Positions 1 through 64,000 of a stretch of DNA of 64,000 nt are shown here, piece by piece. The notes under the pieces are model-generated. The model had not been told where the DNA came from. It was given only the letters and a program-made list of their open reading frames with translations, and did no database searches. A program made the position numbers and the translations under genes. Numbering within the stretch: position 1 is the stretch's first letter; each line of letters opens with the position of its first letter. Source of the stretch: Candidatus Zixiibacteriota bacterium (lineage in GTDB: Bacteria > Zixibacteria > MSB-5A5 > GN15 > JACZUZ01); the NCBI GenBank assembly GCA_024280835.1, contig JAJRPJ010000015.1, positions 62,001-126,000 on the forward strand, read 5' to 3'.

Positions 1-405
1 GCAGACAATACTCCTTTTTGGCTGGTCGGTAAGCCCACAGGCAAGCATTTGCCAATACCGTTTGCGCAAGATTTGGAAGCGCATGATTCCTTGGGATTCG
101 TCGTTGATTCGGATTCATTGATTCACATATTGGCTAATGAGAACCGTTCAAACAGTAAGTTGAATACTCTTATATACATTCATCCTGAGGCAAATTTTGC
201 CTCAATGATAGAATTGCTAGATGATATTGATTTGCTTGAGCGTTCATGGAACAGCGCCTTAGCCGAGAAACTGGGTAAGCCACTTAATGAACTAACTCGA
301 AAAGATGGCAAGTTCTCTTATCGTTATGCGATGGACACTTGGGAAGTTGGCGGTCGAATCGACAACATTATCCGCGCCGCGAAACGCAAGGCCGCCGGGC
401 AATAA
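1..405 (+). CDS. ExbD/TolR-like biopolymer transport protein, C-terminal part (5' end outside window)
   Basis: The frame is open from base 1, so the TTG at 49 is probably not the true start and the N-terminus lies to the left. The visible part has an ExbD-like periplasmic tail, with a TLIYIHPEANF strand followed by a helix (MIELLDDIDLLERSWN). The ending FSYRYAMDTW plus a basic tail resembles ExbD proteins I recall from FCB bacteria, but that is memory, not a search. The stop at 403-405 lies 17 bases before a tonB gene with its own SD. ExbB-ExbD-TonB operons couple proton-motive force to outer-membrane transport, and the neighbour supports the call more than the sequence does. The membrane anchor and the Asp of the ExbD transmembrane helix are not in view. 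Confidence 0.5.
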   Translation, partial: ADNTPFWLVGKPTGKHLPIPFAQDLEAHDSLGFVVDSDSLIHILANENRSNSKLNTLIYIHPEANFASMIELLDDIDLLERSWNSALAEKLGKPLNELTRKDGKFSYRYAMDTWEVGGRIDNIIRAAKRKAAGQ

Positions 406-422
406 AAGAGGGGGAATAATTT

Positions 423-1160
423 ATGCTATTAGCGCCGAAATTTTCAGGAAAATTGCCCTATGGAGCTTTTGAGCTCAAGGTTGCCTATCAGAATAATATG
501 CTTTTGGCTACGATAATTACCGCCTCAGCCGTTGGTTTGATTTGGTTGAGCATTTTCATCTATCAAAAAGCCACCTATATCGAAGCTACGGAGATTCCAG
601 TAGTGATGATTGAGTCGATTATGGATCTCGGCCCACCGCCGACGATTGTTAAGAAGCCACCACAAATTGAGATTTCGACACAGAAAATAGCCCAGCCAAA
701 AGTTGGTATTCCGAAACCAGTCGCTGACGATGAAATCACCGAAGATGTAGTCCTTGCGACCAAGGAAGAGTTGGCGGACATTAACGTCTCTGATCTGGAC
801 TTTGGTAACGATGGTGATGCTAGAATCGAAATTCGAAATGAAATTTTACCTGATCGCACAGCGTTTGTTAAGCGCGAGATTGAACCAGCCTTTATTGAAA
901 GAGTTAGTCCAGTATATCCTGAACTCGCCAAACGAGCGGGTCTTGAAGGTGTAGTGTGGGTTCAAGTGCTCGTTGATAAAACTGGTAAAGTTCGCGATGT
1001 CAAAATCGGCAAAGCTTCTGGAGCTAATGCTGGTTTTGAGCAAGCCGCCATTGACGCCGCTTGGAAATGTAAGTTCTCACCTGCTATTCAGAATGGTCGT
1101 CCAATCGCTGTCTGGGCGAGCTTTCCTTTTCGCTTCACGCTCAAAGCCGCAGGTGGTTGA
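423..1160 (+). CDS. TonB-family energy transducer (copy 1)
   Basis: 245 residues with the TonB layout. A short cytoplasmic stretch carrying LPYGAFELK is followed by one membrane helix at about 27-47, a proline-rich periplasmic spacer at about 70-100 (GPPPTIVKKPP, PKVGIPKPV), an acidic linker, and a C-terminal TonB domain at about 160-240 (SPVYPELAKRAGLEGVVWV, KVRDVKIGKASG, FSPAIQNGRP). TonB proteins span the periplasm and energise outer-membrane receptors. The ATG has a purine-rich SD (GAGGGGG) about 8 bases upstream. It is probably co-transcribed with the ExbD-like gene, and a terminator follows at once. The C-terminal domain is very close to that of the next gene, so the two are recent paralogues. 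Confidence 0.87.
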   Translation: MLLAPKFSGKLPYGAFELKVAYQNNMLLATIITASAVGLIWLSIFIYQKATYIEATEIPVVMIESIMDLGPPPTIVKKPPQIEISTQKIAQPKVGIPKPVADDEITEDVVLATKEELADINVSDLDFGNDGDARIEIRNEILPDRTAFVKREIEPAFIERVSPVYPELAKRAGLEGVVWVQVLVDKTGKVRDVKIGKASGANAGFEQAAIDAAWKCKFSPAIQNGRPIAVWASFPFRFTLKAAGG

Positions 1161-1185
1161 TCAGGCTGTCAGGGCCTGATTTTTG
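1160..1185 (+). terminator. Rho-independent terminator after tonB copy 1
   Basis: ATCAGGC (1160-1166) and GCCTGAT (1174-1180) form a perfect 7-bp stem with a 7-base loop, followed by a T run (1180-1184). The stem begins inside the tonB stop codon. It implies that the second tonB gene is transcribed separately. Confidence 0.7.
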
Positions 1186-1297
1186 TTGAAACGCAGGTTG
1201 TTGTTGAACAAAAATTGCTGTTGAGCGCATTGCGTCCTCACATTATGTAGTCTCTCTCCATATACGATTTATAGATAGTTTGATTGTATGTCTTGGT

Positions 1298-1375
1298 CCC
1301 GTTTAAAGAACGGGAGCTTAGGCATGCGCACATCTGAAATTGTTCTGCGCTATCCTATAGCGCAGAGAGGGGAGG
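1298..1375 (+). promoter_or_regulatory. Two-hairpin leader and SD of tonB copy 2
   Basis: CCCGTT (1298-1303) pairs with AACGGG (1309-1314). CTGCGCTAT (1345-1353) pairs perfectly with ATAGCGCAG (1357-1365) across a CCT loop. Three bases later comes a strong SD, GGGGAGG (1369-1375), five bases before the ATG at 1381. The second stem ends directly beside the ribosome-binding site, so it could stabilise the mRNA or modulate initiation (inference). No U tract follows either stem, so they do not look like terminators. Confidence 0.4.
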
Positions 1376-1380
1376 CTGTA

Positions 1381-2133
1381 ATGCTGTTGAAGCCAAGAAT
1401 TACCTGTCAGGTTCCGTATGGGGCTTTCGACCAAAAGATTCACTATCAGTACAATCTCTTGCGAGCGTTGCTACTAACTTTCGCATTGGTTGGCGCCATT
1501 TTGGGTGCGCTATTTATCGGGGCAAATCCCACCAGTGCTAACGGAGGCAAGCCGTTTGAGGGGTGTGTATTGGATTCAGTTATTGTGTCAGTCGATTTCT
1601 CCCATAATACTGGAGGGACAAGAACTGCTACAGGGCCTAAGGTTTCTATTGATGTGGGCGCCATAAATGGTATCCCCGTGCCTGTCGCAGTCGATGACCT
1701 GCAAGGTTCTTCTGGTAATTTTGAGGCAACTTTTGGAGTTGCTCTTGGCAATTTGCCATTTACTGGGATTATAGGCTCAGGTTCCAATGGCCTTCGCGCT
1801 AGAAGTGGTAGAGGAGGCTTGGGCTATCCAGACGCCTCCAAATTCATTCCACATGAAATCGCCCCTCAGGGGCTTGAATGGGCTATACCAGAGTATCCTC
1901 GTTTGGCAAAAGCCGCTGGTCTTGAGGGAGTTGTTTGGATTGCCGCTTTTGTGGATGAGAGAGGCAAGGTTCAGGCAGTTCAGATAGCTAAGGCCTCTGG
2001 CTCCAATGCGGGTTTTGAAAGGGCCGCTGAAGCTGCGGCTTGGAAATGTACATTTTCTCCCGCTGTTCAAAACGGCAACCCTGTGGCTATTTGGGTGACC
2101 TTTTCATTCCGCTTTAGGCTTTCTCAGGATTAG
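1381..2133 (+). CDS. TonB-family energy transducer (copy 2)
   Basis: 250 residues. The ATG at 1381 is preferred to the in-frame ATG at 1288 because it follows GGGGAGG by five bases and gives MLLKPRITCQVPYGAF, aligning end to end with the start of copy 1. It has one membrane helix at about 28-48 and a C-terminal TonB domain (YPRLAKAAGLEGVVWIAAF, KASGSNAGFERAA, FSPAVQNGNP). The periplasmic spacer differs from copy 1: it is Gly/Val/Ser-rich (GSGSNGLRARSGRGGLGYP) with few prolines, so its reach or flexibility may differ. It probably serves a different receptor set (inference). A short third TonB-like N-terminus follows. Confidence 0.86.
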   Translation: MLLKPRITCQVPYGAFDQKIHYQYNLLRALLLTFALVGAILGALFIGANPTSANGGKPFEGCVLDSVIVSVDFSHNTGGTRTATGPKVSIDVGAINGIPVPVAVDDLQGSSGNFEATFGVALGNLPFTGIIGSGSNGLRARSGRGGLGYPDASKFIPHEIAPQGLEWAIPEYPRLAKAAGLEGVVWIAAFVDERGKVQAVQIAKASGSNAGFERAAEAAAWKCTFSPAVQNGNPVAIWVTFSFRFRLSQD

Positions 2134-2197
2134 CTAACTTGCTGATATTCAGGGCAAATTACAATAGCTTGCAATTGGCAAGTGGTTGTGATTGCTT

Positions 2198-2362
2198 ATG
2201 AGTCAAGGCCAGCGGTCCAGAGAGAGTAGCGTTGAGCTGAGCGTCTTGCGCCATATACCTTTTGGCACATATATTTTTGCCACCAGATATGGAGTCAGTC
2301 GCTCGGCTCTTCGTGTGTTTGGCGCGCTAGTAGGTATAGGCCTTTGGCCCGTCTTTTGGTAA
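2198..2362 (+). pseudogene. Remnant or mini-gene matching only the TonB N-terminus
   Basis: A 54-codon frame starts at ATG 2198 and ends at TAA. From its residue 20 it aligns without gaps to the start of both upstream TonB proteins: IPFGTYIFATRY against LPYGAFELKVAY, with the Pro, Gly, Tyr and a Trp at the end of the membrane helix at the same spacing. No proline spacer or TonB C-terminal domain follows. I see no convincing SD. The simplest reading is a decayed or truncated third tonB copy; a small membrane protein is the alternative. The similarity is short and judged by eye. Confidence 0.4.
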
Positions 2363-2387
2363 TTTCTGGAGTATTTTCAATTACAAC

Positions 2388-2416
2388 TTGACAACTGCTC
2401 AAATGGGCAGTATCCT
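2388..2416 (+). promoter_or_regulatory. Sigma-70-like promoter for the helicase gene
   Basis: TTGACA (2388-2393), a 17-base spacer, then TATCCT (2411-2416). The predicted transcript start falls near 2423. That makes a TTG start at 2427 unlikely and leaves about 88 bases of leader before the ATG at 2511. Confidence 0.5.
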
Positions 2417-2510
2417 GTCGCAATGATTGAAACGTCACCCATCGCGCCTTGGCGGTGGGGAAAATGACGGTATCATCTTATTCAAATTATTCAGATTGAA
2501 TTTGCGACTG

Positions 2511-5500
2511 ATGCGACTAATTGAACTAACTCGATATAATATCCCAGTTTCTCTGATAGAGGGCTGGCGCCAACGACAAGGGGATATTCTCCTGCCGCTC
2601 CAGAGCGAAGCTCTGCGTCAGGGACTTCTTGCAGATGGTCCAACAGATAATCCAAGTCTGGCGGGGCGCTCTTTGTTGATTTCGGCTCCGACGTCAACAG
2701 GTAAAACTTTCTGCGGAGAATTGGCTTTGGCTGGCGCGATTGTTCAGCGGCTCAAAGGTGTTCTGCTGGTTCCGCTCAAATCGATTGCTGAAGAGAAATT
2801 TGCGGAGTTTGAGTCGCTTTATAAATGTCTAAATCTCAAGTGCATAATCGCGACTGCGGATCATCCTGAATATAGCGGAGCGCTTGTCCGCGGCGAGTTT
2901 GATATTGCCATATGCGTTTATGAGAAATTCAACCAAGCGCTCTTGTCGAATATTGATTTGTTGGGTCGTCTGGGCGCTTTGGTTATCGATGAGGCGCAAT
3001 TACTGACTGATCCTGAGAGAGGTATGGCGCTCGAAAGTATTTTGTTGAAACTAACAGGCTATCGGCAGGCGAGCGCTTTAGGTTCCCGCACGACCAACGC
3101 TGGGCCGCGTTTGATAGCTCTGACAGCTTCTTTGGCTACAGATAGCGCGTTGGCCGAGCGTTTCGACGCACAACTCATTCGTGAAACGCGGCGGCCTGTT
3201 GAATTGCGTTTGGGAGTTCTTTTCGCTGGAAACTATCGCTATTTCAATCGCGAGACTGGTGAAGTCGGCTACGAGGAATATAGCTCTGGAAAGTTAATGC
3301 CTTTTGACGCAGAGCAACCGCCTCCGATAGCTCCTGAGTTGTTGCAGAGATTATCCACAGACAGTGGCCCGACTTTAGTGTTCCTAAGTGAACGCTGGCG
3401 AGTGATAGGCGCGGCTCTGGCCTTGGCGGCTTGTGGTCGTTGGAGGCGCGCTGAGAAGAGTTTGGCTGATTTGACTGGGGAAGAGCCATCGTCGGTGGTT
3501 CGCGCATTGTGCCAGTCTTTGACCTGCGGTGTGGCGTTTCATAGCGCTGATTTGACAGCTTCCCAGCGCCGCGTGATTGAACAGGGATTTCGGTCAGGCG
3601 AAATATCGGTCATTTTTTGTACCACTACGCTTGGTTTGGGTGTCAATCTGCCAGCGGAAACAGTGTATATCGAGCCATTCAAATATAGCGCCAGCGCTTT
3701 AGCCGATGGTGGTGGGCGTCAGAAACATCGACTCGCTGGTTTAGCGCCATTACCGCGCGCAGAGTTCGAGAACATTGCTGGCCGCGCGGGTCGGTATCAT
3801 TGTCAAATCTCCAGTGAATCTCAGCCACAAGTGGCGCGGGCAGTTTTGATAGCGCAAACAGAGTTTGAGCGTGACGTCCTGTGGGGAACTTACATCGAGC
3901 CAACGCATGCCGCGAATTCTCGATTGTCTTTGATTGTTGACGCCAGTGAAAATAGTGAGGCGTTCACCTCGCTTGTTCTCGAAATGATTGTTTGCGGTTT
4001 GGCTTCTAATCTGGCACAGTTGGCAAGCGCCTTTGTGGCCCTGGCAAGATCATCGAATGATGCCCAAAGTCAGAAGGATCAGCGCTCCGAGACATTGAAC
4101 AACGCAGTCAATCATTTGCGTGAGCTCGACTTGCTTATTGCTGATACTGATAAGTTGGTAGACACCGATCTTGGTCAGGCCGTCGGGGGCAGTGGTTTGT
4201 CATTGCGAGGGGTGTCGCACTTTGTCAACGCCTTGCAACGCATCCAGCCGACATCGGCGCAGGAATGGTTGGCTTTGGCGCTTAGTTCCCCAGATTTTTT
4301 TGGTTCAGGTCCTATCGCAACTCGCACTGCCGCTGGCGCTGTGGCGCGACAATTATTTACATCTTTGCCAGATTCCGCTGATCGACTATTGGCTTGTCTG
4401 ACGGGGGGAGCGCCTGTGCCGAGTCCAGTTAGTGTTTTGGGAGCCTCACGATTACGTGCGCCAGAATTGATTATGCGTATTCGGGCTTTTCTAGTTTTGG
4501 AAGCCTGGCGCTCGGGTGAGTGGGCGCATCTTTTGGAAACTCGCTGCCGAATATCGGTGGCGCAGGTGTCTCGTTTGGGACAGGATGTTCGTTGGCTCAT
4601 GCGGAGTCTGGTCGATATCGCAGTGATTGTCGGCGTCTTGACCGCAGAGTCAGCTATGGCTTTGGAACTGGACTCTTTGATGGATTCTCTCCGCTATGGC
4701 CTTCCGGCGCCAGCTTTGGAATTGGGACAGTCTCTGGCAAAAAAATCCGATGGTAGTCTCTATCAACTCACTGACTTGTTCAACCGCGCCGAATTGATGG
4801 AACTCGAAAACTCTGGCTGTCGCACAGCCAGTGATGTTGCTGAATTATTAGAAACTTCTGGCGCCAAAGTTCTCCCGAATACTTCAATCAATCCCGCTGT
4901 GGCTTTCGCTGTCAAGCAGCGCCGATTGCAGGCGCGGCTTGCCGCACTCGGTCAAACACCAGCTCCGTCTGGAGCCTGTAGTCGTTTATCAACAGCACAA
5001 AAAAAACACAACACACATAATTCAACACATTCAAACAAACAGGAGAGAAACATGAGTGAACAAATCGTAGCAGGACATCAGGCGCAGGCGCCATTGCTCT
5101 ACCCAGCGACTTCCGCTGGCTTGACAGTCGGGAAGACCGCGCAAGCAAGTAGCCCAATAGTACCTGGGTTGACATTGGTTCCCTGTAGCTTGCAAATCGA
5201 TGGGGCCTCGCGAGGTGAGCGGTTTTTGATGCGAGTCGATGGTTTGCCAGTCTCTTTGACAGGCAAGTCATTCAAGTATTTGGTGAAATTAGTCTGCGCT
5301 CGTTTGGCGCAAGCCGATGGCTGGATTTACAAAGATGACATTGAAATCGGTTTTAATCAGGCGCGTTATTTGTATCGCATGCGCCGCGAAATAGCCGCGC
5401 AATTGCCGAGCTATAGCTGGTCGGTCTATGAGAACAATCGTCTGGGCTATTATCGCTTGGCGCTTGATTCCGCGGCGATCAGTGTCAATCGCGAGGCGTT

Positions 5501-5609
5501 AGTCAATAGTCCAGACTATGAGATTGCGCAGGCAGCCGCAGCGTTGGCAATTGTCGGGCCTATTGAAGCGCCTGTAGATCGGGCTATGGAAGAACGTCGT
5601 CTGGGGTAG
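2511..5609 (+). CDS. Ski2-like superfamily 2 DEAD/DEAH helicase, read through in frame into a winged-helix domain
   Basis: Helicase motifs are clear: Walker A SAPTSTGKTF (Lys near residue 65), DEAQ (near 160), TASLA (motif III), LGLGVNLPAE (motif V region) and NIAGRAGRY (motif VI, near 420). The order and the GVNLPA/AGRAGR pair fit Ski2/Hel308-type ATP-dependent nucleic-acid translocases. A helical C-terminal region follows to about residue 825. The frame then crosses an A8 run (4999-5006) and a low-complexity Asn/Thr/His stretch, and enters a winged-helix domain that has its own SD and ATG at 5052. So this may be two genes joined by an indel or by slippage at the A run. The start is uncertain: ATG 2511 fits the family N-terminus (LIELTRYNIPVSLIEGWR) but no SD is visible, and TTG 2427 adds 28 unlikely residues. 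The RNA or DNA substrate cannot be told from sequence. Confidence 0.75.
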   Translation: MRLIELTRYNIPVSLIEGWRQRQGDILLPLQSEALRQGLLADGPTDNPSLAGRSLLISAPTSTGKTFCGELALAGAIVQRLKGVLLVPLKSIAEEKFAEFESLYKCLNLKCIIATADHPEYSGALVRGEFDIAICVYEKFNQALLSNIDLLGRLGALVIDEAQLLTDPERGMALESILLKLTGYRQASALGSRTTNAGPRLIALTASLATDSALAERFDAQLIRETRRPVELRLGVLFAGNYRYFNRETGEVGYEEYSSGKLMPFDAEQPPPIAPELLQRLSTDSGPTLVFLSERWRVIGAALALAACGRWRRAEKSLADLTGEEPSSVVRALCQSLTCGVAFHSADLTASQRRVIEQGFRSGEISVIFCTTTLGLGVNLPAETVYIEPFKYSASALADGGGRQKHRLAGLAPLPRAEFENIAGRAGRYHCQISSESQPQVARAVLIAQTEFERDVLWGTYIEPTHAANSRLSLIVDASENSEAFTSLVLEMIVCGLASNLAQLASAFVALARSSNDAQSQKDQRSETLNNAVNHLRELDLLIADTDKLVDTDLGQAVGGSGLSLRGVSHFVNALQRIQPTSAQEWLALALSSPDFFGSGPIATRTAAGAVARQLFTSLPDSADRLLACLTGGAPVPSPVSVLGASRLRAPELIMRIRAFLVLEAWRSGEWAHLLETRCRISVAQVSRLGQDVRWLMRSLVDIAVIVGVLTAESAMALELDSLMDSLRYGLPAPALELGQSLAKKSDGSLYQLTDLFNRAELMELENSGCRTASDVAELLETSGAKVLPNTSINPAVAFAVKQRRLQARLAALGQTPAPSGACSRLSTAQKKHNTHNSTHSNKQERNMSEQIVAGHQAQAPLLYPATSAGLTVGKTAQASSPIVPGLTLVPCSLQIDGASRGERFLMRVDGLPVSLTGKSFKYLVKLVCARLAQADGWIYKDDIEIGFNQARYLYRMRREIAAQLPSYSWSVYENNRLGYYRLALDSAAISVNREALVNSPDYEIAQAAAALAIVGPIEAPVDRAMEERRLG
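5052..5609 (+). CDS. Winged-helix (OmpR-C-type) DNA-binding protein, candidate separate gene
   Basis: The ATG at 5052 lies six bases after AGGAGAG, the best SD in this region, although the frame is continuous with the helicase upstream. The 185-residue product has a flexible N-terminus, then a region like the OmpR C-terminal fold: VDGLPVSLTGKSFKYLVKLV, then YLYRMRREIAAQL, then RLGYYRLAL as the wing. There is no receiver domain. In the +1 frame relative to the helicase, a TGA (5053-5055) overlaps this ATG as ATGA, which is how coupled genes usually abut; in the -1 frame TAA occurs at 5018. Both are what one expects if a base was gained or lost in the A8 run. Role inferred: regulator or DNA-targeting partner of the helicase. 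Confidence 0.5.
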   Translation: MSEQIVAGHQAQAPLLYPATSAGLTVGKTAQASSPIVPGLTLVPCSLQIDGASRGERFLMRVDGLPVSLTGKSFKYLVKLVCARLAQADGWIYKDDIEIGFNQARYLYRMRREIAAQLPSYSWSVYENNRLGYYRLALDSAAISVNREALVNSPDYEIAQAAAALAIVGPIEAPVDRAMEERRLG

Positions 5610-5640
5610 GCGTCTCTTCTTGAGCGGTCTGCTCTGCAAG

Positions 5641-5678
5641 AATAAGCGTTGACAGTAGCGCTAAAACACGGGTAATTA
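5641..5678 (+). promoter_or_regulatory. Promoter candidate upstream of the Lon-type gene
   Basis: TTGACA (5649-5654) is followed after 18 bases by TAATTA (5673-5678). The 14 bases AATAAGCGTTGACA (5641-5654) recur exactly at 8445-8458 upstream of the dockerin gene. The -10 box is only moderate. Confidence 0.4.
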
Positions 5679-5835
5679 TCGTGGGTTTGCCGAGAACGGC
5701 GCCCGCGAGCGCCTGTGTGTATCGTTGTCAGATTGTGCTTGTTTTATTTGCTCCAATCGAAACGATAGAATCTCTTTGAGGCCCACAAAGCTCGCTATGA
5801 AATTGTAACATCCGCGATAAGGACAGCTCAGCGAA

Positions 5836-6681
5836 ATGATAGTCAAGTCAATTAACAAGATTCCCTTGAAACCAACGGACGAAGGTCAGATTTATCCTAT
5901 CCTGCCAGTAAAGGTTGGCTTGTTATTTCCAGGAAATCGCCGCCGTTACAATATAACTCGCAAATCCTCGCTAGCCTTGCTTGAGACTTGTCGTGGGGGA
6001 GAATGTCCACTGATAATTAGTTACACTCCCACATCGCGCGAGTTATCCGATGGCGCAGTTATCCCACTTAGTGAAGTAAGTGTCACAGCTTTGGTCACCA
6101 ATGTTCGTGAGGGACGCGGTGATTCAAAGGATGTCGAATTCATGGGAGTTGATCGTGTTGCGCTCACTTCGATAACCAGCCGCTCACCATATGTAATGGG
6201 TGAGGCGCGTCTGGTTCAAGAGCGTCCACGATTACAAGGTCCGAATCACGACAAGATTCTCGCTGAAGTAATTGATCTAGCCGAGAAGATTATTGAGCGC
6301 GGTTCGTCAGTCGATCCAAGATTGAAAGAAGCAATTCGTGTCGCTCATGCAACGGACGGCGCCTTTGCAGATGTGGTGACAGCTTATGCTCCACTGAATC
6401 CAACTGAACGTCAAACCCTATTGGACACGATAGATTTGCGCGCTAGGTTTGATCTTCTCAGAGACTTGGTGAGAACAGAACTTGACCGTATTTCGCTTTC
6501 TTTGCAATTAGGACATCGCGCCGAAGAGCAAATGAAAGAAAATCGTCATCGTGAATACCTTGAGCTAAAACTTGAGGAAATAAAAAAACAACTTGGCGGA
6601 CCCTATGCCGACGAAAAGGCCTCGGCTGCGTTCAAGCGTCGAATCCGATTAGCTACGAATCTCCCCAATGATGTGAGATAA
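5836..6681 (+). CDS. Lon protease N-terminal (substrate-binding) part, ended by an in-frame TAA
   Basis: 281 codons. The first ~200 residues read as a Lon N-domain (IYPILPVKVGLLFPGNRRRYNI, with a LTSI...P segment near 115-125), followed by a long helical region ending in EIKKQLGG and ATNLPNDVR. In ordinary Lon this last motif (LPEEVRE...) continues straight into a helix and the LPW motif. Here it is followed by TAA (6679-6681), and the missing part continues in the same frame in the next entry. So one Lon-type protein is split at a position that is normally Glu or Lys. A nonsense mutation (for example GAA to TAA), an assembly error, readthrough, or a true two-subunit Lon are all possible. ATG 5836 follows GGACAG weakly. 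Confidence 0.75.
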   Translation: MIVKSINKIPLKPTDEGQIYPILPVKVGLLFPGNRRRYNITRKSSLALLETCRGGECPLIISYTPTSRELSDGAVIPLSEVSVTALVTNVREGRGDSKDVEFMGVDRVALTSITSRSPYVMGEARLVQERPRLQGPNHDKILAEVIDLAEKIIERGSSVDPRLKEAIRVAHATDGAFADVVTAYAPLNPTERQTLLDTIDLRARFDLLRDLVRTELDRISLSLQLGHRAEEQMKENRHREYLELKLEEIKKQLGGPYADEKASAAFKRRIRLATNLPNDVR

Positions 6682-8337
6682 TTGGCTTGGGAGGAGGCTT
6701 CGCGCTTGGCGATTTTGCCAATTGGCGCCGCAGAATATGCGAGTGTTCGCCATTTTGTCGAAGTCTTGCTCTCATTGCCTTGGAGCAAAGAGCAGCTGAA
6801 CGACTCGCTTGATATGAAGAGCCTCGAAACAGCTATTTTTAAGGATTACTACGGCACAGACAAAACTAAGCGTAGAATTATCGAACGGATTTCGTCGAAT
6901 ATCCTTACTGGTGGGTCGGAGAAGGGTCCGATTATTTGTTTTATGGGCTCGGCGGGAACTGGCAAGGCTACTCTGGCGCGTTCAATAGCGCGTGGTTTGA
7001 AACGTGAGTTCCTGAGACTCAGCCTCGGCTCGATTGTTGATATTACCGAACTTAAAGGTATGCCACGTTCGATGATCGGCGCCACACCTGGTGTGTTCAT
7101 TCGTGAATTGCAACGCCTGAAGACATCGAATCCTGTGATTTATGTCGAGGACCTTGAGTATCTTGGCGATGGAGATAATTCGTTGGCGCTGGCTTTATTG
7201 GAAGTCATGGACCATCGTCTTAATCACCGTTTCATCGACAATTTTATTGGCATACCGTTTGATTTTTCTAAGGCTTTGTTTATTTGCGGTGTTCGCTACC
7301 CCGATGGCATCCCTGAGGTGATTGATAATCGAATTGAAGCTATAGAAATCCCTGGATATATTGAAAAAGAAAAGGTTTCGATTGCTAGAAAGCACCTTAT
7401 TCCGCCACTGTTGAAGAAGTACACGCTGGCTCGCACCGATGTTTCAGTGACAGCTGATGGATTGGTGCGACTGATACGTGACTATACAATGGAGTCGGGA
7501 CTTCTAGAGTTCTCGCGCCTGCTGGATAGAATTTTTCGCCATGTTGCCAGCGAAAGAAGGTCGAAAAAACGCAAAAAATGGAAACTCGATAGTCCACTGC
7601 TAGAGTCAGTTTTTGGGGCGCCTATGTATATACCAGAAAAGCCAATGAAAGAGCCTCAAATTGGCGTAGCAACTGGGTTGGCATGGACTGGTGTAGGCGG
7701 AGAATTGATGTTGATTGAGTGTCTGAAAATGCGCGGAGACGGCAATATCGTCTATACGGGCTCTCTCGGGGAAGTCATGCGCGAATCGATTCAGGCGGCT
7801 CATAGCTATATCCGTTCGATGGCGGATATGCTGGGTATCGATCATGACGATTTCAAAAATTTCGATATTCATGTCCATTTCCCATCTGCGGCTATCCCAA
7901 AAGATGGTCCCTCCGCCGGAATTGCCGTTTCGCTAGTTATCGCCTCAGTTATGGCAGAGCGGCCTATTCGCAACGATATAGCCATGACAGGTGAAGTGTC
8001 GCTTCAAGGTAATGTTTTGCCAGTCGGTGGTATTAAGGAGAAAGTCGCTGCCGCCCATCGCGCGAATATTCCGTACGTTTGTATGCCCCGTGAGAATGAA
8101 AAAGATCTCAAAGATTTGCCAAAAGAGATTACGCGTAGCACCAAGTTCATCTTTGTTGGCTCGGTTGATGAGCTATTTGAACAGGCGCTACTCGACTTTA
8201 CACCCTCATCGTACACGCTCGAAAAGATGTTTGCTGTTGAATTGGAAAAGGCGCGTCGCAAACGATCTGCGAAAGTAGCCAAGAAGCGTAAGCCAGCCCG
8301 CAAAGCGGCCCGTAAGACAACAAAAAAGAAGAAATAG
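6682..8337 (+). CDS. Lon-like protease, ATPase-degenerate, with intact Ser/Lys dyad and lysine-rich tail
   Basis: The reading frame continues directly from the TAA of the Lon N-part; TTG 6682 is the first codon, so the real initiation site is unclear. Residues here count from 6682. The LPW motif of Lon is at 32-34. The AAA+ module is changed at key sites: Walker A GSAGTGKA (89-96) has Ala where Ser/Thr binds Mg; Walker B reads VIYVED (152-157), Glu-Asp instead of Asp-Glu; sensor 1 Asn is absent (LFICGVR); and the sensor 2 Arg of the usual AGVRxLER is absent (SGLLEFSR). The protease domain is well kept: PKDGPSAG with Ser411 and GGIKEK with Lys454, 43 apart as in E. coli Lon (679/722). The C-terminus (about 523-551) is a Lys/Arg/Ala tail resembling histone-H1-like or AlgP-like tails, so DNA or polyanion binding is plausible. 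It is probably one gene with the upstream part. Confidence 0.8.
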   Translation: MAWEEASRLAILPIGAAEYASVRHFVEVLLSLPWSKEQLNDSLDMKSLETAIFKDYYGTDKTKRRIIERISSNILTGGSEKGPIICFMGSAGTGKATLARSIARGLKREFLRLSLGSIVDITELKGMPRSMIGATPGVFIRELQRLKTSNPVIYVEDLEYLGDGDNSLALALLEVMDHRLNHRFIDNFIGIPFDFSKALFICGVRYPDGIPEVIDNRIEAIEIPGYIEKEKVSIARKHLIPPLLKKYTLARTDVSVTADGLVRLIRDYTMESGLLEFSRLLDRIFRHVASERRSKKRKKWKLDSPLLESVFGAPMYIPEKPMKEPQIGVATGLAWTGVGGELMLIECLKMRGDGNIVYTGSLGEVMRESIQAAHSYIRSMADMLGIDHDDFKNFDIHVHFPSAAIPKDGPSAGIAVSLVIASVMAERPIRNDIAMTGEVSLQGNVLPVGGIKEKVAAAHRANIPYVCMPRENEKDLKDLPKEITRSTKFIFVGSVDELFEQALLDFTPSSYTLEKMFAVELEKARRKRSAKVAKKRKPARKAARKTTKKKK

Positions 8338-8816
8338 TCTCTTGGAATTGTTTCTTAGGTGAATTAGACAGGATTACTCAAGCAATAGTCTCCCATGTAA
8401 GCGCCTTGCAGTAACGACAGTCGCCTTGTTTCTTGGCGTCAATTAATAAGCGTTGACACATAGGCGGTTAGGCTACTATATTTGCCATGTACGTCAGGCA
8501 TTTGGCAGCTATGCCAACTACCAACTTACCTATATCTTAATACTTATGTATTTGCCCCAACGAGGGCGCCGTCAGAAACAAGAATGCTATACCTAGGAAT
8601 CGTCAACCTAGCTTAAGTTCGAGGCTGTTCATATCGTCATATCGGTTCTTGAAAGTTGTCTTTTTTCAAGAGAAGCGACCTTAACATTTAGGACGACTGC
8701 TTGTGGCTATTGACGGTTGTTAGGTATGTGGTTTTAGAGAAGAATTTTGAATAGTATATAGAATCATGGTTGCAAACTGGACTGCAACTCGGCCAACAGC
8801 AAATTAGGAGAAAATC
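8338..8816 (+). other. 479-base spacer: promoter, dyad and long leader
   Basis: No convincing gene. TTGACA (8453-8458), 18 bases, TATATT (8477-8482) form a good promoter whose first 14 bases match the one at 5641. Close to the predicted start lies a dyad, TTGGCA (8502-8507) and TGCCAA (8512-8517). A stem TCTTGAAA/TTTCAAGA (8647-8654/8664-8671) has no U tract. If this promoter serves the gene at 8817, its leader is about 330 bases long. I could not match the leader to a known riboswitch by eye. Confidence 0.4.
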
Positions 8817-11225
8817 ATGCTTGTCTGCAATCCTTATGTACTCAAGAAGCAAAATTCTAGTAAACCTCACCACAGAAGGTTGGGAGTTTTCATGTCGATT
8901 GTCATGTTTGTGGTGATCCTTTTGGGAGTAACATCTACGCAAGCGCAGGTGAGCGCTTTGAATGCAAGCGCTGGAACAGATCCAGGAAACCCCGATGTCA
9001 TTTCTGTGGCTGATGCTAGTGTCGATCCAGGTGACCATTTTCGTATTCAGATTTCGCTGTTGAATGATGAGGAACTCTCTGGCGCGACAATTGGTATTCG
9101 ATGGGGAACCCCAGATTTATTTCTTGATTCGATTTCTTATGTAGGCACGCGTCTCGAAAGCCTTCCAGCAGTGCAGCGTCCAGTATCGATCGATAATACA
9201 ACTCTATTCGCTGGGTTGGCTGGTTTTTTTGTCTTTGGCCCTCCAGGCATTCAATCTGGTACAGGAGCTTTTGCAAACTTTTGGTTCACTGTTAGCCCAA
9301 CAGCAGCGGACCAATTCATTGACCTAGATTCCACATTTTTCCCACCCAGTGGAGATTTTATTTTAGTCGCACTTGCTGGTAATGTTTCATTTGCCCCACA
9401 GTTTTCTGGCGGTAGGATAACAGTTGGTGAACCGTCAGAGCCGTCAACCATTGATGTCAGTCCAACTAACTTTTTGTTCAACGCAATTGAAGGCGCCACT
9501 AATCCTGCTTTCCAAGTTCTGAATATCGAAAACGTTGGTTTAGGAAATCTGAATTGGACAGCGACCTTTTCATCATCTTGGCTGAATGTTTCGCCAACAA
9601 CTGGGACAGCTCCGTCGGTTACTCAAATCACCGCCAATTCAATAGGATTACCTGTTGGGACATATTTCGATACGATAGTCATTAGTGACCCGAATGCGAC
9701 CAATAGCCCCTTTGAAATTCCAGTTGAATTAGCAGTCTCACCACCACCACCGACTATCAATGTCTCTCAACGGACTTACTTTTTTAATGCCGTAGCGGAT
9801 TCCACGAATCCGCCTACACAAAGTTTGATAATTAAGAATACGACCAATGGTTCTCTCAATTGGCAAGCAAGCAATTCTGAGAGTTGGCTGACAGTGACTC
9901 CGACTTCTGGAGGTGATTCGACAGATGTTTCACTCAGTGTGGATATTGCTGGATTACCTTTTGGCTCATATCAAGACACAGTCATTATTGGTGATTCGAG
10001 CGCAACAAATTCTCCTGTTAGGGTAGCGGTTAATCTGTCGGTGGCCTCTGACTTACCAATAATTGCTCTCTCTCCAGATACGATTCATGTAGTTGTTGAT
10101 TTGAATTCGCCTGCATTGCTTGCGGCAGGTGATATTTTTGACACAGCTGTTTTTGTCATTAGTAACGCTGGCGCTGGGAGTATGACATACTCATTGAGCG
10201 AGACATCAAGTCGCATTTTCGCAATGACTCCGATTGCGGGTACGGCGCCTGATTCAATTCAAGTTATATTCAAACTCATCGGTGGTTCGCCAGGTGATGT
10301 ATTTGATTCTATTTTGGTAAGTTCACCCGAGGCGATAAACTCTCCCCGGTACGAATACATCAGGTACCACTTTACGTTTTCCCCAGCCAACATAACCCTT
10401 TCGCCTGATACCTTAGAGTTTTCCCTATTTGAGTGTGAACAGGGAGCAAGTTTTGTCCCACAGATTGAAATTGCGAACTTCAACAATTTCGGTGAGCCAG
10501 CGTCATTTAGCCTTGAATTCTATATAGACTGGCTTACATCAATGCAAGATTTCGGTACGGCGCCAACATCGATTGGGTTTATTGCAAACGAAACAGGCTT
10601 ATCTGTGGGTGAGTATCTCGATTCAATAAAAGTTATCTCGCCGATTTCGCAAACCAATCCACAGTATCTCTACGTCCGATTAACCATCCAAACAGCCACT
10701 CAAGCTGCAGTAATTGTTCCGAACAAAGAGATATTTGTTATCCCAGCTCGTGAGGATGAAAGTTTCCAATATGGTCCCGCTGATGTTTTGAAGCTGAATA
10801 ATTTTCACGGTGGGTGTTTTAATTGGGATATACAAGAATCAATTTCATGGCTCAGCCATGATCCTCCATCTGGGCAAAACCCAGCAAGCATCTTACTTAT
10901 AGGGGATGGAACGAATTTGCTTTTTGGAGAATATGATAGTTTGTTTACAGTTATAGTTCCTGAAGCCAATAATTCACCTAGGACTATTTTGACGACGCTT
11001 AGAGTCTGGCGCCTGTTTGGTGATTCGGACTACAATAATCGAATCAACGTCACCGATGTTGTCTATTTGATTGAATATATCTTCAGCGGTGGTCTGCCAC
11101 CTGAGCCAGCAATCTATGTCGGTGATGTCGATTGTACTGGCACAGTCAACGTCGCCGATGTGACATTCCTAATAGCCTATATTTTCGACAAAGGTGATAC
11201 GCCGTGCGGCAATGAGGGACTATGA
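8817..11225 (+). CDS. Secreted multi-domain protein: cohesin-like head, BACON/Ig-like repeats, dockerin-like C-terminus
   Basis: 802 residues. The ATG follows AGGAGA by six bases. An N-terminal signal (about 20-44) has a hydrophobic core (MSIVMFVVILLGV) and a likely cut after TQAQ. Residues about 55-200 resemble a cohesin-like beta domain (VDPGDHFRIQISLLND). Then come about five ~100-residue repeats, each with a hallmark like NLNWTATFSSSWLNVSPTTG, PVGTYFDTIVISDP and NSP, resembling BACON-type domains. The last ~70 residues form a paired dockerin-like module (FGDSDYNNRINVTDVVYLIEYIF, then GDVDCTGTVNVADVTFLIAYIF) with Asp/Asn loops that should bind calcium. Likely exported to the cell surface. 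Two other proteins here (21245-23191 and 23306-25495) share the dockerin module. The ligand is unknown. Confidence 0.75.
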   Translation: MLVCNPYVLKKQNSSKPHHRRLGVFMSIVMFVVILLGVTSTQAQVSALNASAGTDPGNPDVISVADASVDPGDHFRIQISLLNDEELSGATIGIRWGTPDLFLDSISYVGTRLESLPAVQRPVSIDNTTLFAGLAGFFVFGPPGIQSGTGAFANFWFTVSPTAADQFIDLDSTFFPPSGDFILVALAGNVSFAPQFSGGRITVGEPSEPSTIDVSPTNFLFNAIEGATNPAFQVLNIENVGLGNLNWTATFSSSWLNVSPTTGTAPSVTQITANSIGLPVGTYFDTIVISDPNATNSPFEIPVELAVSPPPPTINVSQRTYFFNAVADSTNPPTQSLIIKNTTNGSLNWQASNSESWLTVTPTSGGDSTDVSLSVDIAGLPFGSYQDTVIIGDSSATNSPVRVAVNLSVASDLPIIALSPDTIHVVVDLNSPALLAAGDIFDTAVFVISNAGAGSMTYSLSETSSRIFAMTPIAGTAPDSIQVIFKLIGGSPGDVFDSILVSSPEAINSPRYEYIRYHFTFSPANITLSPDTLEFSLFECEQGASFVPQIEIANFNNFGEPASFSLEFYIDWLTSMQDFGTAPTSIGFIANETGLSVGEYLDSIKVISPISQTNPQYLYVRLTIQTATQAAVIVPNKEIFVIPAREDESFQYGPADVLKLNNFHGGCFNWDIQESISWLSHDPPSGQNPASILLIGDGTNLLFGEYDSLFTVIVPEANNSPRTILTTLRVWRLFGDSDYNNRINVTDVVYLIEYIFSGGLPPEPAIYVGDVDCTGTVNVADVTFLIAYIFDKGDTPCGNEGL

Positions 11226-11265
11226 GTTGTAACCTCCCAATTTCAATCTAGGTTGAGTATTTAAT

Positions 11266-11313
11266 GAGCCTCTTCACAGAAAGCCACAGCTTTCGGTGGG
11301 GAGGCTCTTTTAT
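11266..11313 (+). terminator. Rho-independent terminator after the dockerin gene
   Basis: GAGCCTC (11266-11272) pairs with GAGGCTC (11301-11307), with an inner stem GAAAGC-CACA-GCTTTC (11279-11294), followed by TTTTATTT. Confidence 0.75.
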
Positions 11314-11515
11314 TTGATACTGATTTGGGATTTCAAGGATTGATTCTTGGCAGAGCGACCTCTGAGTGTTACCTTAAAATCCACTCAGTTGGGGTTCCTC
11401 AAATAATGAGACTGAGTTGGCAAGCCATCACTCTTAAAGATGCTTTGCGTATATGGTTACATTCACCTACGAGATTACTACGTTTGATTAAAGAGTTTGA
11501 TTGAAGAGATTGACT

Positions 11516-12973
11516 ATGAGCGCTGAATTAAAGAAAAAATATTACCATATTATCACCTATGGCTGTCAGATGAATGTTGCAGATTCACAAACCTTGGCTG
11601 GCTGTCTTGAAGACTCAGGATTCACCGCTACTGAAGAAGAAGAGCAGGCCGAGTTGATAATCGTCAACACTTGCTCAGTGCGTGAAAAAGCAGAGGAGCG
11701 AGCCTTCGGCCGTTTGGGAGATTTGCGCCGACTTAAGAAGGATGGCCGTAAGCTCAATATTGTTGTAGTCGGTTGCATGGCCCAACGATTGGGGGCGCGG
11801 ATTATAGAGCGGATACCACATGTCGATTTGGTTCTCGGCACGGATCGAATGTTTGATCTACCAGAAATTTTAGCGCACAAAGATACTGTTCCTGAAGTCC
11901 ACACCGCTTTCGGTCATGAGAATCTAGATGACGCTCCTGCGATCCGTGATACACCGTTTAGCGCATACTTGACTATCACTAGAGGCTGTAACAACTACTG
12001 CACATTCTGTATTGTACCTTTCGTCAGGGGCCGTGAAAAATATCATCCGACTGAACATTTAGTCCGTCAAGCATCCGAACTTGCTGCTGATGGAGTGATT
12101 GAATTGACACTGCTTGGGCAGAATGTCAATTCATATCGTGATGGGGAGGTCGATTTTCCTGGTCTAATCAAACGCATCGCTGATGAGACTGATATTCAGC
12201 GGATTCGTTATACCAGTCCACATCCGAAAGACCTCTCGATTCGCTTGATTGAACTGCATGCTAATGAGCCGAAGGTCATGCCGCATGTGCATTTACCAAT
12301 ACAATCTGGTTCGGATAGAATTCTACAGAAAATGGCTCGACCCTATTTGTATCGTCACTATCGAAATATCGTCAAGAAGCTCCGTGAGGCCACACCGCAT
12401 ATTGCAATTTCAACAGATGCTATTGTCGGATTTCCAACCGAGACTGAGGCCGACTTTCAAATGACTTTGGATGCCTTCGAAGAGTCACAGTTCGATTCGG
12501 CTTTCATGTTTCATTATTCCGAACGAGAGGGAACTCGCGCTCATAAAGAAATTAAAGATGACATTCCGCGTGAATTGAAAATTGAACGACTCGAGAGACT
12601 GATTGCAATGCAGAAAAAAATCAGCTATAACAAGAATCAATTTGAGTTGGGTAAGATACAAGATACACTTGTGGATGGATTTAGCCGAAGAGATCGTTCT
12701 GTTCTTAAGGGCAAAACTCCAGGTGGTAAGACTGCGTTATTTGCTGGCGACGAATCGTTGATTGGCAAAGTTATACAGGTGAAAATTTCGCAGGCTGACT
12801 CGTGGACTTTACATGGCTCAGTTTACAATGGCCGTGATGGTTATCGTCCTTTGGGCTTTTTCCAGCCTGAGGTTGGCTCAACCAGCGTCAAAGTGGATTC
12901 CAAAGTCCCTTCGAGCCGTGTCTCTTCAAACGCTATCTCTTCAAGCATCCGCGAAGCATTAGGCGAACAATGA
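11516..12973 (+). CDS. miaB: tRNA-2-methylthio-N6-dimethylallyladenosine synthase MiaB
   Basis: 485 residues from ATG 11516, chosen over the in-frame TTG at 11501. MiaB is a radical-SAM enzyme that adds a methylthio group to i6A37 of tRNAs reading U-starting codons. The N-terminal cluster-binding domain has its three cysteines in YGCQMN, NTCSVR and VGCMAQR. The radical SAM motif is RGCNNYCTFCIVP (CxxxCxxC). LTLLGQNVNSY and HLPIQSGSDRIL are family signatures. A TRAM-like domain follows near 375-440, then a Ser-rich tail of about 30 residues that is longer than usual. The TGA overlaps the next ATG as ATGA, so the two are translationally coupled. Confidence 0.95.
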   Translation: MSAELKKKYYHIITYGCQMNVADSQTLAGCLEDSGFTATEEEEQAELIIVNTCSVREKAEERAFGRLGDLRRLKKDGRKLNIVVVGCMAQRLGARIIERIPHVDLVLGTDRMFDLPEILAHKDTVPEVHTAFGHENLDDAPAIRDTPFSAYLTITRGCNNYCTFCIVPFVRGREKYHPTEHLVRQASELAADGVIELTLLGQNVNSYRDGEVDFPGLIKRIADETDIQRIRYTSPHPKDLSIRLIELHANEPKVMPHVHLPIQSGSDRILQKMARPYLYRHYRNIVKKLREATPHIAISTDAIVGFPTETEADFQMTLDAFEESQFDSAFMFHYSEREGTRAHKEIKDDIPRELKIERLERLIAMQKKISYNKNQFELGKIQDTLVDGFSRRDRSVLKGKTPGGKTALFAGDESLIGKVIQVKISQADSWTLHGSVYNGRDGYRPLGFFQPEVGSTSVKVDSKVPSSRVSSNAISSSIREALGEQ

Positions 12974-15900
12974 TAACCCAGCACGTATTAGCTCTCTTGT
13001 GGTTATCTCTTGTTAGCCTGACTTATGTGCGTATACTCCGCAAGCGAGATGCAATTGAGACACATTTTCGAGCTTTTGCTCTTGGGTCGGGTGTTTGTTT
13101 GCTTGTGGCTGGTCTGATTTTTTGGTTGGGCGCCTTTAGCGCTTATTCAAGTTGGTTTGTTCCTGTTGTTTATCCAGTTTTAGATTGGACTCGTATTGCT
13201 CTCGTCATAGTGGGTGTAGCTTTGATTCTTTGGGCGTTTATCCAAAAGTTTGAGGATGAGGAAGAGGTTGTACCAGTTCCCCAATCAACCTTGCACACGG
13301 TTGAACCCAATTCTACGAACATAGCTGAGATTCCGCTGACAGGGTTGGCAGCGCTCAATACGTTGAGGATGGCTATTTCGCAGCCGTATCCATTTGTCGA
13401 ACTAGCCAGAGTGGCTTTGGATGGAGTCTCTGAGATTTGCGGAATTACGTGTGGAGCTTTGTACATTCACAACGAGTCTACTCAAGAAATGACGATTGCC
13501 GCTTCAAAAGGACTGACACCGCGACAAGAGCGAATTTTAGAACGTTTGCCGTTAGGCTCGCCAATACTAGTAGAGGCAATTGCTTCTGGTGAACCGCTAC
13601 TTTCAAGCGAATTCGTCACCGAGATTTGCAAGAGCGAATTAAATGCGGAAGTATTCAATTGTTCATTCACTGTCTTGGCGCCATTACTGCGGAATAATGA
13701 TGCGCTTGGGCTGATTGTCCTCATAGGGGATAGCGCTAGGCAGCTTTCCAATTCCCAATTGGCAACTGTTGCGCAAATGTCGGACATTGTTGCCGATAAG
13801 TTTGCCAATGTGAAGCTTCGAGGTGAGTTAGCCAGAACAAAAAAGAAATTTACGGAACGTGAAGTTTCACGCAAGAGGATTGCGTCAACCTTTCACCATG
13901 CCTTTGATGCACTAACCCATTCAAGTGATCTCAATTCGGTTTGCCGTGAATTAGTTGGGATTGGTTCTGCTGACTCTGTGGCTTTGATTGAGACAAGCGG
14001 TTCTGGAAAGGGGATGCGTCTAAGGGCAACGTCCGACCGCTTTCCAGCTACAACAGAGGGTTTTGAGCGAGCAGCTTTACAGGCTCTTGAAAGGCAGTCG
14101 CTAGTTTTGCTCTCACGGGAGCATAAAGTTGGACCTTCTGCATTGCCAAGCCGGCTAGAGCAGGTAGCAATTGAACGAGAGCCGATGGCTCTTGTTGCTC
14201 CATTGTCATTATCCAATAGTGATGAGGTTCACGATTCAGCGGCTAAGCCCAATGATCCTAGATTCGGTATTCTGTTTTGGAATAGTGTCGATCGTTTTCA
14301 TTTGTCTCCCGAAGAGTTGCAGGATTTTCAAGAGTGGTTGCAGCCATTGAAAATTGCCTTACGAAACAAACTGGTGGAGCGAAGCGCTCAGGAGGCCAAC
14401 GGGGTCTTAGAGATTATTCAAGAAATTCTTCATCCAGAAGATGAAACCGAAACAGAGAAAATTCGTCTGAAGCGTTTTGTCTCTTCGGTACGGCGTGTCT
14501 TCAATTTGTCTGATACTTGCCTAGTTTTTAGACGCACTAGCTCAGGTCAGCTTCGTCCCTTGATGACATTCGGTGTGCCGTTTGATGAAGTCTCAACGCT
14601 AGTGATTCTGGCTGGGGAAGGTTCACTAGGACGTTGCTCGGCTCTGAATCTCAGCGCTTTTGAATTTGGCGGAGCTCGGATATCAGAGGTCGCCAACGAG
14701 TATGACATGCTAAACCGTGAAGTCTTTGGAGAGGGATTTCGGCGCATGGGGAACGTTCAGTCCCAAGTTGTAGCGCCAATTTCTATGAATGGAGCCTGTC
14801 GCTACTTGCTCAGTTTCTTCTTTGAGGATCCGGTTGAAGCTCAAATATGTGCTAAGGCATTATTGCCACTATGCCAGTTGTTGTCGCTGGTTTTGAGTGT
14901 GAAGGAATTGCAGTTAACCCCTGAAGGCCCAACTCCTGATTCAGGATTCATAGATGGCTCCAATAGTTCGGTTTCTTCTATTGTAAATGAAATCAATAAT
15001 GACCTTTCGACAATTATCGGGAATTGTCAACTCGCCGCCGAAGATCCGAACTTATCTGGCGCTCTCGAGCGTGTATTGAAACTCGTAATAGATCGAGCGG
15101 AACACTCCGCAGAAAGACTTCGTATTGAATCTGGCCTTGACATGCAAAAACGAGCGCAGGATGAATCTGCGATAGTTAGCTCTTCAAGCGATAGGACAAT
15201 CAAAGCGGCAATTGATTCTCTGTCACTGGCTGAAAAAATACGGTTGTTTGCCGCAAAACGAGTCATCGGTGGGCAGATGTTGCTGGCGGAAGGTAAGGCT
15301 CGCGAAGTTGAATTTGAACTGGAAAGTGATTTTACTATTAGTCTGTCATCGAGTTCTGCTGAGAGTTTGATTGAGCGGTTGTGCTATGGACTCAGCGCTC
15401 ATGCAGACGAGAGAGAGATTGTTACTGTTGCAGTGTATCGTGACGCCGGATATGAATATTTGGATATTTCACGTAGATGGAGAAACCTACCTTCGGCTAA
15501 ACGAATCGGTTCTTATGCCCGTTTCGAATCCTCACCGTGCGATGGTATTTTTGATGTCGAAAGTGAAACACTAGACTTATTGAAAAGTTTGGGAATTGAA
15601 ATAGCTTTCGATAGGCGCGGAGCTCACCCTGCCTATGTGACATTGCGCAAATCGATCGGTATAGACTCTGCTGAGGGCGACCACATTCTGTCTGTTGCCG
15701 ATTCCACTCCACGCATTTTGGCAATTGATGACCAGAGTATGATTCTTGATTTGCTAAGCGCCATGTGTGATTCGATGGGCTATGCAATCGATACTTTTGA
15801 ATCTCCATCGAGGGCAATTGCAGCCTTTGAACGTGGAGCGCATGACATAGTAATTACCGATGTGGCTATGCCGGAGTTAGACGGCTGGGAAGTCGCCGCA

Positions 15901-16086
15901 GCTATCAAAGGCTTACGTCCAGAAACTTACTTGATATTTATTACAGGTTGGGAAGAGGGTCTTTCATCAGAAAGACTACAGTCTCACAATGTGAACCAAG
16001 TCTTGAAAAAGCCATTTCGTCTTGAGCAATTGACAGTTGCATTGGAGGACGCGAGACGTTATTCAGCGACACCAGCTACTTCATAA
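12970..16086 (+). CDS. Membrane GAF-domain sensor with degenerate histidine-kinase core and C-terminal receiver
   Basis: 1038 residues. Three hydrophobic segments near 5-22, 37-57 and 68-95 anchor it. Three GAF-like regions follow (about 130-290, 300-470 and 490-650). At 665-720 there is a dimerisation-helix motif SIVNEINNDLSTIIGNCQL; in histidine kinases the phospho-acceptor His stands where Asn673 is (VAHEINNPL type). The following ATPase-like region lacks recognisable N and G boxes, so it is probably a pseudokinase. The last ~120 residues form a receiver: DDQ acidic pair, phospho-acceptor Asp964 in IVITDVAMPELDGW, and KKPF with the conserved Lys. It overlaps miaB by four bases. The receiver must be phosphorylated by another protein (inference). 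The next gene, an HDOD protein, carries an intact His in the same helix motif. Confidence 0.75.
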   Translation: MITQHVLALLWLSLVSLTYVRILRKRDAIETHFRAFALGSGVCLLVAGLIFWLGAFSAYSSWFVPVVYPVLDWTRIALVIVGVALILWAFIQKFEDEEEVVPVPQSTLHTVEPNSTNIAEIPLTGLAALNTLRMAISQPYPFVELARVALDGVSEICGITCGALYIHNESTQEMTIAASKGLTPRQERILERLPLGSPILVEAIASGEPLLSSEFVTEICKSELNAEVFNCSFTVLAPLLRNNDALGLIVLIGDSARQLSNSQLATVAQMSDIVADKFANVKLRGELARTKKKFTEREVSRKRIASTFHHAFDALTHSSDLNSVCRELVGIGSADSVALIETSGSGKGMRLRATSDRFPATTEGFERAALQALERQSLVLLSREHKVGPSALPSRLEQVAIEREPMALVAPLSLSNSDEVHDSAAKPNDPRFGILFWNSVDRFHLSPEELQDFQEWLQPLKIALRNKLVERSAQEANGVLEIIQEILHPEDETETEKIRLKRFVSSVRRVFNLSDTCLVFRRTSSGQLRPLMTFGVPFDEVSTLVILAGEGSLGRCSALNLSAFEFGGARISEVANEYDMLNREVFGEGFRRMGNVQSQVVAPISMNGACRYLLSFFFEDPVEAQICAKALLPLCQLLSLVLSVKELQLTPEGPTPDSGFIDGSNSSVSSIVNEINNDLSTIIGNCQLAAEDPNLSGALERVLKLVIDRAEHSAERLRIESGLDMQKRAQDESAIVSSSSDRTIKAAIDSLSLAEKIRLFAAKRVIGGQMLLAEGKAREVEFELESDFTISLSSSSAESLIERLCYGLSAHADEREIVTVAVYRDAGYEYLDISRRWRNLPSAKRIGSYARFESSPCDGIFDVESETLDLLKSLGIEIAFDRRGAHPAYVTLRKSIGIDSAEGDHILSVADSTPRILAIDDQSMILDLLSAMCDSMGYAIDTFESPSRAIAAFERGAHDIVITDVAMPELDGWEVAAAIKGLRPETYLIFITGWEEGLSSERLQSHNVNQVLKKPFRLEQLTVALEDARRYSATPATS

Positions 16087-16336
16087 ACGTTCCCAATTCA
16101 TGTTTCAAATCGAGTTGCTATAACTTAGTCTAAATCATGTAGATTGTTTCGCTCATGTGGTGTTTCACGGCGTATTCAATATCTCCAATTGTCTTTCAAA
16201 TACTGGCTCCATCCTCTCATTTTAATCTCTCAATCACCGATACCTACTATAGGTTGGTCTAAGGCCTACTACTTACGATTTAATCGTAACTTGTCGTTGG
16301 TTTTGTATGGCGTTCTAAGGAGTGTGAGTTATAGAT

Positions 16337-17680
16337 ATGAGTGTGCTTGGTGAAAGTGTTGGCAGGGCTACTATCCGCGAAGAGATTTTCGCAGACATTC
16401 AGCGTGGTGATAATCTTCTGTCTCTACCAGCTTCTCTGGCTAAGGTCATTGAAGTTATCAATGATGAAAACGCCTCGATAGACACACTGGCCTCGGCTAT
16501 CAATAAAGACCCGTCATTGACAGCGACAATAATCCGTATGGCCAATACTCCTTATTATGGTCGCATGTCGCGCTGTAGTTCTCTGTCTGAAGCGGTTGCG
16601 ATGCTTGGGAGCTTAACGGTGAAGTCAGTGGCTTTGACAGCTACTGCTTTGAACCCCAAGAACATTCAAGAGCAATGTGGGATTAGTCCTGAAGAGTTTG
16701 TCGCTAATTCGATTACTGTGGCGATGATGGCTCGTGAAATTGCTGTGGCTGTTGGTTATTCTAAGCATGAGGATGCTTTGACCGCTGGTCTTCTACATGA
16801 TATCGGTGTACTCTACTTTATGGGGAATCACACTGAGCTATATAAGGATGCCGTTTCAAGAGCTTCTGAGAGTGTGAGTTTGACTAGTTCGGAAGATAGT
16901 GTCTTTGGTATTAACCACATGAAAGTCGGTGAGGCTTTGGCAGAGAGATGGCATTTGCCAAAGAGTATTACAGCTAGTATTAGCCAGCACCACGTACCTT
17001 TTGGCGGCTCGGGCGCCGATGTTCGGACTGTCAGTGGAGAGGGTGACGAACGCTTGATGCTGATTATTAGGTTGGCTACAGTAATGGCTGGAGAGTCATA
17101 TCTTCCTAGTCATAGGAATATGGAAAGCGATCTTGAGAGTGTTAATCTACTAATCAAGAAACTTGGAATCGACCAAGAAGCTTTGAGTAGATTGGTTGGT
17201 GAAGTTTTTGGCCAATCTTTGAATGTTTCCGCTGCATTAGGGTTGAGTGATCCATCTATTGAAGGACTCATGACTTTGGCCAACAAGAAATTGGGACAGT
17301 ATCTTAATTCTCTGCAACGAATGATGCGTGAACGGGAAGAGCTGAACACCAAGATTCTGGTTGAAGAGCGCCGTAAGGGGGTTGCTGAGTCACGGATTGC
17401 CATTATGGCTACACTTTCCCACCATATCAATAACTCTGCCATGGTGGCTATGGGTGTTGCCGAGGCGTTGTCTTTGACTCTTAAGCCAGAGTTATCAAAA
17501 GAGACTTATTCTGAGGCATCGAGTAGCTTGAAAACGATTGTTGATTCGGTAGAGAATATCAAACTCACGCTTGCAGAAATGTCTCATGTCGCTGACAATG
17601 ACATTATGGCTGTGCATGACAAAGACGCTACTATTGAACTTGATGCTTTGATAATTCAATCTAAGAAAATGAATCTGTAG
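16337..17680 (+). CDS. HDOD-domain signalling protein with C-terminal DHp-like helix
   Basis: 447 residues. The HDOD domain occupies about 25-230 (LLSLPASLAKVIEVIND, INKDPSLTATIIRMANTPYYG, GLLHDIGVLYF). HDOD proteins are regulatory and usually lack the full HD phosphohydrolase centre. A long helix (about 320-350, rich in Arg and Glu) leads into ATLSHHINNSAMVAMGVAEAL (358-378). This matches the histidine-kinase dimerisation motif H-E-I-N-N with His362 as candidate phospho-acceptor, followed by a second helix, but no ATPase domain follows. The gene lies 250 bases after the GAF-receiver gene, on the same strand. The SD is AAGGAG about 14 bases from the ATG, a long gap. The spacer 16087-16336 shows only a short ACCTA-CTA-TAGGT dyad. 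Confidence 0.75.
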   Translation: MSVLGESVGRATIREEIFADIQRGDNLLSLPASLAKVIEVINDENASIDTLASAINKDPSLTATIIRMANTPYYGRMSRCSSLSEAVAMLGSLTVKSVALTATALNPKNIQEQCGISPEEFVANSITVAMMAREIAVAVGYSKHEDALTAGLLHDIGVLYFMGNHTELYKDAVSRASESVSLTSSEDSVFGINHMKVGEALAERWHLPKSITASISQHHVPFGGSGADVRTVSGEGDERLMLIIRLATVMAGESYLPSHRNMESDLESVNLLIKKLGIDQEALSRLVGEVFGQSLNVSAALGLSDPSIEGLMTLANKKLGQYLNSLQRMMREREELNTKILVEERRKGVAESRIAIMATLSHHINNSAMVAMGVAEALSLTLKPELSKETYSEASSSLKTIVDSVENIKLTLAEMSHVADNDIMAVHDKDATIELDALIIQSKKMNL

Positions 17681-17732
17681 AAGGTTTGACGCGTTGATTA
17701 TTGTCGAACAATGCGCTGATGGTATCTTCTAA

Positions 17733-17762
17733 TTGACAAGTCGCTACGCTTTTCTGTACCAT
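17733..17762 (+). promoter_or_regulatory. Promoter candidate for aroC, implying a leaderless mRNA
   Basis: TTGACA (17733-17738), 18 bases, TACCAT (17757-17762). A start about 7 bases downstream falls on the A of the aroC ATG at 17770. No SD precedes that ATG. Confidence 0.4.
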
Positions 17763-17769
17763 ACCCACT

Positions 17770-18963
17770 ATGATACGTTACTTAACCGCCGGCGAATCGC
17801 ACGGCCCCGGATTGACTCTGATACTTGAGGGTTGTCCAGCGGGATTAGTGATTGATTTTGATCAGATTAACTATGAATTGTCCCGTCGCCAAAAAGGTTA
17901 TGGTCGCGGCGGTCGGATGCGAATTGAGCAGGATAAGGTTGTTCCCCAGTCGGGGATCCGGCATGGGAAAACGCTTGGTTCGCCGATTTCGTTTTTGATT
18001 AACAATCGCGATTGGAAGAATTGGCAGGAGATTATGCACCCTGTTGATGAGATGCCTGAGACGCTGACTGGGCAGAAGGCCAAGCTGGCTTATGAAAACA
18101 CCAGACCGCGTCCAGGGCATGCGGATTTGTCGGGGGCTATCAAGTTTCATCATAAGGATTTGCGCAATGTTCTTGAGCGCGCTTCGGCGCGTGAGACTGC
18201 CGCTAAGGTGGCTTTGGGGGCGATTGCCAAGCAGTTCTTGGGACAGTTTGGGATTGAGTTCGCTTCGCATGTAGTCCGGATTGGCTCGGTGGAATTGGCC
18301 GAGTGTGATTTGGCTTTGGCGGAGATCAGGGAGCTTTCTGAGGAATCTGAGGTGCGCTGTGTGGATTCGGCCACAGAAGAGAAAATGGTTGCAGTGATAC
18401 GTGAGGCAATTGTCAAAAAGGACTCTCTGGGCGGCGTTTACGAGATTCTGGTAGATGGTTTGCCAGTCGGTCTGGGTGGATATAGTCAAACTGATGTTCG
18501 TCTCGATGGTAAACTTGCCGCGGTTATGATGTCTATTCCATCGGTCAAAGGTGTTGAAATTGGGATGGGTTTTGAGACTGCATATCGTTTTGGCTCTGAG
18601 GTTCATGATGAGATTTATTACGACAAAGATGGCCCCAAAAACAAAGGGCGTTTCTACCGCAAGACCAATAATGCTGGTGGTCTTGAGGGTGGTATGACCA
18701 ATGGTGAGCGTCTTGTTATTCGCGCTGCCAATAAACCGATTTCTACACTGTATCAACCTCTTGATACTGTTGATATGCTCTCCAAAGAGCCTGCTGAGGC
18801 GATTGTTGAGCGAACTGATAATTGCGTGACTCCTGCGCATTGTGTAATTGGCGAAGCGGTTGTGGCTTTGGCTCTCTTTGATGTTTTTCTTGATAAATTC
18901 GGCCATGACAATATGGACGATATTCGCGCCGCCTGGCAGCGACATTTGGATTTTGAGATTTAA
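17770..18963 (+). CDS. aroC: Chorismate synthase
   Basis: 397 residues, full length. The enzyme converts 5-enolpyruvylshikimate-3-phosphate to chorismate using reduced FMN, the last step of the shikimate pathway. Signatures: TAGESHGPGLTLILEG at the N-terminus; GYGRGGRMRIEQD; the RPGHADLSGAIKF segment; RASARETAAKVALGA (family signature); and a C-terminal DNCVTPAHCVIGEAVVALAL. No other shikimate genes are nearby, so it looks like a single-gene unit. The predicted promoter puts the transcript start on the ATG, and no SD is visible, so translation may be leaderless. A 378-codon open frame lies antisense to it and is discounted. Confidence 0.95.
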   Translation: MIRYLTAGESHGPGLTLILEGCPAGLVIDFDQINYELSRRQKGYGRGGRMRIEQDKVVPQSGIRHGKTLGSPISFLINNRDWKNWQEIMHPVDEMPETLTGQKAKLAYENTRPRPGHADLSGAIKFHHKDLRNVLERASARETAAKVALGAIAKQFLGQFGIEFASHVVRIGSVELAECDLALAEIRELSEESEVRCVDSATEEKMVAVIREAIVKKDSLGGVYEILVDGLPVGLGGYSQTDVRLDGKLAAVMMSIPSVKGVEIGMGFETAYRFGSEVHDEIYYDKDGPKNKGRFYRKTNNAGGLEGGMTNGERLVIRAANKPISTLYQPLDTVDMLSKEPAEAIVERTDNCVTPAHCVIGEAVVALALFDVFLDKFGHDNMDDIRAAWQRHLDFEI

Positions 18964-19170
18964 GATTCTCCTGCTTGACATCGATTTAGCCTGCCTGAAC
19001 TCTGAAAATGGGTTCGTTTTATATATACATGTGTTGGCTCATTAGTTGACTCTCCTTTTGGTCTTGTCTGGGTGGTTGTGTCTACTATTGTTGGTGGTTA
19101 GTTGTAGTGTGGATTTGTTGTGAAACTCCAGCAGCATTACTTAAGGAAAAGATGTTGCACTTCAAATGTG

Positions 19171-19200
19171 AATCCACCTTCCCGCCTTCGCGGGAATGAC
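19171..19200. repeat. REP-like palindrome
   Basis: TTCCCGC-CTTC-GCGGGAA (19179-19196), a 7-bp perfect stem, preceded by AATCCACC and followed by TGAC. This resembles the widely dispersed family containing GTCATTCCCGCGAAGGCGGG, known from many bacterial genomes (recalled, not searched). It is the only copy I noticed in the window. Confidence 0.45.
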
Positions 19201-19222
19201 GCGTGAAAGCGAGTCATTTTTG
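19195..19222 (+). terminator. Terminator-like stem-loop
   Basis: ATGAC (19196-19200) pairs with GTCAT (19213-19217), continued inside by CG/CG pairs around a GAAA loop with one G-A mismatch, followed by TTTTT. It may end aroC transcription, about 230 bases after its stop. Confidence 0.4.
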
Positions 19223-19338
19223 TGATGGCGTAAATCAGAGACGGCATTCTGACGAAGGCATTAGCGGTGACGGCATTCTGACTCTTGTGCGTGCATTTAT
19301 AGCTTGTATTATGCAAGTTATGGTGTAGGTTCGTGTTT

Positions 19339-19749
19339 ATGAAGAAAATAGAACATGTGGGTTGCCCATTTAACTATGCTTTGGGAGTATTTGGTGATAA
19401 ATGGTCATTATTGATTCTCAGAGACATAGTGATTTATGGTAAAAAGACCTATACGGAGTTCTCAGATTCGCGCGAATGTATTGCGACAAATGTACTGGCG
19501 GATCGTCTTGCGAAGCTGGAGGAGAATGGGCTAATCACAAAAATGAAGGACCCTCAGAATAGGCGGAGCTATCTTTACCAGCCTAGAGAGAAGGCTCTGG
19601 ATTTGATTCCTGTGTTGATAGAGATGATTTGCTGGAGCGCCAAATATGACGAAATCTCTGGCGTTCCGAAGGAGTATTTACGGCGAGCAAATGAAGAGCG
19701 TACGGGGCTAATTAAGGAGATAAGAGATGGGTTTACGAATGTCGTGTGA
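19339..19749 (+). CDS. HxlR-family winged-helix transcriptional regulator
   Basis: 136 residues from ATG 19339 (a GTG two codons earlier is possible). The family hallmarks are present: a Cys near the N-terminus in VGCPFNYAL, GDKWSLLILRDI, the helix-turn-helix TEFSDSRECIATNVLADRLAKLEENGLI, and the wing RRSYLYQPREKALDLIPVL. HxlR/YodB-type regulators sense electrophiles or redox state through this Cys and repress nearby genes. It ends 17 bases inside the convergent acyltransferase gene. No obvious target operon lies beside it, so its target is unknown. Confidence 0.85.
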   Translation: MKKIEHVGCPFNYALGVFGDKWSLLILRDIVIYGKKTYTEFSDSRECIATNVLADRLAKLEENGLITKMKDPQNRRSYLYQPREKALDLIPVLIEMICWSAKYDEISGVPKEYLRRANEERTGLIKEIRDGFTNVV

Positions 19750-20905
19750 GTTGACCTCGGGTCTCGTTTTGGATGTTTGTCGGCCTTAGTGGGAGATTTG
19801 TTTTTCTTAGGTAGGAGTCGATTATGAATCGTCGGGCGGGTTTTTCTACGAGATGATAGCCAACTATTGCTAGCGCTATGACGGCCAATAACTCGGCGCC
19901 GAGGATGAGATAGCTATCGGTGATAGAAATGATTGCCGAGGTGTCTTTGAGGAATGTGTTTTTGAAGAGTGTGTTTTTGAGGATTGTATCGCCCGCGATT
20001 TGGGCGAACGGGTGTAGGAGATACATCGAATAGGAGATTTCGCCTAGATAAACGGTTGCCCTGTTTGAGAAAATCCTTTCTCCGATTCCGCCTCCGTGAT
20101 AGAGCGTGACAATGACAAGTCCAATCAGCGGTAGCAGTAGAAACTCAAAGTTACGGCTCAATTGGCTGAGGATTAGTATGCCTAGTAGGACAGCGGGTAG
20201 CGACCATCTGGGCAGGGAGCGGCCGAAGCCGTCCTGGGCTAGTCGATAGAGGACGCAACCGCCGAGGAACTCGGTGAATATTCGGGGCAGGGCGAAGGTA
20301 GTGAAAGTGTCTATGCTCTCGCCTTGGAGCGCGGTATAGCTACAGAGCGCTAACCAAGAATAGATTACTAGTCGGATTCCTAGCTTGCTGTTCTTTTTTG
20401 CGATTCTGAAAACAAAGAGAGCGAAGACAAACAAATACGCGAACCATTCGGCGCTGATTGACCATGAAGGGTAGTTCCAGCTTAGAGAATCTGTGACGCC
20501 CCAACTATGAATCATGAGTAAATTGGGTAGAAGTGATTCAACTGTGCAGCGTTCTGGAACTACGAAACTTTGACCAATGATTGAGCCGAGTCCTAGTAGG
20601 CCAGCGAAGAGAGCCAGAGTGACTAAGTGCAGTGGATATAGTCTGGCGAAGCGTTTTATCAAGAAGAGTTTGTAGGAAGTCCAGTTGTTGGCTTTGGTCA
20701 GACTTTGCCAATATGTGTGAGTGAGGATGAAACCTGAGAGGACGAAAAAGAAATCCACTCCCCAGAAGCCGCGTGAAGCCAGCCAGTCGAAGTTTATGAT
20801 TTCATGGATTCCAGTATTCGCTCGAAAGTGAAGTAGGACTACCCAGAGGGCCGCGAAGGCTCGGATGCCTGTTAGAGCTGGTATGTGCAGTGGTTTAGTA
20901 GGCAT
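19733..20905 (-). CDS. Acyltransferase family 3 membrane protein (OafA/NodX type)
   Basis: 390 residues, mostly hydrophobic, with about ten membrane helices. The start has the family signature: PALTGIRAFAALWVVLLHFRA (core Arg and His), then RGFWGVDFFFVLSGFILTH. RFARLYPLH is the second signature. These enzymes move acetyl or other acyl groups onto extracytoplasmic carbohydrates. It could decorate the polysaccharide made by the minus-strand cluster further right, but it stands outside that cluster and the link is only inferred. The 3' end overlaps the HxlR gene by 17 bases tail to tail. Confidence 0.85.
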   Translation of the reverse strand: MPTKPLHIPALTGIRAFAALWVVLLHFRANTGIHEIINFDWLASRGFWGVDFFFVLSGFILTHTYWQSLTKANNWTSYKLFLIKRFARLYPLHLVTLALFAGLLGLGSIIGQSFVVPERCTVESLLPNLLMIHSWGVTDSLSWNYPSWSISAEWFAYLFVFALFVFRIAKKNSKLGIRLVIYSWLALCSYTALQGESIDTFTTFALPRIFTEFLGGCVLYRLAQDGFGRSLPRWSLPAVLLGILILSQLSRNFEFLLLPLIGLVIVTLYHGGGIGERIFSNRATVYLGEISYSMYLLHPFAQIAGDTILKNTLFKNTFLKDTSAIISITDSYLILGAELLAVIALAIVGYHLVEKPARRFIIDSYLRKTNLPLRPTNIQNETRGQLTRHS

Positions 20906-21244
20906 ATTGTTTTATCGGAAGAATAGTATGGTGGCATTATCACATCAGACAATAGAAAGCGCAGGTATTTGCATACACGTGCGGCTAGATTTCTAGTGGC
21001 GCGAATTTTGCGTCAGAGTCAGAGCAAAGATATCTTGCCATAAAGCCACAAATTGCTATCTTGCATGGGCCTACAGTAGCGATTACTAGTCTTGACGACT
21101 GGTTTCATTCTAGGTAGGCATTTGGATCCTCACAAATCGAACTATCCTCGCTTTAGGCGAATCAAACAATTACAACGATGGTTAGCAACTGGGGTTGTAT
21201 CTCGCATCAATTACGGTGTAGGAGTTAAAAGGAGCTTTACTATT
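20906..21244. other. 339-base divergent spacer
   Basis: Lies between the acyltransferase gene (leftward) and the LVIVD-type gene (rightward). TTGACG (21091-21096) could be a weak -35 but no good -10 follows. The strong SD AAAAGGAG (21227-21234) ten bases before ATG 21245 fixes the start of the rightward gene, so the longer frame from TTG 21092 is probably untranslated leader. Nothing else was recognised. Confidence 0.4.
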
Positions 21245-23191
21245 ATGGTGCATTATTCGACAAATGGGCGGATGGATTTGAAACGAATCGTTAGAGTTAA
21301 TTCGCGCAGAAGATATTTTATGGGGGGCTTGTTGATCGGTTTTGCGCTGATGACGAATTTGTCGTTCTCGGTTCCAACTAACCGCAAGAATATATCTGAT
21401 CCAGCGCCGAGTGTATTGCCTGAAGTTCCAATTGCAATTGATTTGAATGCGCCTGGGTCGGCAAACGCCTCATTACTGCCAAGCAGTGTCGCTTCCTATA
21501 GCTCTGGTGAAACTATTTATAGACTTTGCTTGGACACCATCTACCAGTTTGGCGTATCTCAAGGTTCTGATTGTTGGGGTTATACGTCGCCGTCGAATGT
21601 TGACTATGCAATTATGGGAATTAGTGTTGGCCTTGTGTTTGTAAATGTGAATACACGGCAGGTAGTTGATACTGTTCTTGGCGCGGGTTGCACATGGCAG
21701 GATATCAAGACCTTTGGTCAGTATTGCTATGGAGTGTCAGAGTGTGGTAGTAATATTCAAGTTATTGATATGCAGTATCTGCCTGATAGTGTCAAATTGG
21801 TTAATACGGTTCCTGTGAGTCCTGGGTCAGCTGGCGTGACACTCTCGAGTTCGCATAGTATTAGCATTGATACGGTCAAAGGTTTTCTCTATGCCGCTGG
21901 TTTTGGACAGGCTGGTTGGACGAATAGGAATGTATTGATTCATAGCTTGGCGAATCCAGCGGCGCCTGCTTATGTTGGTGGTTTTGGCAGTATTACTCAA
22001 AGTATTCATGATATGGTAGCTAATAATGACACGGTTTATGTTGCTGATGGCGCTGTGCGTTCGTATTCGGTTTGGGATTTGAGTAATAAGAACGCCCCGC
22101 AACTGCTTTCTAGTTGGACACCTTCTGGCGGCGGGTACGCCCATAATATTTGGCCCAACCGAAGTAAGTCTATTGCTGTTACTACTGAGGAGACCGCATT
22201 TCGGACGGTTAAGTTTTGGGATGTTCAGGATTTGAATAATGTGCAGTTGTTAGGGGAATATCTGGCTCCTGGGAATTTGGCACATAATGCACAGAGTAAA
22301 GGTGACACTGTTTATTTGTCACACTATGAGTCTGGGCTTCGAGTTGTAGATTTTTCCGATCCTACAAATCCGACTGAAATTGGCGCACTCGATACATGGG
22401 GCACAGAGAATCCTGGTTTCAATGGTTGTTGGGGGATGTATCCGTATTCTGCTAATGGTTATATATACGGCTCGAATATGGATGGGCGCTTGTTCGTTCT
22501 GCGAGAAGAGACAATTGGGGCTTTTGACACTTTGATTGTTGAGAGTGTTAGTTCTCCTTCGGGTGTAGACGTTCGAGTTGATATTTATGGCTCGAATTCG
22601 CATCCGATTCATCGGTTTCAAATTCCAATTGACTACTCTGGCCCAGCGAATTTGGTCTTGGATAGTGTCTCTAAGGTCGGGCTTCGCTCTGAATCGATGG
22701 AAAAACTTGATACTTTGAGTATCAATCCACTTACTCGTGAAATAGCTTTAGCTTTGATAGCTTCTGTTAGTGATGTTGATGCGAGTCTTACGGCTGGTTC
22801 TGGGCCAATACTCAGTTTGTATTTTAGTGTTCCAGGTTCGGCTCCCGAAGGGCCAAGTCCTATTTCGATTGAAGCGGTAAATGGAATTGTAGTTAGTTAT
22901 TCTGATCCATGTGCTGTGGTTGTGACACCTGATGTGTTTTCGGGGACTATCAATGTTAGCGCTCCTGGTTGTTGCCTGATTCCTGGTGATGCGAATTTCG
23001 ATTTCGTTTTCAATGTTGCTGATGTGACATTTAGTATTGCCCGAATATTTTCGGGTGGCCCTGCTCCGCTTTGTACAGATCAGGCGGATGCAAATGGTGA
23101 CAATTCATTTAATATCGCAGATGTTACATTTATGATCGCACGTATATTTGGTGGTGGTGTTGCGCCTGTTTGTGGGACTACTGGTTCTTAG
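21245..23191 (+). CDS. Secreted LVIVD-repeat protein with cohesin-like and dockerin-like C-terminal domains
   Basis: 648 residues from ATG 21245. A signal segment follows a basic stretch (RRRYFMGGLLIGFALMTNLSFS). The central ~350 residues carry repeats of the LVIVD/beta-propeller type, seen as VRSYSVWDLSNKNAPQLL, VKFWDVQDLNNVQLLGEY and LRVVDFSDPTNPTEIGALD. Residues about 455-580 resemble a cohesin-like domain (VDVRVDIYGSNSHPIHRFQIP). The C-terminus is a paired dockerin-like module (GDANFDFVFNVADVTFSIARIF and ANGDNSFNIADVTFMIARIF) ending CGTTGS. Exactly the same last six residues end the convergent repeat protein at 23306-25495. Likely exported to the surface; the ligand is unknown. Confidence 0.75.
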   Translation: MVHYSTNGRMDLKRIVRVNSRRRYFMGGLLIGFALMTNLSFSVPTNRKNISDPAPSVLPEVPIAIDLNAPGSANASLLPSSVASYSSGETIYRLCLDTIYQFGVSQGSDCWGYTSPSNVDYAIMGISVGLVFVNVNTRQVVDTVLGAGCTWQDIKTFGQYCYGVSECGSNIQVIDMQYLPDSVKLVNTVPVSPGSAGVTLSSSHSISIDTVKGFLYAAGFGQAGWTNRNVLIHSLANPAAPAYVGGFGSITQSIHDMVANNDTVYVADGAVRSYSVWDLSNKNAPQLLSSWTPSGGGYAHNIWPNRSKSIAVTTEETAFRTVKFWDVQDLNNVQLLGEYLAPGNLAHNAQSKGDTVYLSHYESGLRVVDFSDPTNPTEIGALDTWGTENPGFNGCWGMYPYSANGYIYGSNMDGRLFVLREETIGAFDTLIVESVSSPSGVDVRVDIYGSNSHPIHRFQIPIDYSGPANLVLDSVSKVGLRSESMEKLDTLSINPLTREIALALIASVSDVDASLTAGSGPILSLYFSVPGSAPEGPSPISIEAVNGIVVSYSDPCAVVVTPDVFSGTINVSAPGCCLIPGDANFDFVFNVADVTFSIARIFSGGPAPLCTDQADANGDNSFNIADVTFMIARIFGGGVAPVCGTTGS

Positions 23192-23234
23192 ACCACGATC
23201 AATCTAGCGTTTTACAATAGCAAAAGAAAGAACA

Positions 23235-23274
23235 GAAGCGGGACACACATTTGAGTGTGTCCCGCTTCTTATTA
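23235..23274. terminator. Strong bidirectional terminator
   Basis: GAAGCGGGACACAC (23235-23248) and GTGTGTCCCGCTTC (23255-23268) form a perfect 14-bp stem with a 6-base loop. T-rich sequence follows on the plus strand (TTATTAT) and on the minus strand (TGTTCTTTCTTTT). It separates two convergent genes and marks the 3' end of the long minus-strand train. Confidence 0.85.
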
Positions 23275-23305
23275 TAGGAAGTTGATTTGAGTTACTGGTA
23301 AGGTC

Positions 23306-25495
23306 CTAGGAACCTGTTGTTCCACAGACAGGCGCGGCGCCTCCGGAGAAGATTCTTGCTATTCCGTAGGTGACATCGCCAATATTGAAGGAATTGTTGC
23401 CGTTGGAGTCGGCTTCATCGGTGCAGACTGGAGCAGGGCCACTTGAGAATATTCTGGCAATGCCAGCTGTTACATCGGCGATGTTGAATGTGCCTGAATG
23501 ATCATAGTCTCCAGCTACTAGACAGCATGAGCAGGGACCAATGCAGGGTTCTAGTACCATGTTTTGGACAGTATTGGAGGTTACCGCTACCGAAGTGATT
23601 GTTGAATCTTGTAGGTCAAGTCCACCTGGTGGGACGAACGAGAGGGCGTAGGTTCCGCTGTTAATAGCAGGGAAAGAATAGAAGCCAGCTCCGTCGGTGG
23701 TGATTGGACCAGCGATTAGTGGCGCTCCTCCAAGTCCTAAGACTCTCACGGAGACATTGACAACTGGTGTTACGACTTGGTCAACTACATTGCCCGTGAG
23801 AGTGAATGTTGGGGTGGGAAGTTGGCCGAGGATGATGTTGATTGTTGTGTCGTTGACTAGAGGTGTGGCTAGCAGGACTGATGAATCGGTTAGAGATAAG
23901 CTTGAATCTGGTCTGAAGAGTAGGTCGTATGTCGCAGGGACAATGAGCGCTGAGTATTGACCTAGGGCATTGGTTTTGTTGCCAGGGAGAAAGACTGTGT
24001 CGCCGCTGAGTGGGTCTTTGGCTGTTAGTCGGATGTTCGCTAGTGGAGCCAAGTTGGAGTCTGTGACAGTTCCACTGAGAAGCAGTGCGCTATCTAGGCT
24101 TATTGCGAGTGTCGTATCTAGTCCAAAAGTTAGTCCTGAGAGTAAGACTGCGGCGAGCTTTCTACTTGCTGGTGGTTCGATTTCTATACTAAACGCTCCG
24201 ACAGGCAGGACTGTGGTGAATGCGCCGAAGGCATCGGTGTGGTCGCCGACTAGGGGAACTGAGATATTTGTCGTGGCGTCTTTGGCGTCGAGGTCGACAT
24301 TGTTTACTGGGGCGCCGCTGAAACTTTGGATAGTACCAGTGACGGTGACACCATTGGCTAATACAATGTTTATGGTCGTGTCGATGTTGAGTTGTATGGG
24401 AGTTAGCCGCACTGGAGCTAGTCCAGTTAGAACAGCGGGCTGGACATCTAGGTTGTAAAGGCCGACAGGCACGATGACTTGGTAGATACCCGAAGCGTCT
24501 ACTTTATCAGATGGCGTAAAGAGAGTTAGGCCTGTTGCTATATCTACTATATCTATGTCGGCTCCGACTACTGGAGATGAGAATTGGTCTTTGGCGGTTC
24601 CAGTTAGGAGTACTCCCGCTTGTAAGAGGAAGTTGAGAGTTATGTCAGAATTGACTATGACACTTTGGCGAAGTTCCGGAACTATCTTATCTGCTAAGAG
24701 AGGAGCGACATTTATGTCATATGTTCCAGGTGGGACAAGAAATGCGAAGTCGCCATTTACATCGGTGTTGTCGCCTGGAGTAACTAATTTTATGCCTGTT
24801 ATGACATCTACTGCGTCAAAATCCGCATCAAAGACAGGAACTGAGCCAGGCCCGAGGACATTACCTGAGATAATTACAGCTCCGAGCATGGTTACGTCGA
24901 TAGTTGTGTTCGTTAGCACTGAGACATCGCGTAGTTCAACAATTATTAGTTGTTCGCCATTGACAGGGCGATAAGTAAGACGATAGAAGGCTGGTGGAAT
25001 TACGACACTGTAGAATCCCGTGCCATCTGTGTTGTCACCTGGTGGAGTTAGGTTGTCTCCTGTGTTTTCGTCTCGAAAGTTGAGGTCTATATCTGGAATT
25101 CCGACGCCAAGAGTGTCACGAACGAAGCCTGAAAGAATACTTCCCGCGGCTAGAGGGATATCGAGAGTTGTGTTTCCTGAGACTGTGATTGGAACTTGGG
25201 TATAGAGCAAGCCTGTTAACGTTGGAGGGTCAAAACGCACTTCATAATCGGCTGCAGGTAGGCCAAAAGGAATATTGTCTATGATGTAGAACCCAGCTCC
25301 ATCTGTCAAAGTGGCGGGTATGCCCAGAGAATTGCCATTGGAGTCAAAGAGTAGTACGTCGACATTTGGGACGGCCATAGCGCTAGGGTTGGTTACTGTG
25401 CCAGAGATTGTGAACTGGGCATTTGCGCTATTTGGCGAAAACACGGCAAGAGCGACTATGATCGCTAGCAGTTGGAATAGGAACCTGTTGTTCAT
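23306..25495 (-). CDS. Secreted protein with seven carboxypeptidase-regulatory-like repeats and dockerin-like C-terminus
   Basis: 729 residues. Signal peptide at 1-26 (FLFQLLAIIVALAVF, cut near ANA-Q). Seven repeats of about 85-90 residues follow, each opening with a SGTVTD-like strand and carrying TPGDNTDxxGxY and VPxGxYxLxxxPP, as in CarboxypepD_reg/transthyretin-like beta-sandwich domains. The C-terminus is a paired dockerin-like module (GDYDHSGTFNIADVTAGIARIF, GNNSFNIGDVTYGIARIF). It is the last gene of the minus-strand train, 101 bases after its paralogue. That paralogue has the same repeats but ends in a type IX sorting domain. Role inferred: a rod-like surface or matrix protein. Confidence 0.8.
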   Translation of the reverse strand: MNNRFLFQLLAIIVALAVFSPNSANAQFTISGTVTNPSAMAVPNVDVLLFDSNGNSLGIPATLTDGAGFYIIDNIPFGLPAADYEVRFDPPTLTGLLYTQVPITVSGNTTLDIPLAAGSILSGFVRDTLGVGIPDIDLNFRDENTGDNLTPPGDNTDGTGFYSVVIPPAFYRLTYRPVNGEQLIIVELRDVSVLTNTTIDVTMLGAVIISGNVLGPGSVPVFDADFDAVDVITGIKLVTPGDNTDVNGDFAFLVPPGTYDINVAPLLADKIVPELRQSVIVNSDITLNFLLQAGVLLTGTAKDQFSSPVVGADIDIVDIATGLTLFTPSDKVDASGIYQVIVPVGLYNLDVQPAVLTGLAPVRLTPIQLNIDTTINIVLANGVTVTGTIQSFSGAPVNNVDLDAKDATTNISVPLVGDHTDAFGAFTTVLPVGAFSIEIEPPASRKLAAVLLSGLTFGLDTTLAISLDSALLLSGTVTDSNLAPLANIRLTAKDPLSGDTVFLPGNKTNALGQYSALIVPATYDLLFRPDSSLSLTDSSVLLATPLVNDTTINIILGQLPTPTFTLTGNVVDQVVTPVVNVSVRVLGLGGAPLIAGPITTDGAGFYSFPAINSGTYALSFVPPGGLDLQDSTITSVAVTSNTVQNMVLEPCIGPCSCCLVAGDYDHSGTFNIADVTAGIARIFSSGPAPVCTDEADSNGNNSFNIGDVTYGIARIFSGGAAPVCGTTGS

Positions 25496-25596
25496 GGCAT
25501 TATCTTTCTAATTGCGTTCTTCTGTTCTATGAGACTTGTATCGGACATTTATAGATTTACCACTGTTATTGTTCGATTACTTTGTATTGCGCTGTC

Positions 25597-27609
25597 TTAA
25601 CGAATGAATAGCATGGTGCGTGTAGTTTCTGAAGTTTCAGTTTGCAATCTATAGAAATAGACACCGCTGGCTACTGGTGATCCATTTGTGTCTGCGCCAT
25701 CCCATGTTGGTGTGTAATAGCCTGGGTCTTGTAAGCCGAAGTCATAGTTTCTGACAGTTTGGCCGAGCACATTGTAAATCGCTAGGGTGACATTTGCCGC
25801 CTTGTTCAAAAGATATGGCATGCGAGTGGCGCTATTGAATGGATTGGGGAAGTTTTGGCGCAAGATGAGGGTCTCAGAGTCGGCTGAACTTGAAGCGCCA
25901 ATGACTAGGGTTAGTGATGTGTCGTTGTTGAACGCTATGCTATCTAGGATTAGAGTATCTCCACCGAGGCCAATTTGAGGGAGCGCAGTGACAGAGTATT
26001 GACCAGATGGGATAGTTACAAGAGCTTGCCCAAAAATGTTTGTGGTGTCATGCGGTAAATATTGTTCGGCGTTTGATTGCGAGTTGTTGAAGCGCAATTT
26101 GTAGTCTGTCTCTGGATCGCCTATTTGATTGAGAATATGGGCGTTGACGATAATTCCTTGCTCAAGCGCAATTGTGCCAAGTGATGAGTCAGCTATGAGA
26201 GTTAGATTGGTGAGGGGTTTTCCAAAGTAGCGGCTGCCACGGGGTGGGGCGATGAGAACGTCGATTGATCCGATGGGCACGGCGGAATTAAAAAAGCCCA
26301 AGCTGTCACTGAATTGTCTCTTGACTGTTAGAGGAATCTGCTCTGGGTATGTCCTAGCTGCGATTTCAATATTGGGTAGACCATTGCCTTGCATGTCGAC
26401 TATGCGACCTGTGACGGTGATACGAGACAGATTATTGAGAGTAAATGAAAGAGCAGTGTCAATTGAGATATTGATATTTCTGATGACAGACTTGTCCAGC
26501 AATTGGCCAAGAGGTGGGTCGGCTTTGAATTCGTATATATCAGGTGGGAGAATAAGAACGGCTAAGCCGTTTGAGTCAGTTTTGTCGTGGGGAGTGAAGA
26601 GACGTACTAAGTCAGATTCGCGTGTGACATCCATGTCTGCGTTTTGCAAAGGGATTCCGTCGATGTCAATTATGGTGGCGTTGACAATTATTCCACTAGT
26701 TAGGGTGACATTGACTACTGTGTCTGCTGATATGGTCACGGAATCAAAAGCGACTGCAACAAGCGGTTGGCCGCGTGGTGGCGCGAATTGCAATGTGTAT
26801 GCACCTGCTGGGGCTATTATTGAATAGTCTCCAAGAGAGTCTGATTTGTTGTTAGTTAATGGAAGTTTGACTCCGTCAATTATGCGCTTCAGCGAGAGTT
26901 GTGTTAGGGGCGCTGGAGAGCCGTTTGTTTCGGTAACAGTTCCAGAGATCGCTATGCCTGAGATGAGCGAGAAGTTGATGACTGTGTCGGATTGGATGGA
27001 GATTGAATCGATTTGTCCAAGTTGGAGGTTTACACCCACTGGTGGTTTGAAGCGCAAGCGATATTTGTCATAGCGTGGGACAACTACCCAGTATTTTCCC
27101 GTTAGGCTGTCGGTTTTTCCAGCTGGTGTGTAAACTCGTCCACCACCCAATGAGTCGACGTCAATATTGACTACACCGAGGAATGGTAGGCCAGTCGAGT
27201 CGGTGACGGTTCCAGTTATGACTACACCTGAATCTAGGACTACAGGAAGTATTATGCCGACTCGTAGATCCAAATTGAAGAATTTTTTACCGACTAAATG
27301 TGATTTGAGTGGAGGGGCAAAGGAGACATGGTAAATATTAGGAGCGACAGTGACGCTGTAGAAGCCATTGATGTCTGTATTGTCGCCTGGGGTGAATATA
27401 CGAAGGTTATCAAAAGCGCGGTCAAAGTCGAGATCGCCTCCAATGACAGGCGCTCCCGCTTTGTCTTTGACGAACCCAGTTAGAGTTGCGGCTTGAGTTG
27501 TCGGAGTGGCTGAAACAACTATACCTGCAGTCATAGCTAACGCTGAAGCCATCGGTCTTAGCGCGTTCTGTATTACTGTAAGTGACAGTCTTTTGATGAC
27601 GTTCTTCAT
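25597..27609 (-). CDS. Secreted protein with six carboxypeptidase-regulatory-like repeats and type IX secretion sorting domain
   Basis: 670 residues. An N-terminal signal is followed by cleavage near TTQAA. Six repeats of ~90 residues carry the same TPGDNTDINGFYSV-type core as the neighbouring gene. The last ~85 residues form a Por/type A sorting domain: LRQNFPNPFNSATRM, then VTLAIYNVLGQTVR, then SGVYFYRLQTETSETTRTMLF. Such domains direct passage through the type IX secretion system and surface attachment. The gene begins 33 bases after the porin gene, so co-transcription is likely. An adhesin or a scaffold for the polysaccharide is a reasonable inference. No enzyme motif is seen. Confidence 0.82.
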   Translation of the reverse strand: MKNVIKRLSLTVIQNALRPMASALAMTAGIVVSATPTTQAATLTGFVKDKAGAPVIGGDLDFDRAFDNLRIFTPGDNTDINGFYSVTVAPNIYHVSFAPPLKSHLVGKKFFNLDLRVGIILPVVLDSGVVITGTVTDSTGLPFLGVVNIDVDSLGGGRVYTPAGKTDSLTGKYWVVVPRYDKYRLRFKPPVGVNLQLGQIDSISIQSDTVINFSLISGIAISGTVTETNGSPAPLTQLSLKRIIDGVKLPLTNNKSDSLGDYSIIAPAGAYTLQFAPPRGQPLVAVAFDSVTISADTVVNVTLTSGIIVNATIIDIDGIPLQNADMDVTRESDLVRLFTPHDKTDSNGLAVLILPPDIYEFKADPPLGQLLDKSVIRNINISIDTALSFTLNNLSRITVTGRIVDMQGNGLPNIEIAARTYPEQIPLTVKRQFSDSLGFFNSAVPIGSIDVLIAPPRGSRYFGKPLTNLTLIADSSLGTIALEQGIIVNAHILNQIGDPETDYKLRFNNSQSNAEQYLPHDTTNIFGQALVTIPSGQYSVTALPQIGLGGDTLILDSIAFNNDTSLTLVIGASSSADSETLILRQNFPNPFNSATRMPYLLNKAANVTLAIYNVLGQTVRNYDFGLQDPGYYTPTWDGADTNGSPVASGVYFYRLQTETSETTRTMLFIR

Positions 27610-27642
27610 GGTTGCTTGGTTTGATTATTATCGCTTTGCGCC

Positions 27643-29490
27643 TTAGAGTGTGACATCTACATTTAGTCTGTTAAGTAGGGCAGTTTCTTGGCGTGGGTCG
27701 AAGGCCAGTCCTGGTTTGAAGACACTGAGTGTATAGCGTAATTGGAAGCGTTCCCAAAACTCAGGTGAGGTGGCGATGACATCTACTCCCCAGCCGAGGT
27801 CAACTGATGAACCATTAGGTCTAGCTGGTGGATTGAGAAGCGCTGTCTTGGCTAAGTCTGGGTCTAGGCGGTGTTGTTTGTAGCTATGGTAGATAGTTTC
27901 CAGAGAGGCTCCATTTTGATGGACTGCGCCGAGGCCTGCCGTCAGAATTTTTATGTTACTCAGTTCAGGGTTGAGGGCTTCGCCATAGTAACGCACCGAT
28001 GAGACACCACCTAGAGTGGCGACATTGTCTTGATAGCCTGTCTGACGGAACTCTTGGCTTTCGGGATCGCCAGAGACTTTGTCTCCAGATCCGATTGCAT
28101 AACCTACAGTGAGACTGGGCTTGACCGCTCCGATATTTACTGGCCTATATGTAGTTCCGAAATCGACGGCCCATGCGCTTTGACTGCGCCCTTTGTCTTC
28201 GCCCCGCATGATGGCGATATCGAACCATGAGCGAAAGGATGGCGCTGGGCGGCCGAAATAGCGCAGGCCCCACCAGATAGGTTCACGGTTGCGGAGGGAT
28301 GTGTCTTTGCGCTTTAGTACGTAGGCATTGGTGACACTGTGTTTGTCGAAGCGCCATCCGACTTGGGCAAAATAGTCAGTCCAGCTATCGAACTTGTCCT
28401 TGATGGGCGAGACAGAGACGATTAACGCCGCTTGGGCAACGAATCCTTCTGTGGCGATGTAGTGGAAGCGGATAGCGTCTAGGTAATCATCGAAAAGCCA
28501 TTCCCGCGGTTCGTCGAAATCTTGACGGCCAACTTGTAGCGCTAAATGCGGATCACCTAGTTTGCGGAAAAGGACATATAACTGTGTGATGTTTAGTTCT
28601 TTTGATTCAGAGAGGACTGCGAGTGAGTCAGTGTCTAGGGCGTAACGCTTTCTCCAGCGAACTTGGGCGAGGCCACTAATGTTTTCTGTTAAGAAAGTTG
28701 TTAGTTCAAGGCGCAAGCCAGGTTGGACATCGCTTCTGTCGGCGCCAAAGTTTTGTTGAAGGTCATATTCAGAGGCGTTCTCCATTTGTCCGCGATATTT
28801 AGCGGTTAAGAGAAGGCCTTTGCCAATGACGACTCCGTCATCTGACAATTCTGCGCCTGAGAGAGCGGCATATTTGAATTGGCGATATTCCAATTTGTCT
28901 AGCTCTCCTCGTGGCCAGTTGATGTCGGTTTTCTCATTGAGGATAATTATTAGGCCGTGTATTATTAGCGTATCTGGAGCAGTTCCATCGACAGATACTT
29001 GAGTTATTGAGCCTTTGATTTTTGAGCTTGTTTTGACATTTTTGGATTTTATTTTGCGGGCTTTCCAACTTCCATCGTCGCGGATGGTGCAGCTGACTTC
29101 AATGTGTTGTCCGACTTTGAGTGAGGCGAGTGTGGTTTGTGTCGGCTCTGGTTCAACAAAACGTGTTGATTTTGTTAGATGTATTGTTCGTCCAAGGATG
29201 GTAAGAGTGTTCTTGGATTTGTTAATACTTTGGATCTGGCCACGCAATTTTGGCGATCTTGGATTGGGAAGTTGCTCGATGTCTTCAGCTATGAAAGCGC
29301 CACTTGTGTCCCAATGCCCTTTCACTTCAAGAGCTATGCCTGCGACATAGTTGAGTCTCATGTACTCGGGGCCACCACGGGCCAAGGCTCTCTCCGGGTT
29401 GACTAGCAGAACGCAGACGAGCGCTATGGCGATGATTATCCAGCCTATTGGAGTGGTTCGGAAGAATTGTCTGTCTATTGATATTTTCAT
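27643..29490 (-). CDS. Outer-membrane AlgE-like export porin with N-terminal DUF5666-like domains
   Basis: 615 residues from ATG 29490, chosen because AAGGATAAGGGA precedes it; an in-frame start exists 11 codons upstream. The signal segment is WIIIAIALVCVLLV, with cleavage near ALA-RG. Residues about 45-190 hold one clear DUF5666-like small beta domain (KLRGQIQSINKSKNTLTILG, LASLKVGQHIEVSC) and a second one (KIKGSITQVSVDG). From about 215 on, alternating strands resemble the alginate-export/AlgE porin family (LELTTFLTENISGLAQVRWR, LQVGRQDFDEPREWLFDD, ending LLNRLNVDVTL). AlgE-type porins carry anionic polysaccharide across the outer membrane. Position downstream of UDP-glucose dehydrogenase and glycosyltransferases supports a uronate-containing product (inference). 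Confidence 0.72.
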   Translation of the reverse strand: MKISIDRQFFRTTPIGWIIIAIALVCVLLVNPERALARGGPEYMRLNYVAGIALEVKGHWDTSGAFIAEDIEQLPNPRSPKLRGQIQSINKSKNTLTILGRTIHLTKSTRFVEPEPTQTTLASLKVGQHIEVSCTIRDDGSWKARKIKSKNVKTSSKIKGSITQVSVDGTAPDTLIIHGLIIILNEKTDINWPRGELDKLEYRQFKYAALSGAELSDDGVVIGKGLLLTAKYRGQMENASEYDLQQNFGADRSDVQPGLRLELTTFLTENISGLAQVRWRKRYALDTDSLAVLSESKELNITQLYVLFRKLGDPHLALQVGRQDFDEPREWLFDDYLDAIRFHYIATEGFVAQAALIVSVSPIKDKFDSWTDYFAQVGWRFDKHSVTNAYVLKRKDTSLRNREPIWWGLRYFGRPAPSFRSWFDIAIMRGEDKGRSQSAWAVDFGTTYRPVNIGAVKPSLTVGYAIGSGDKVSGDPESQEFRQTGYQDNVATLGGVSSVRYYGEALNPELSNIKILTAGLGAVHQNGASLETIYHSYKQHRLDPDLAKTALLNPPARPNGSSVDLGWGVDVIATSPEFWERFQLRYTLSVFKPGLAFDPRQETALLNRLNVDVTL

Positions 29491-29552
29491 TCCCTTATCC
29501 TTTTTTTCATTTCTTTGGAGCAACGGTCTTCTGGTTGCTGAATAGCTTGTTG

Positions 29553-32333
29553 CTAATTACATGTTTGTAATGCTAATAGTTGGCAGGGTAGTCCTGCATG
29601 ACTGTCATCAATTAGTTGTTGGGTTAAATGTCTCCATTTTGGACGAAGCGCATATAGTGTTGCTAGGCGTAGCATTGTTGCTTTATACCACCAGTTTAGT
29701 TGAATCATTGAATCTGATTGATTGGTTGTATTTGAATTCTTTGATTGCTGGTAGTAGCCGTTGATAAAATGTTCTTGAGCTTTAGAGTGTTGTAGTTTGG
29801 ATAGTAGTTCTTGGTTCCCTCTTAGTGTCAAGTGGGCTAGGAAATTGGCAGTATCAAGAAATGGGTCGGCTAGTGACAAGGTATCGAGATCGATTAGTGT
29901 GATCTTGTTGCTCTCTATGAATAATTGTTTGTCGTAGAAATCACGATGGGACAAGGCGGCAGAGTCAGTATTGGTTTTTGGTTGATAATTTTCGAGAGAT
30001 ACGAAGGCCTGTTTTAGTTGTTGGGCGTATTTTGGTGTCAGCAGTGATGTTTGGGCGACTTTTTGCTTGAGCATATCTATTTCTTGCTCGGCGGTGTAGG
30101 TTTTCAAAGGAATATCAATTGGAACGGCTCCTGACTGGAAGTTGCGTAAGAGGACACCAATTTTGTGGCACGCCGATTCAATATGCTTGAAGCTTTCGCT
30201 GGCACTGGGAGCTTTGGAATGTGTTTTGAGCATTGTGTAGAGTGTGGGGGCATTGACGGCCTCAGTAATGATAAGCCCTCGAGCAATATTTGTAAAGAGA
30301 ATATTCGCTAGTGTAAAGTGTTCTTTGTTATTTCCGTGAATAGTCATATTGATGACATCTTGCGCGGCAAGCGCCCGAGCGGTGTAACGTGGCCTTGAGA
30401 GCTTGAGATAGACACTGTTCGATGACAATTGTTTGTTTAAATGACCCTTTATCAGGCCACGCATGACGCAGCGTTTACCTTGACGATATGAGTGAACTTC
30501 TTGGGCTGTGAAGGCCATTTGTGAATCATTGAGAATGAAGTCGGTTGATTTGAACCATAACGGGCCAGAGTGACTTTTGAAGCAATTTGTTAATTCTCGC
30601 AGGTGAGTGTCATGAGGGAAGATGCGAAGTGTCATCTTGAGTTCATTGATATAGTCTGTATTGTTGCCTTGTTGTGTGGGGTCAAGTTCACCGTAGATAA
30701 TGACATTATTTAGTTGTTGCGTAGTCGCATGTTTCAAACTAATGACATATTGAATTAGAGTGGTATCGATAGATTTGACGAAGGCTCGAGGGATTTCTAG
30801 TTCTGCAATTTGGATGTCGAATCCGACAGCTTTCGAGAGATGTGACTGTAGGATTGGTGTCACATAGTCAATGTTGGTGGCTTTGTTGAAGATTGTACTT
30901 TTCTGCGATGGACTTGGCAGGGATGTGTGTTGTAACTCGTTATTGGCTTGCTCTAAGATATTTGAGACAGATGCGCGCCAGTTGGGAGTGCATTTGCGGA
31001 ACGGTGTGACTGCCATGTTGAAGAGTTTGTAGGCTATCCAGAATGAGAGCTCTTGTTTGTCGATGTTTGTGGTGGTGGCGCTTTCATAGAATGTTGTGAG
31101 CGCATCTTCAATTTCTGAGATTGAAGATGTAGCGTTGTCTTCAGGCAATTGGCGGATGTTTGCTATATAATTTGCCAGGTCTGCTAATTGGGGGCCATTT
31201 TTGGCACGATCAAAATCTATTATTCCTATGTGTTCGTCTTGGTAAATTACTTGCCCTGGGTGAAAATCTCCGTGGGTTAGACCGATGTCTATTGTCAACT
31301 TGTCGAGATATTGTATTAGGTTTGAATATATAGTGGAAGCGGTTTCTTGAGCTTCGGGAACTAGACTGCAAATGTATTCAGTGGTTGTGGTTAGCTCTTG
31401 CCTTAGTTGATCGACAAGTTGGTTGTGAGAGATACTTGGAAATATGTTCGCTGTTGTGTTGTGTAATGTGGCTAAGGCTTTTGCGGTTAGTTCGGTATAG
31501 TGGATGATGTCATTATGGGTCGAAAGTTCTTCTAGAGAAATGCCAGGAATGCTGTAAGCTAAGAGCGCTCTGTCTTCTGGGAGGTAACAAATGGGCTGTG
31601 GAGTCAAGAGAGAGTCAGACGAATTGTGTTCAGTCTGTAACGTTTTCAAGCAGTCGATTTGGGTTTGCCCGCGCTCATCGGAATAGAAACGGATGTAAAT
31701 TGAAAGTGGGCGCTTTTCTGCAGTTGAGCGGTTAGTTGCTTTGGTTGCTATGTGCAGGACAGCGCGACGTTCTGGTTTGTAGCTAGCGACAGTTAGATTT
31801 AGTTTTGAATCGGATATTCTCCATGTGACTTTGGGATAGTCGGCTAGATTTTGATAGAGAATACGTTGTAGGCGCTTTGGTGTTGTTAGGGTGCGTAGTC
31901 CTTTTAAGGCTGTGTCATTGGGGAAGCGGTAGAGAATGGCCTTCTCTTGTTCTAACAAATAGGTTGGAGCTGCGGAGTCATGGCTTTCCCAACGTTTTGC
32001 AGATAGTTTGTGGCAAGCGTCTGCGTAATCTGAGTGTGTGAATAGTTTAGCATAGCTACGCTCTTCTATGGTGTCATTGCTAGCTGTAGTGAAAGTTAAG
32101 ATGTAACAGATTAGGCAATTTGTCTGTGGTTTATAACGCACATATTCTATTTCACAAGAAGCAAGGGCGCCAAGCGCAGGTGACAGCCAATTGGAGAAAC
32201 GTTCGCTCATGGCTCTTGTGTCAAAGAGAGTTGTTATGCCTTTGAGGGCATTGTCAGCCGGTGGTCTGGCTCCTGAGAGTGTTTGCACGGTCTTGGTAGC
32301 TACTCTGGCTGTTGTGGTGGATGTTTTCTGCAT
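29553..32333 (-). CDS. Tandem two-domain aminoglycoside-phosphotransferase-like kinase
   Basis: 926 residues from ATG 32333, four bases after the ABC transporter stop. Two APH-type kinase cores are visible. The first has LTHGDFHPGQVIYQ followed by IGIIDFDRA (about residues 350-380). The second has ALSHRDFYDKQLFI followed by ITLIDLDTL (about 810-840). HxDxxxxN/Q and the later Asp are the catalytic loop and Mg-binding residues of this fold; the Asn position is Gln in both halves. APH-type kinases phosphorylate small molecules or sugars. In this operon a sugar or lipid-linked intermediate is more likely than an antibiotic (inference). Its length, about twice a normal APH, shows an internal duplication. 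Confidence 0.7.
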   Translation of the reverse strand: MQKTSTTTARVATKTVQTLSGARPPADNALKGITTLFDTRAMSERFSNWLSPALGALASCEIEYVRYKPQTNCLICYILTFTTASNDTIEERSYAKLFTHSDYADACHKLSAKRWESHDSAAPTYLLEQEKAILYRFPNDTALKGLRTLTTPKRLQRILYQNLADYPKVTWRISDSKLNLTVASYKPERRAVLHIATKATNRSTAEKRPLSIYIRFYSDERGQTQIDCLKTLQTEHNSSDSLLTPQPICYLPEDRALLAYSIPGISLEELSTHNDIIHYTELTAKALATLHNTTANIFPSISHNQLVDQLRQELTTTTEYICSLVPEAQETASTIYSNLIQYLDKLTIDIGLTHGDFHPGQVIYQDEHIGIIDFDRAKNGPQLADLANYIANIRQLPEDNATSSISEIEDALTTFYESATTTNIDKQELSFWIAYKLFNMAVTPFRKCTPNWRASVSNILEQANNELQHTSLPSPSQKSTIFNKATNIDYVTPILQSHLSKAVGFDIQIAELEIPRAFVKSIDTTLIQYVISLKHATTQQLNNVIIYGELDPTQQGNNTDYINELKMTLRIFPHDTHLRELTNCFKSHSGPLWFKSTDFILNDSQMAFTAQEVHSYRQGKRCVMRGLIKGHLNKQLSSNSVYLKLSRPRYTARALAAQDVINMTIHGNNKEHFTLANILFTNIARGLIITEAVNAPTLYTMLKTHSKAPSASESFKHIESACHKIGVLLRNFQSGAVPIDIPLKTYTAEQEIDMLKQKVAQTSLLTPKYAQQLKQAFVSLENYQPKTNTDSAALSHRDFYDKQLFIESNKITLIDLDTLSLADPFLDTANFLAHLTLRGNQELLSKLQHSKAQEHFINGYYQQSKNSNTTNQSDSMIQLNWWYKATMLRLATLYALRPKWRHLTQQLIDDSHAGLPCQLLALQTCN

Positions 32334-32337
32334 GCTT

Positions 32338-34191
32338 TTAGTTCCAGTCCTTGGTGGTAATTGCACTGGATGCAGGTTGTGGCGCTTGTTTGATATATTG
32401 GGCGAATTGGCTGGCGCTGTTTATTAGCGCTTCAGGGTCGCCTTCTTCCACCATAGTTCCATCACGCATAAAGACAATATGATCGGCAAGTTCCAGATAG
32501 CTAAGTCTATGGGTGATGATTATAAAAGTCCGGTCTTGCTTTAGCGATTTTATCGCGTTTAGAACGTCACGTTCGATTTGAATGTCCAAGCCACCAGCGG
32601 GTTCGTCGAGAATCATGATGGGGGTGTCACGGAGCGCGGCCCGAGCGAAACTTATTAATTGTCGTTGGCCTCCTGATAGGGTTGCTCCGCCTTCGCCGAC
32701 TAGAGTTTGGTAGCCATCTGGTAAGTCTGTAATAAAGTCATGGGCGCCAACTTGTTTGGCGGCAGCGATGATCTCATCTTCGGTTGGTCGAGCTTTGCTA
32801 AAGGCTATGTTGTCATAAATAGATGTGCGAAAAAGAAATGTGTCCTGAGTGAGTGGGGTCATTCTTTTGCGCATACTTCTAATCTGAAAGTCGCTGATTG
32901 ATTGTTTGTCGAGGGTAAGGTCGCCAGACAATGGGTTATACAATCGCAGGACTAGTTTGGCGACTGTTGATTTACCAGCCCCATTGGGGCCCACTATGAG
33001 AGTCGTTTTGCCAGCGGGAATATGGCAGGAGAAGTTTTTGAGGGCTTCTTTACGGCTGATATAGGTGAAGGACACATTCTCGAATTTGAACTCTCCCTTG
33101 ATGCCTCTGGCGGTTGTGGCTCCTTCGACGTCTTTGACTTCTGGTTCGATGTCGAATATCTCTAGGATTTTTTCAGCGCGAGTTGTGGCTTTGGCGATTT
33201 TCGTAGTCATGCGAGCTATGCCTTGGATAGGACGATAGACGCCACGTAAGTAGGATAGAAAGACAATCAAGTCGCCTGGCGTCAGGTCGCCGTCGAGAGT
33301 GAAGAGAACTCCGACAAAGAGGGCAATAGCAGAGCCGAGGGCGGTGATTAATTCGACAATGCGGGTGTAGTTCGCTGAGAGTTTTGTGGTTCGCAAGTTG
33401 GCTTTGGCGTCACGGCCTAAGGATTTGCCGACAATCTTTTCGCGCTCTTTTTCACGGCCGAAACCTTTTGTTTGCGAGATGCCCGCCAGTGATTCCTGAA
33501 CTGAAGCCACCATGCTGCCATAGCGTTCGCGTTGTTTGCGTGCGGAGTGTTGGATTTTTCCAGAGAAGCGGAAGGCTGCAAATAGAAAAAGTGGGGCGGT
33601 GGCGACTCCGATAAGAGCCATAGGCCAATTTATCCAAAACATTAGCGCGAGCATACCAGTGATGATGATCAACTGGCTACCGAGGGTGATGAATGTTGAG
33701 ACGAGCAATTCTTTGACGAGCTCCATGTCACCTGTTAGGCGAGTCATTAATTCGCCTGTTTCGCGGTAGTCATGGTATGATTGTGGTAGGCGTTGGATAT
33801 GGGTGAAGAGCCGTAGTCGTATATCTGCGAGCAATTGATGTCCTGCGGCTTTTGATTGTACTTCTTGAGTGTAGGTCATCAAGCTTCGCAAGACGGCGAT
33901 GAGTAAAATTGCGACAGCGCAAATAGAGAGAACGGTGATGGTCTCGAAGTTGTTGAGAAATGAGAGCCATGACGCTTTGGCGCCGTCGCTAGGGATAAGT
34001 ATGAAATCTATGGCGACTTTTAGCGGCCAAGGTCGCGCTAGAGTGAAAAGGGCGGCGCCTGTAGCTGAGAGTCCGCTGATAAGTAACCGACTACGGTTTT
34101 CGCTCAAGGCGCCGCTGAATCTACTGAAGACTGTACGCAGAGCGTCTAGGTCGACAGAATCGAGTCGTGATTTTAGTTTTGCGGTACTCAT
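32338..34191 (-). CDS. ABC exporter, fused membrane and ATPase domains (MsbA type)
   Basis: 617 residues, a half-transporter with six membrane helices (about 40-320) and a C-terminal ATPase. Walker A is VGPNGAGKSTVAK, the Q-loop is TPLTQDTFLF, the signature is LSGGQRQLI, Walker B is IMILDEPAGGLD and the H-loop is IIITHRL. It should work as a homodimer in the inner membrane, flipping a lipid-linked glycan or lipid. It sits between glycosyltransferase and kinase genes (33 and 4 bases), consistent with exporting their product. All catalytic motifs look intact. Confidence 0.9.
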   Translation of the reverse strand: MSTAKLKSRLDSVDLDALRTVFSRFSGALSENRSRLLISGLSATGAALFTLARPWPLKVAIDFILIPSDGAKASWLSFLNNFETITVLSICAVAILLIAVLRSLMTYTQEVQSKAAGHQLLADIRLRLFTHIQRLPQSYHDYRETGELMTRLTGDMELVKELLVSTFITLGSQLIIITGMLALMFWINWPMALIGVATAPLFLFAAFRFSGKIQHSARKQRERYGSMVASVQESLAGISQTKGFGREKEREKIVGKSLGRDAKANLRTTKLSANYTRIVELITALGSAIALFVGVLFTLDGDLTPGDLIVFLSYLRGVYRPIQGIARMTTKIAKATTRAEKILEIFDIEPEVKDVEGATTARGIKGEFKFENVSFTYISRKEALKNFSCHIPAGKTTLIVGPNGAGKSTVAKLVLRLYNPLSGDLTLDKQSISDFQIRSMRKRMTPLTQDTFLFRTSIYDNIAFSKARPTEDEIIAAAKQVGAHDFITDLPDGYQTLVGEGGATLSGGQRQLISFARAALRDTPIMILDEPAGGLDIQIERDVLNAIKSLKQDRTFIIITHRLSYLELADHIVFMRDGTMVEEGDPEALINSASQFAQYIKQAPQPASSAITTKDWN

Positions 34192-34224
34192 AGTATTACT
34201 TACAAGTGTCTAATGCCTGTGTCT

Positions 34225-35535
34225 TTAGATGGCCTCCGCAACACGAGGCGGTTTTGGTAACTCATTGAAGATTTGTAGGATTTGATTCATGCGTGTGTCC
34301 CATGAATGTAGGGCGCGCGCGTTATCATAGGCGGTCGTTGCTAATCGCTTTGCAAGTTGTGGGTCAGCGCTAATAAGCTGCATGGCTTCGACTAGTTCAG
34401 GAATATTCCCTGGCTCGGTTAAGAGAGCGCTTTCTTTGTTTTTGAAGAGTTCTGAAATCTGGCCGATGTCGGAGGCTATGATGGGTTTACCAGAGGCCAT
34501 GTATTCAAAGACTTTTAGCGGGGAAAAGTAGAAATTATCAATCGCTGGATATGGCGCAACTAATGTATCGCAATGTGAAAGATATTCTGGGACATCGGCG
34601 TTGGCGGCCTCGCCTGTGAAGGTTACACTATCTGTGATTCCCAAGTTTTGGCACATCGCCTCTAATTGAGGGCGAACGTTCTTGCCGTCGCCGATGATTA
34701 AGAGATGTGCGTTGGTTGTTTTCTTTGAGAATGTGGCAAAGGCTTCGATGAGATTGTTTAGTCCGTGCCATGGGCGTAGACTTCCAAGATAACCAACAGT
34801 GAAAGCGCCCTCTAAATGGGATAGCGAGGTTGCGATTGTTCTGTCTTCAGAACTTGAGTGGTTGTTTTGTATTTGGCAACGCTGAAAACGAGTTGGGTTG
34901 ACGGCATTGGGCGCTACAGCCACGTTTGCTGTTGGTGAGACGTTGACGATGTAGTTTGCTACTTCTTGTGAGACGGCGATAATCTTGTTGGCATTGGTAA
35001 AGAGGTAGTTGGCAACTGAGTCGGCCAATTCGCGCATGTGAAGATGACGGTGCAAGAGCGCTTCTTCGATTAAGGGCGAGTTAACTTCCAAGACGTAGGG
35101 TAGATTGTGGCTTTTGGCAAAGGCTATACCTGCAAATGAGAATAGAGAATAACGCTCATAGACGAGGCTGAAATTGTTCTTTGCAGATAAATCTGGCAGT
35201 TGCTGAGAGAGAATTGTGTTTGCATAGAAACTGCGAATCTCCTTGGCGAGATCGTCTTTGTCGCAGTTTTTGTCATGACCTTTGTTACGATCTTTGCTAC
35301 ATCGCTCCCAATGGTTTTGAAATGTCTCGCCATAGCGGCGAAACTTGATTTTGTGGACATCGGCTTCAGGCGCTGAACTGTCGGCTGGCTTCGAGCGGGC
35401 AGTGACAATTGTGACTTTGGCCCCGCTTTGAATTGCAGCTTCGGTGAAGTCGCGAATATGCGCAGAGCCGCCTGATTGTCCCCAGACGGGAATGCCGCGG
35501 TCGGCGTTTATATAGAGGATATGCGGATTGTTCAT
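34225..35535 (-). CDS. GT4-family glycosyltransferase (second of the pair)
   Basis: 436 residues with the GT-B fold. The N-terminal GGSAHIRDFTEAAIQSGAKVTIVTAR is an acceptor-domain start. The C-terminal half has VGYLGSLRPWHGLNNLIEAF, LLIIGDGKNVRPQLE, and the donor-binding APYPAIDNFYFSPLKVFEYMASGKPI with the EX7E-type glutamates. An unusual charged insert (KDRNKGHDKNCDKDD) lies near residue 85. The ATG overlaps the preceding stop by one base (TAATG), so the two GT4 genes are coupled. The sugar specificity cannot be told from sequence. Confidence 0.87.
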   Translation of the reverse strand: MNNPHILYINADRGIPVWGQSGGSAHIRDFTEAAIQSGAKVTIVTARSKPADSSAPEADVHKIKFRRYGETFQNHWERCSKDRNKGHDKNCDKDDLAKEIRSFYANTILSQQLPDLSAKNNFSLVYERYSLFSFAGIAFAKSHNLPYVLEVNSPLIEEALLHRHLHMRELADSVANYLFTNANKIIAVSQEVANYIVNVSPTANVAVAPNAVNPTRFQRCQIQNNHSSSEDRTIATSLSHLEGAFTVGYLGSLRPWHGLNNLIEAFATFSKKTTNAHLLIIGDGKNVRPQLEAMCQNLGITDSVTFTGEAANADVPEYLSHCDTLVAPYPAIDNFYFSPLKVFEYMASGKPIIASDIGQISELFKNKESALLTEPGNIPELVEAMQLISADPQLAKRLATTAYDNARALHSWDTRMNQILQIFNELPKPPRVAEAI

Positions 35536-36848
35536 TAGACCAGTCGTTGTTGGGTATGTTTCTGAGCGGATGATTTGTTGTTCGCTGTGCGTTGTTTTTG
35601 AGACTCTGCAAACATTTGTGCTAGGCGAGCTACGTTCTTCCGGATATCAAATTCGCGCTCGGCTTTTTGGCGACATTTAATTGATAGTGAGTCGCGAAGC
35701 GTTTTGTCTTTTAGTAGTAATTCTAGTTTGTCGGCTAAGTCTTCAGTGGCGTCTGGCTCGACAAGGAAACCTTCTTGGCCAGATTCGATTATCTCTGGTA
35801 TACCTGAAAGAATCGTTGAAACCGCAGGAACGCCACATCCAAGGGATTCCAGTAAGGCAGTTGGGAGAGCATCGATATTGTTGTCGGTCGCTGTGGTGCA
35901 AGGTAGACAGGTGAGTGTCGCTTTTTGAATCCAAGACAATGTTTCTTCGCTATGAGCGGGGCCATGCAAGGTGACACTGTCTGTGAGATTCTTTTGTTGT
36001 ATAAGCTGAGCAAGCGTTTCACGTTCTGGGCCGTCACCGATGATTAGGCATTTGAATGTTAGGCCGCGAGTCTTGAGTATTGCGCAGGCATTGATGAGTG
36101 TCGCGAAGCCTTTTTTGGGGACTAGGCGCCCTACTGCGACAATTAGGTTATCTATTGTTTCGGAGTTGTTGGGGGTGAATTTGTTTAGATTTATTCCATT
36201 GTGGAGAACTACGACTTTGTGGTGTAGGTTCTCTGGTATGCGTTCGTCGATGAAGGTTTTGTTGAAATGAGTGACTGTTACGAGTTGAGATGCCGCTGCT
36301 ATTTTTTCTTGCATAAGAGTTTCAGTGAACGGATAGACGTAGATGTCTTTGGCATGGGCGGTTAATGAAAAGTCGATGCCACTGATTGCGCTGGCATAAT
36401 AGGCAAGGGTACTTGGTAGTGTTGCGAAGTGGGCGTGCAGACGATGGATACCTAGTGTGAGAGCTTTTGCGGCGATCCAAGCTCCGAGAAGTACTTGGTC
36501 GGATTTTACGCGATTACATTCGCTTAGCGCTTCATCCATCAAGGTCCATAAGTTCTCTTGCTGATTGCGAATTGGGCTCCAGACTTTGCCGAGCCATGCG
36601 GGCCATTTGCGTAAGTCGAATTCGTCGAGATAAAACACTTGAGCTTTGAGTTGGGCGAGCTGTGGATGGAAGATGCCTTCATTGGGTCGTTTCATTGAAA
36701 AGATAGTCACTTCGACACCGGTGCGCTCTAGTTCCAAGATTTCATTGAGGATAAATGTTTCCGAGAGACGAGGAAACATTTTTACAACATAGCCGACTTT
36801 TAGTTTGTTCTTTGTGCGGTTGTTAGTTGTGTTGTTGTCGTTTGTCAT
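35535..36848 (-). CDS. GT4-family glycosyltransferase (first of the pair)
   Basis: 437 residues. The N-terminal KVGYVVKMFPRLSETFILNEILELERTG is typical of EPS-type GT4 enzymes. Later motifs are LHAHFATLPSTLAYYAS, IVAVGRLVPKKGFATLI, CLIIGDGPERETL, and the donor site PTALLESLGCGVPAVST with its Glu. It retains GT-B architecture and full length. It lies 30 bases after the interrupted MurG-like gene and one base overlaps the next GT4. Probable cytoplasmic sugar transfer to a growing lipid-linked polysaccharide. Confidence 0.88.
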   Translation of the reverse strand: MTNDNNTTNNRTKNKLKVGYVVKMFPRLSETFILNEILELERTGVEVTIFSMKRPNEGIFHPQLAQLKAQVFYLDEFDLRKWPAWLGKVWSPIRNQQENLWTLMDEALSECNRVKSDQVLLGAWIAAKALTLGIHRLHAHFATLPSTLAYYASAISGIDFSLTAHAKDIYVYPFTETLMQEKIAAASQLVTVTHFNKTFIDERIPENLHHKVVVLHNGINLNKFTPNNSETIDNLIVAVGRLVPKKGFATLINACAILKTRGLTFKCLIIGDGPERETLAQLIQQKNLTDSVTLHGPAHSEETLSWIQKATLTCLPCTTATDNNIDALPTALLESLGCGVPAVSTILSGIPEIIESGQEGFLVEPDATEDLADKLELLLKDKTLRDSLSIKCRQKAEREFDIRKNVARLAQMFAESQKQRTANNKSSAQKHTQQRLV

Positions 36849-36878
36849 TTTTGGCTACTTTCTTTAGACCATCAAGCT

Positions 36879-38216
36879 TTAGATGGTCAAGGCCATCAAC
36901 TCACCACAAATTGCGGCGGCGCGTAGACTTCCGTCTAAATCTATTTTATTGCTCTCTCTGAATTGTTGCAGAGGAGAGTTGGAGCGTTTTAACATTTGGG
37001 TTACCAATTCAAATAGTTCATTGGCGGTTGTTTTGTTTGGGTCGAACATTTTCACTGCGCCGATTTCATTTAGGGCTCTAGCGCGGAGGATTTGTTCTTG
37101 ACGCATAGACATTCTGGGAGCCATCAATGTTTGTTTGGCGTATGAGAGCGCATCGACTGCGCTATTGTAACCAGCGGTTGTGATTAGCGCGTCACTACCT
37201 GCGAGCAATTCGGGGATTCTTTCGACCGAGCTGTGAATTGTGACGGGTAGTCCTTCGGCTTGTTGCTTGTATTGACGATACAGATCGGGGTTGAGTAGAG
37301 GTCCAGTGATTAGTACGCTTTCGAAGTTTATATGTGATTGGTGTTCTTTGAGCATTGCTAGATAGGCGCCTATGATTTCGGGGCCGTAGTAGTCTCCGCC
37401 GCCGATGGTGACAATTACTTGGGGCTGTTTCTTGTGAGTTTGATTCGATTGATTGTGAATTGTGCGGGACGTTTCACGCCACAGTTTATCACTGATGTAG
37501 CCGCAGTAATTTGTTTTGGCCATGGTCTCATTTGGGATGTCATATAGTTTGGCGGTGGAGATTAAACGTGGGTCGCCGTAGATTAGAATCTTGTCATAAG
37601 TGTTTTGGAGGACGGAATAGATATCGTCTTGGGTCCAGCGGCGCTGGATGATTTGATAGTCGTCGATAATGTCGCGCATTCCGTAGGCGAGTTTGGTTGT
37701 GCTCTGGTTGTCTTTTATCCATTCGAATGTTGGTAGCAGTTCGCCGCACATTCCGAGTGGGGCATGGTCGACGAGTAGGAGATGGGGTTCAAACGTTTTG
37801 ATTACGCCTAAGAGTATTTCTGAGCGGATGGCGACGATGCGTTTGATGTCGTCGGGTAGAAATCGGGCTGTGTAATTGTCGTTATCTAGTTTTTTGACTG
37901 AAGGTAGTTTGATAACGTCAATTTTTGCGGTGGCTGTGTTTGAGGCCGAAAGTTGGTTGGTGACTCAGCCTACGTCGGGTGAGCCGCTGATTATTAGGGC
38001 TGATATTTCAGGGAATAGTGAAGTTACTTCTCTGGCTATTTTGAGAGTGCGTCTGAGGTGGCCTAGGCCCAGAGTGTCATGCGAATAGAAGGCGATACGT
38101 TTGCCTTTACCTGACGAACGAGTTTTGCCTGAGGAAACGATATCCTCTATGCTTTTGAGGTTTAGCACAGGGGAGAGTGTCTCTGTGTGTTGTGATTTGT
38201 CGATTTTGGTTTGCAT
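36879..38216 (-). pseudogene. MurG/GT28-like glycosyltransferase interrupted by an in-frame TGA
   Basis: The minus-strand frame opens at ATG 38216 with KRIAFYSHDTLGLGHLRRTLKIA, a start typical of predicted glycosyltransferases of the COG4671/MurG-like kind. It meets TGA at 37965-37967 after ISGSPDVG. The same frame then continues without another stop through IDVIKLPSVKKLDNDNYTARFLP to 36879. The C-terminal half has VIVTIGGGDYYGPEI and ITTAGYNSAVDALSYAKQTLM, the GT28-like donor-binding region. The full reading would be about 445 residues. A single substitution (for example CGA or TGG to TGA) explains the break. The downstream piece alone has an in-frame ATG at 37751 but would lack the acceptor domain. 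The flanking operon genes are intact. Confidence 0.75.
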
Positions 38217-38243
38217 GATATTTCAGTGCGCAATTAGCTGGCG

Positions 38244-39653
38244 CTATATTTGCCCGACTCCGACGTACTTGTAGCCATGTCGACGTAGTAGCTCTGGTGG
38301 CAGAAGGTTGCGCGCGTCGAGAATATTCTTGTTGTTCATCAGTGCTCCAAGGCCGCCCCAGTCGATTAATTGAAACTCTTGCCATTCGGTTAGTAGGAGT
38401 AAGCAATCCGCTTTTGCGAAGACTTCATCGCTAGTGTTTACGATTTCAAGTTCTTGCGGCAAAGAGTCGCCTTTTTCTTTGACGATTGGATCGAAGGCGC
38501 GTACTTTTGCGCCTCTTTTTAGAAGATCAGCGATGATTGGTATTGTTGGTGAATTGCGCATGTCGCTGGTTTCGGCCTTGAAAGCCAGTCCAAGGACGCC
38601 AACAGTCTTGCCTTGTAGATTCTCTAGCATCGCTTCAGCCTTATCTACTATGCGTGTGTGTTGGCGTAAATTTGCGTTCTTGACCGCTTCGGCTATGAGC
38701 ATGTCTTGCGCAGGGGCGTCAGACATACCGATGTACTCTTGGAGGTCTTTGGGAAGGCATGAGCCACCCCAGCCTGGCCCAGGGTTGAGAAACTCGGGGC
38801 CGATTCGACTGTCCATGCCCATCCCGCGTACGACTTCCATGACGTTGACTTTTACCGAATCGCAAAGTCCTGCGAGTTCGTTAGCGAAACCAATTTTTGT
38901 GGCGAGGTAGGCATTGGAGGCGTATTTAATCATTTCTGCGGTTTCATTGGTGGTTACTACAAATGGCGCGGGGTGGAGCATGCCTAGTTTGTGGATGTGG
39001 GTAACTACTTCGATGGCTTTTGAATCAGAGCCGCCGATAACTACGCGCTCGGGATGGAAGAAGTCATAGACGGCGCTGCCTTCGCGCAAGAACTCTGGAT
39101 TACTGATTACTGCTGGTGGTTTGGCGCCGTTGCTGTTCTTTTTGAGGCGCGCTTTGAGAATAGCGCTAATCTTTTGAGCGGATCCTACAGGGACTGTGCT
39201 CTTGATGATGACTATTTGCTCACCAGTTAGTACAGGCGCCAGAGTTTGTGCGACTGCATTGAGGGCGGTTAGGTCAGTTCTTCCTGATTTTGAAGCTGGT
39301 GTGCCGACAGCGACGAAGATAGCCTGCTGGCCTCTGACTGCTTCGGTGAGATTGTCACTGAAGGTTAGTTTGCCGCTTTTGATATGTCGACTGATTAGCT
39401 CCGCTAGTTCTGGCTCATAGAAAGGTGTTTTTCCGTCGAGGAGCAATCGCAGTCGTTTTGCATCTTTTTCAATACAGACAACCGAATGACCAAATTCAGC
39501 AAAGCCTGCCGCAGACACCAACCCAACAAAGCCAGCGCCGATGATGGCGATATTAACTCCAGGTAGTAGGGGAGTGTTTGAGCTTGGCCCAGATGCTACT
39601 ATTGTAGCGTCGTCGACTTTGCCCTTGGATGTCGTTTCGCGAGCTGACTTCAT
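38244..39653 (-). CDS. ugd: UDP-glucose 6-dehydrogenase family enzyme
   Basis: 469 residues. The N-terminal Rossmann motif is NIAIIGAGFVGLVSAAGFAE. Family signatures follow: TPFYEPELAEL, FVAVGTPASKSGRTDL, IIKSTVPVGS, SNPEFLREGSAVYDFF, and the catalytic Cys in GGSCLPKD. The enzyme oxidises UDP-glucose to UDP-glucuronate with NAD+. GDP-mannose dehydrogenase is a close relative and cannot be fully excluded, especially with an AlgE-like porin in the operon. An N-terminal extension of about 30 Ser/Thr-rich residues precedes the Rossmann fold. It is the first gene of the long minus-strand train, 158 bases after the response regulator. Confidence 0.88.
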   Translation of the reverse strand: MKSARETTSKGKVDDATIVASGPSSNTPLLPGVNIAIIGAGFVGLVSAAGFAEFGHSVVCIEKDAKRLRLLLDGKTPFYEPELAELISRHIKSGKLTFSDNLTEAVRGQQAIFVAVGTPASKSGRTDLTALNAVAQTLAPVLTGEQIVIIKSTVPVGSAQKISAILKARLKKNSNGAKPPAVISNPEFLREGSAVYDFFHPERVVIGGSDSKAIEVVTHIHKLGMLHPAPFVVTTNETAEMIKYASNAYLATKIGFANELAGLCDSVKVNVMEVVRGMGMDSRIGPEFLNPGPGWGGSCLPKDLQEYIGMSDAPAQDMLIAEAVKNANLRQHTRIVDKAEAMLENLQGKTVGVLGLAFKAETSDMRNSPTIPIIADLLKRGAKVRAFDPIVKEKGDSLPQELEIVNTSDEVFAKADCLLLLTEWQEFQLIDWGGLGALMNNKNILDARNLLPPELLRRHGYKYVGVGQI

Positions 39654-39724
39654 TTTCTATTGTGTCCTTCGTTTACTTTGAACTGAATTGATATTGGGCT
39701 CGTGTTTGTTAAGCTTGTGTCATC

Positions 39725-39778
39725 TTTGAAGTTTGTCGGTGAGAGGTTATTCCTTCTATTGATGAAGACAACTTCAAA
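39725..39778. promoter_or_regulatory. Long inverted repeat between the regulator gene and ugd
   Basis: TTTGAAGTTTGTC (39725-39737) and GACAACTTCAAA (39767-39778) are inverted copies differing by one T, with a 29-base spacer. They lie in the only sizeable gap of the minus-strand cluster. They may be paired operator/enhancer half-sites or an RNA stem ahead of ugd. No U tract follows. I found no -24/-12 (GG-N10-GC) sigma-54 promoter in this gap. Confidence 0.35.
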
Positions 39779-39811
39779 CTGGAAATATTCTTCCTATGTG
39801 CAATGTTCTAT

Positions 39812-41224
39812 TCAGATAGACACTTTTCTTTGACGTTGAAAGTCATTGGGAGCGATATTGTGTTTGGTGATTCTGTATCGCAGCGCCTCTCGGCCTAGTC
39901 GCAGAACCTGTGCGGCCTGGCTAACATTACCATTTGATATTATCAGCGCTTGCTTGATAATTTCGCATTCGAGAGCTTCAAAATCTACTCCTGAATCTGG
40001 GATGATAACTGATATAGACTGCTCTTCATCGACACTGACACGTGTTGGGTGACTTTGGTCAATGTTCAAGTCAGATGCTGTGACATTTGGGGAAGAAGAT
40101 AGAAATGTTACGCGCTCTATCAATTGCCTCAGTTCTCGAACGTTCCCTGGCCAGTGATATGAAATTAGTGATGCGCAAGCTTCAGGTGTGAGGACTTTCT
40201 CAACGGCATATTTTTGAGAGTACCTTGTCAAGAACAATTCAGCCAATTCGAGTATATCCTCTGTGCGCTCTCTGAGTGGAGGTGTTGTGATGGTCAAATT
40301 GTTCAGACGATAGTAGAGGTCTTCGCGGAACCTGTTGGCATCACGCAGGTCTCGATTGGTAGCGGCAATTATGCGCACATCTAGCGGGATATCACGCAGG
40401 CCCCCGATTCGACGAAGAGTCTTGCGTTCAATGACTTGGAGTATTTTGACTTGTGCGTCAGGTGATAAATCTCCTATCTCATTAAGAAAGATAGTTCCGC
40501 CGATAGCGGCTTCAAACAAACCGCGTTTGGAGGTTAGAGCTCCGCTGAATGAACCTTTTTCGTAGCCGAATAGTTCTGCTTCTTCGAGTCCCTTGGGTAG
40601 AGTCGAGCAATTGACTTCAATGAAGGCCTCGGGGCTGAGTCGACTGCGATAGTGAATTGAGCGGGCTATGAGGTCTTTGCCTGTGCCAGTCTCTCCTAAG
40701 ATGAGAACTGGGGGGTAGTCTGAAGGCCTCTCGAGGTCCATTGTGATAATACGTTCAAGTAATGTTGAGACCTCTCGCATTTTTGGTGAGTGACAGACTA
40801 GTGATCCGCCTAACGCCTGCTCTGCTTCGCGGTCATGGTAGTATGTGATTTTTTGACGGATACGAGAATTATCGATGGCTTTAATGACTGTCAATGACAG
40901 CTCTTCCATGTCCAGCGGTTTGCGCAGGAAGTCATTTGCGCCGAGTCGCATGGCCTCGACTGCGGCGGCCATTGTGCCATGGGCGGTGGCAATAATCACT
41001 ACTAAATCCGGATCAGCTTCACGTAGTCGTTTTAGGGTTTCAAGCCCTGAAATTCCAGGTAGCTGTAAGTCTAGGAGAGCGATGTCCATTTTGGATTTCT
41101 CCAGCAATGCAAGGCCCGCTTCGCCAGTAGAGGCGACAAAGCAGTCATGTCCTTTACCGGTTAAGTATCTGGCGATGGATTTTGCTAGTAAGGACTCGTC
41201 TTCAACTATTAGAACTTGTGCCAT
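39812..41224 (-). CDS. NtrC-type sigma-54-dependent response regulator
   Basis: 470 residues in three domains. The receiver (1-120) has phospho-acceptor Asp52 in ALLDLQLPG and Lys in FLRKPLD. The AAA+ domain (about 145-385) has Walker A GETGTGKD, a sigma-54 contact loop reading GSFSGA in place of GAFTGA, Walker B-type GGTIFLNEIG, and RxDLYYRLN. A Fis-type helix-turn-helix ends it (NGNVSQAAQVLRLGREALRYRI). It activates sigma-54 promoters when phosphorylated. The sensor kinase gene ends 17 bases upstream, making a cognate pair. It probably controls the adjoining polysaccharide genes (inference), though I could not see a sigma-54 promoter. Confidence 0.9.
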   Translation of the reverse strand: MAQVLIVEDESLLAKSIARYLTGKGHDCFVASTGEAGLALLEKSKMDIALLDLQLPGISGLETLKRLREADPDLVVIIATAHGTMAAAVEAMRLGANDFLRKPLDMEELSLTVIKAIDNSRIRQKITYYHDREAEQALGGSLVCHSPKMREVSTLLERIITMDLERPSDYPPVLILGETGTGKDLIARSIHYRSRLSPEAFIEVNCSTLPKGLEEAELFGYEKGSFSGALTSKRGLFEAAIGGTIFLNEIGDLSPDAQVKILQVIERKTLRRIGGLRDIPLDVRIIAATNRDLRDANRFREDLYYRLNNLTITTPPLRERTEDILELAELFLTRYSQKYAVEKVLTPEACASLISYHWPGNVRELRQLIERVTFLSSSPNVTASDLNIDQSHPTRVSVDEEQSISVIIPDSGVDFEALECEIIKQALIISNGNVSQAAQVLRLGREALRYRITKHNIAPNDFQRQRKVSI

Positions 41225-41241
41225 TTTGTTAATTCTCTGTG

Positions 41242-42720
41242 TTATTTCTCGTTTGATAATTGATAGTCATTGATGGGTAACTGGGTTACAACAGTACAAC
41301 CTGAGGACTCAATATCCTCAAGTGAGATTGTTCCTTTGTGAGCCTCGAAGATTCGTTTGGCTTGCGCTAGTCCTAAGCCTGAACCATTGTCTTTGCCGCT
41401 GGCAAACAGACGAAAGAGTTTGCCGCGCATTTCAGCAGAGACACCAGGTCCATTATCCGCGAAAGTCACTCTGATATCGCGGGTTCCGTTATTGTTGTCT
41501 ACTGTGTCACTGGAGATTACAATCCTTCCTGCGTCACTGACAGCGTCAATAGCATTGTTGAGGATTGCGCTATAGGCTTGTTCTAGTAGTGAACTGTCGG
41601 CTGATACAGTGGGGAGTGTCTTGTGCAATTTTAAATCTAGTTGAATATGTTTCGCCTCCAGTGAGTTGCGGGAAACTAATGTGGTTGCAGTTATTGTGGC
41701 ATTGATATCGATTGGATTTGGCTGGTAGGCCAACGGTTGAGCAAAAGTCATCATGTGTTGGACCCAGACATCCAGTCTGTCAATGCAAGCTATCATTTCG
41801 ATTAGTGTGTCATGAGCGCGCGACTCGGATTGAGGCAAATCTACTTGCATGACTTGTGCGGCGGCTCGCACTCCCGCGAGGGGGTTGCGAATGTTGTGCG
41901 CGGCATAGGCGGCTACTTCTCCTAAAGCCGCCAGACGCTCTTGGTCTCTAAGGCGTGACTCGAAGAGTCGTAGTGATTGTGCCATGCGATTGATATCGGC
42001 TCCGAGTTTGCCCCATTCGTCGTTAGCGCCATCAGGCGCTCGAACTGTGAAATCACCAGAGCTTATCGCTGCAGTGGCTTTTGTGATACCGATGATTGGC
42101 GTGGACAGCCAGCGGCGCAAGAGAAAGATAGTCAATAGGAGGGTCAAGACTGATGCGATGACTACGGCGACGACAATATATGTTGTTCTGGTTGTTGCTG
42201 TGTTGGCTAGGGCGAAAGCGGCCTCTGATTCATCACGGTAAAATTGATTCAAGACATCAACGTCGTCAGTGACTTCTTCTGTTATCTCTTCAAGTCGTAG
42301 TTGTGATTTCTTTAGTCTTGTGTCATCGTCAGTAGCAGTACTTAAGCGCTCCTTGATGTTGCCGCGCATGATCCACACTAGCTCGTCATGAGTTTCCCTA
42401 AGGCCCTGAATGTGTTCGCTTTCTATTTCTGTCAGCGCTGAGTCTTTTAGCGATTGTAGTAGTGAGTCTATTTGTTTGTCGGCTTGCCAAAACGTGTTTT
42501 CATACTCTTGCTCACCTTCTGAAAATTCTAAGGCATCATTAGTGAGTGAGAGTAATTCGGCCCGGATTCTCTCTGAGAGCGCACGCTGTGAGGAAATATG
42601 GGCAAGCGTGTTTGCTGATTCACGCCAACTGACAAGCGCTAGTAGCGAGGAAGCGCCTACAATAATGGCGACAAGTAGAGCGCCTCCATAGCCGACGATT
42701 AATTTTGAGCGAATGGTCAT
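41242..42720 (-). CDS. Sensor histidine kinase with HAMP domain
   Basis: 492 residues. Membrane helices at about 6-28 and 180-203 flank a helical, probably four-helix-bundle periplasmic sensor. HAMP follows (STPIIGITKATAAISSGDF). The H-box is AAYAAHNIRNPLAGVRAA, with the phospho-acceptor His intact. The ATPase domain has LNNAIDAVSDAG (N box), DNGPGV (G1) and GSGLGLAQA (G2). Closest in layout to NtrB-like kinases that partner NtrC-type regulators. The regulator follows after 17 bases, and the epimerase gene ends six bases upstream, so the three form one operon. Confidence 0.9.
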   Translation of the reverse strand: MTIRSKLIVGYGGALLVAIIVGASSLLALVSWRESANTLAHISSQRALSERIRAELLSLTNDALEFSEGEQEYENTFWQADKQIDSLLQSLKDSALTEIESEHIQGLRETHDELVWIMRGNIKERLSTATDDDTRLKKSQLRLEEITEEVTDDVDVLNQFYRDESEAAFALANTATTRTTYIVVAVVIASVLTLLLTIFLLRRWLSTPIIGITKATAAISSGDFTVRAPDGANDEWGKLGADINRMAQSLRLFESRLRDQERLAALGEVAAYAAHNIRNPLAGVRAAAQVMQVDLPQSESRAHDTLIEMIACIDRLDVWVQHMMTFAQPLAYQPNPIDINATITATTLVSRNSLEAKHIQLDLKLHKTLPTVSADSSLLEQAYSAILNNAIDAVSDAGRIVISSDTVDNNNGTRDIRVTFADNGPGVSAEMRGKLFRLFASGKDNGSGLGLAQAKRIFEAHKGTISLEDIESSGCTVVTQLPINDYQLSNEK

Positions 42721-42726
42721 AAGGGG

Positions 42727-43710
42727 CTAAACAGTTTTCATGACAGATTTGAAGTTTGCAAACCAGCTGATAGTCTCACGTAGGCCAGAGTCTATGTCCA
42801 AGGTTGTTTCAAAGCCGAGACACTCTTGGGCTTTGGTTGAATCGGCTAGTGTGCGTGGATCGTCACCTGGCTTGAGTGTTTCATAGCGTGGTTTGGTGGT
42901 GACATTGAGAATGTCACTGATGCGATGATACAAATCTAGGATGGATGTTTCTGTTCCAGAGCCTATGTTGAAAGTTTGGCCTATGGCTTGATCACTTTCA
43001 GAAGCGAGGACAATAGCGCGAGAAATGTCGGTAACGGAGATAAAATCGCGTGTTTGTGAGCCGTCGCCGTAGATTAGAGGAGTTTTTCCATCCAATAGAA
43101 GTGTGGCAAAAGTCGGTATTACCGCTGAATACTGAGACTTTGGATTTTGGCGCGGTCCGTAGACGCTGAAGAAACGCAGGCAGGTGGTTTCAATGTCGTA
43201 CAGACGTTGGTATTGCGCGCAGAGTTGTTCGCCGAGGAGTTTACTGGTGGCGTAGGGTGAACTGCCGCATAGTTCAATGTCTTCTTTGTAGGGCAGGGCT
43301 GTCGACTCACCATAGACAGAGGCTGAGGAGGCGAAAACGAATCGACTGACGCCCGCTAGACGGCTAGCTTCGAGAGCGTTCCATGTTCCTTGCAGATTCA
43401 CTTCCCATGTTGGTTGCGGTTGGTCAACTGAAACTAGGACTGAAGAAATTGCGGCGAGATGAAAGACGGTGTCTGCTCCAGTGATGGCGTTTTGTAATGC
43501 TACCGAATCTCGTACGTCACCCTTGATGATTGTGATTGAGTCATTAACACTCTCTAGATTGGGTTGTGATCCTGTTGAAAAATCATCAAAGACTATGACT
43601 TTGTCGCCACGTTTTAGGAGACGAGTTATCAAGTGCGAACCAATGAAACCGGCGCCGCCTGTTACTACTGAGGTTTTGGTTGTCGATGTTCTTGTCGATG
43701 ATGTTTGCAT
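42727..43710 (-). CDS. NAD-dependent nucleotide-sugar epimerase (GalE-like, extended SDR)
   Basis: 327 residues. Nucleotide-binding TGGAGFIGSHLITRLL and the acidic DDFSTG. Catalytic SSASVYGE and YATSK (Tyr-x-x-x-Lys), then RFFSVYGPRQNP and GDGSQTRDFISVTD as in GalE, WbpP and UDP-glucuronate epimerases. It should epimerise UDP-glucose or UDP-glucuronate at C4; ugd nearby makes the glucuronate plausible. It starts the regulatory operon; the ATG has AAGGAAG about 6 bases upstream. The exact substrate is not decidable here. Confidence 0.87.
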   Translation of the reverse strand: MQTSSTRTSTTKTSVVTGGAGFIGSHLITRLLKRGDKVIVFDDFSTGSQPNLESVNDSITIIKGDVRDSVALQNAITGADTVFHLAAISSVLVSVDQPQPTWEVNLQGTWNALEASRLAGVSRFVFASSASVYGESTALPYKEDIELCGSSPYATSKLLGEQLCAQYQRLYDIETTCLRFFSVYGPRQNPKSQYSAVIPTFATLLLDGKTPLIYGDGSQTRDFISVTDISRAIVLASESDQAIGQTFNIGSGTETSILDLYHRISDILNVTTKPRYETLKPGDDPRTLADSTKAQECLGFETTLDIDSGLRETISWFANFKSVMKTV

Positions 43711-43926
43711 CCAGCTTCCTTTTCAGAGGATATTTTTGAATATTCGTAATGCTAGGGAACAGTCTTGTTAACAGTCCATGTTAGCAAATGGCGAGCGATA
43801 CCTAGTATTGCCCCCCTATTGGTAATCAAATATAGCGCCCAATTTGGCAATATTGCTAAGGCGCTGCTACACAAGTAGATATGGTTGGGTCAGTTTCTGT
43901 TTGAACACGAATACAGACGCAGCAAT

Positions 43927-43969
43927 CGTTTATATGAACAAATCGCTTCCCTGAATGTTCATATGAACA
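43927..43969 (+). promoter_or_regulatory. Two tandem TGTTC-N4-GAACA-type palindromes (LexA-like operator candidate)
   Basis: TGTTCATATGAACA (43956-43969) is a perfect 14-base palindrome. CGTTTATATGAACA (43927-43940) is a near copy, with centres 29 bases apart. A weaker TGTTTGAACA lies at 43899-43908. As I recall, the LexA site reported for Verrucomicrobia is TGTTC-N4-GAACA, which the perfect copy matches. The pair ends 32 bases before ATG 44002. No lexA gene is in view, so the regulator is inferred. Confidence 0.45.
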
Positions 43970-44001
43970 GGGCATGGTCTGCACTTTTGTTGGAGATTTT
44001 G

Positions 44002-44184
44002 ATGGCGCTGGATGTTTTTGGTGAGTTTAACGCTTCTACGCGTAACTTGATTGAACACAAAGGTGTTTCTATGTGCATGGAGCTAGAGTATCTTGGCGAG
44101 CCACGAGTTCTTGAGCTGCAATACTCATTTGGTGACGTTAAGGGTGGTGTGCAAGATATAGTTGATGCGCTTTTGGGCAGCTAG
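44002..44184 (+). CDS. Small protein of unknown function behind palindromic operators
   Basis: 60 residues from ATG 44002, preceded by TTGGAG seven bases upstream. A longer frame runs from TTG 43885, but it would place the palindromes inside the coding region and its early part looks random. The product is acidic, with MALDVFGEFNASTRNLIEHKG, a strand-like MCMELEYLGEPRVLELQYSF, and a terminal helix. I recognise no family. Its TAG and the TAG of the convergent nuclease gene share one CTAG (44181-44184). Tight convergence and the upstream palindromes argue for a real gene; shortness argues for caution. Confidence 0.4.
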   Translation: MALDVFGEFNASTRNLIEHKGVSMCMELEYLGEPRVLELQYSFGDVKGGVQDIVDALLGS

Positions 44185-44981
44185 GATTTTGGAACGATAG
44201 TTTGAGCCTTTGCTTCTGATTTGCGTGTGACTGTTTTTCTTCTCGTTGTCTTTTTTTGCATCTTGGCGATTCTAGATTTCGCTTTACTGAGTTCATCGCT
44301 TACATCAACCTCGCGCTTAATTACCTCATGCCTAATAATTTTCTCAATTTCAGAGTTGTCCACTTTGGCGCTTGCGGCAAGTTTCTTAAGGTCTCTGCGG
44401 ATGTATCCTAAATACGGCTCGCTGAGTAACAACGCCGAGATAACATAGCGATTTACACTTTGGACTCGTTCGTAATAGTCGTCTCGGGCTGATTTTGCGA
44501 CACCTCTTTTGGAGAGCAGGTACAATAATTCTTGATCTTCAGCTTTACGGGGAGACATCTCCAGGAAATTGAACTCAAAAACAAGTTCCTCCTCAACTTT
44601 TTGGTCGATTTTGAGCTTATATATTTTCCATTGTATTCCATTGGTAAGGACAATCCATTTGACACCTTCGTTGGCGCCGTAGTTAACTGCTTGTCGTAAG
44701 TGACTATAATTGAGTTTAGTCCATACGGCTTTAACCTCTATCAGATATTGTATTTTGCCATCCATTTTGATGGCTAGATCACAATATGTGCCTCTGATGG
44801 CATATTCACTGGTGATCTCAAGATACTTGTCGAATCCGAACACATCAGAAAGAATACCTTTAACAATAGAAACAGTGTCAGCTTCATTTAGCTCTCTATC
44901 GATAGCAGTTTTCAGAACTTTTTGAAGGACTGGAACTTCCTTCTTGTAACGGTCAAGTATTTTTTTGGGAATAGATGGCAT
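44181..44981 (-). CDS. Solitary HsdR N-terminal-like (PD-(D/E)xK) nuclease domain protein
   Basis: 266 residues from ATG 44981, which has GGAGAG four bases upstream; a TTG four codons earlier is less likely. Residues about 40-140 resemble the type I restriction R subunit N-terminal domain: ILSDVFGFDKYLEITSEY, then YCDLAIKMDGK, then YLIEVKAV, giving the Asp...Glu-x-Lys nuclease centre, then LRQAVNYGANEGVKWIVLTNG. There is no helicase and no HsdM/HsdS neighbour, so this is a standalone nuclease-like protein. The C-terminus is Lys/Arg-rich (KKTTRRKTVTRKSE), suiting nucleic-acid binding. The 300 bases upstream (44982-45281) hold no gene; TACTATATAA (minus strand, near 45040) may be its -10 region. 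Confidence 0.75.
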   Translation of the reverse strand: MPSIPKKILDRYKKEVPVLQKVLKTAIDRELNEADTVSIVKGILSDVFGFDKYLEITSEYAIRGTYCDLAIKMDGKIQYLIEVKAVWTKLNYSHLRQAVNYGANEGVKWIVLTNGIQWKIYKLKIDQKVEEELVFEFNFLEMSPRKAEDQELLYLLSKRGVAKSARDDYYERVQSVNRYVISALLLSEPYLGYIRRDLKKLAASAKVDNSEIEKIIRHEVIKREVDVSDELSKAKSRIAKMQKKTTRRKTVTRKSEAKAQTIVPKS

Positions 44982-45281
44982 AAGGCTCTCCAAATAGCGG
45001 CATCCATTTTGAGATGATGGAGGGCACCAAGGTTATATAGTACCTGACAAACTCTTATCTCTGACCAAGAGATGTCAGCGTCATTATGCCACAATCTAAC
45101 GCTTTGAGTGCAGAGGTCAAGATGCTATGTGAAGATAAAAGCTCTGTACCAGCGATTGTGAACCACTGAATTTAAGCAACGTGACCTCACAACCTGAATA
45201 TTTCATTCATAAAGGAAGACGTAATAGGCCGATGCTTTGACGCAGAAATATACGCTTGTTAACTAGAGTACTGTCTTAATA

Positions 45282-48200
45282 CTATTTTAGTAAAACCATC
45301 TTTCTTGAGGCGGTGAAGTTGCCGGCGGTTATTTTGTAGAAATACATTCCGCTGGCTGTTGGTTGGCCTTGGCTGTTGGTTGCATTCCAAGTGACGCTGT
45401 ATTGTCCTGCGGATTGTTGGCCTTGATTCAGAACGGCGATTTCTTGGCCGAGGACATTGTAGATTGAAATTGTCACTTCGGCTTTTGTTGGAATTGCATA
45501 TGAAATTATAGTCGTTGGGTTGAACGGGTTAGGGTAGTTTTGAGCGAGTGTGAACTTGAATGGTAAGGTAGTATTTCCATCATCCACGTCTGTTATGATT
45601 GGTAGATGTACGGTTTCGATGTTTGTATAGGTGATGTCGGCATAGCCAGGAGTGGTAATTGTTGAGCCATCATCGGCGGACTGCACACCGACGGGTGCGA
45701 TGTTGAGAATATCTGAGCCATTGGCGCCATCTATGTGTCGCGGAGTACTTAGTAGTGGCGCAACAGTTATTTCATCGTCAAATGCGCTAGCGGTGACAAC
45801 TTCAAAGACTCCATCGAGAATGATTTGGACACCGTTGGCGTCGATAGTTTGTGCGGTGTTTTGTATTTCGAGATCCAAAGTGACACCTGTGCCGTATCCA
45901 GCAAAACTCAACGTGTCGATACCGCTGGAATCGAGGATTGTAATTGGGAGAGCGGCGCTACGCTGGAGATTGTGACCTAAGGATTCTGAAGAAGTTTCTT
46001 GGCCGTTTGAACCGCTGAGGAACTCGTACAAGTCTGCGCCAGATCCACCGTTGAGTAAGGAACCTAAGAACTCTACCCAGAGGGTGGCATAGATTACGTC
46101 ACTACCTGCTCCTGCGCTAATTAGGTTCTTAACGTTTTGAGATAGACTAGCCCAAACAATATCGGCGCCAGCGCCAGTGTTGACATCTGTGCTGATGATA
46201 CTTGGGAAGTCGTTGGGGCCAATTTGCCTGACATCGATTTCATCGTTTTCTGGAGTGGCCTCGACGATGACTTCTTTGACAGCATTGGCGTCGAGTTCAG
46301 TGGCTTGGCCGTTGACGGTGATTTTGCCGTCTTGATTCGCGGCGAGGAGAAGTTTTCTGTCGCCAAAGTCATAGTTGAGTTTCAATTGCCAGTTTGTCAG
46401 TATTACATCCCAGTTTAGCTTAGCTGGATCAAGCAAGAAAATAAAATCCCAGAATCCTACCAACCCCATGGAGCTCCGAGATGATGTTGGAGTGGCAGTG
46501 TTTGGGTTGCCAAATCGACTTGAGCCATTGGCCGCCGCTGGGAAGAACGTGTTAGCCACTGACATGGTCCCGTTGTCGAGATAGACGCCGTTGACACTAT
46601 GACCTGTGGCGGCGATTTGAATGTTTACCTCCAAGGAGCTATCAATTGATTTTTGGTAAACCCTAATTGAGTCGAGCCAGTTGCCAACTGGGAACGCATT
46701 GGAACTTGCGTCAACGGCCACAGCCAAAAAGTTATCATAGCCAGGGATATAGGTTCTAACTGAATAAGTTGGCTGACCTGAGTTATCGAGGCAGATAAGT
46801 ATGCCATCAGTGGAATCTGCTTCAGGCGTTACTGATATCCCGTTTACTATCGGAAAATTTGGTGAGACAGCGCCACCACAAACGTAGGCGGCTCCGTCTG
46901 GACCCAGCGCAAGGTCGTACGACCATTCTTGTTCTATGCCGCCGAAGTAGGTTGAATAAATGAGCGCATCACCAGCGGCATTGAGGCGACTGATGAATAT
47001 ATCACCCGTGCTCCATTTGACACCACCGAGAGTGTCTTGATAGGGATTCATCAGTGGGAAATCTGTTGAGGTGGTTCCACCGGTGATTGTCAGTTGACCG
47101 TCGCTTGTGACTTCCAAGCCCGAAAGTCTATCTCTATTGGAGCCACCTAAGAAAGTTGAGTAAACTAACTCACCTACTGGGTTGTATTTGGCCAAGAAAA
47201 CATCGGTAGTGAACGATCCTAGCAAAGTTGATTGAAAGGCGTTTAAAGTTGGAAAGTCACTTGATGTGGTGGCTCCACCTATGTAGATATTCCCAGAGCC
47301 GTCAACTGCAATTGCTTCACCCCACTCTCCTTCTGAGCCGCCCAAATAGGTTCCGTACATCAAAACACCAGTTGAATCAAAAATGACTAGAAAAGCTTCA
47401 GCTTGTCCGCCCGAGGAGTCTTGGGCAGGGTTTAGAAGCGGGAAGTCTTTTGAATTTGTAAAGCCTGTTAGATAAAGAGAACCCGAGGCGTCAGTGGCGA
47501 TGTCAGTGAAATAGTCCGGTTTTGTTCCGCCGAAGAGCGCGGAGTAGATGACATTGCCAACGCTATCGGTTTTGACAAGTAAGCCATCATTGCCTAAGCC
47601 ACCTACATGATTCGACGCGTCGATAACGTTATTGGCAGGGAAGAAACGATTGCCGCCACCTGCGGCAATGATATTTCCGCTGGCGTCATGGACAACCGCG
47701 GAAGCAAACTCTCCATTAAAGCCAGGTACGACTGTAATGAAAGCCAGCTGTGGATCAATCACGAGAGGGAACTCGCTATCGTAGGAGTTTAGTTCGAAGC
47801 CGATTGAGGCGTCAGCAAAGATTGTGTATTCAGCTTCAACTTCTACTCTGTCGCCGTTGATGTTTTGATAGGCGAAGGGAGCTTTTTCGATTAGTTCGCC
47901 TAGTTCGGTTTTTAGAATTAGAGCGCCATCGTCACGGATTGTTCTGGACTGTACTCCTTGATAATCTAATCGGATTTGGTGGTAGTCTATTCCAGGAGCT
48001 AGGTAAAACTCGCTTTCGAGATTACCGTTTGCGCCGATGTAGGCCATGTCGATTCCAGGGTAAAGTTCAGTGTACCTAACAGATTTGTAGGTGGGGACAT
48101 TTGTGTACCATTGGTCGGGAGACTGGCTTTTGTAGAAGTGGGCAACGCCAGCTAGTTTTTCTATTCCCTCAACTTTGGGGGATTGGTTGGCGCCATCGAA

Positions 48201-48527
48201 TTGGAGAACTATCTCATTTCCTAGTGTTGGCGAGACATCTCTTCTTAGAGTAATCTTGTTTGAATGGAATAGTACAGTGTGATCAGCGCCTTGGACATGG
48301 TATTTTGCCTGTGGGCCAGCTTGGCCTTGGTTTTCTATGAAGCGGAGTTGCGGGCTGGCAGAAAAGATAGTAGACGTTGATTCTGCGCTATTGGCGGCTG
48401 CAATTTCTATTTTAGTTGAGACGTCTTCTTTGAAGATTGCGGTTGTTGCGACGTAGATGACAAGGGCTGCAACAAGAGTAGATATTCCATAGATGTTGAA
48501 CCTGAAATGGGTATTGAAGGATTTCAT
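45282..48527 (-). CDS. Large secreted mosaic: DUF7948-like head, SBBP beta-propeller repeats, RTX-like section, type IX sorting domain
   Basis: 1081 residues. A membrane/signal segment at about 14-32 is followed by a head (FIENQGQAGPQAKYHVQG, YPGIDMAYIG, PLVIDPQLAF) typical of the DUF7948-type domain that precedes SBBP repeats. Residues about 280-600 carry SBBP repeats of the form YSTFLGGSNRDRLSGL / TSDGQLTITGGTTSTDFPL. Residues about 740-900 have Gly/Asp-rich turns (GAGADIVWASL, GAGSDVIYATL, GGSGADLYEF) like RTX calcium-binding strands. The end is a sorting domain (LAQNYPNPFNPTTIISY, VTISIYNVLGQEIAV, GMYFYKITAGNF). Likely exported by type IX secretion and surface-bound. No catalytic motif found. 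The 235-base spacer upstream of its start has no clear promoter. Confidence 0.8.
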   Translation of the reverse strand: MKSFNTHFRFNIYGISTLVAALVIYVATTAIFKEDVSTKIEIAAANSAESTSTIFSASPQLRFIENQGQAGPQAKYHVQGADHTVLFHSNKITLRRDVSPTLGNEIVLQFDGANQSPKVEGIEKLAGVAHFYKSQSPDQWYTNVPTYKSVRYTELYPGIDMAYIGANGNLESEFYLAPGIDYHQIRLDYQGVQSRTIRDDGALILKTELGELIEKAPFAYQNINGDRVEVEAEYTIFADASIGFELNSYDSEFPLVIDPQLAFITVVPGFNGEFASAVVHDASGNIIAAGGGNRFFPANNVIDASNHVGGLGNDGLLVKTDSVGNVIYSALFGGTKPDYFTDIATDASGSLYLTGFTNSKDFPLLNPAQDSSGGQAEAFLVIFDSTGVLMYGTYLGGSEGEWGEAIAVDGSGNIYIGGATTSSDFPTLNAFQSTLLGSFTTDVFLAKYNPVGELVYSTFLGGSNRDRLSGLEVTSDGQLTITGGTTSTDFPLMNPYQDTLGGVKWSTGDIFISRLNAAGDALIYSTYFGGIEQEWSYDLALGPDGAAYVCGGAVSPNFPIVNGISVTPEADSTDGILICLDNSGQPTYSVRTYIPGYDNFLAVAVDASSNAFPVGNWLDSIRVYQKSIDSSLEVNIQIAATGHSVNGVYLDNGTMSVANTFFPAAANGSSRFGNPNTATPTSSRSSMGLVGFWDFIFLLDPAKLNWDVILTNWQLKLNYDFGDRKLLLAANQDGKITVNGQATELDANAVKEVIVEATPENDEIDVRQIGPNDFPSIISTDVNTGAGADIVWASLSQNVKNLISAGAGSDVIYATLWVEFLGSLLNGGSGADLYEFLSGSNGQETSSESLGHNLQRSAALPITILDSSGIDTLSFAGYGTGVTLDLEIQNTAQTIDANGVQIILDGVFEVVTASAFDDEITVAPLLSTPRHIDGANGSDILNIAPVGVQSADDGSTITTPGYADITYTNIETVHLPIITDVDDGNTTLPFKFTLAQNYPNPFNPTTIISYAIPTKAEVTISIYNVLGQEIAVLNQGQQSAGQYSVTWNATNSQGQPTASGMYFYKITAGNFTASRKMVLLK

Positions 48528-48762
48528 ATTTCTACCTTTTTTGAGTTAGACTCTAGTATATCTATCTTTTCTTACTCCAGTCAGGCAAATTCTTTCAACA
48601 CTTTAGGCGAATCGCTCTTGCTGGACACACTGTATTGTTGTCGCTAATGGGTAATATAGGTCTACTTTCCAAATTGGCAAGCTGTATTCTTGTCAATGTT
48701 TTATGGTCGGATTGTGTGAGGGATGTGTAGGGAAACACTTGCAACAATATCTAAAATTGACT

Positions 48763-51700
48763 CTAGTAGCTTGACCAACTTTTTACGGCGAGATTCTCTA
48801 CATCTGAATAGGTCAAGGCCTCACAGAGGCGTTGAGCGATTGGGAGGTTGGTGATTAGTGGGACACCAAAGTCGACCGCGGCTCGGCGAATCATATAGCC
48901 ATTGGTTAATTCGTCTTTGTGGTCGTCTTTGGGAATGTTGATGACCAAGTTCACTTTTTTCTCTCGGATAATGTCGACTGCTGTTGGACTTTGACCAGTT
49001 AACGGCCAGTCTAGCGCTGTGCAGGGAAGGTCATTTTTTATCAAGAACTTGGCAGTGCCTTGAGTTGCGTATAACTCAACTCCAATGCTGTGAAGTAAGT
49101 GGGCGCTTTCTAGAAAAGCGGCTTTACTTTCAATTGGTCCAGTGGAGAGGAGGACGCCTTTGATAGGGAATCTAAAGCCGACGGAGATTAGCGCTTTGAG
49201 GAAGGCCTCGTTGAAGTCTACTCCCATGCAGGCGACTTCGCCAGTTGAGGCCATCTCGACACCCAAGGTGGGGTCAGCGCCTTCAAGGCGCGTGAAAGAA
49301 AACTCTGGGGCTTTAACTGCGACATAGTCCAGATCCAGAAATGTGTTTTTTGTAATCTCTACTGGTCGGCCCATGATGACTTTGGTTGCGGTTTCGATGA
49401 AGTTGTTTTTTAGGACCTTTGAGACAAATGGGAAACTACGCGAGGCGCGGACATTGCATTCGATGACCATGACATTATTGTTCTTGGCCAAGAACTGGAT
49501 ATTGAATGGGCCATTGATTTTTAGATTGTCGGCAACTACATCGGTGATGCGCCTTATCTGTCGCATCGTTTCAAAATAGGTTCTTTGCGGTGGAAGGACT
49601 AGAGTTGCATCACCTGAATGCACACCAGCGTTTTCGACATGTTCAGAAACTGCCCAGCAAATGACTTTGCCGTCTTGCGAAACTGCGTCGACATCGATTT
49701 CCTTCGCGTTTTGAATGAACTTGCTGATGACCACGGGGTGGTCGGGTGAGATATTAGCGGCTTTCTCAAGGAAAGAGCGAAGTTCGTTGTCATTTGAAGC
49801 GACTGCCATCGCGGCGCCAGAGAGAACATATGATGGACGTACTAGGACTGGATAACCAACATCCTTTGCGAAAGTGTAGGCCTCTTCGATTGATTTTAAT
49901 TCACGCCATGCTGGTTGTGGGATATCGAGTTCTTCAAGCAGGGCAGAGAACTTTTGTCTATCTTCGGCTCTGTCCAAGTCTACTGGGGAAGTTCCAAGGG
50001 CGCGCATGCCTGCTTTGTGACAGCGCATGGCCAAGTTGTTTGGGATTTGGCCGCCCATAGAGAGTATGAGCCCTAGTGGGGTTTCTTTGTCGTAGATTTC
50101 TGAGATGACTTCAAATGATAGTTCGTCGAAATAAAGCCTGTCGCATTCGTCATAATCTGTGCTGACTGTTTCGGGATTATGGTTGACCATAATTGTGCGA
50201 TAGCCAAGCGAGCGTAGGGTTTGAGCGGTGGTGACACAGCACCAATCAAATTCAACGGAACTGCCTATGCGGTAAGCTCCGGGGCCGAGAATAGTGACAC
50301 CACCGATTTCCTCAAAGGTGACGTCATCTTCTTGGCCATGATAGGTTAGATAGAGATAATTTGTTACGGCAGGATACTCACCAGCGAGTGTGTCGATTTG
50401 TTTGACTGAAGGTCTGATGTCGAGTTTGTGTCTTAGCTCGCGAATTTTGTCTTCATGAACGTTAACGCAAATTCCGATTTGATGATCAGAAAATCCTGAG
50501 CGTTTTGCTTTTGTCAAAGTATGGGTGTCTAGTTCGTCGAAGCGTATTGATTTGAGGTCATTGGCTAGCAGAACTAAACGATTGATTTGGTGAATGAACC
50601 AAGAGTCTACATGAGTAATCTTATTGATCTCGTCGACTGTCATCCCAGAGCTTAGAGCTTCTGAAATTGCGAAGATGTGTAACTCAGTTGGGTTTTTGAG
50701 TTCTTCTTGCAGGTCTTCGATTTGAATACGTGGATTGACTACAGCGCCGAAGGCTCCTGTTTGGAGCATGCGTAAGGCTTTTTGAATGGCTTCACCGAAG
50801 GTGCGGCCGATCGACATGACTTCACCGACAGATTTCATTGAGGAGCCGATTTGCTCAGTGACACCTTTGAACTTCTTTAAGTCCCAGCGAGGGGCTTTGA
50901 CGACTACATAGTCTAGCGCGGGTTCAAAGCAGGCGTTGGTTGCATCGGTGACCGAGTTTTTGATATTGGGTAGCAATTGGCCAAGGGCAATTTTTGCGGC
51001 GACGAAAGCGAGGGGGTAGCCAGTGGCTTTGGAAGCTAAGGCTGAACTTCTGGAGAGTCGTGAGTTAATTTCAATGACCCGATAGCCCTCGCCAGTAGGG
51101 GAGAAGGCGTATTGGATATTGCATTCACCGACGATGCCAAGATGGCGCACTGTGCGAATCCCTATTTCGCGGAGGCTGTGGTATTCTTTGTCGGTTAAAG
51201 TTTGCGAGGGAGCGACGACTATGCTCTCGCCAGTATGGACACCCATGGGGTTGAGGTTTTCCATGTTGCAGACAGTGATACAATTATCAGCGCCGTCACG
51301 GACTATTTCATATTCGATTTCTTTCCAGCCTAGGAGATATTCTTCGACGAGGACTTGGTCAGTGTGCGCAAAGGCTTTTGTGACTAGCTTGCGAAGTTCG
51401 TCTTCGTTGTTGCAAAGACCTGAGCCGAGTCCGCCGAGGGCGAAAGCTACTCGCATCATGCAGGGGAAACCGATTTCCCGACTGGCTTCTATTGCTTCGT
51501 CGATAGTATGCGCTTCGCGGCTTCGCGGAGTGTCAACGTTGATTTCATCTAAGCGTGTGACAAAGCGTTTGCGGTCTTCGGTGTCGAGGACAGCTTCCAT
51601 CGGGGCGCCGAGAATCTCGACTCCGTGTTTTTCGAAGATGCCGTGTTTGTATAGGTCTATGCCGCAGTTTAACGCTGTTTGTCCGCCGAAACCAAGTAGG

Positions 51701-51984
51701 ACGCCATCGGGTTTCTCTTTGATAATTACCCGTTCGACGAAAGAAGATTTAACTGGCAAGAAATAGACTTCATCGGCGAGGTTCTCTGAAGTTTGGATGG
51801 TGGCGATATTGGGATTGATGAGAATGACCCGAATGCCTTCTTCTTTGAGGGCTTTTATCGCTTGCGAGCCGGAGTAGTCGAATTCGCCCGCTTCGCCGAT
51901 TTTGAGGGCGGAGCTTCCGAGTAAGAGTACTGTGCGAATTTTGTGATTCGAGTTGTTGGTATTAGCGTTATGACGAGAGTTCAT
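48763..51984 (-). CDS. carB: Carbamoyl-phosphate synthase large subunit
   Basis: 1073 residues from ATG 51984, which overlaps the carA stop as ATGA (the longer frame from 52029 is inside carA). It joins bicarbonate, ammonia from CarA and two ATP into carbamoyl phosphate for arginine and pyrimidines. The two homologous synthase halves are both present: GEAGEFDYSGSQAIKALKEEG and GAYRIGSSVEFDWCCV at the dinucleotide-domain starts, ATP-grasp motifs such as GFPCMMRVAFALGG and GYPVLVRPSYVLSGAAM, and the C-terminal MGS-like allosteric domain (GVELYATQGTAKFLIKN, NLVINIPKD). No truncation seen. Confidence 0.96.
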   Translation of the reverse strand: MNSRHNANTNNSNHKIRTVLLLGSSALKIGEAGEFDYSGSQAIKALKEEGIRVILINPNIATIQTSENLADEVYFLPVKSSFVERVIIKEKPDGVLLGFGGQTALNCGIDLYKHGIFEKHGVEILGAPMEAVLDTEDRKRFVTRLDEINVDTPRSREAHTIDEAIEASREIGFPCMMRVAFALGGLGSGLCNNEDELRKLVTKAFAHTDQVLVEEYLLGWKEIEYEIVRDGADNCITVCNMENLNPMGVHTGESIVVAPSQTLTDKEYHSLREIGIRTVRHLGIVGECNIQYAFSPTGEGYRVIEINSRLSRSSALASKATGYPLAFVAAKIALGQLLPNIKNSVTDATNACFEPALDYVVVKAPRWDLKKFKGVTEQIGSSMKSVGEVMSIGRTFGEAIQKALRMLQTGAFGAVVNPRIQIEDLQEELKNPTELHIFAISEALSSGMTVDEINKITHVDSWFIHQINRLVLLANDLKSIRFDELDTHTLTKAKRSGFSDHQIGICVNVHEDKIRELRHKLDIRPSVKQIDTLAGEYPAVTNYLYLTYHGQEDDVTFEEIGGVTILGPGAYRIGSSVEFDWCCVTTAQTLRSLGYRTIMVNHNPETVSTDYDECDRLYFDELSFEVISEIYDKETPLGLILSMGGQIPNNLAMRCHKAGMRALGTSPVDLDRAEDRQKFSALLEELDIPQPAWRELKSIEEAYTFAKDVGYPVLVRPSYVLSGAAMAVASNDNELRSFLEKAANISPDHPVVISKFIQNAKEIDVDAVSQDGKVICWAVSEHVENAGVHSGDATLVLPPQRTYFETMRQIRRITDVVADNLKINGPFNIQFLAKNNNVMVIECNVRASRSFPFVSKVLKNNFIETATKVIMGRPVEITKNTFLDLDYVAVKAPEFSFTRLEGADPTLGVEMASTGEVACMGVDFNEAFLKALISVGFRFPIKGVLLSTGPIESKAAFLESAHLLHSIGVELYATQGTAKFLIKNDLPCTALDWPLTGQSPTAVDIIREKKVNLVINIPKDDHKDELTNGYMIRRAAVDFGVPLITNLPIAQRLCEALTYSDVENLAVKSWSSY

Positions 51985-53255
51985 CGGGCATGCTCCTTGA
52001 TTTGAGCGGCGAACTCGTCGAATATCCACGATGTGTCAAGTGGTCCAGGGGAGGCCTCGGGATGAAACTGAACAGACCTGAAAGGTTTGCTTCTGTGGCG
52101 AATACCTTCGACTGTTCCATCATTGGCGTTTTCGAACCAGACCATCCAATCCGATGGTAGCTTATCTGCGCGGACAGCATAGCCGTGGTTTTGAGAAGTG
52201 ATCATGCAGCGATCGCCTGAATCTAGCAACAAGCAGGGTTGGTTTTGACTACGATGACCGAATTTGAGTTTGTATGTTTCTGCTCCTGCGGCAACTGCTA
52301 GTAATTGATGGCCCATGCAAATGCCTAAGGTTGGTTTACCAAGAGCTAGAGCGTGTTGCAGGATTTTGACTGTGTCACCTACTAAAGATGGGTCACCTGG
52401 GCCATTTGAAATGAGTAGGCCGTCGTATTCCATGTTGAGGAAGTAGTGATCATAGGGCACGCAAACGACTTCAAGACCTCGCGCCAGCAGGCTGCGTTTG
52501 ATATTGGCTTTGCAGCCACAGTCGACAAGAATTACTCGTGGAGCTTTTTCGCCTTTAGGGATGTCAGGGGATAAGGTAGTGACAACTTTTGGGCTGACAT
52601 TGGCGACTTGGTTTTCCGCTAGTGGATTGATGAAGTCGGTTTGTTGGGCTTCTGTTTCAATCTTACCGAGCATGGTTCCGCTAGTGCGCAGACGTTTGGT
52701 CAGGGCGCGCGTGTCTATGCCAGTGATCGCAGGGATGTTTTCGGATTTCAGCCATTGGCCCAGACTGCGGGTTGCGGTGTGATGACTGTAGTCAGCGGTG
52801 TATTCGGTGACGATTAGCCCAGACGCTTGAATTTTCTCGGACTCAAAACCGATTGGCAGGCCGTGTTTATCCAATGCAAACTCAGGGACACCATAGTTGC
52901 CAATTAGTGGGTATGTGCAAACTAGGATTTGGCCGCGATATGATGGGTCAGTCAAGGTTTCGGGATAACCGACCATGCCAGTATTGAAAACGACCTCTGC
53001 GCTGATGGCGACATCGGCGCCGAATGATTCGCCTTCGAAGACACTGCCATCTTCGAGAGTTAGTAACATTTTCTGGCGCTGGGGTGACGTATTGTTATTT
53101 GAAGCGGATTTCGATGTGGTCTTGAAGATGAGACTTGATTTTGTTTTGGCGTTTGAGACTTGGGGGGAATTGGAATCAGAATCGATTTGGGTGTCGGGTG
53201 AATTGTCTTGAGGCAGCGTTAGATTGGTTTCTAAGTCTTGGCTGGCTTTGTTCAT
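51981..53255 (-). CDS. carA: Carbamoyl-phosphate synthase small (glutaminase) subunit with N-terminal extension
   Basis: 424 residues. The CarA core starts at residue 63 (MLLTLEDGSVFEGESFG) and includes GYPETLTDPSYRGQIL, GIDTRALTKRLR and the class I amidotransferase centre LGICMGHQLLA with its nucleophile Cys; HPEAS provides the His. It makes ammonia from glutamine for CarB. The first 62 residues are a Ser/Asn/Thr/Gln-rich low-complexity extension that most CarA proteins lack. It is probably translated, because AAAGG lies five bases before ATG 53255, while the internal ATG at 53069 has no SD. The gene overlaps carB by four bases. Confidence 0.94.
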   Translation of the reverse strand: MNKASQDLETNLTLPQDNSPDTQIDSDSNSPQVSNAKTKSSLIFKTTSKSASNNNTSPQRQKMLLTLEDGSVFEGESFGADVAISAEVVFNTGMVGYPETLTDPSYRGQILVCTYPLIGNYGVPEFALDKHGLPIGFESEKIQASGLIVTEYTADYSHHTATRSLGQWLKSENIPAITGIDTRALTKRLRTSGTMLGKIETEAQQTDFINPLAENQVANVSPKVVTTLSPDIPKGEKAPRVILVDCGCKANIKRSLLARGLEVVCVPYDHYFLNMEYDGLLISNGPGDPSLVGDTVKILQHALALGKPTLGICMGHQLLAVAAGAETYKLKFGHRSQNQPCLLLDSGDRCMITSQNHGYAVRADKLPSDWMVWFENANDGTVEGIRHRSKPFRSVQFHPEASPGPLDTSWIFDEFAAQIKEHAR

Positions 53256-53309
53256 GTCGACCTTTGCGTCTTAGTAGAGCGCAATTCCCCTGTCTGATGA
53301 GAGACTCTT

Positions 53310-53459
53310 ATGAGAAAAAAAGAGATTCGCTGGGCTTCGATTGATGCTTTTTGGGCTAAAAATCGTATAGCGCTAAATCGTTTTCAAGTGGCGCTTTATA
53401 GAGTTCGTGAAGATTGGGGCATTTGTCAAGCGGTTTGGCTGAAACTCATCAAAAGATGA
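53310..53459 (+). CDS. Possible small basic protein
   Basis: A 49-codon frame (ATG 53310 to TGA) in the 247-base gap between carA and the GT39-like gene, on the opposite strand to both. The product is basic and Trp-rich (MRKKEIRWASIDAFWAKNR, ending AVWLKLIKR). The SD is weak (GAGAG about 8 bases away). No family recognised; it may be chance. Confidence 0.25.
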   Translation: MRKKEIRWASIDAFWAKNRIALNRFQVALYRVREDWGICQAVWLKLIKR

Positions 53460-53502
53460 TGTTTGAAGATGTTTCAAGGGTGGCTAAATCGCGGTAGTTG
53501 AA

Positions 53503-54975
53503 TCACAGTGATTCTGTAGGTGGTTCTGTTGATGGTTTTGTTGGTGGGGCGCTCGACGTTCTGGTGTAGAGGTCGAATGTTTTGGTTTTTCTCAGAAGTA
53601 TTAGACTGCCGCCTTCTGCGGCTGATTTTGCTGGCAAGAATCCCGCTGGGGTAAGCAAATAGGCAAATTGTGGATCGGCGATGAAGTCTTGTACACCATA
53701 TGTATCGTCAGTCATGAATTTTATGCTGGAATTCCAATACCAAATGCAAAACGCGATTGAATTCCAGCTAATTGTGTCTCTGCCAAGAAAGACGCCATAT
53801 TGAGTCGGGCTATTGTCGAGAACTTCTCTTACAATAGGTGTGAGCCTATTTATGTCTGGTGAGCGCAAATGATGTATTTTGAGATTTGTAAATGGAATTA
53901 TGCAAAATGAAAATACTAAAGTTCCTAGAAAGTATAGCGGGAAACGACCCAGTGTTTTGCCGCGATTCTCAAGGTATAGGTAAATAGGGTAGGCCGCTAT
54001 TAGCGCGCCGACTGGATAGACTGGCGCATAGTAGTGATTGTATCCATAGCCTGAGAATGAGTACACAAAAATGACGTTAAATAAGGCAACAAAGATTAGG
54101 GCCAAGCGGCTTTGGCGGTTTTTGATAATTAGCCCAAGGCCGACAAGTGAGAAGATGCTCCAAGGGAAAAAGAGTGTCAGGTAACGCCAGAAAAACTTGT
54201 ACCATTTTACATGTAGAGCTGGTTGTATGTCATCGTATAATTCATTTAGCTGAATTCCGAAGTAGTATTTCCAGAAATAATTTGGCCCGAGTGTCATTTC
54301 GAGGAAGAGATACAGAGCAGGTATCGCTATCGCAAGCGCCGCTGAGAGATATGGTTGATATGATTTTAGCAAATCCCGTCTGAATAATATTACATACAAA
54401 AATAGAGTCATGAATGCTGGAACCGCTACTAGACCTTTTGATAGAAAAGCTAGTCCTAACGCTGCGCCTCCTATTGGCAATCTGCTTTTTGCTTTGTCAG
54501 GATTTGCTACACTCCAGTAGGCGAGAACCATGAAGAAAGTCACTGGCCCATCTAGCAAAGCAGAGTTAGTGATTGAAATGAAGTTTATGCATATCAGAAG
54601 TAGCAGAGCTGCTATAAAGCCCAATGTTTTGCCGAGCGCCTCTCGGCCTATTAGGTAAGTCAAAGCCACAGTCCCGAAGGCGCTGAGAGCGCCTATGATT
54701 CTCGAAGTTGCGTCACTTGCGCCAAAAATCTTGAAGACTACTGCCATGCCCCAGATTCCTAATGGAGGGTGTTCGGCGAATTGCGAATAGTAGAAGTCTG
54801 TGAAATGTAGTGAGAGCCAGTTGCCGCTTTCGGCGATATTTCGAGCTACGGTGGCATACATCCCAGCATCGAGATTCAGCCCGTCCTGCCAGAATCCAAG
54901 GATTAGATAAAGGGCGGTGGCTATGAGAATTACTCGGCCTGGGTGGTTTTGTAGGTGTTCTAACGGCTTAATCAT
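53503..54975 (-). CDS. GT39/ArnT-like integral-membrane glycosyltransferase
   Basis: 490 residues with about ten to twelve membrane helices. The first periplasmic loop has LNLDAGMYATVARNIAESGNW, with the acidic residue that marks GT-C enzymes (PMT/ArnT), followed by EHPPLGIWGMAVVFKIFG and TSRIIGALSAFGTVALTYLIG. These enzymes transfer sugars from polyprenyl-phosphate donors to lipids or proteins on the outer side of the inner membrane. The acceptor is unknown. The C-terminal 25 residues are Pro/Thr/Ser-rich. It stands alone, 247 bases from carA. Confidence 0.83.
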   Translation of the reverse strand: MIKPLEHLQNHPGRVILIATALYLILGFWQDGLNLDAGMYATVARNIAESGNWLSLHFTDFYYSQFAEHPPLGIWGMAVVFKIFGASDATSRIIGALSAFGTVALTYLIGREALGKTLGFIAALLLLICINFISITNSALLDGPVTFFMVLAYWSVANPDKAKSRLPIGGAALGLAFLSKGLVAVPAFMTLFLYVILFRRDLLKSYQPYLSAALAIAIPALYLFLEMTLGPNYFWKYYFGIQLNELYDDIQPALHVKWYKFFWRYLTLFFPWSIFSLVGLGLIIKNRQSRLALIFVALFNVIFVYSFSGYGYNHYYAPVYPVGALIAAYPIYLYLENRGKTLGRFPLYFLGTLVFSFCIIPFTNLKIHHLRSPDINRLTPIVREVLDNSPTQYGVFLGRDTISWNSIAFCIWYWNSSIKFMTDDTYGVQDFIADPQFAYLLTPAGFLPAKSAAEGGSLILLRKTKTFDLYTRTSSAPPTKPSTEPPTESL

Positions 54976-55402
54976 TCTGAGGGAATCAACGATACAATTA
55001 TATACTTATTACATCATTTTGAAATCACGCCGGAAGTGACTTCTACATTATTCATGTTTCTATTGTTGTAATTCTTCGGCATAGCCAAGTAGCGCAATAG
55101 TCCATCATGAGTCAATATGAATCTCATAGTTTGGTAGTATCTTATACGACTTGTAACTGACAAGGTAGGCGATTAGTGTGTTTGAGACGAGCGGTATGGA
55201 AGGGAAGCACAGACTGTTTGAAGTAGCCTAGTTCAATAGCAGGCTTGTGGTAAGGGAACAAATAGATAAGCAAAAAAATAACGACGGACCGTATTTCACG
55301 GCGCCGTCGTTAATTGATCGTCTTGATTGCAACTTGGATTATTCCAAAGCAATCAGAACTTATATATTGTTTGATACAATATTGTTTGAATAATTGTCTC
55401 GG
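54976..55402. other. 427-base spacer, holding the csp terminator
   Basis: No gene seen. The right part holds the strong minus-strand terminator of the cold-shock gene (55272-55312). The left part is A/T-rich without recognisable signals for the GT39-like gene other than weak AT boxes. Confidence 0.4.
55272..55312 (-). terminator. Rho-independent terminator of the cold-shock gene
   Basis: Read on the minus strand, AACGACGG (55312-55305) pairs with CCGTCGTT (55286-55279), with an inner stem CCGTG/ACGG around AAAT, followed by ATTTTTTT (ending at 55272). About 90 bases after the csp stop. Confidence 0.8.
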
Positions 55403-55615
55403 TCAAACAGCCGTGACGTTTTGTGCTTGCAGACCCTTGTCACCTTTAACGGTTTCAAATTCTACCTTTTGACCTTCGTCCAAGGATTTGAAACCATCGC
55501 CGGTAATCGCATTGTGATGAACGAATACATCATCACCGCCATCGTCACGGGTAATAAACCCGAAACCCTTATCAGCGTTAAACCATTTTACTGTACCTGA
55601 ATCACGTTCTGACAT
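55403..55615 (-). CDS. csp: Cold-shock domain protein (CspA family)
   Basis: 70 residues, the usual size. Opening [21 protein letters not shown] contains RNP1 (KGFGFI), and DVFVHHNAI contains RNP2 (VFVHH). It ends with [11 protein letters not shown]. It binds single-stranded RNA and melts structure at low temperature or acts in general RNA chaperoning. A leader of about 90 bases lies between a promoter at 55714-55742 and the ATG; long leaders are typical of regulated csp genes. SD AAGAGAAG lies 6 bases upstream. A strong terminator follows. Single-gene unit. Confidence 0.95.
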
Positions 55616-55713
55616 AAGAACTTCTCTTCTTTAAAGATTAACTATCGCGACAGAACGTATTAAACCAACAAACCTTAGCGGTCTGAATTTCAGTACTCCG
55701 TCAATTCTACCGC

Positions 55714-55742
55714 AGTATACAATAAAGATACTCGTACCGCAA
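55714..55742 (-). promoter_or_regulatory. Promoter candidate of the cold-shock gene
   Basis: On the minus strand, TTGCGG (55742-55737), a 17-base spacer, TATACT (55719-55714). The -10 is good, the -35 moderate. It implies a leader of about 92 bases. Confidence 0.45.
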
Positions 55743-55993
55743 TTAGTTATTTTCAATCAATTTGACTTCAATCAAAGGCTCGAATCTCTTCTGATATTAC
55801 CAATAATCGATCTTTTTGAGCGCCTGACATGCCGAAAGTAAGTTGACAATGTTGACTGGTCGTTTTGGGATGAGTTTCTTTTTCTCTTGGGGATAAGCCC
55901 AACTGGGGGAGAGACTTAATCGTAACTCTTTATGGTTTTCTCTCAATTCACTTGGGTGGTATGAAAGGTCGATTTGGAGCCTTATATACATTT

Positions 55994-57025
55994 CTATGAG
56001 CTTCTATTTCTTCCCACTATTTTTACAATACTACTATATACTATCTCCGATAAATTCCAATTGTATCCATCAAAATCAGTTGTATTCGTAAATTGGATAA
56101 CAACTGCATCAATGTCTTTGTGGTATTCTGCAATACTCTGATAGCCAGGAATCAGACCTGTATGTTCATACACATATATTGAGGAATAGATATCCTGTTC
56201 CCCTTCATCAAACAAAGATCCATCGTTCAATGCGCGCAAGAATATGCCCACATCCTCTGCTGTAGCTAACATTCCTTGATCTTCACTCTTTAAGTCGGCT
56301 TCAATGCCAACATAATAGCCACTCATAACCTCGTCTATATCCACTTCACTAAGCGAACCAAAAGTATTGTTCAGTCCCAGTGGTATCAAGATTTCCTCCT
56401 TGATATATTGGTGACGGCTATAACCCACCACATTATCAATAATTCTGGAAAGCAGCAAATAATTCGTATTTGAATAACCATATTCATCATCTGGTTCAAA
56501 GTTAGCCGGCAAATCAAGTGCGTATTCAAGTGTTTCTTTAGTGATCGTTTCATTCCAAAAGTCAGGATTGTAGACATAATCGGGAATGCCGCTCCGGTGT
56601 TGCACCATCAATCTCAAGGTGATTTTTTCTGCATTTTCAATTCTTCCGACAAGTTTTGGAAAGTAATCAGCGAGCGTTTCATCTAATGACAAACGTTTGT
56701 CATTGACTAATTTGGTGATAGCAACTGCGACATATAACTTACTGATACTGGCAATCTTGAATAGGGCTTGCGGGTCGGCAGGTATTTTGTTTTTTCGATC
56801 ATGCCAACCAGTGGCATAAAACGCTGGTGGTTTGCCCGCTTCGTCCACATAAACAATAATCCCATCAAATCCATGATCAATTGCTTCATTTAATTGTTCT
56901 TGGACTGTATCAGGTAGTGGTAATATCCAAGCCCATACTAAAATCCATGGAACGAAGAACAGGGAGGTTATGGTTCCAATAAGCAGTACTATTCTAACTA
57001 TTAGAGTTGTTTGTTTCATTGTCAT
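55994..57025 (-). CDS. Serine hydrolase of the beta-lactamase/class C PBP family
   Basis: 343 residues. An N-terminal membrane segment (about 10-35) suggests periplasmic anchoring. The active-site Ser-x-x-Lys is SISK (Ser93, Lys96); the Tyr motif is YSNTNYLL; the third motif reads HTG (in EHTGLIPGYQ), as in class C-like esterases and D-peptidases. It may cleave peptidoglycan peptides or esters; actual beta-lactamase activity is not implied. Codons and spacer here look more A/T-rich than the neighbours, so recent acquisition is possible. The spacer 55743-55993 holds a 64-codon frame that I discount. Confidence 0.82.
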   Translation of the reverse strand: MTMKQTTLIVRIVLLIGTITSLFFVPWILVWAWILPLPDTVQEQLNEAIDHGFDGIIVYVDEAGKPPAFYATGWHDRKNKIPADPQALFKIASISKLYVAVAITKLVNDKRLSLDETLADYFPKLVGRIENAEKITLRLMVQHRSGIPDYVYNPDFWNETITKETLEYALDLPANFEPDDEYGYSNTNYLLLSRIIDNVVGYSRHQYIKEEILIPLGLNNTFGSLSEVDIDEVMSGYYVGIEADLKSEDQGMLATAEDVGIFLRALNDGSLFDEGEQDIYSSIYVYEHTGLIPGYQSIAEYHKDIDAVVIQFTNTTDFDGYNWNLSEIVYSSIVKIVGRNRSS

Positions 57026-57107
57026 ACTATTTCAGGACGATGCACTTATTTAAATTGCTCATAACAAGATTGCTTATAACATTGGAAGAATTAATTGGAG
57101 AATTATA

Positions 57108-57191
57108 TGCCGGAGGTCGGAATCGAACCGACACGATGTTGCCATCGGGGGATTTTGAGTCCCCTGCGTCTACCAATTTCACCACTCCGGC
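57108..57191 (-). tRNA. tRNA-Leu (anticodon CAA)
   Basis: 84 bases on the minus strand. The acceptor stem is GCCGGAG/CTCCGGC, followed by discriminator A at 57108. The D-arm holds GGTAGACGC, the anticodon stem GGGGA/TCCCC encloses CTCAAAA (anticodon CAA), a long variable arm CGATG/CATCG marks a class II tRNA, and the T-arm has GGTTCGATTCC. CCA is not encoded. It decodes UUG. Confidence 0.93.
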
Positions 57192-57295
57192 GTAAGGAAT
57201 GGAGGCGCAGGAACCAAGGAGTGATCCCTGCGCCGATATTTTACTGCGAGATAGGGGCTATGTCAAGCTCCCTGAATTGGACTGAATCGCCTGCT

Positions 57296-58816
57296 TTATA
57301 TACCATAGAGAGGGTTGTACTTCTTACGCAGATACTTCATTTCTTCGATATGCGAGAGAGGTTTGCCAGTGACGACTTCTACGAGCTTTTCGGCAGGGTA
57401 ACGCTGCCCGTGCACGTGGATATTCTCATTGAGCCACTTTTTCAAGTCGCCGAACTGTCCTTTTTCGAAGTTGTCATACATGTTCGGCATATCAATGAGC
57501 GCTTTGGCGAAGAATTGGGCGGCATACAAGTTTCCTAGCGCATAGGTTGGGAAATAGCCCATCAGGCCAGCTGACCAGTGGACATCCTGTATACAGCCGA
57601 GAGTGTCATCTGGTGGAGTGATGCCGAAGAACTTGGTAAACTTTTCGTTCCAAGCCTCAGGGATATCGGCAACAGCGATTTCTTCATTGATAATTGCGCG
57701 CTCCATTTCGAAGCGAAGAATGATATGCAAGTTGTAGGTTACTTCGTCGGCTTCCACACGAATAAAAGACGGGCGGACGTCATTGACGGCCCAATAGAAA
57801 TCATCTAATTGAACATCCTTGAGGGCCTCAGGGAATGATTTTTGTGCGTCGGCATAGAAACGATTCCAAAATGGTTTGCTCCGTCCGACGAGATTTTCCC
57901 ACATTCTGGATTGTGACTCATGGATACCAAGTGAGACTGCCTGTCCCATTGGCAGACCAAATTGGCTGGTTTGAAGTCCTTGTTCATAAATGCCATGGCC
58001 AGCCGCATGTAGGATACCAAAGAACGCATCGGGGAAGTGTTTTGGATTGTAGCGAGTTGTTATGCGAGTGTCACCAGGGCCGATGCCGCTGCAAAATGGA
58101 TGCGTTGTGACATCCAAACGACCAGCCTCGAAATCGAAACCGATAGTCTTGGCGGCAGCAGAACCGAAAGATTCTTGCGCAGCCACTGGGTAGTTCCTTT
58201 CGATAATCTCACTTTTGGGTTGATTACCTGAGTCCTGAATGGATTTGAGGAAGGGGGTTAACTCCTCGCGGAACGCCGCAAAGACTTTGCCGATTGACTC
58301 AAAAGTTGCGCCTGGCTCGTAGTCATCGATTAGAGCGTCGTAGCGATCTTTCTCGTAGCCATATGTTTCGGCTTGCTTGATTTTTAGCGCAATTACTTTT
58401 TCGAGGTAGGGCTGGAAAATTGAGAAATCCTTTTTCTCGCGGGCTTCCATCCAAGCATGCTGACCTTTACTAGTGGCTAAAGTTAGTTCTTCGACAAATT
58501 CAACGGAGAGTTTCTTACTCTTGTTGTACTCACGGGTAACTTCACGGACGTTGACCGCTTCTGGTGAGGTAGCTGATTCAGTTATATCTGAGCTACTTAG
58601 CTCACTGAGCATGTCACCTATTTCAGTTGATGTAGAGCGCTCGTGGACCATCCCTGCGAGCATAGCCAATTGTTCTGAGCGAAACTCAGCGCCTTTGGAA
58701 GGCATCAAAGTGTGCTCATCCCACGAGAGTAGAGCTGCGCAAGCTCCTAGAGTTTGGTAGCTACGGATTTGCTTGGTTAGTTTTTGATACGTGCCGTTGG
58801 TTCCATTGCTTGACAT
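57296..58816 (-). CDS. M32-family carboxypeptidase (Taq type) with HAAGH in place of HExxH
   Basis: 506 residues, typical M32 length. Family marks are CSGIGPGDTRITTRYN, then FGILHAAGHGIYEQGLQ and SLGIHESQSRMWENLVGRSKPFW, ending with a conserved helical tail. M32 enzymes are zinc carboxypeptidases whose HExxH gives two zinc ligands and the catalytic Glu. Here residues 270-274 read His-Ala-Ala-Gly-His; the codon for Ala271 is GCG (58006-58004), one base from GAG. The two His and the third ligand Glu300 (HES) are present. So zinc binding may survive while catalysis should be much reduced, unless the base is an error. It stands alone after tRNA-Leu. Confidence 0.88.
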   Translation of the reverse strand: MSSNGTNGTYQKLTKQIRSYQTLGACAALLSWDEHTLMPSKGAEFRSEQLAMLAGMVHERSTSTEIGDMLSELSSSDITESATSPEAVNVREVTREYNKSKKLSVEFVEELTLATSKGQHAWMEAREKKDFSIFQPYLEKVIALKIKQAETYGYEKDRYDALIDDYEPGATFESIGKVFAAFREELTPFLKSIQDSGNQPKSEIIERNYPVAAQESFGSAAAKTIGFDFEAGRLDVTTHPFCSGIGPGDTRITTRYNPKHFPDAFFGILHAAGHGIYEQGLQTSQFGLPMGQAVSLGIHESQSRMWENLVGRSKPFWNRFYADAQKSFPEALKDVQLDDFYWAVNDVRPSFIRVEADEVTYNLHIILRFEMERAIINEEIAVADIPEAWNEKFTKFFGITPPDDTLGCIQDVHWSAGLMGYFPTYALGNLYAAQFFAKALIDMPNMYDNFEKGQFGDLKKWLNENIHVHGQRYPAEKLVEVVTGKPLSHIEEMKYLRKKYNPLYGI

Positions 58817-59012
58817 TAGAATGCCCCATGCTGTTTGAAAGTGAAGTAATTATTTGTCTATCTATTGGATGTTGGCGTTTTGAGTTTGGATTTTGGGCTG
58901 ATGAACTGCGAAGTGAGCGACAAATCCGACGAACTTCCAAGTCCGAATAATACAAAAAGCTAAGGATTCATGCAATGTCCAGAGCGAAAAACAGATTCAT
59001 GACCAAGAACAA

Positions 59013-61154
59013 TCAGAATGAGCTGACTTCGTCTCCGTCGTTGAAGAGCGTTCTGTCGCTTCGGTTGTAGTTATATACTGCAGTTCCAGGGTACATTTTT
59101 GGGGATGGGTGGATCGGGCAAATATCGATTGGAATTGTTCGTGAGGTGAAGACTTCATAGCGGACATCACGGCATAAATTTGTCGCCAGAGTTCCAGATT
59201 CGAGGCAGATATTAGTGAACATGATATCGTCAGGGATGGCAAAATCGACAATGGGCAGGGTATCGTGTGCGGCTATCATATAATGCGCCCAAATAGGTAA
59301 GGCGTTTGTGGAACCGTATTGGCGTCTTCCTAGAGAGGTTTTGTCATCGAAGCCGACCCATACTCCAGTTGTGATTTGTGGTGTGTAGCCGACGAACCAG
59401 TTGTCGGTATAGTTATTTGTGGTTCCTGTTTTGCCGCCAGCTGGGTGTTTGAAACCTAGTCGGCGGACACCTTTGCCTGTGCCGTGATTGATGACGGTTT
59501 TCATCATGTCGACCATGATATAGGCCGATTCGGCCGAGAGAACTTCTTCTTTGACTGAGGTTTTATTCTCTTCGAGGATATTGCCGTAGCGATCGACAAT
59601 TTTGGTTATCATTTTGGGATGAATACGGACTCCGCCATTAGGGAAGACTGTATAGGCTGAGACGATGTCCAATAAATGGACTTCATTGGCGCCGATGGCG
59701 ATTGAGGGTACATTTGGAATTGGCGTGGTGATGCCGAAACGTTTGGCGTAGAAGATTACTTGTTGCGCGGTGACTTTTTGTAAGAGTCCAACAGCGACTA
59801 GGTTTCTTGAGAGACGGAGGCCATCACGAATGGTTAATGGCCCTAGAAACTTCAGATCGAAATTTGAGGGGCGCCACGACTTCGAGCCAGGGATTTCTAG
59901 AACGATGGGGTTGTCATAAACGATGTCCATCGGACGGTAGCCATTGTCGATGGCGGCGGTGTAGACAAAGGGTTTGAAGGCCGAGCCAGGTTGACGCAGG
60001 CCTTGGGTGGCGCGGTTGAATTTTGACTCCGCAAAATCACGACCGCCGACCATACTGATAATATCGCCCGTGACATTATCAATGGAGAGCAGAGCGCCTT
60101 GAACTTTCTTGTATTCAAAAACTGGTCGCCCCATTGAGTCAGTGGAGTCTGGAATTTGGATGGTGTATCTTTCATCGGTTAGTTTTTTTGTGCGCGCTAT
60201 TCTTGCGCGAAGAGTGTCAATACGTTGATAGAGCCCTTCTTCTGCGGCTTGTTGTAATTTCCAATCCAAAGTTGTGAGGACGGTTAATCCACCTGTGTAG
60301 AGAGCGTCGTCGCCGTATTTCTTTTGAATGTATTGTCGAATGTTTTCGGTGAAATATGGCGCTCGGCCAATGCGGACTTGCGGTGGAGTCAGGTCGAGAC
60401 CAGTTTTGAGAAGGCTGTCGAGTGTTGGTTTGTCGATTTTGCCGAAGCTGTAGAACGAGCGGAGAGCGCGGTCACGGACCATTAGTCCTAGTTTTGGACG
60501 TGAGCCATAGCGACTCGGGGCTTTGAGAATGCCGATTAGAAAAGCACAGTCTTTTGTGGTTAGTTCGGCGACAGTTTTATCAAAGTATGTTCGCGATGCG
60601 GCGCTGATACCATAGGCGCCTTTGCCGAAATAGTATTGATTGAGATACATTTGAAGTATCTCTTCTTTGGAATAGGTACGTTCGAGTTTGATGGCGGTTA
60701 GGGCTTCACGGATTTTTCTGCCGATTGAACGCCTACGGCCGACAAAAAGGAGTCGGGAGAGTTGCTGAGTTACAGTTGAGACTGCGCTGATCTTACCTGC
60801 GCCAAGGACTCCTAAGCCGACGACTCGAATTGTACGTGGGAGGTTGATTCCCCAATGTTCGAAGAAGCCTCGGTCCTCGACGGCAAGTAGCATATTGATT
60901 AGCTCTGGCGGGATATCATTGTATGAAGTTAGCGCTCGGTTTTCGTTGAAGTATTCTTGTAATAATTCTCCACCGCGTGCGTAAACTTTTGTCTTTAAGC
61001 TTGGTTCAATATTATGGAGCTGCTCGAAAGATGGCAGTTCACGGTTGTAGATTTCGTATGTGCGTATTGAACCGTAGACGAGACCAACAAAAAGGAGAGA
61101 GAAGACGGCCAGCGTAATTTTCTTGTTTCTAGATTTATTGCTATTGTTGGTCAT
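59013..61154 (-). CDS. mrcA: Bifunctional penicillin-binding protein 1A (transglycosylase/transpeptidase)
   Basis: 713 residues. Membrane anchor at about 13-30. The GT51 transglycosylase domain has catalytic Glu93 in AVEDRGFFEHWG, then STVTQQLSRLLF and EILQMYLNQYYFG. The transpeptidase domain has Ser391-x-x-Lys in RQPGSAFKPF, a second motif SRN (GLRLSRN), and GGKTGTTNNYTDNW. It polymerises lipid II glycan strands and crosslinks their peptides in the periplasm. All catalytic motifs are intact. A palindrome (61222-61237) lies about 70 bases upstream, between this gene and tyrS. The gene symbol is by family. Confidence 0.93.
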   Translation of the reverse strand: MTNNSNKSRNKKITLAVFSLLFVGLVYGSIRTYEIYNRELPSFEQLHNIEPSLKTKVYARGGELLQEYFNENRALTSYNDIPPELINMLLAVEDRGFFEHWGINLPRTIRVVGLGVLGAGKISAVSTVTQQLSRLLFVGRRRSIGRKIREALTAIKLERTYSKEEILQMYLNQYYFGKGAYGISAASRTYFDKTVAELTTKDCAFLIGILKAPSRYGSRPKLGLMVRDRALRSFYSFGKIDKPTLDSLLKTGLDLTPPQVRIGRAPYFTENIRQYIQKKYGDDALYTGGLTVLTTLDWKLQQAAEEGLYQRIDTLRARIARTKKLTDERYTIQIPDSTDSMGRPVFEYKKVQGALLSIDNVTGDIISMVGGRDFAESKFNRATQGLRQPGSAFKPFVYTAAIDNGYRPMDIVYDNPIVLEIPGSKSWRPSNFDLKFLGPLTIRDGLRLSRNLVAVGLLQKVTAQQVIFYAKRFGITTPIPNVPSIAIGANEVHLLDIVSAYTVFPNGGVRIHPKMITKIVDRYGNILEENKTSVKEEVLSAESAYIMVDMMKTVINHGTGKGVRRLGFKHPAGGKTGTTNNYTDNWFVGYTPQITTGVWVGFDDKTSLGRRQYGSTNALPIWAHYMIAAHDTLPIVDFAIPDDIMFTNICLESGTLATNLCRDVRYEVFTSRTIPIDICPIHPSPKMYPGTAVYNYNRSDRTLFNDGDEVSSF

Positions 61155-61506
61155 GGTTAATCAATTTGTCTTTGGTGTGTTAGGACTATGTTAAATTGTT
61201 GATGCCGTACTTGGCTCTGAGCAGAACAGTTGTTCTGGGCGTGCTTATTATACTCTAGAGCGTCTGGTGAGACGCTTAAAACTATCCTTTAGAGCTATGT
61301 TTGATGGGTGGGCGAGAGCGGGGCTGTAATGAAGGAGCGCTTGTGTTGAGTGGTGTGATAGCATATCCTGTCAATAGTGCAAGCTATCCCTTTGTCTGCC
61401 AGTCGGTTCAACGTGGCGGTACAGGGAGCGGGTGGATTATTGAAAGTAAAGTTAATAGACGCGAAGCGTCGTTTCTGGTTTGACTGCGGAGAAAACAGAG
61501 GATTTT
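61155..61506. other. 352-base divergent spacer between PBP1A and tyrS
   Basis: Holds the palindrome and a -10-like TATACT (61249-61254). A small stem GACGC-GAA-GCGTC lies near 61458. A 60-codon frame at 61301-61483 has no clear SD and is discounted. The G-rich stretch near 61310 and GGCGGTACAGGGAGCGGGTGG recall parts of a T-box leader, but the conserved core is not there. Confidence 0.4.
61222..61237 (+). promoter_or_regulatory. Palindromic operator candidate overlapping the tyrS promoter region
   Basis: CAGAACAGTTGTTCTG is palindromic except for its two central bases. Its core GAAC-N4-GTTC is the reverse arrangement of the sites at 43956. TATACT (61249-61254) follows, so a bound protein would cover the -35 region. 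Confidence 0.35.
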
Positions 61507-62712
61507 GTGACAGAGTTTGAGAGACAGTATTCGATTCTTACCCAAGGTGTAGCTGAAATAGCTCCAGAGGATGAGTTCAAGGAACGCCTTAAGGAATCAA
61601 TAGAAAAGACAGTTCCACTGCGAGTTAAGCAGGGCTTTGACCCCACGGCGCCAGATATTCATTTAGGTCATAGTGTTGGTATTCGCAAGCTCAAGCAGTT
61701 TCAAGAGCTTGGACATCAAGTTGTCTTGATTGTTGGTGATTACACGGCTTTGGTGGGAGATCCATCGGGACGCTCATCAGCAAGGCCGCGATTGACTCAC
61801 GAGGAAATTCTTGAAAACGCAAAGACTTATCAAGATCAGTTCTTTCATATACTGGATAAGGAAAAGACTGAAGTCCATTACAACGGCTCTTGGTTTGATA
61901 AAATGGGCGTCAAGGATATTATTGAATTGTCCTCAAGATATACAGTTGCCAGAATGCTAGAGCGTGACGATTTCGAAAAGCGCTATAAGGGCGGGATTCC
62001 GATTTCGGTGCATGAGTTTCTTTATCCGCTAATGCAGGGTTATGACTCGGTTGCTATTAAATCTGATTTGGAGCTAGGGGCTACAGAGCAGAAGTTTAAT
62101 CTGTTAGTTGGACGTGATATTCAGCCTGATTATGGGGTTCGACAGCAAGTGATTTTGACTATGCCGATATTAGTTGGACTTGACGGCAAGAAGAAGATGT
62201 CTAAGTCTACAGGTAACTATGTTGCACTGACTGACGCTCCCAGCGAGATGTTTGGAAAACTGATGTCAATCCCGGATGATTTGATAGTTTCGTATGCTGA
62301 GTTGACTTCTGATATACCCAGAGAAAGAATCGCTGAGTTTCGGGAACAGTTAGGTAATGGGAGTGTAAACCCAATGGAGCTCAAGAAGGAGCTAGCTGGC
62401 GCGATTACTGATATGTATCACGGTGAGGGAGCTGGCGCCGGGGCGCGCGCTGAGTTTGAGAATGTGTTTTCGCGCGGTGGTATTCCAGATGACATAGAGG
62501 ACTACACTTGCGGCGAAAAGGCGCTTTGGATTGTGCAACTGTTGAAAGATGCGGGGATGACTAAGTCCAATGGCGAGGCGCGGCGGATGATTGAAGGTGG
62601 AGCTGTTTCTCTTGATGGTGAAAGAGTGAGTGATCTTGATGCGCAAATTGAAGTGTCTGAGCCAATGATACTTAAGGTAGGTAAGCGGCGATATCGTCGA
62701 TTGGTGCGTTGA
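61507..62712 (+). CDS. tyrS: Tyrosyl-tRNA synthetase
   Basis: 401 residues from GTG 61507, chosen because AGAGG lies five bases upstream; a TTG at 61480 in the same frame has no SD. A class I enzyme that charges tRNA-Tyr. Active-site motifs: FDPTAPDIHLGHSVG (HIGH-type HLGH), DYTALVGDPSGRSSARP, and KKMSKSTGNYV (KMSKS). The C-terminal ~70 residues form an S4 RNA-binding domain (EARRMIEGGAVSLDGERVSD). It belongs to the longer-insert TyrRS class common in Gram-negative bacteria. The next gene starts 36 bases downstream. Confidence 0.95.
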   Translation: MTEFERQYSILTQGVAEIAPEDEFKERLKESIEKTVPLRVKQGFDPTAPDIHLGHSVGIRKLKQFQELGHQVVLIVGDYTALVGDPSGRSSARPRLTHEEILENAKTYQDQFFHILDKEKTEVHYNGSWFDKMGVKDIIELSSRYTVARMLERDDFEKRYKGGIPISVHEFLYPLMQGYDSVAIKSDLELGATEQKFNLLVGRDIQPDYGVRQQVILTMPILVGLDGKKKMSKSTGNYVALTDAPSEMFGKLMSIPDDLIVSYAELTSDIPRERIAEFREQLGNGSVNPMELKKELAGAITDMYHGEGAGAGARAEFENVFSRGGIPDDIEDYTCGEKALWIVQLLKDAGMTKSNGEARRMIEGGAVSLDGERVSDLDAQIEVSEPMILKVGKRRYRRLVR

Positions 62713-62715
62713 AGC

Positions 62716-62747
62716 GCTCCTTTACCAAAAGAGAATCCAAGAGGAGC
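62716..62747 (+). promoter_or_regulatory. Stem that could sequester the SD of the TPR gene
   Basis: GCTCCT (62716-62721) pairs with AGGAGC (62742-62747). The right arm contains the SD (GAGGAG) of the gene at 62749. With only 6 bp and a 20-base loop this is weak. Confidence 0.25.
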
Positions 62748-62748
62748 A

Positions 62749-64000
62749 ATGAAGAGATTGTTTAGAAAAAGATTGCTTATGAAAAGATTATTGAATATGG
62801 CGCTTTTCGGGTTGATGGCGCTTACGGTGGTAAGCTCTTCGTATGCGATTGACCGAAAACGTGACAAGGCATCCAAGCCAGCAACTCCCATTAAGAAACA
62901 ATACATATCAAGTGAGGCTCGTGAAAAAGCGGCTCTGGCTTACTATTTGCAAGGCATGGCATTTGAGGATAGCCGGGATATGTTTGGCGCCTTTGCCAAT
63001 TACGACACGGCGCTGTTTTATGATTCTGAGTCTTACACTGTGCGTATGGCCTATATCCGCGCCGCGGCTCTGATCGGAAAGTATCAGCCTGCTCGTGATG
63101 CCGCTGGTAAACTTGAGCTTGACGATATTGATGCTCTAAAGACGCTAGTGGACCTGTACCGCGAAGCGGAGATGGAAGATTCGGTTGTTTATTTTTTGGG
63201 GTTACTTGCTGAAGTGGACCCCAGTAATATGCTGGCTCGTCAAGCTCTGGCATCGTACTATGAGCAATCTGGGGACTTGGCCTCTGCAATACCATACCGC
63301 GTGCAAATAGCCGAGGATAGAAACACCTATCAAGGCTTCAATGAATTGGGAGCATTACACTTCTTGGTTGGAAGTTACCCAGAGGCAGCCGAAGCATTTC
63401 GGCGAGCGATACGGCTTGAGCCAGGAGCAGTCAATATCCCGAGTTACTCGGGCTTGGCGGACGCTTTGGGTGAGATGGATAGTCTGGGGTTGCAGCGAAT
63501 AGCGCTGGATGAGATGTTGGCTCTTGATTCAACATATGTTCCTAGCCACCGAAGGTTTATCGATTATTATTCTCGCCAAAGGCAATATGATAGCGCTTTG
63601 ATACATTCGCAGGCTGAAGTGGCCTTAACTCCACATGATAAAGCCGCGATTAGACGATTGGGGATTATTGCCTATAGCGCTGATAGCTTGGACTTGGCCG
63701 AGGAACAATTCAATGAATTAATAAGTATTGGTGAGACTGATTTTACCAATTATTTCTTTCTTGGGAGAATCTTCTTGGAGAAAGAGAAATATACTTATGC
63801 GTTGATTAATTTCGGTAGCGCCACTCGAGCGATAGATAGTATCGCAGATGGATGGATTGGAATTGGGCAGGTTTATGTGACTATGGATTCGTTGCCACAA
63901 GCTGAAGCTAGTTACCAAACAGGTATTGAAAAAGTTACTGCTCTGGATGATAAGATTCGACTACTGTTTTCACTGGGGGCTGTTCAAGAGCGTCAGCAAA
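62749..64000 (+). CDS. Exported tetratricopeptide-repeat protein, 3' end beyond window
   Basis: Open from ATG 62749 to the last base, about 417 residues so far. An N-terminal basic stretch and hydrophobic core (NMALFGLMALTVVSSSYA) form a signal peptide. The rest is TPR-like helices: REKAALAYYLQGMAFEDSRD, RQALASYYEQSGDLASAIPY, LGALHFLVGSYPEAAEAFRRAI, LRLGIIAYSADSLDLAEEQF and YFFLGRILFEKEKYTYALINF. The SD GAGGAG is two bases from the ATG; a second ATG at 62779 would fit a signal peptide equally well. It follows tyrS by 36 bases. TPR proteins of this kind act as protein-binding scaffolds in the periplasm or outer membrane; the partner is unknown. Confidence 0.8.
   Translation, partial: MKRLFRKRLLMKRLLNMALFGLMALTVVSSSYAIDRKRDKASKPATPIKKQYISSEAREKAALAYYLQGMAFEDSRDMFGAFANYDTALFYDSESYTVRMAYIRAAALIGKYQPARDAAGKLELDDIDALKTLVDLYREAEMEDSVVYFLGLLAEVDPSNMLARQALASYYEQSGDLASAIPYRVQIAEDRNTYQGFNELGALHFLVGSYPEAAEAFRRAIRLEPGAVNIPSYSGLADALGEMDSLGLQRIALDEMLALDSTYVPSHRRFIDYYSRQRQYDSALIHSQAEVALTPHDKAAIRRLGIIAYSADSLDLAEEQFNELISIGETDFTNYFFLGRIFLEKEKYTYALINFGSATRAIDSIADGWIGIGQVYVTMDSLPQAEASYQTGIEKVTALDDKIRLLFSLGAVQERQQ

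Follow-up and report, generated by a model that had tools for sequence, protein, structure and literature searches.

A LonA paralogue of Zixiibacteriota with degenerate ATPase motifs and a strongly conserved protease domain

AAA+ proteases are usually thought to depend on their motor. The window analyzed here, a stretch of 64,000 nucleotides from a Candidatus Zixiibacteriota bacterium (contig JAJRPJ010000015.1), carries the gene of a Lon homologue, Lon3, whose ATPase motifs are altered at several positions and whose protease dyad is intact. This raises the question of whether Lon3 is a normal Lon in decay, a Lon whose ATPase still works through substitute residues, or a protease that has done away with its motor.

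Extent of the lon3 gene and its interruption in the window

An earlier sequence-only reading of this DNA had set the limits of the gene at 6682-8337. These limits are wrong: this open reading frame (ORF) encodes only the C-terminal two thirds of a LonA-type protein, whose gene starts at 5836 (+). The ORF at 5836-6681 lies in the same frame, with a TAA codon as the sole separator, and the Lon model TIGR00763 matches the first ORF with its positions 1-270 and the second with its positions 277-795. In a genome of the same genus (G001), a single ORF of 833 aa spans both parts and has a sense codon in place of the TAA; the TTG at 6682 is just the codon directly after the stop. The features of the gene are as follows (residue numbers count from 6682).

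5836..6681 (+): N-terminal part of Lon3, Lon substrate-binding domain, 281 aa (Pfam PF02190, 4e-21)
6679..6681 (+): in-frame TAA between the N domain and the ATPase and protease domains
6682..8337 (+): C-terminal part of Lon3, 551 aa, with AAA+ module, lid, protease domain and basic tail (Pfam AAA, Lon_lid, Lon_C)
6946..6975 (+): Walker A, GSAGTGKATL; Ala96 (6967-6969) replaces the Mg-binding Thr
7147..7152 (+): Walker B, Glu156-Asp157 in place of Asp-Glu
7294..7296 (+): sensor 1 position (E. coli N473), Arg205
7330..7332 (+): arginine finger (E. coli R484), kept as Arg217
7504..7506 (+): sensor 2 position (E. coli R542), Leu275
7588..8193 (+): protease domain, Lon_C (Pfam 4e-77), gap-free against E. 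coli Lon
7912..7914 (+): catalytic Ser411 (E. coli S679)
8041..8043 (+): catalytic Lys454 (E. coli K722)
8194..8334 (+): C-terminal extension, a conserved helix (PSSYTLEKxFxxELEKA or PSSYTLEKxFAEEIEKA) followed by a Lys/Arg-rich tail

Nonsynonymous differences between the window and G001 are low (0.12 per site over the 281 codons of the N part and 0.07 over 547 codons of the C part) against synonymous sites that are saturated, and we therefore conclude that the gene was constrained until recently; the N part is 81% identical to the G001 ORF in amino acids. The TAA may be a recent nonsense change or an assembly error, or the gene may now be read as two pieces. Since Lon3 is interrupted in this genome, the full protein may not be made from the window copy. 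It could be argued that the window copy is a dying pseudogene and its motif changes are decay, given that Lon3 is the only gene with an internal stop among the seven comparable with G001 (those at 55% identity or more, from 10 matches in total; the BLAST stretch at 8802-11222 also counts one stop, but upstream of that neighbor's ATG). We consider this highly improbable: both parts of the gene are under purifying selection, the 833 codons hold no further stop or frameshift, and intact genes throughout the order carry these motif changes as fixed features, which refutes decay as their cause.

We also observed a GGGAGGAGG stretch at window positions 6690-6708, downstream of the TAA and just 5' of an in-frame TTG at 6706. 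Re-initiation at this TTG is conceivable; these bases also encode conserved residues, and the resemblance may be a coincidence.

Motifs and domains of Lon3

In E. coli numbering, and with what we take to be the named positions of E. coli Lon (Walker, sensor, finger and dyad), window Lon3 has the changes T363A, D423E, E424D, N473R and R542L, and it keeps K362, R484, S679 and K722. The alterations that the sequence-only reading had listed in Walker A (Thr to Ala), Walker B (Asp-Glu to Glu-Asp), sensor 1 (Asn to Arg) and sensor 2 (Arg to Leu) are all there, as is the Ser411/Lys454 dyad; the kept arginine finger was absent from that list. Ser411 lies in PKDGPSAG and is 43 residues from Lys454, the spacing of S679 and K722 in E. 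coli Lon. The 61 residues from Lys95 to residue 156 (Glu) likewise equal those from K362 to D423.

To compare folds, we modeled the uninterrupted Lon3 of G001 (locus L077, JAJRPM010000002.1) with AlphaFold, using 28 sequences (mean pLDDT 79, pTM 0.43). Over the whole chain, Foldseek gives low TM-scores (0.3), as the model arranges the domains differently, and agreement was therefore taken at the domain level only. Domain by domain, the model matches LonA structures: the N domain matches 3ljc (Z 22.4, rmsd 2.6 over 237), the helical bundle with the AAA domain matches 4ypn (Z 28.3, rmsd 2.1 over 244), and the protease domain matches 1rr9 (Z 28.2, rmsd 1.8 over 180). The end of the tail (817-833) has pLDDT below 50.

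The C-terminal extension has a median of 39 aa and a net charge of +12 in 60 Lon3 sequences of the order; for 57 canonical Lons the corresponding values are 15 aa and +3. The Lys/Arg tail noticed in the sequence is thus present and conserved in the group, and "histone-like" is a fair description of its composition. It is not distinctive, however, as a canonical Lon on another contig of the same genome (C10) has a longer tail of 53 aa with a net charge of +19.

The ATPase changes are fixed across the order

If the changes were those of a single decaying copy, relatives should differ. From the loci of a search of 60 relatives, supplemented with further stretches, we selected 43 orthologues, one per genome, by a BLAST score above 500 bits and blind to the motifs. 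All 43 have GTGKA in Walker A, lack both the sensor 1 Asn and the sensor 2 Arg, and keep the catalytic Ser and Lys; Walker B is Glu-Asp in 42 and Glu-Asn in one (G040). The canonical Lons compared have GKT throughout. The altered residues are thus conserved in relatives, and simple decay of a normal Lon is ruled out, the changes being fixed across the order. In sequence terms, Lon3 combines the full LonA architecture and an invariant dyad with the loss of the residues predicted to hydrolyze and sense ATP.

Lon3 is found in nearly the whole order. Every one of the 60 relatives searched yielded a match, and a profile of the ATPase region of the orthologues scored at least 312 bits in 73 of the 80 genomes of the order. 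Among the remaining seven, three (G013, G027 and G051) have a partial match of 58-62% identity in the search of 60 relatives, and four have no Lon3 match, two of which (G086 and G087) lie outside that search. Among the best 80 of 234 relatives in a contig scan, 48 loci are of the degenerate Lon3 kind, whereas the other 32 belong to different lineages and encode canonical Lons. GTGKA is present in 47 of these 48 degenerate loci and GTGIA in one. The Thr to Ala change is also seen in 65 of 65 sequences of the order, a count that is circular in that the group was defined by GTGKA or GTGIA; the noncircular evidence is the 43 of 43 above and the motif-free tree below. The Walker A Lys is retained in 64 of these 65 sequences and in 83 of the 84 of the whole degenerate group (in all motif counts, sequences cut by contig ends were included wherever the motif column was filled).

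Nearly all of the 48 loci are labeled Zixiibacteriota, Zixibacteria or GN15, with a few labeled only "bacterium" and one "Ignavibacterium sp."; the NCBI entry of the phylum holds unclassified and environmental taxa only. In the locus with the Ignavibacterium label (L089, DYGG01000039.1), Lon3 and its neighbors group inside Zixiibacteriota, and the label is probably wrong. The GTGIA sequence (L121/L159, CP070756.1; genome G078) is a Lon3 that has lost the Walker A lysine as well.

Whether a canonical Lon occurs elsewhere in the window genome was another question left by the sequence-only reading. Two are present, which rules out Lon3 as the sole Lon of the genome.

Constraint is reversed between the ATPase and protease domains

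We compared Lon3 with the canonical Lon1 in the 20 genomes of the order that yielded both, giving 190 pairs, which are not independent of one another. Mean identity between genomes, for Lon3 versus Lon1, is 38.3% versus 61.5% in the N domain (Lon3 lower in 188 of 188 pairs), 60.2% versus 79.0% in the AAA domain (lower in 189 of 190), and 77.4% versus 68.1% in the protease domain (lower in 1 of 190). The second canonical Lon, Lon2, gives the same picture (13 genomes, 78 pairs): Lon3 is lower in 77 pairs for the N domain, in 76 for the AAA domain and in none for the protease domain. Between Lon1 and Lon2 there is no such inversion. Moreover, seven of the nine positions that mark the Lon3 clade against canonical Lons are in the protease domain, and the clade-marking M611, D658 and F668 occur in all sequences counted. 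The reversal is large, and at the level of sequence conservation it shows that in Lon3 selection has moved away from the ATPase and onto the protease domain, a clear and testable signature.

These values bear on two alternatives. The first is that the ATPase still works, with Glu-Asp substituting for Asp-Glu and other residues replacing the Thr and the sensors. The two Walker B positions do remain acidic in almost every sequence of the order, and between genomes the AAA domain retains about 60% identity, but it is under weaker constraint than that of canonical Lon, and several independent elements were lost together, differing by family; we regard a working ATPase as very unlikely. The second is that Lon3 has no role alone and is a partner subunit in mixed rings with canonical LonA, lending its arginine finger and tuning or targeting the ring. 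Its full LonA architecture, the canonical Lons in the same genome and the arginine finger kept in the order and in three further families (see below) are in line with this idea. The protease domain is nevertheless more conserved than that of canonical Lon, and the ring-contacting N and AAA domains are less so, the finger being moreover lost in two families, f12 and f13 (8 of 8 sequences); thus, we find a partner role unlikely.

Related degenerate Lons in the class

Outside the order, a broader profile searched against 52 genomes gave 16 scores of 328-357 bits, the others being at most 295. The sequences recovered show different losses in different families. Family f5 has GKA with Glu-Asp, like the order of the window; f9 and f10 have GK(S/T) with Asp-Asp, Glu or Asp at sensor 1, and no sensor 2 Arg; f13 has GKT and a Walker B Glu followed by Gln, Gly or Pro, and has lost the arginine finger in 5 of 5 sequences; and the three f12 sequences, at 289-295 bits, have all lost the finger. 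The finger is kept in 65 of 65 sequences of the order, 4 of 4 of f5, 3 of 3 of f9 and 4 of 4 of f10. The catalytic dyad is intact in every sequence of the five families, and only the ATPase residues lost differ between them. These class-mates are natural intermediates, from which one may learn which parts of the ATPase are needed for Lon ring assembly and for opening of the active site.

A tree built with the motif columns removed (67 of 95 rows used, all of LonA type, with no LonB or LonC rows) placed 52 degenerate Lons in one clade with 100/100 support, apart from 15 canonical Lons; another tree used 50 of 138 rows. The tree separates f5 from the order of the window, yet a constraint placing all GKA sequences together is not rejected (AU p 0.293), and GKA may have arisen once or twice. 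Outside the phylum, the 17 best matches were fetched and all are canonical.

A relative with canonical Walker and sensor residues at the same locus would indicate a decaying normal Lon, as the sequence-only reading had pointed out. No fully canonical relative at this locus was found among the class-mates: all nine f5, f9 and f10 sequences at the same locus, with the helicase described below adjoining, are degenerate, and six of them (f9 and f10) have a canonical Walker A.

The retained residues suggest a further alternative, that Lon3 binds ATP and barely hydrolyzes it, nucleotide occupancy being the on-off switch of a regulated protease. The Walker A Lys is kept almost throughout, f9 and f10 combine GK(T/S) with Asp-Asp, a pattern expected to bind without hydrolysis, and LonC binds six nucleotides per hexamer without hydrolyzing them, according to the available part of its description (PMC3391209). 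In the entire order, however, the Mg-binding Thr is gone, and one sequence (L121/L159) is without the Lys too. We judge a nucleotide switch possible, if somewhat unlikely.

Relation to known Lon proteins

Lon3 shares with LonA (E. coli, Thermus, Meiothermus) the order of N domain, AAA+, lid and protease, the PKDGPSAG consensus and the Ser-Lys spacing, and its profile scores 722 bits against full-length E. coli LonA. The features that define LonA in the part of PMC9569914 available to us include a Pro before the catalytic Ser and a fixed Ser-Lys spacing, both of which Lon3 has, and about 60 residues from the Walker A Lys to the Walker B Asp, where Lon3 has 61, to a Glu. The LonA substrate-binding domain ahead of the AAA+ module is present as well (PF02190; in a single ORF in G001). 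Lon3 departs from LonA in lacking the canonical Walker A and B and both sensors (the Walker A Thr, the order of the Walker B residues, and sensors 1 and 2), in having a conserved C-terminal helix and a longer basic tail, and in that the protease and not the ATPase is its best conserved domain. Lon1 and Lon2 of the same genomes are homologous to Lon3 over the full length (37-42% identity), and basic tails occur among them as well, but they keep GKT, Asp-Glu and the sensor Asn and Arg, and have AAA as their most conserved domain.

A probable functional parallel is LonC (MtaLonC, TTC1975; PDB 4FW9), which like Lon3 joins a degenerate AAA+ module, without proper Walker B and sensors, to an intact Ser-Lys dyad. 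The available part of PMC3391209 describes MtaLonC as a hexamer that has no ATPase, binds nucleotide and degrades unfolded substrates without ATP; in its account LonC lacks the LonA N domain, has a catalytic consensus resembling that of LonB and carries two insertions in the protease domain. Lon3 differs in all three features, with an N domain, the LonA-type consensus and a gap-free protease domain, and membership in LonC is thereby ruled out; indeed, only the protease domain of Lon3 matches LonC (E about 3e-5). BrxL of BREX systems shares the Lon-like protease fold (PADLOC 2e-15), but the match is confined to the protease domain, and no other BREX genes were recognized among the neighbors scanned with Pfam. 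Among the papers available, searches on Lon protease in Zixibacteria or Zixiibacteriota, and on Hel308 in Zixibacteria, found nothing; for degenerate LonA, the LonC paper was the only relevant item, a further search yielded unrelated Lon papers only, and one on the peptidase activity of Walker A mutants found nothing.

A putative ATP-independent protease derived from LonA

We suggest, with a probability of about 0.6, that Lon3 is an ancient LonA paralogue turned ATP-independent protease, parallel to LonC and not part of it. The ATP-independent peptidase proposed from the sequence is thus the best reading for the group, with its fixed ATPase changes and its protease as the most constrained part, while for the window itself it must be qualified by the interruption of the gene. 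Lon3 would form a Lon-like ring in which the AAA+ ring is a scaffold, perhaps one that still binds nucleotide, given that Walker A keeps its Lys, in a structural or gating role. Like LonC, it would cleave peptides or unfolded proteins with no need for unfolding powered by ATP, and would have reached this ATP-free state from LonA independently of LonC. A bacterial class would accordingly keep the Lon3 protease and drop its motor by different routes in each family, while normal Lons persist.

Two points temper this proposal. The protease domains of LonA normally become fully active only when nucleotide drives the ring to close, and a residue of the LonA catalytic loop that we associate with the inactive state, Asp676, is present in 62 of 62 sequences of the order; activity of Lon3 without ATP is therefore not assured. 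The arginine finger retained in the order and in f5, f9 and f10 also argues against a purely passive ring, which would presumably not need one.

Genomic neighborhood

The sequence-only reading had placed Lon3 next to a helicase and a winged-helix protein. The helicase is there, but the winged helix is a C-terminal domain of the same ORF and not a separate protein. The neighbors concerned are the following.

2427..5609 (+): Hel308-like helicase of superfamily 2 (1060 aa), encoded immediately upstream of lon3
5193..5606 (+): OmpR/PhoB-type winged-helix domain at the helicase C terminus (AlphaFold pLDDT 86, structural match)
8817..11225 (+): BACON-domain protein, downstream neighbor; its G001 orthologue also matches dockerin

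For the helicase C-terminal domain, Pfam gave no match and Foldseek alone gave none below 0.001 for the model, whereas VIA-align on the same model returned only OmpR/PhoB/CadC/ToxR-type winged helices among the 50 rows listed (best Z 9.8).

The helicase gene occurs class-wide (124 of 132 genomes), so its co-occurrence with Lon3 was dropped as evidence and only adjacency is informative. Among 49 Lon3 loci (the 48 listed from the contig scan and that of the window), upstream sequence of more than 600 bases is present for 43, and the helicase lies upstream on the same strand in 41 of these, within 400 bases in 35; the exceptions are L096, with the helicase on the other strand, and L092, with none in 1.5 kb. 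It stays beside lon3 while genes further upstream or downstream change. The helicase also adjoins Lon3 in 9 of the 11 f5, f9 and f10 loci, the other two reaching or nearing a contig end on that side, and is adjacent in none of five f13 loci. This steady neighbor is a first handle on the function of Lon3. Lon3 may work near nucleic acid, as its basic tail and its conserved position downstream of a helicase that ends in a DNA-binding-type domain would suggest, but this is the weakest step, and any link of Lon3 to DNA or to the helicase is a guess that draws on position and charge. One could go further and imagine an energy-free Lon, derived from LonA, that acts beside the adjoining helicase and is held near DNA by its tail, clearing proteins exposed by the helicase or by stalled replication, with the class-mates keeping stages of the motor loss; we hold this picture to be doubtful.

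An Rfam scan of window positions 1-20000 gave no match, and promoter and terminator scans of 5500-8900 gave counts near those of shuffled sequences. Downstream of lon3, BACON and dockerin proteins, and an M1 peptidase with dockerin (L081), are regularly found in the order. Together with the further neighbors (TonB/ExbB/ExbD, a protein that we take from its sequence to be MiaB-like, and GAF and response-regulator proteins), they form an ordinary conserved stretch. The winged helix of the helicase is itself very well conserved (GFNQARYLYRMK ... ENNRLGYYRL).

Follow-up and report, generated by a model that had tools for sequence, protein, structure and literature searches.

A conserved gene module joining an MsbA-like ABC exporter and an AlgE-like outer-membrane barrel in Candidatus Zixiibacteriota, other bacterial groups and Escherichia coli plasmids

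Polysaccharide export in Gram-negative bacteria is sorted into a few types of pathway that differ in their outer-membrane partner. A locus in a Candidatus Zixiibacteriota MAG (contig G000:C17; the analysed stretch of 64,000 nucleotides is referred to below as the window) combines genes for an MsbA-like ABC exporter and an AlgE-like barrel with genes for glycosyltransferases and kinases. The questions are whether these genes form a single unit and which export route, if any, they encode.

The first-pass annotation had described a train of nine same-strand genes running from position 39653 to 23306. The nine genes were recovered, spaced by −29 to +101 bases, and domain matches bore out the families assigned to them. 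All features given here lie on the minus strand. The train opens with ugd (38244–39653), of the UDP-glucose 6-dehydrogenase type (NDP-sugDHase, E 9e-125; TuaD-like, E 1.7e-124), followed by the gene for a MurG-like GT28 glycosyltransferase (36879–38216, Glyco_tran_28_C) and two GT4 glycosyltransferase genes recognized by family matches, a (35535–36848, EpsE/WcaL-like) and b (34225–35535). Next come the MsbA-like ABC exporter (32338–34191), a half-transporter, two fused APH-fold kinases (29553–32366, two APH stretches) and the AlgE-like outer-membrane barrel with an N-terminal DUF5666 region (27643–29523; Alginate_exp, E 2.1e-24; DUF5666, E 1.5e-16). Two repeat proteins close the train. The first (25597–27609; CarboxypepD_reg, FlgD_ig, Por_Secre_tail) has a T9SS type A sorting tail, and the second (23306–25495) contains five CarboxypepD_reg stretches and a C-terminal tail that reads as dockerin-like. 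The strong terminator reported after the train is indeed present as an intrinsic hairpin followed by a U-rich tract (23228–23269; −35.1 kcal/mol, z = −9.7).

The start of the unit had to be moved. Upstream of ugd, beyond an intergenic gap (39654–39811) which is the location of a sigma-54 promoter in relatives, lie the genes of an NtrC-family sigma-54-dependent response regulator (39812–41224; Response_reg, Sigma54_activat, HTH_8), a HAMP-type sensor histidine kinase (41242–42720; HAMP, HisKA, HATPase_c) and an NAD-dependent sugar epimerase/dehydratase (42727–43710; Epimerase family, E 4.8e-65). The kinase and the regulator keep their positions in relatives. The epimerase adjoins them there too, at times inverted; its matches to the GalE, LegB and TviC models are all below threshold. 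Because this upstream block keeps its place in Zixiibacteriota relatives, the conserved unit in the window is taken as the 12 genes from 43710 to 23306, beginning with the epimerase gene.

Carriers of the module were found by searching Zixiibacteriota genomes with the GT28 profile A1, which gave 17 carriers among 118 genomes. As far as the contigs allow, the neighbourhood is kept in all of them in the order histidine kinase–NtrC–ugd–GT28–GT4a–GT4b–ABC–APH–APH–barrel, and the conservation of gene order on which the earlier reading had been made to depend is thus observed. The full block is present in the 12 genomes with a long enough contig, and no counter-example was met among the 17. The epimerase gene often lies upstream and the two repeat-protein genes downstream; a third APH gene is present in some carriers, and two carriers (G038 and G046) do not have ugd at its usual position.

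The module also occurs outside this phylum. Plasmid p1RM9088 from E. coli carries GT28–GT4–GT4–ABC–APH–APH–barrel–ugd, and all eight proteins match the corresponding Zixiibacteriota profiles (ABC exporter, 1.5e-147; barrel, 2.3e-36). Among 5,426 complete E. coli genomes, 18 have near-identical copies, in every case plasmid-borne and never chromosomal. A search of 72,556 plasmids for relatives of the E. coli barrel returned 14 records, all from Escherichia or Manganitrophus, and every record inspected carries module genes. The version on Ca. Manganitrophus plasmids, where the Zixiibacteriota ABC and barrel profiles match, includes genes for heparinase II/III, a radical SAM protein and a phosphatase. 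Further loci came from samples drawn around centre genomes, whose phyla provide the labels used here: GT28 matches were obtained in 13 of 198 genomes for the phylum of a Nitrospirae MAG, 7 of 189 for that of a Myxococcales MAG, and 24 of 299 for that of Paraglaciecola. Complete or near-complete versions are L176–L179, L181–L183 and L143. The Nitrospirota, Myxococcota-related and proteobacterial loci share the core, many of them together with the NtrC regulator and histidine kinase; most proteobacterial GT28 matches belong to another cluster, in which no barrel was matched. The module proteins correlate in their pairwise distances (r from 0.47 to 0.89, the highest for GT4a and the ABC exporter), as expected if the parts are inherited together, though a common species history would by itself raise r too. 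We are highly confident that the module is a conserved functional unit. The set stays together in bacteria as far apart as uncultured lineages from sediment and the E. coli hosts of these plasmids. By recurring in a number of phyla as well as on the plasmids, it lends weight to the earlier suggestion that an MsbA-type exporter acts jointly with an AlgE-like barrel and a kinase of its own.

Regarding function, we lean slightly towards the reading that the operon encodes a self-contained route for the synthesis of an acidic glycan and for its passage out of the cell via an ABC flippase and a channel of the AlgE type. From the observed gene content, gene order and homologies we infer the biochemical steps, their order and the nature of the glycan as follows. 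The kinase/NtrC pair would turn on a sigma-54 promoter upstream of ugd. Ugd together with the epimerase would supply a UDP-uronate. GT28 would attach the first sugar to a lipid of the membrane, after which both GT4 enzymes would lengthen the chain. The two APH kinases would phosphorylate the glycan or one of its sugars. The MsbA-like exporter would flip the lipid-linked glycan over the inner membrane, and the AlgE-like barrel would let it cross the outer membrane. In Zixiibacteriota, repeat proteins exported by the T9SS would bind or display the product. Uronates are indicated both by the heparinase II/III genes, which are embedded in the Nitrospirota and Manganitrophus versions and in some further ones, and by ugd, which is present in others.

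The outer-membrane step relies on the barrel. A profile of the barrel family built from four bacterial groups, when compared with solved structures, matched AlgE along the greater part of the barrel (E 7e-33) and had no other notable match. The single barrel sequence had no match among solved structures, and an AlphaFold model of the barrel made from two sequences had a pLDDT of 31. By profile comparison the barrel is homologous to AlgE. This homology is no proof of polysaccharide export, and such barrels could import solutes.

The DUF5666 part of the barrel is a Zixiibacteriota addition that barrels of E. coli and Nitrospirota do not have. The same domain is found in a sensor kinase adjoining Myxococcota-related modules and as a separate protein beside a proteobacterial module. 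DUF5666 may thus sense or bind the product. In any case, it gains a functional setting by its appearance in different phyla as part of a barrel, part of a sensor kinase and a separate neighbouring protein.

The exporter is a single protein in which the TM domain (ABC_membrane) and the ATPase domain (ABC_tran) are fused, unlike the Wzm/Wzt type with its separate ABC-2 permease and ATPase subunits. It scores 376 bits on the MsbA_lipidA model, under the cut-off of 602 bits, and four paralogues elsewhere in the genome outscore it on this model, none of them passing the cut-off. Since its score is below the cut-off and four paralogues score higher, the module exporter is probably not the lipid A flippase. 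Regarding the double APH kinase of the first-pass annotation, both APH domains are present, but none of the other loci read shows their fusion. The APH genes of relatives, two or three in number, are separate, and those of the same-genus MAG L004 overlap. The catalytic set H-D-Q-DxD-D, which takes in the H-x-D motif and metal-binding D residues, is kept in both copies across phyla, with Q at the usual N position. In 16 family sequences H353, D355, D372, D374 and D384 are invariant and Q360 is nearly so. Both kinases are probably active.

These enzymes also fit a different product. The module might modify a glycolipid or LPS: a phosphorylated glycolipid would be flipped and stay in the envelope, and the barrel would serve separately for solute passage or glycan uptake. 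The exporter being of the MsbA rather than the Wzm/Wzt type speaks for this reading, as do the absence of a polymerase from the module and the facts that GT28 enzymes include lipid glycosyltransferases and that APH-fold kinases often act on small sugars. However, the barrel accompanies the module in different phyla and has AlgE as its specific relative, and the heparinase II/III genes in several versions suggest a polymer. Hence we consider modification of a glycolipid unlikely, at about one chance in a few.

Family searches among the nine train genes returned no Wzx, Wzy, Wza, Wzc or synthase, in agreement with the first-pass annotation. Specifically, a GT2 synthase of the Alg8/BcsA type is neither among the nine genes nor annotated in the E. 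coli version, and the train contains no PCP gene and no TPR protein that could be an AlgK-type scaffold. The module genes include no polymerase, no periplasmic conduit of that type and no lipid-priming enzyme. Matches to the OPX family (PF02563) in this genome are on other contigs only, and a priming transferase gene is also present elsewhere in the genome; therefore these parts could act in trans. In that case the train would be a sub-cluster of an ordinary Wzx/Wzy or OPX-dependent pathway, with the priming transferase, OPX protein and polymerase supplied from other loci. There is a precedent in Myxococcus xanthus, where the AlgE-like barrel EpsX partners the short OPX protein EpsY in a Wzx/Wzy pathway (PMC9601211). 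That system resembles the module in using an AlgE-like barrel outside a synthase pathway, but the module has no nearby OPX gene, and its train has no Wzx or Wzy. Wza partners adjacent to the module in relatives would have spoken for such a pathway. However, none of 20 carriers has an OPX/Wza gene within about 35 kb of the module, the nearest being about 37 kb away, and none of the 20 pairs its barrel gene with one for a short OPX protein. On the E. coli plasmid, the stretch on display includes no gene annotated as OPX, Wzx or Wzy. We therefore regard an ordinary pathway as improbable.

The repeat proteins were earlier proposed as possible surface anchors. Both are present in the window, but they are Zixiibacteriota additions, none having been seen in the versions from E. 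coli and Nitrospirota, and an essential role for them is not supported. Protein glycosylation, in which the flipped glycan would be moved onto surface proteins that the T9SS exports (in this operon, the two repeat proteins), draws on the T9SS-tailed protein in the operon, on a homologue of the T9SS protein SprA elsewhere in this genome and on the distant likeness of the exporter to the PglK family, but it is very improbable given that the module has no oligosaccharyltransferase, and it is not the common function because versions of the module exist in which the repeat proteins are not seen.

By its gene content, the module fits no standard polysaccharide export pathway. With the synthase-dependent alginate export of Pseudomonas aeruginosa it shares the outer-membrane barrel family and a nucleotide-sugar dehydrogenase for uronate, and some versions carry a heparinase of the uronate-lyase type. 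In contrast to alginate export, the train lacks Alg8/Alg44 and AlgK/AlgX/AlgG and has an ABC exporter with GT28 and GT4 enzymes instead. Capsule and O-antigen export by Wzm/Wzt with KpsE/KpsD likewise starts from a glycan made in the cytoplasm and uses an ABC transporter, but the module exporter is of the fused MsbA type, OPX genes are not nearby and a PCP gene is not in the train. The flippases MsbA, PglK and HepA have the same fold and domain order as the exporter, whereas its scores are under the equivalog cut-offs and its partners are different. The Geobacter xap cluster, for which an ABC ATPase gene is described, is a possible counterpart. Alphaproteobacterial GT28–GT4–GT4–phosphatase–deacetylase clusters encode relatives of the GT28 and GT4 enzymes, arranged as in the module. 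They were rejected as versions of it, as neither an AlgE-like barrel nor an APH pair was matched in them and a second GT28 and a deacetylase are found instead. The sfz cluster for stalk formation in Zetaproteobacteria was also rejected, its gene set being different (BcsB-like and GT2; PMC8250860). No description of the module was found in the open-access text of PubMed Central.

A broader proposal, which we put forward tentatively and hold at somewhat less than an even chance, is that the module represents an unnamed export route that extends over four or more phyla and onto E. coli plasmids. An MsbA-type exporter would flip a lipid-linked acidic glycan, built by GT28 and GT4 enzymes and phosphorylated by paired APH kinases, and the glycan would then leave directly via an AlgE-type barrel, the route involving neither a synthase nor Wzy, PCP or OPX proteins. 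It would be under sigma-54 two-component control, with glycan sensing by DUF5666. If an MsbA-type exporter indeed works with an AlgE-type barrel in the absence of a nearby OPX gene or synthase, this is either an added route or a sign that AlgE-type channels can take the substrate of a flippase. A full copy resides on conjugative plasmids of E. coli, a tractable species, and the question is therefore directly testable.

The proposed control is most visible in relatives. The NtrC-family regulator has the sigma-54 contact motif GSFSGA, and a strong sigma-54 site lies about 30–130 bases upstream of ugd or GT28 in seven relatives, with scores that include 15.7 (perfect consensus) in L086, 15.2 in L087, 14.8 in L088, 14.2 in L046 and 14.1 in L047. 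Scoring of the upstream region gave no clear site in this genome, in L004 or in E. coli; the best score in the gap of the window is 10.7 out of 15.7.

The GT28 gene of the window has a premature stop that the first-pass annotation had overlooked: codon 84 (37965–37967) is TGA, in frame. In L004 this codon is TTG (Leu), and the gene is intact, encoding 440 aa. The read-through frame is 66% identical to the L004 protein overall and 63% identical past the stop, with the motifs kept; therefore the TGA is either recent or an assembly error. With this stop codon and the weak promoter match, the copy of the pathway in this genome may be inactive.

The composition of the train, described earlier as unusual, proved to be mostly a strand effect. 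C and A are enriched on its coding strand, as they are in the remaining minus-strand genes of the window. The mean coding GC skew is −0.19 for the train, −0.11 for the other minus-strand genes and +0.12 for the plus-strand genes, and the train is somewhat more skewed than neighbouring genes (p = 0.03). Strand position accounts for most, perhaps not all, of the skew. Since minus-strand genes share it and the operon copy of L004 has a bias opposite to that of the window, the skew is no sign of foreign origin, and horizontal acquisition as read from composition was rejected.

A complete module is carried by a conjugative Escherichia coli plasmid from a crow isolate (L061:8328-18506), and the same module is plasmid-borne in 18 complete E. 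coli genomes, the sources being mostly cattle and food. The module versions on two Candidatus Manganitrophus plasmids (L063 and L064) have their glycosyltransferase and APH genes broken up into several short ORFs, and additionally contain radical SAM/SPASM and histidine phosphatase genes.

Sensor kinases containing DUF5666 adjoin the modules of two Myxococcota-related genomes (L181:3020-5383 and L182:1033-3282), and a stand-alone DUF5666 protein is encoded in a third, proteobacterial genome (L143:318-1853). DUF5666 is a possible glycan sensor domain.

The GT28 gene of the window is interrupted by an in-frame TGA (37965-37967) that does not occur in the same-genus relative; this is either a recent nonsense mutation or an assembly error.

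A dockerin-like C-terminal tail is common to two adjacent surface proteins encoded on opposite strands, the last protein of the operon (window 23306-25495) and its neighbor (21092-23191). It is also found in the homologue of the former in the same-genus relative (L004), and is possibly a tag for anchoring or sorting that is specific to this lineage.

Upstream of the operon lies a gene of lower GC content for a solitary HSDR_N-like protein of 270 aa (window 44181-44993); in genome G009, a Tubulin_2 family protein of 920 aa is encoded downstream of the module (L048:5330-8089). The genome of the window has a second glycan locus (L058, G000:C13:180000-199999), which contains genes for heparinase II/III, asparagine synthase, and GT2 and GT4-like enzymes, as well as a distant relative of ugd.
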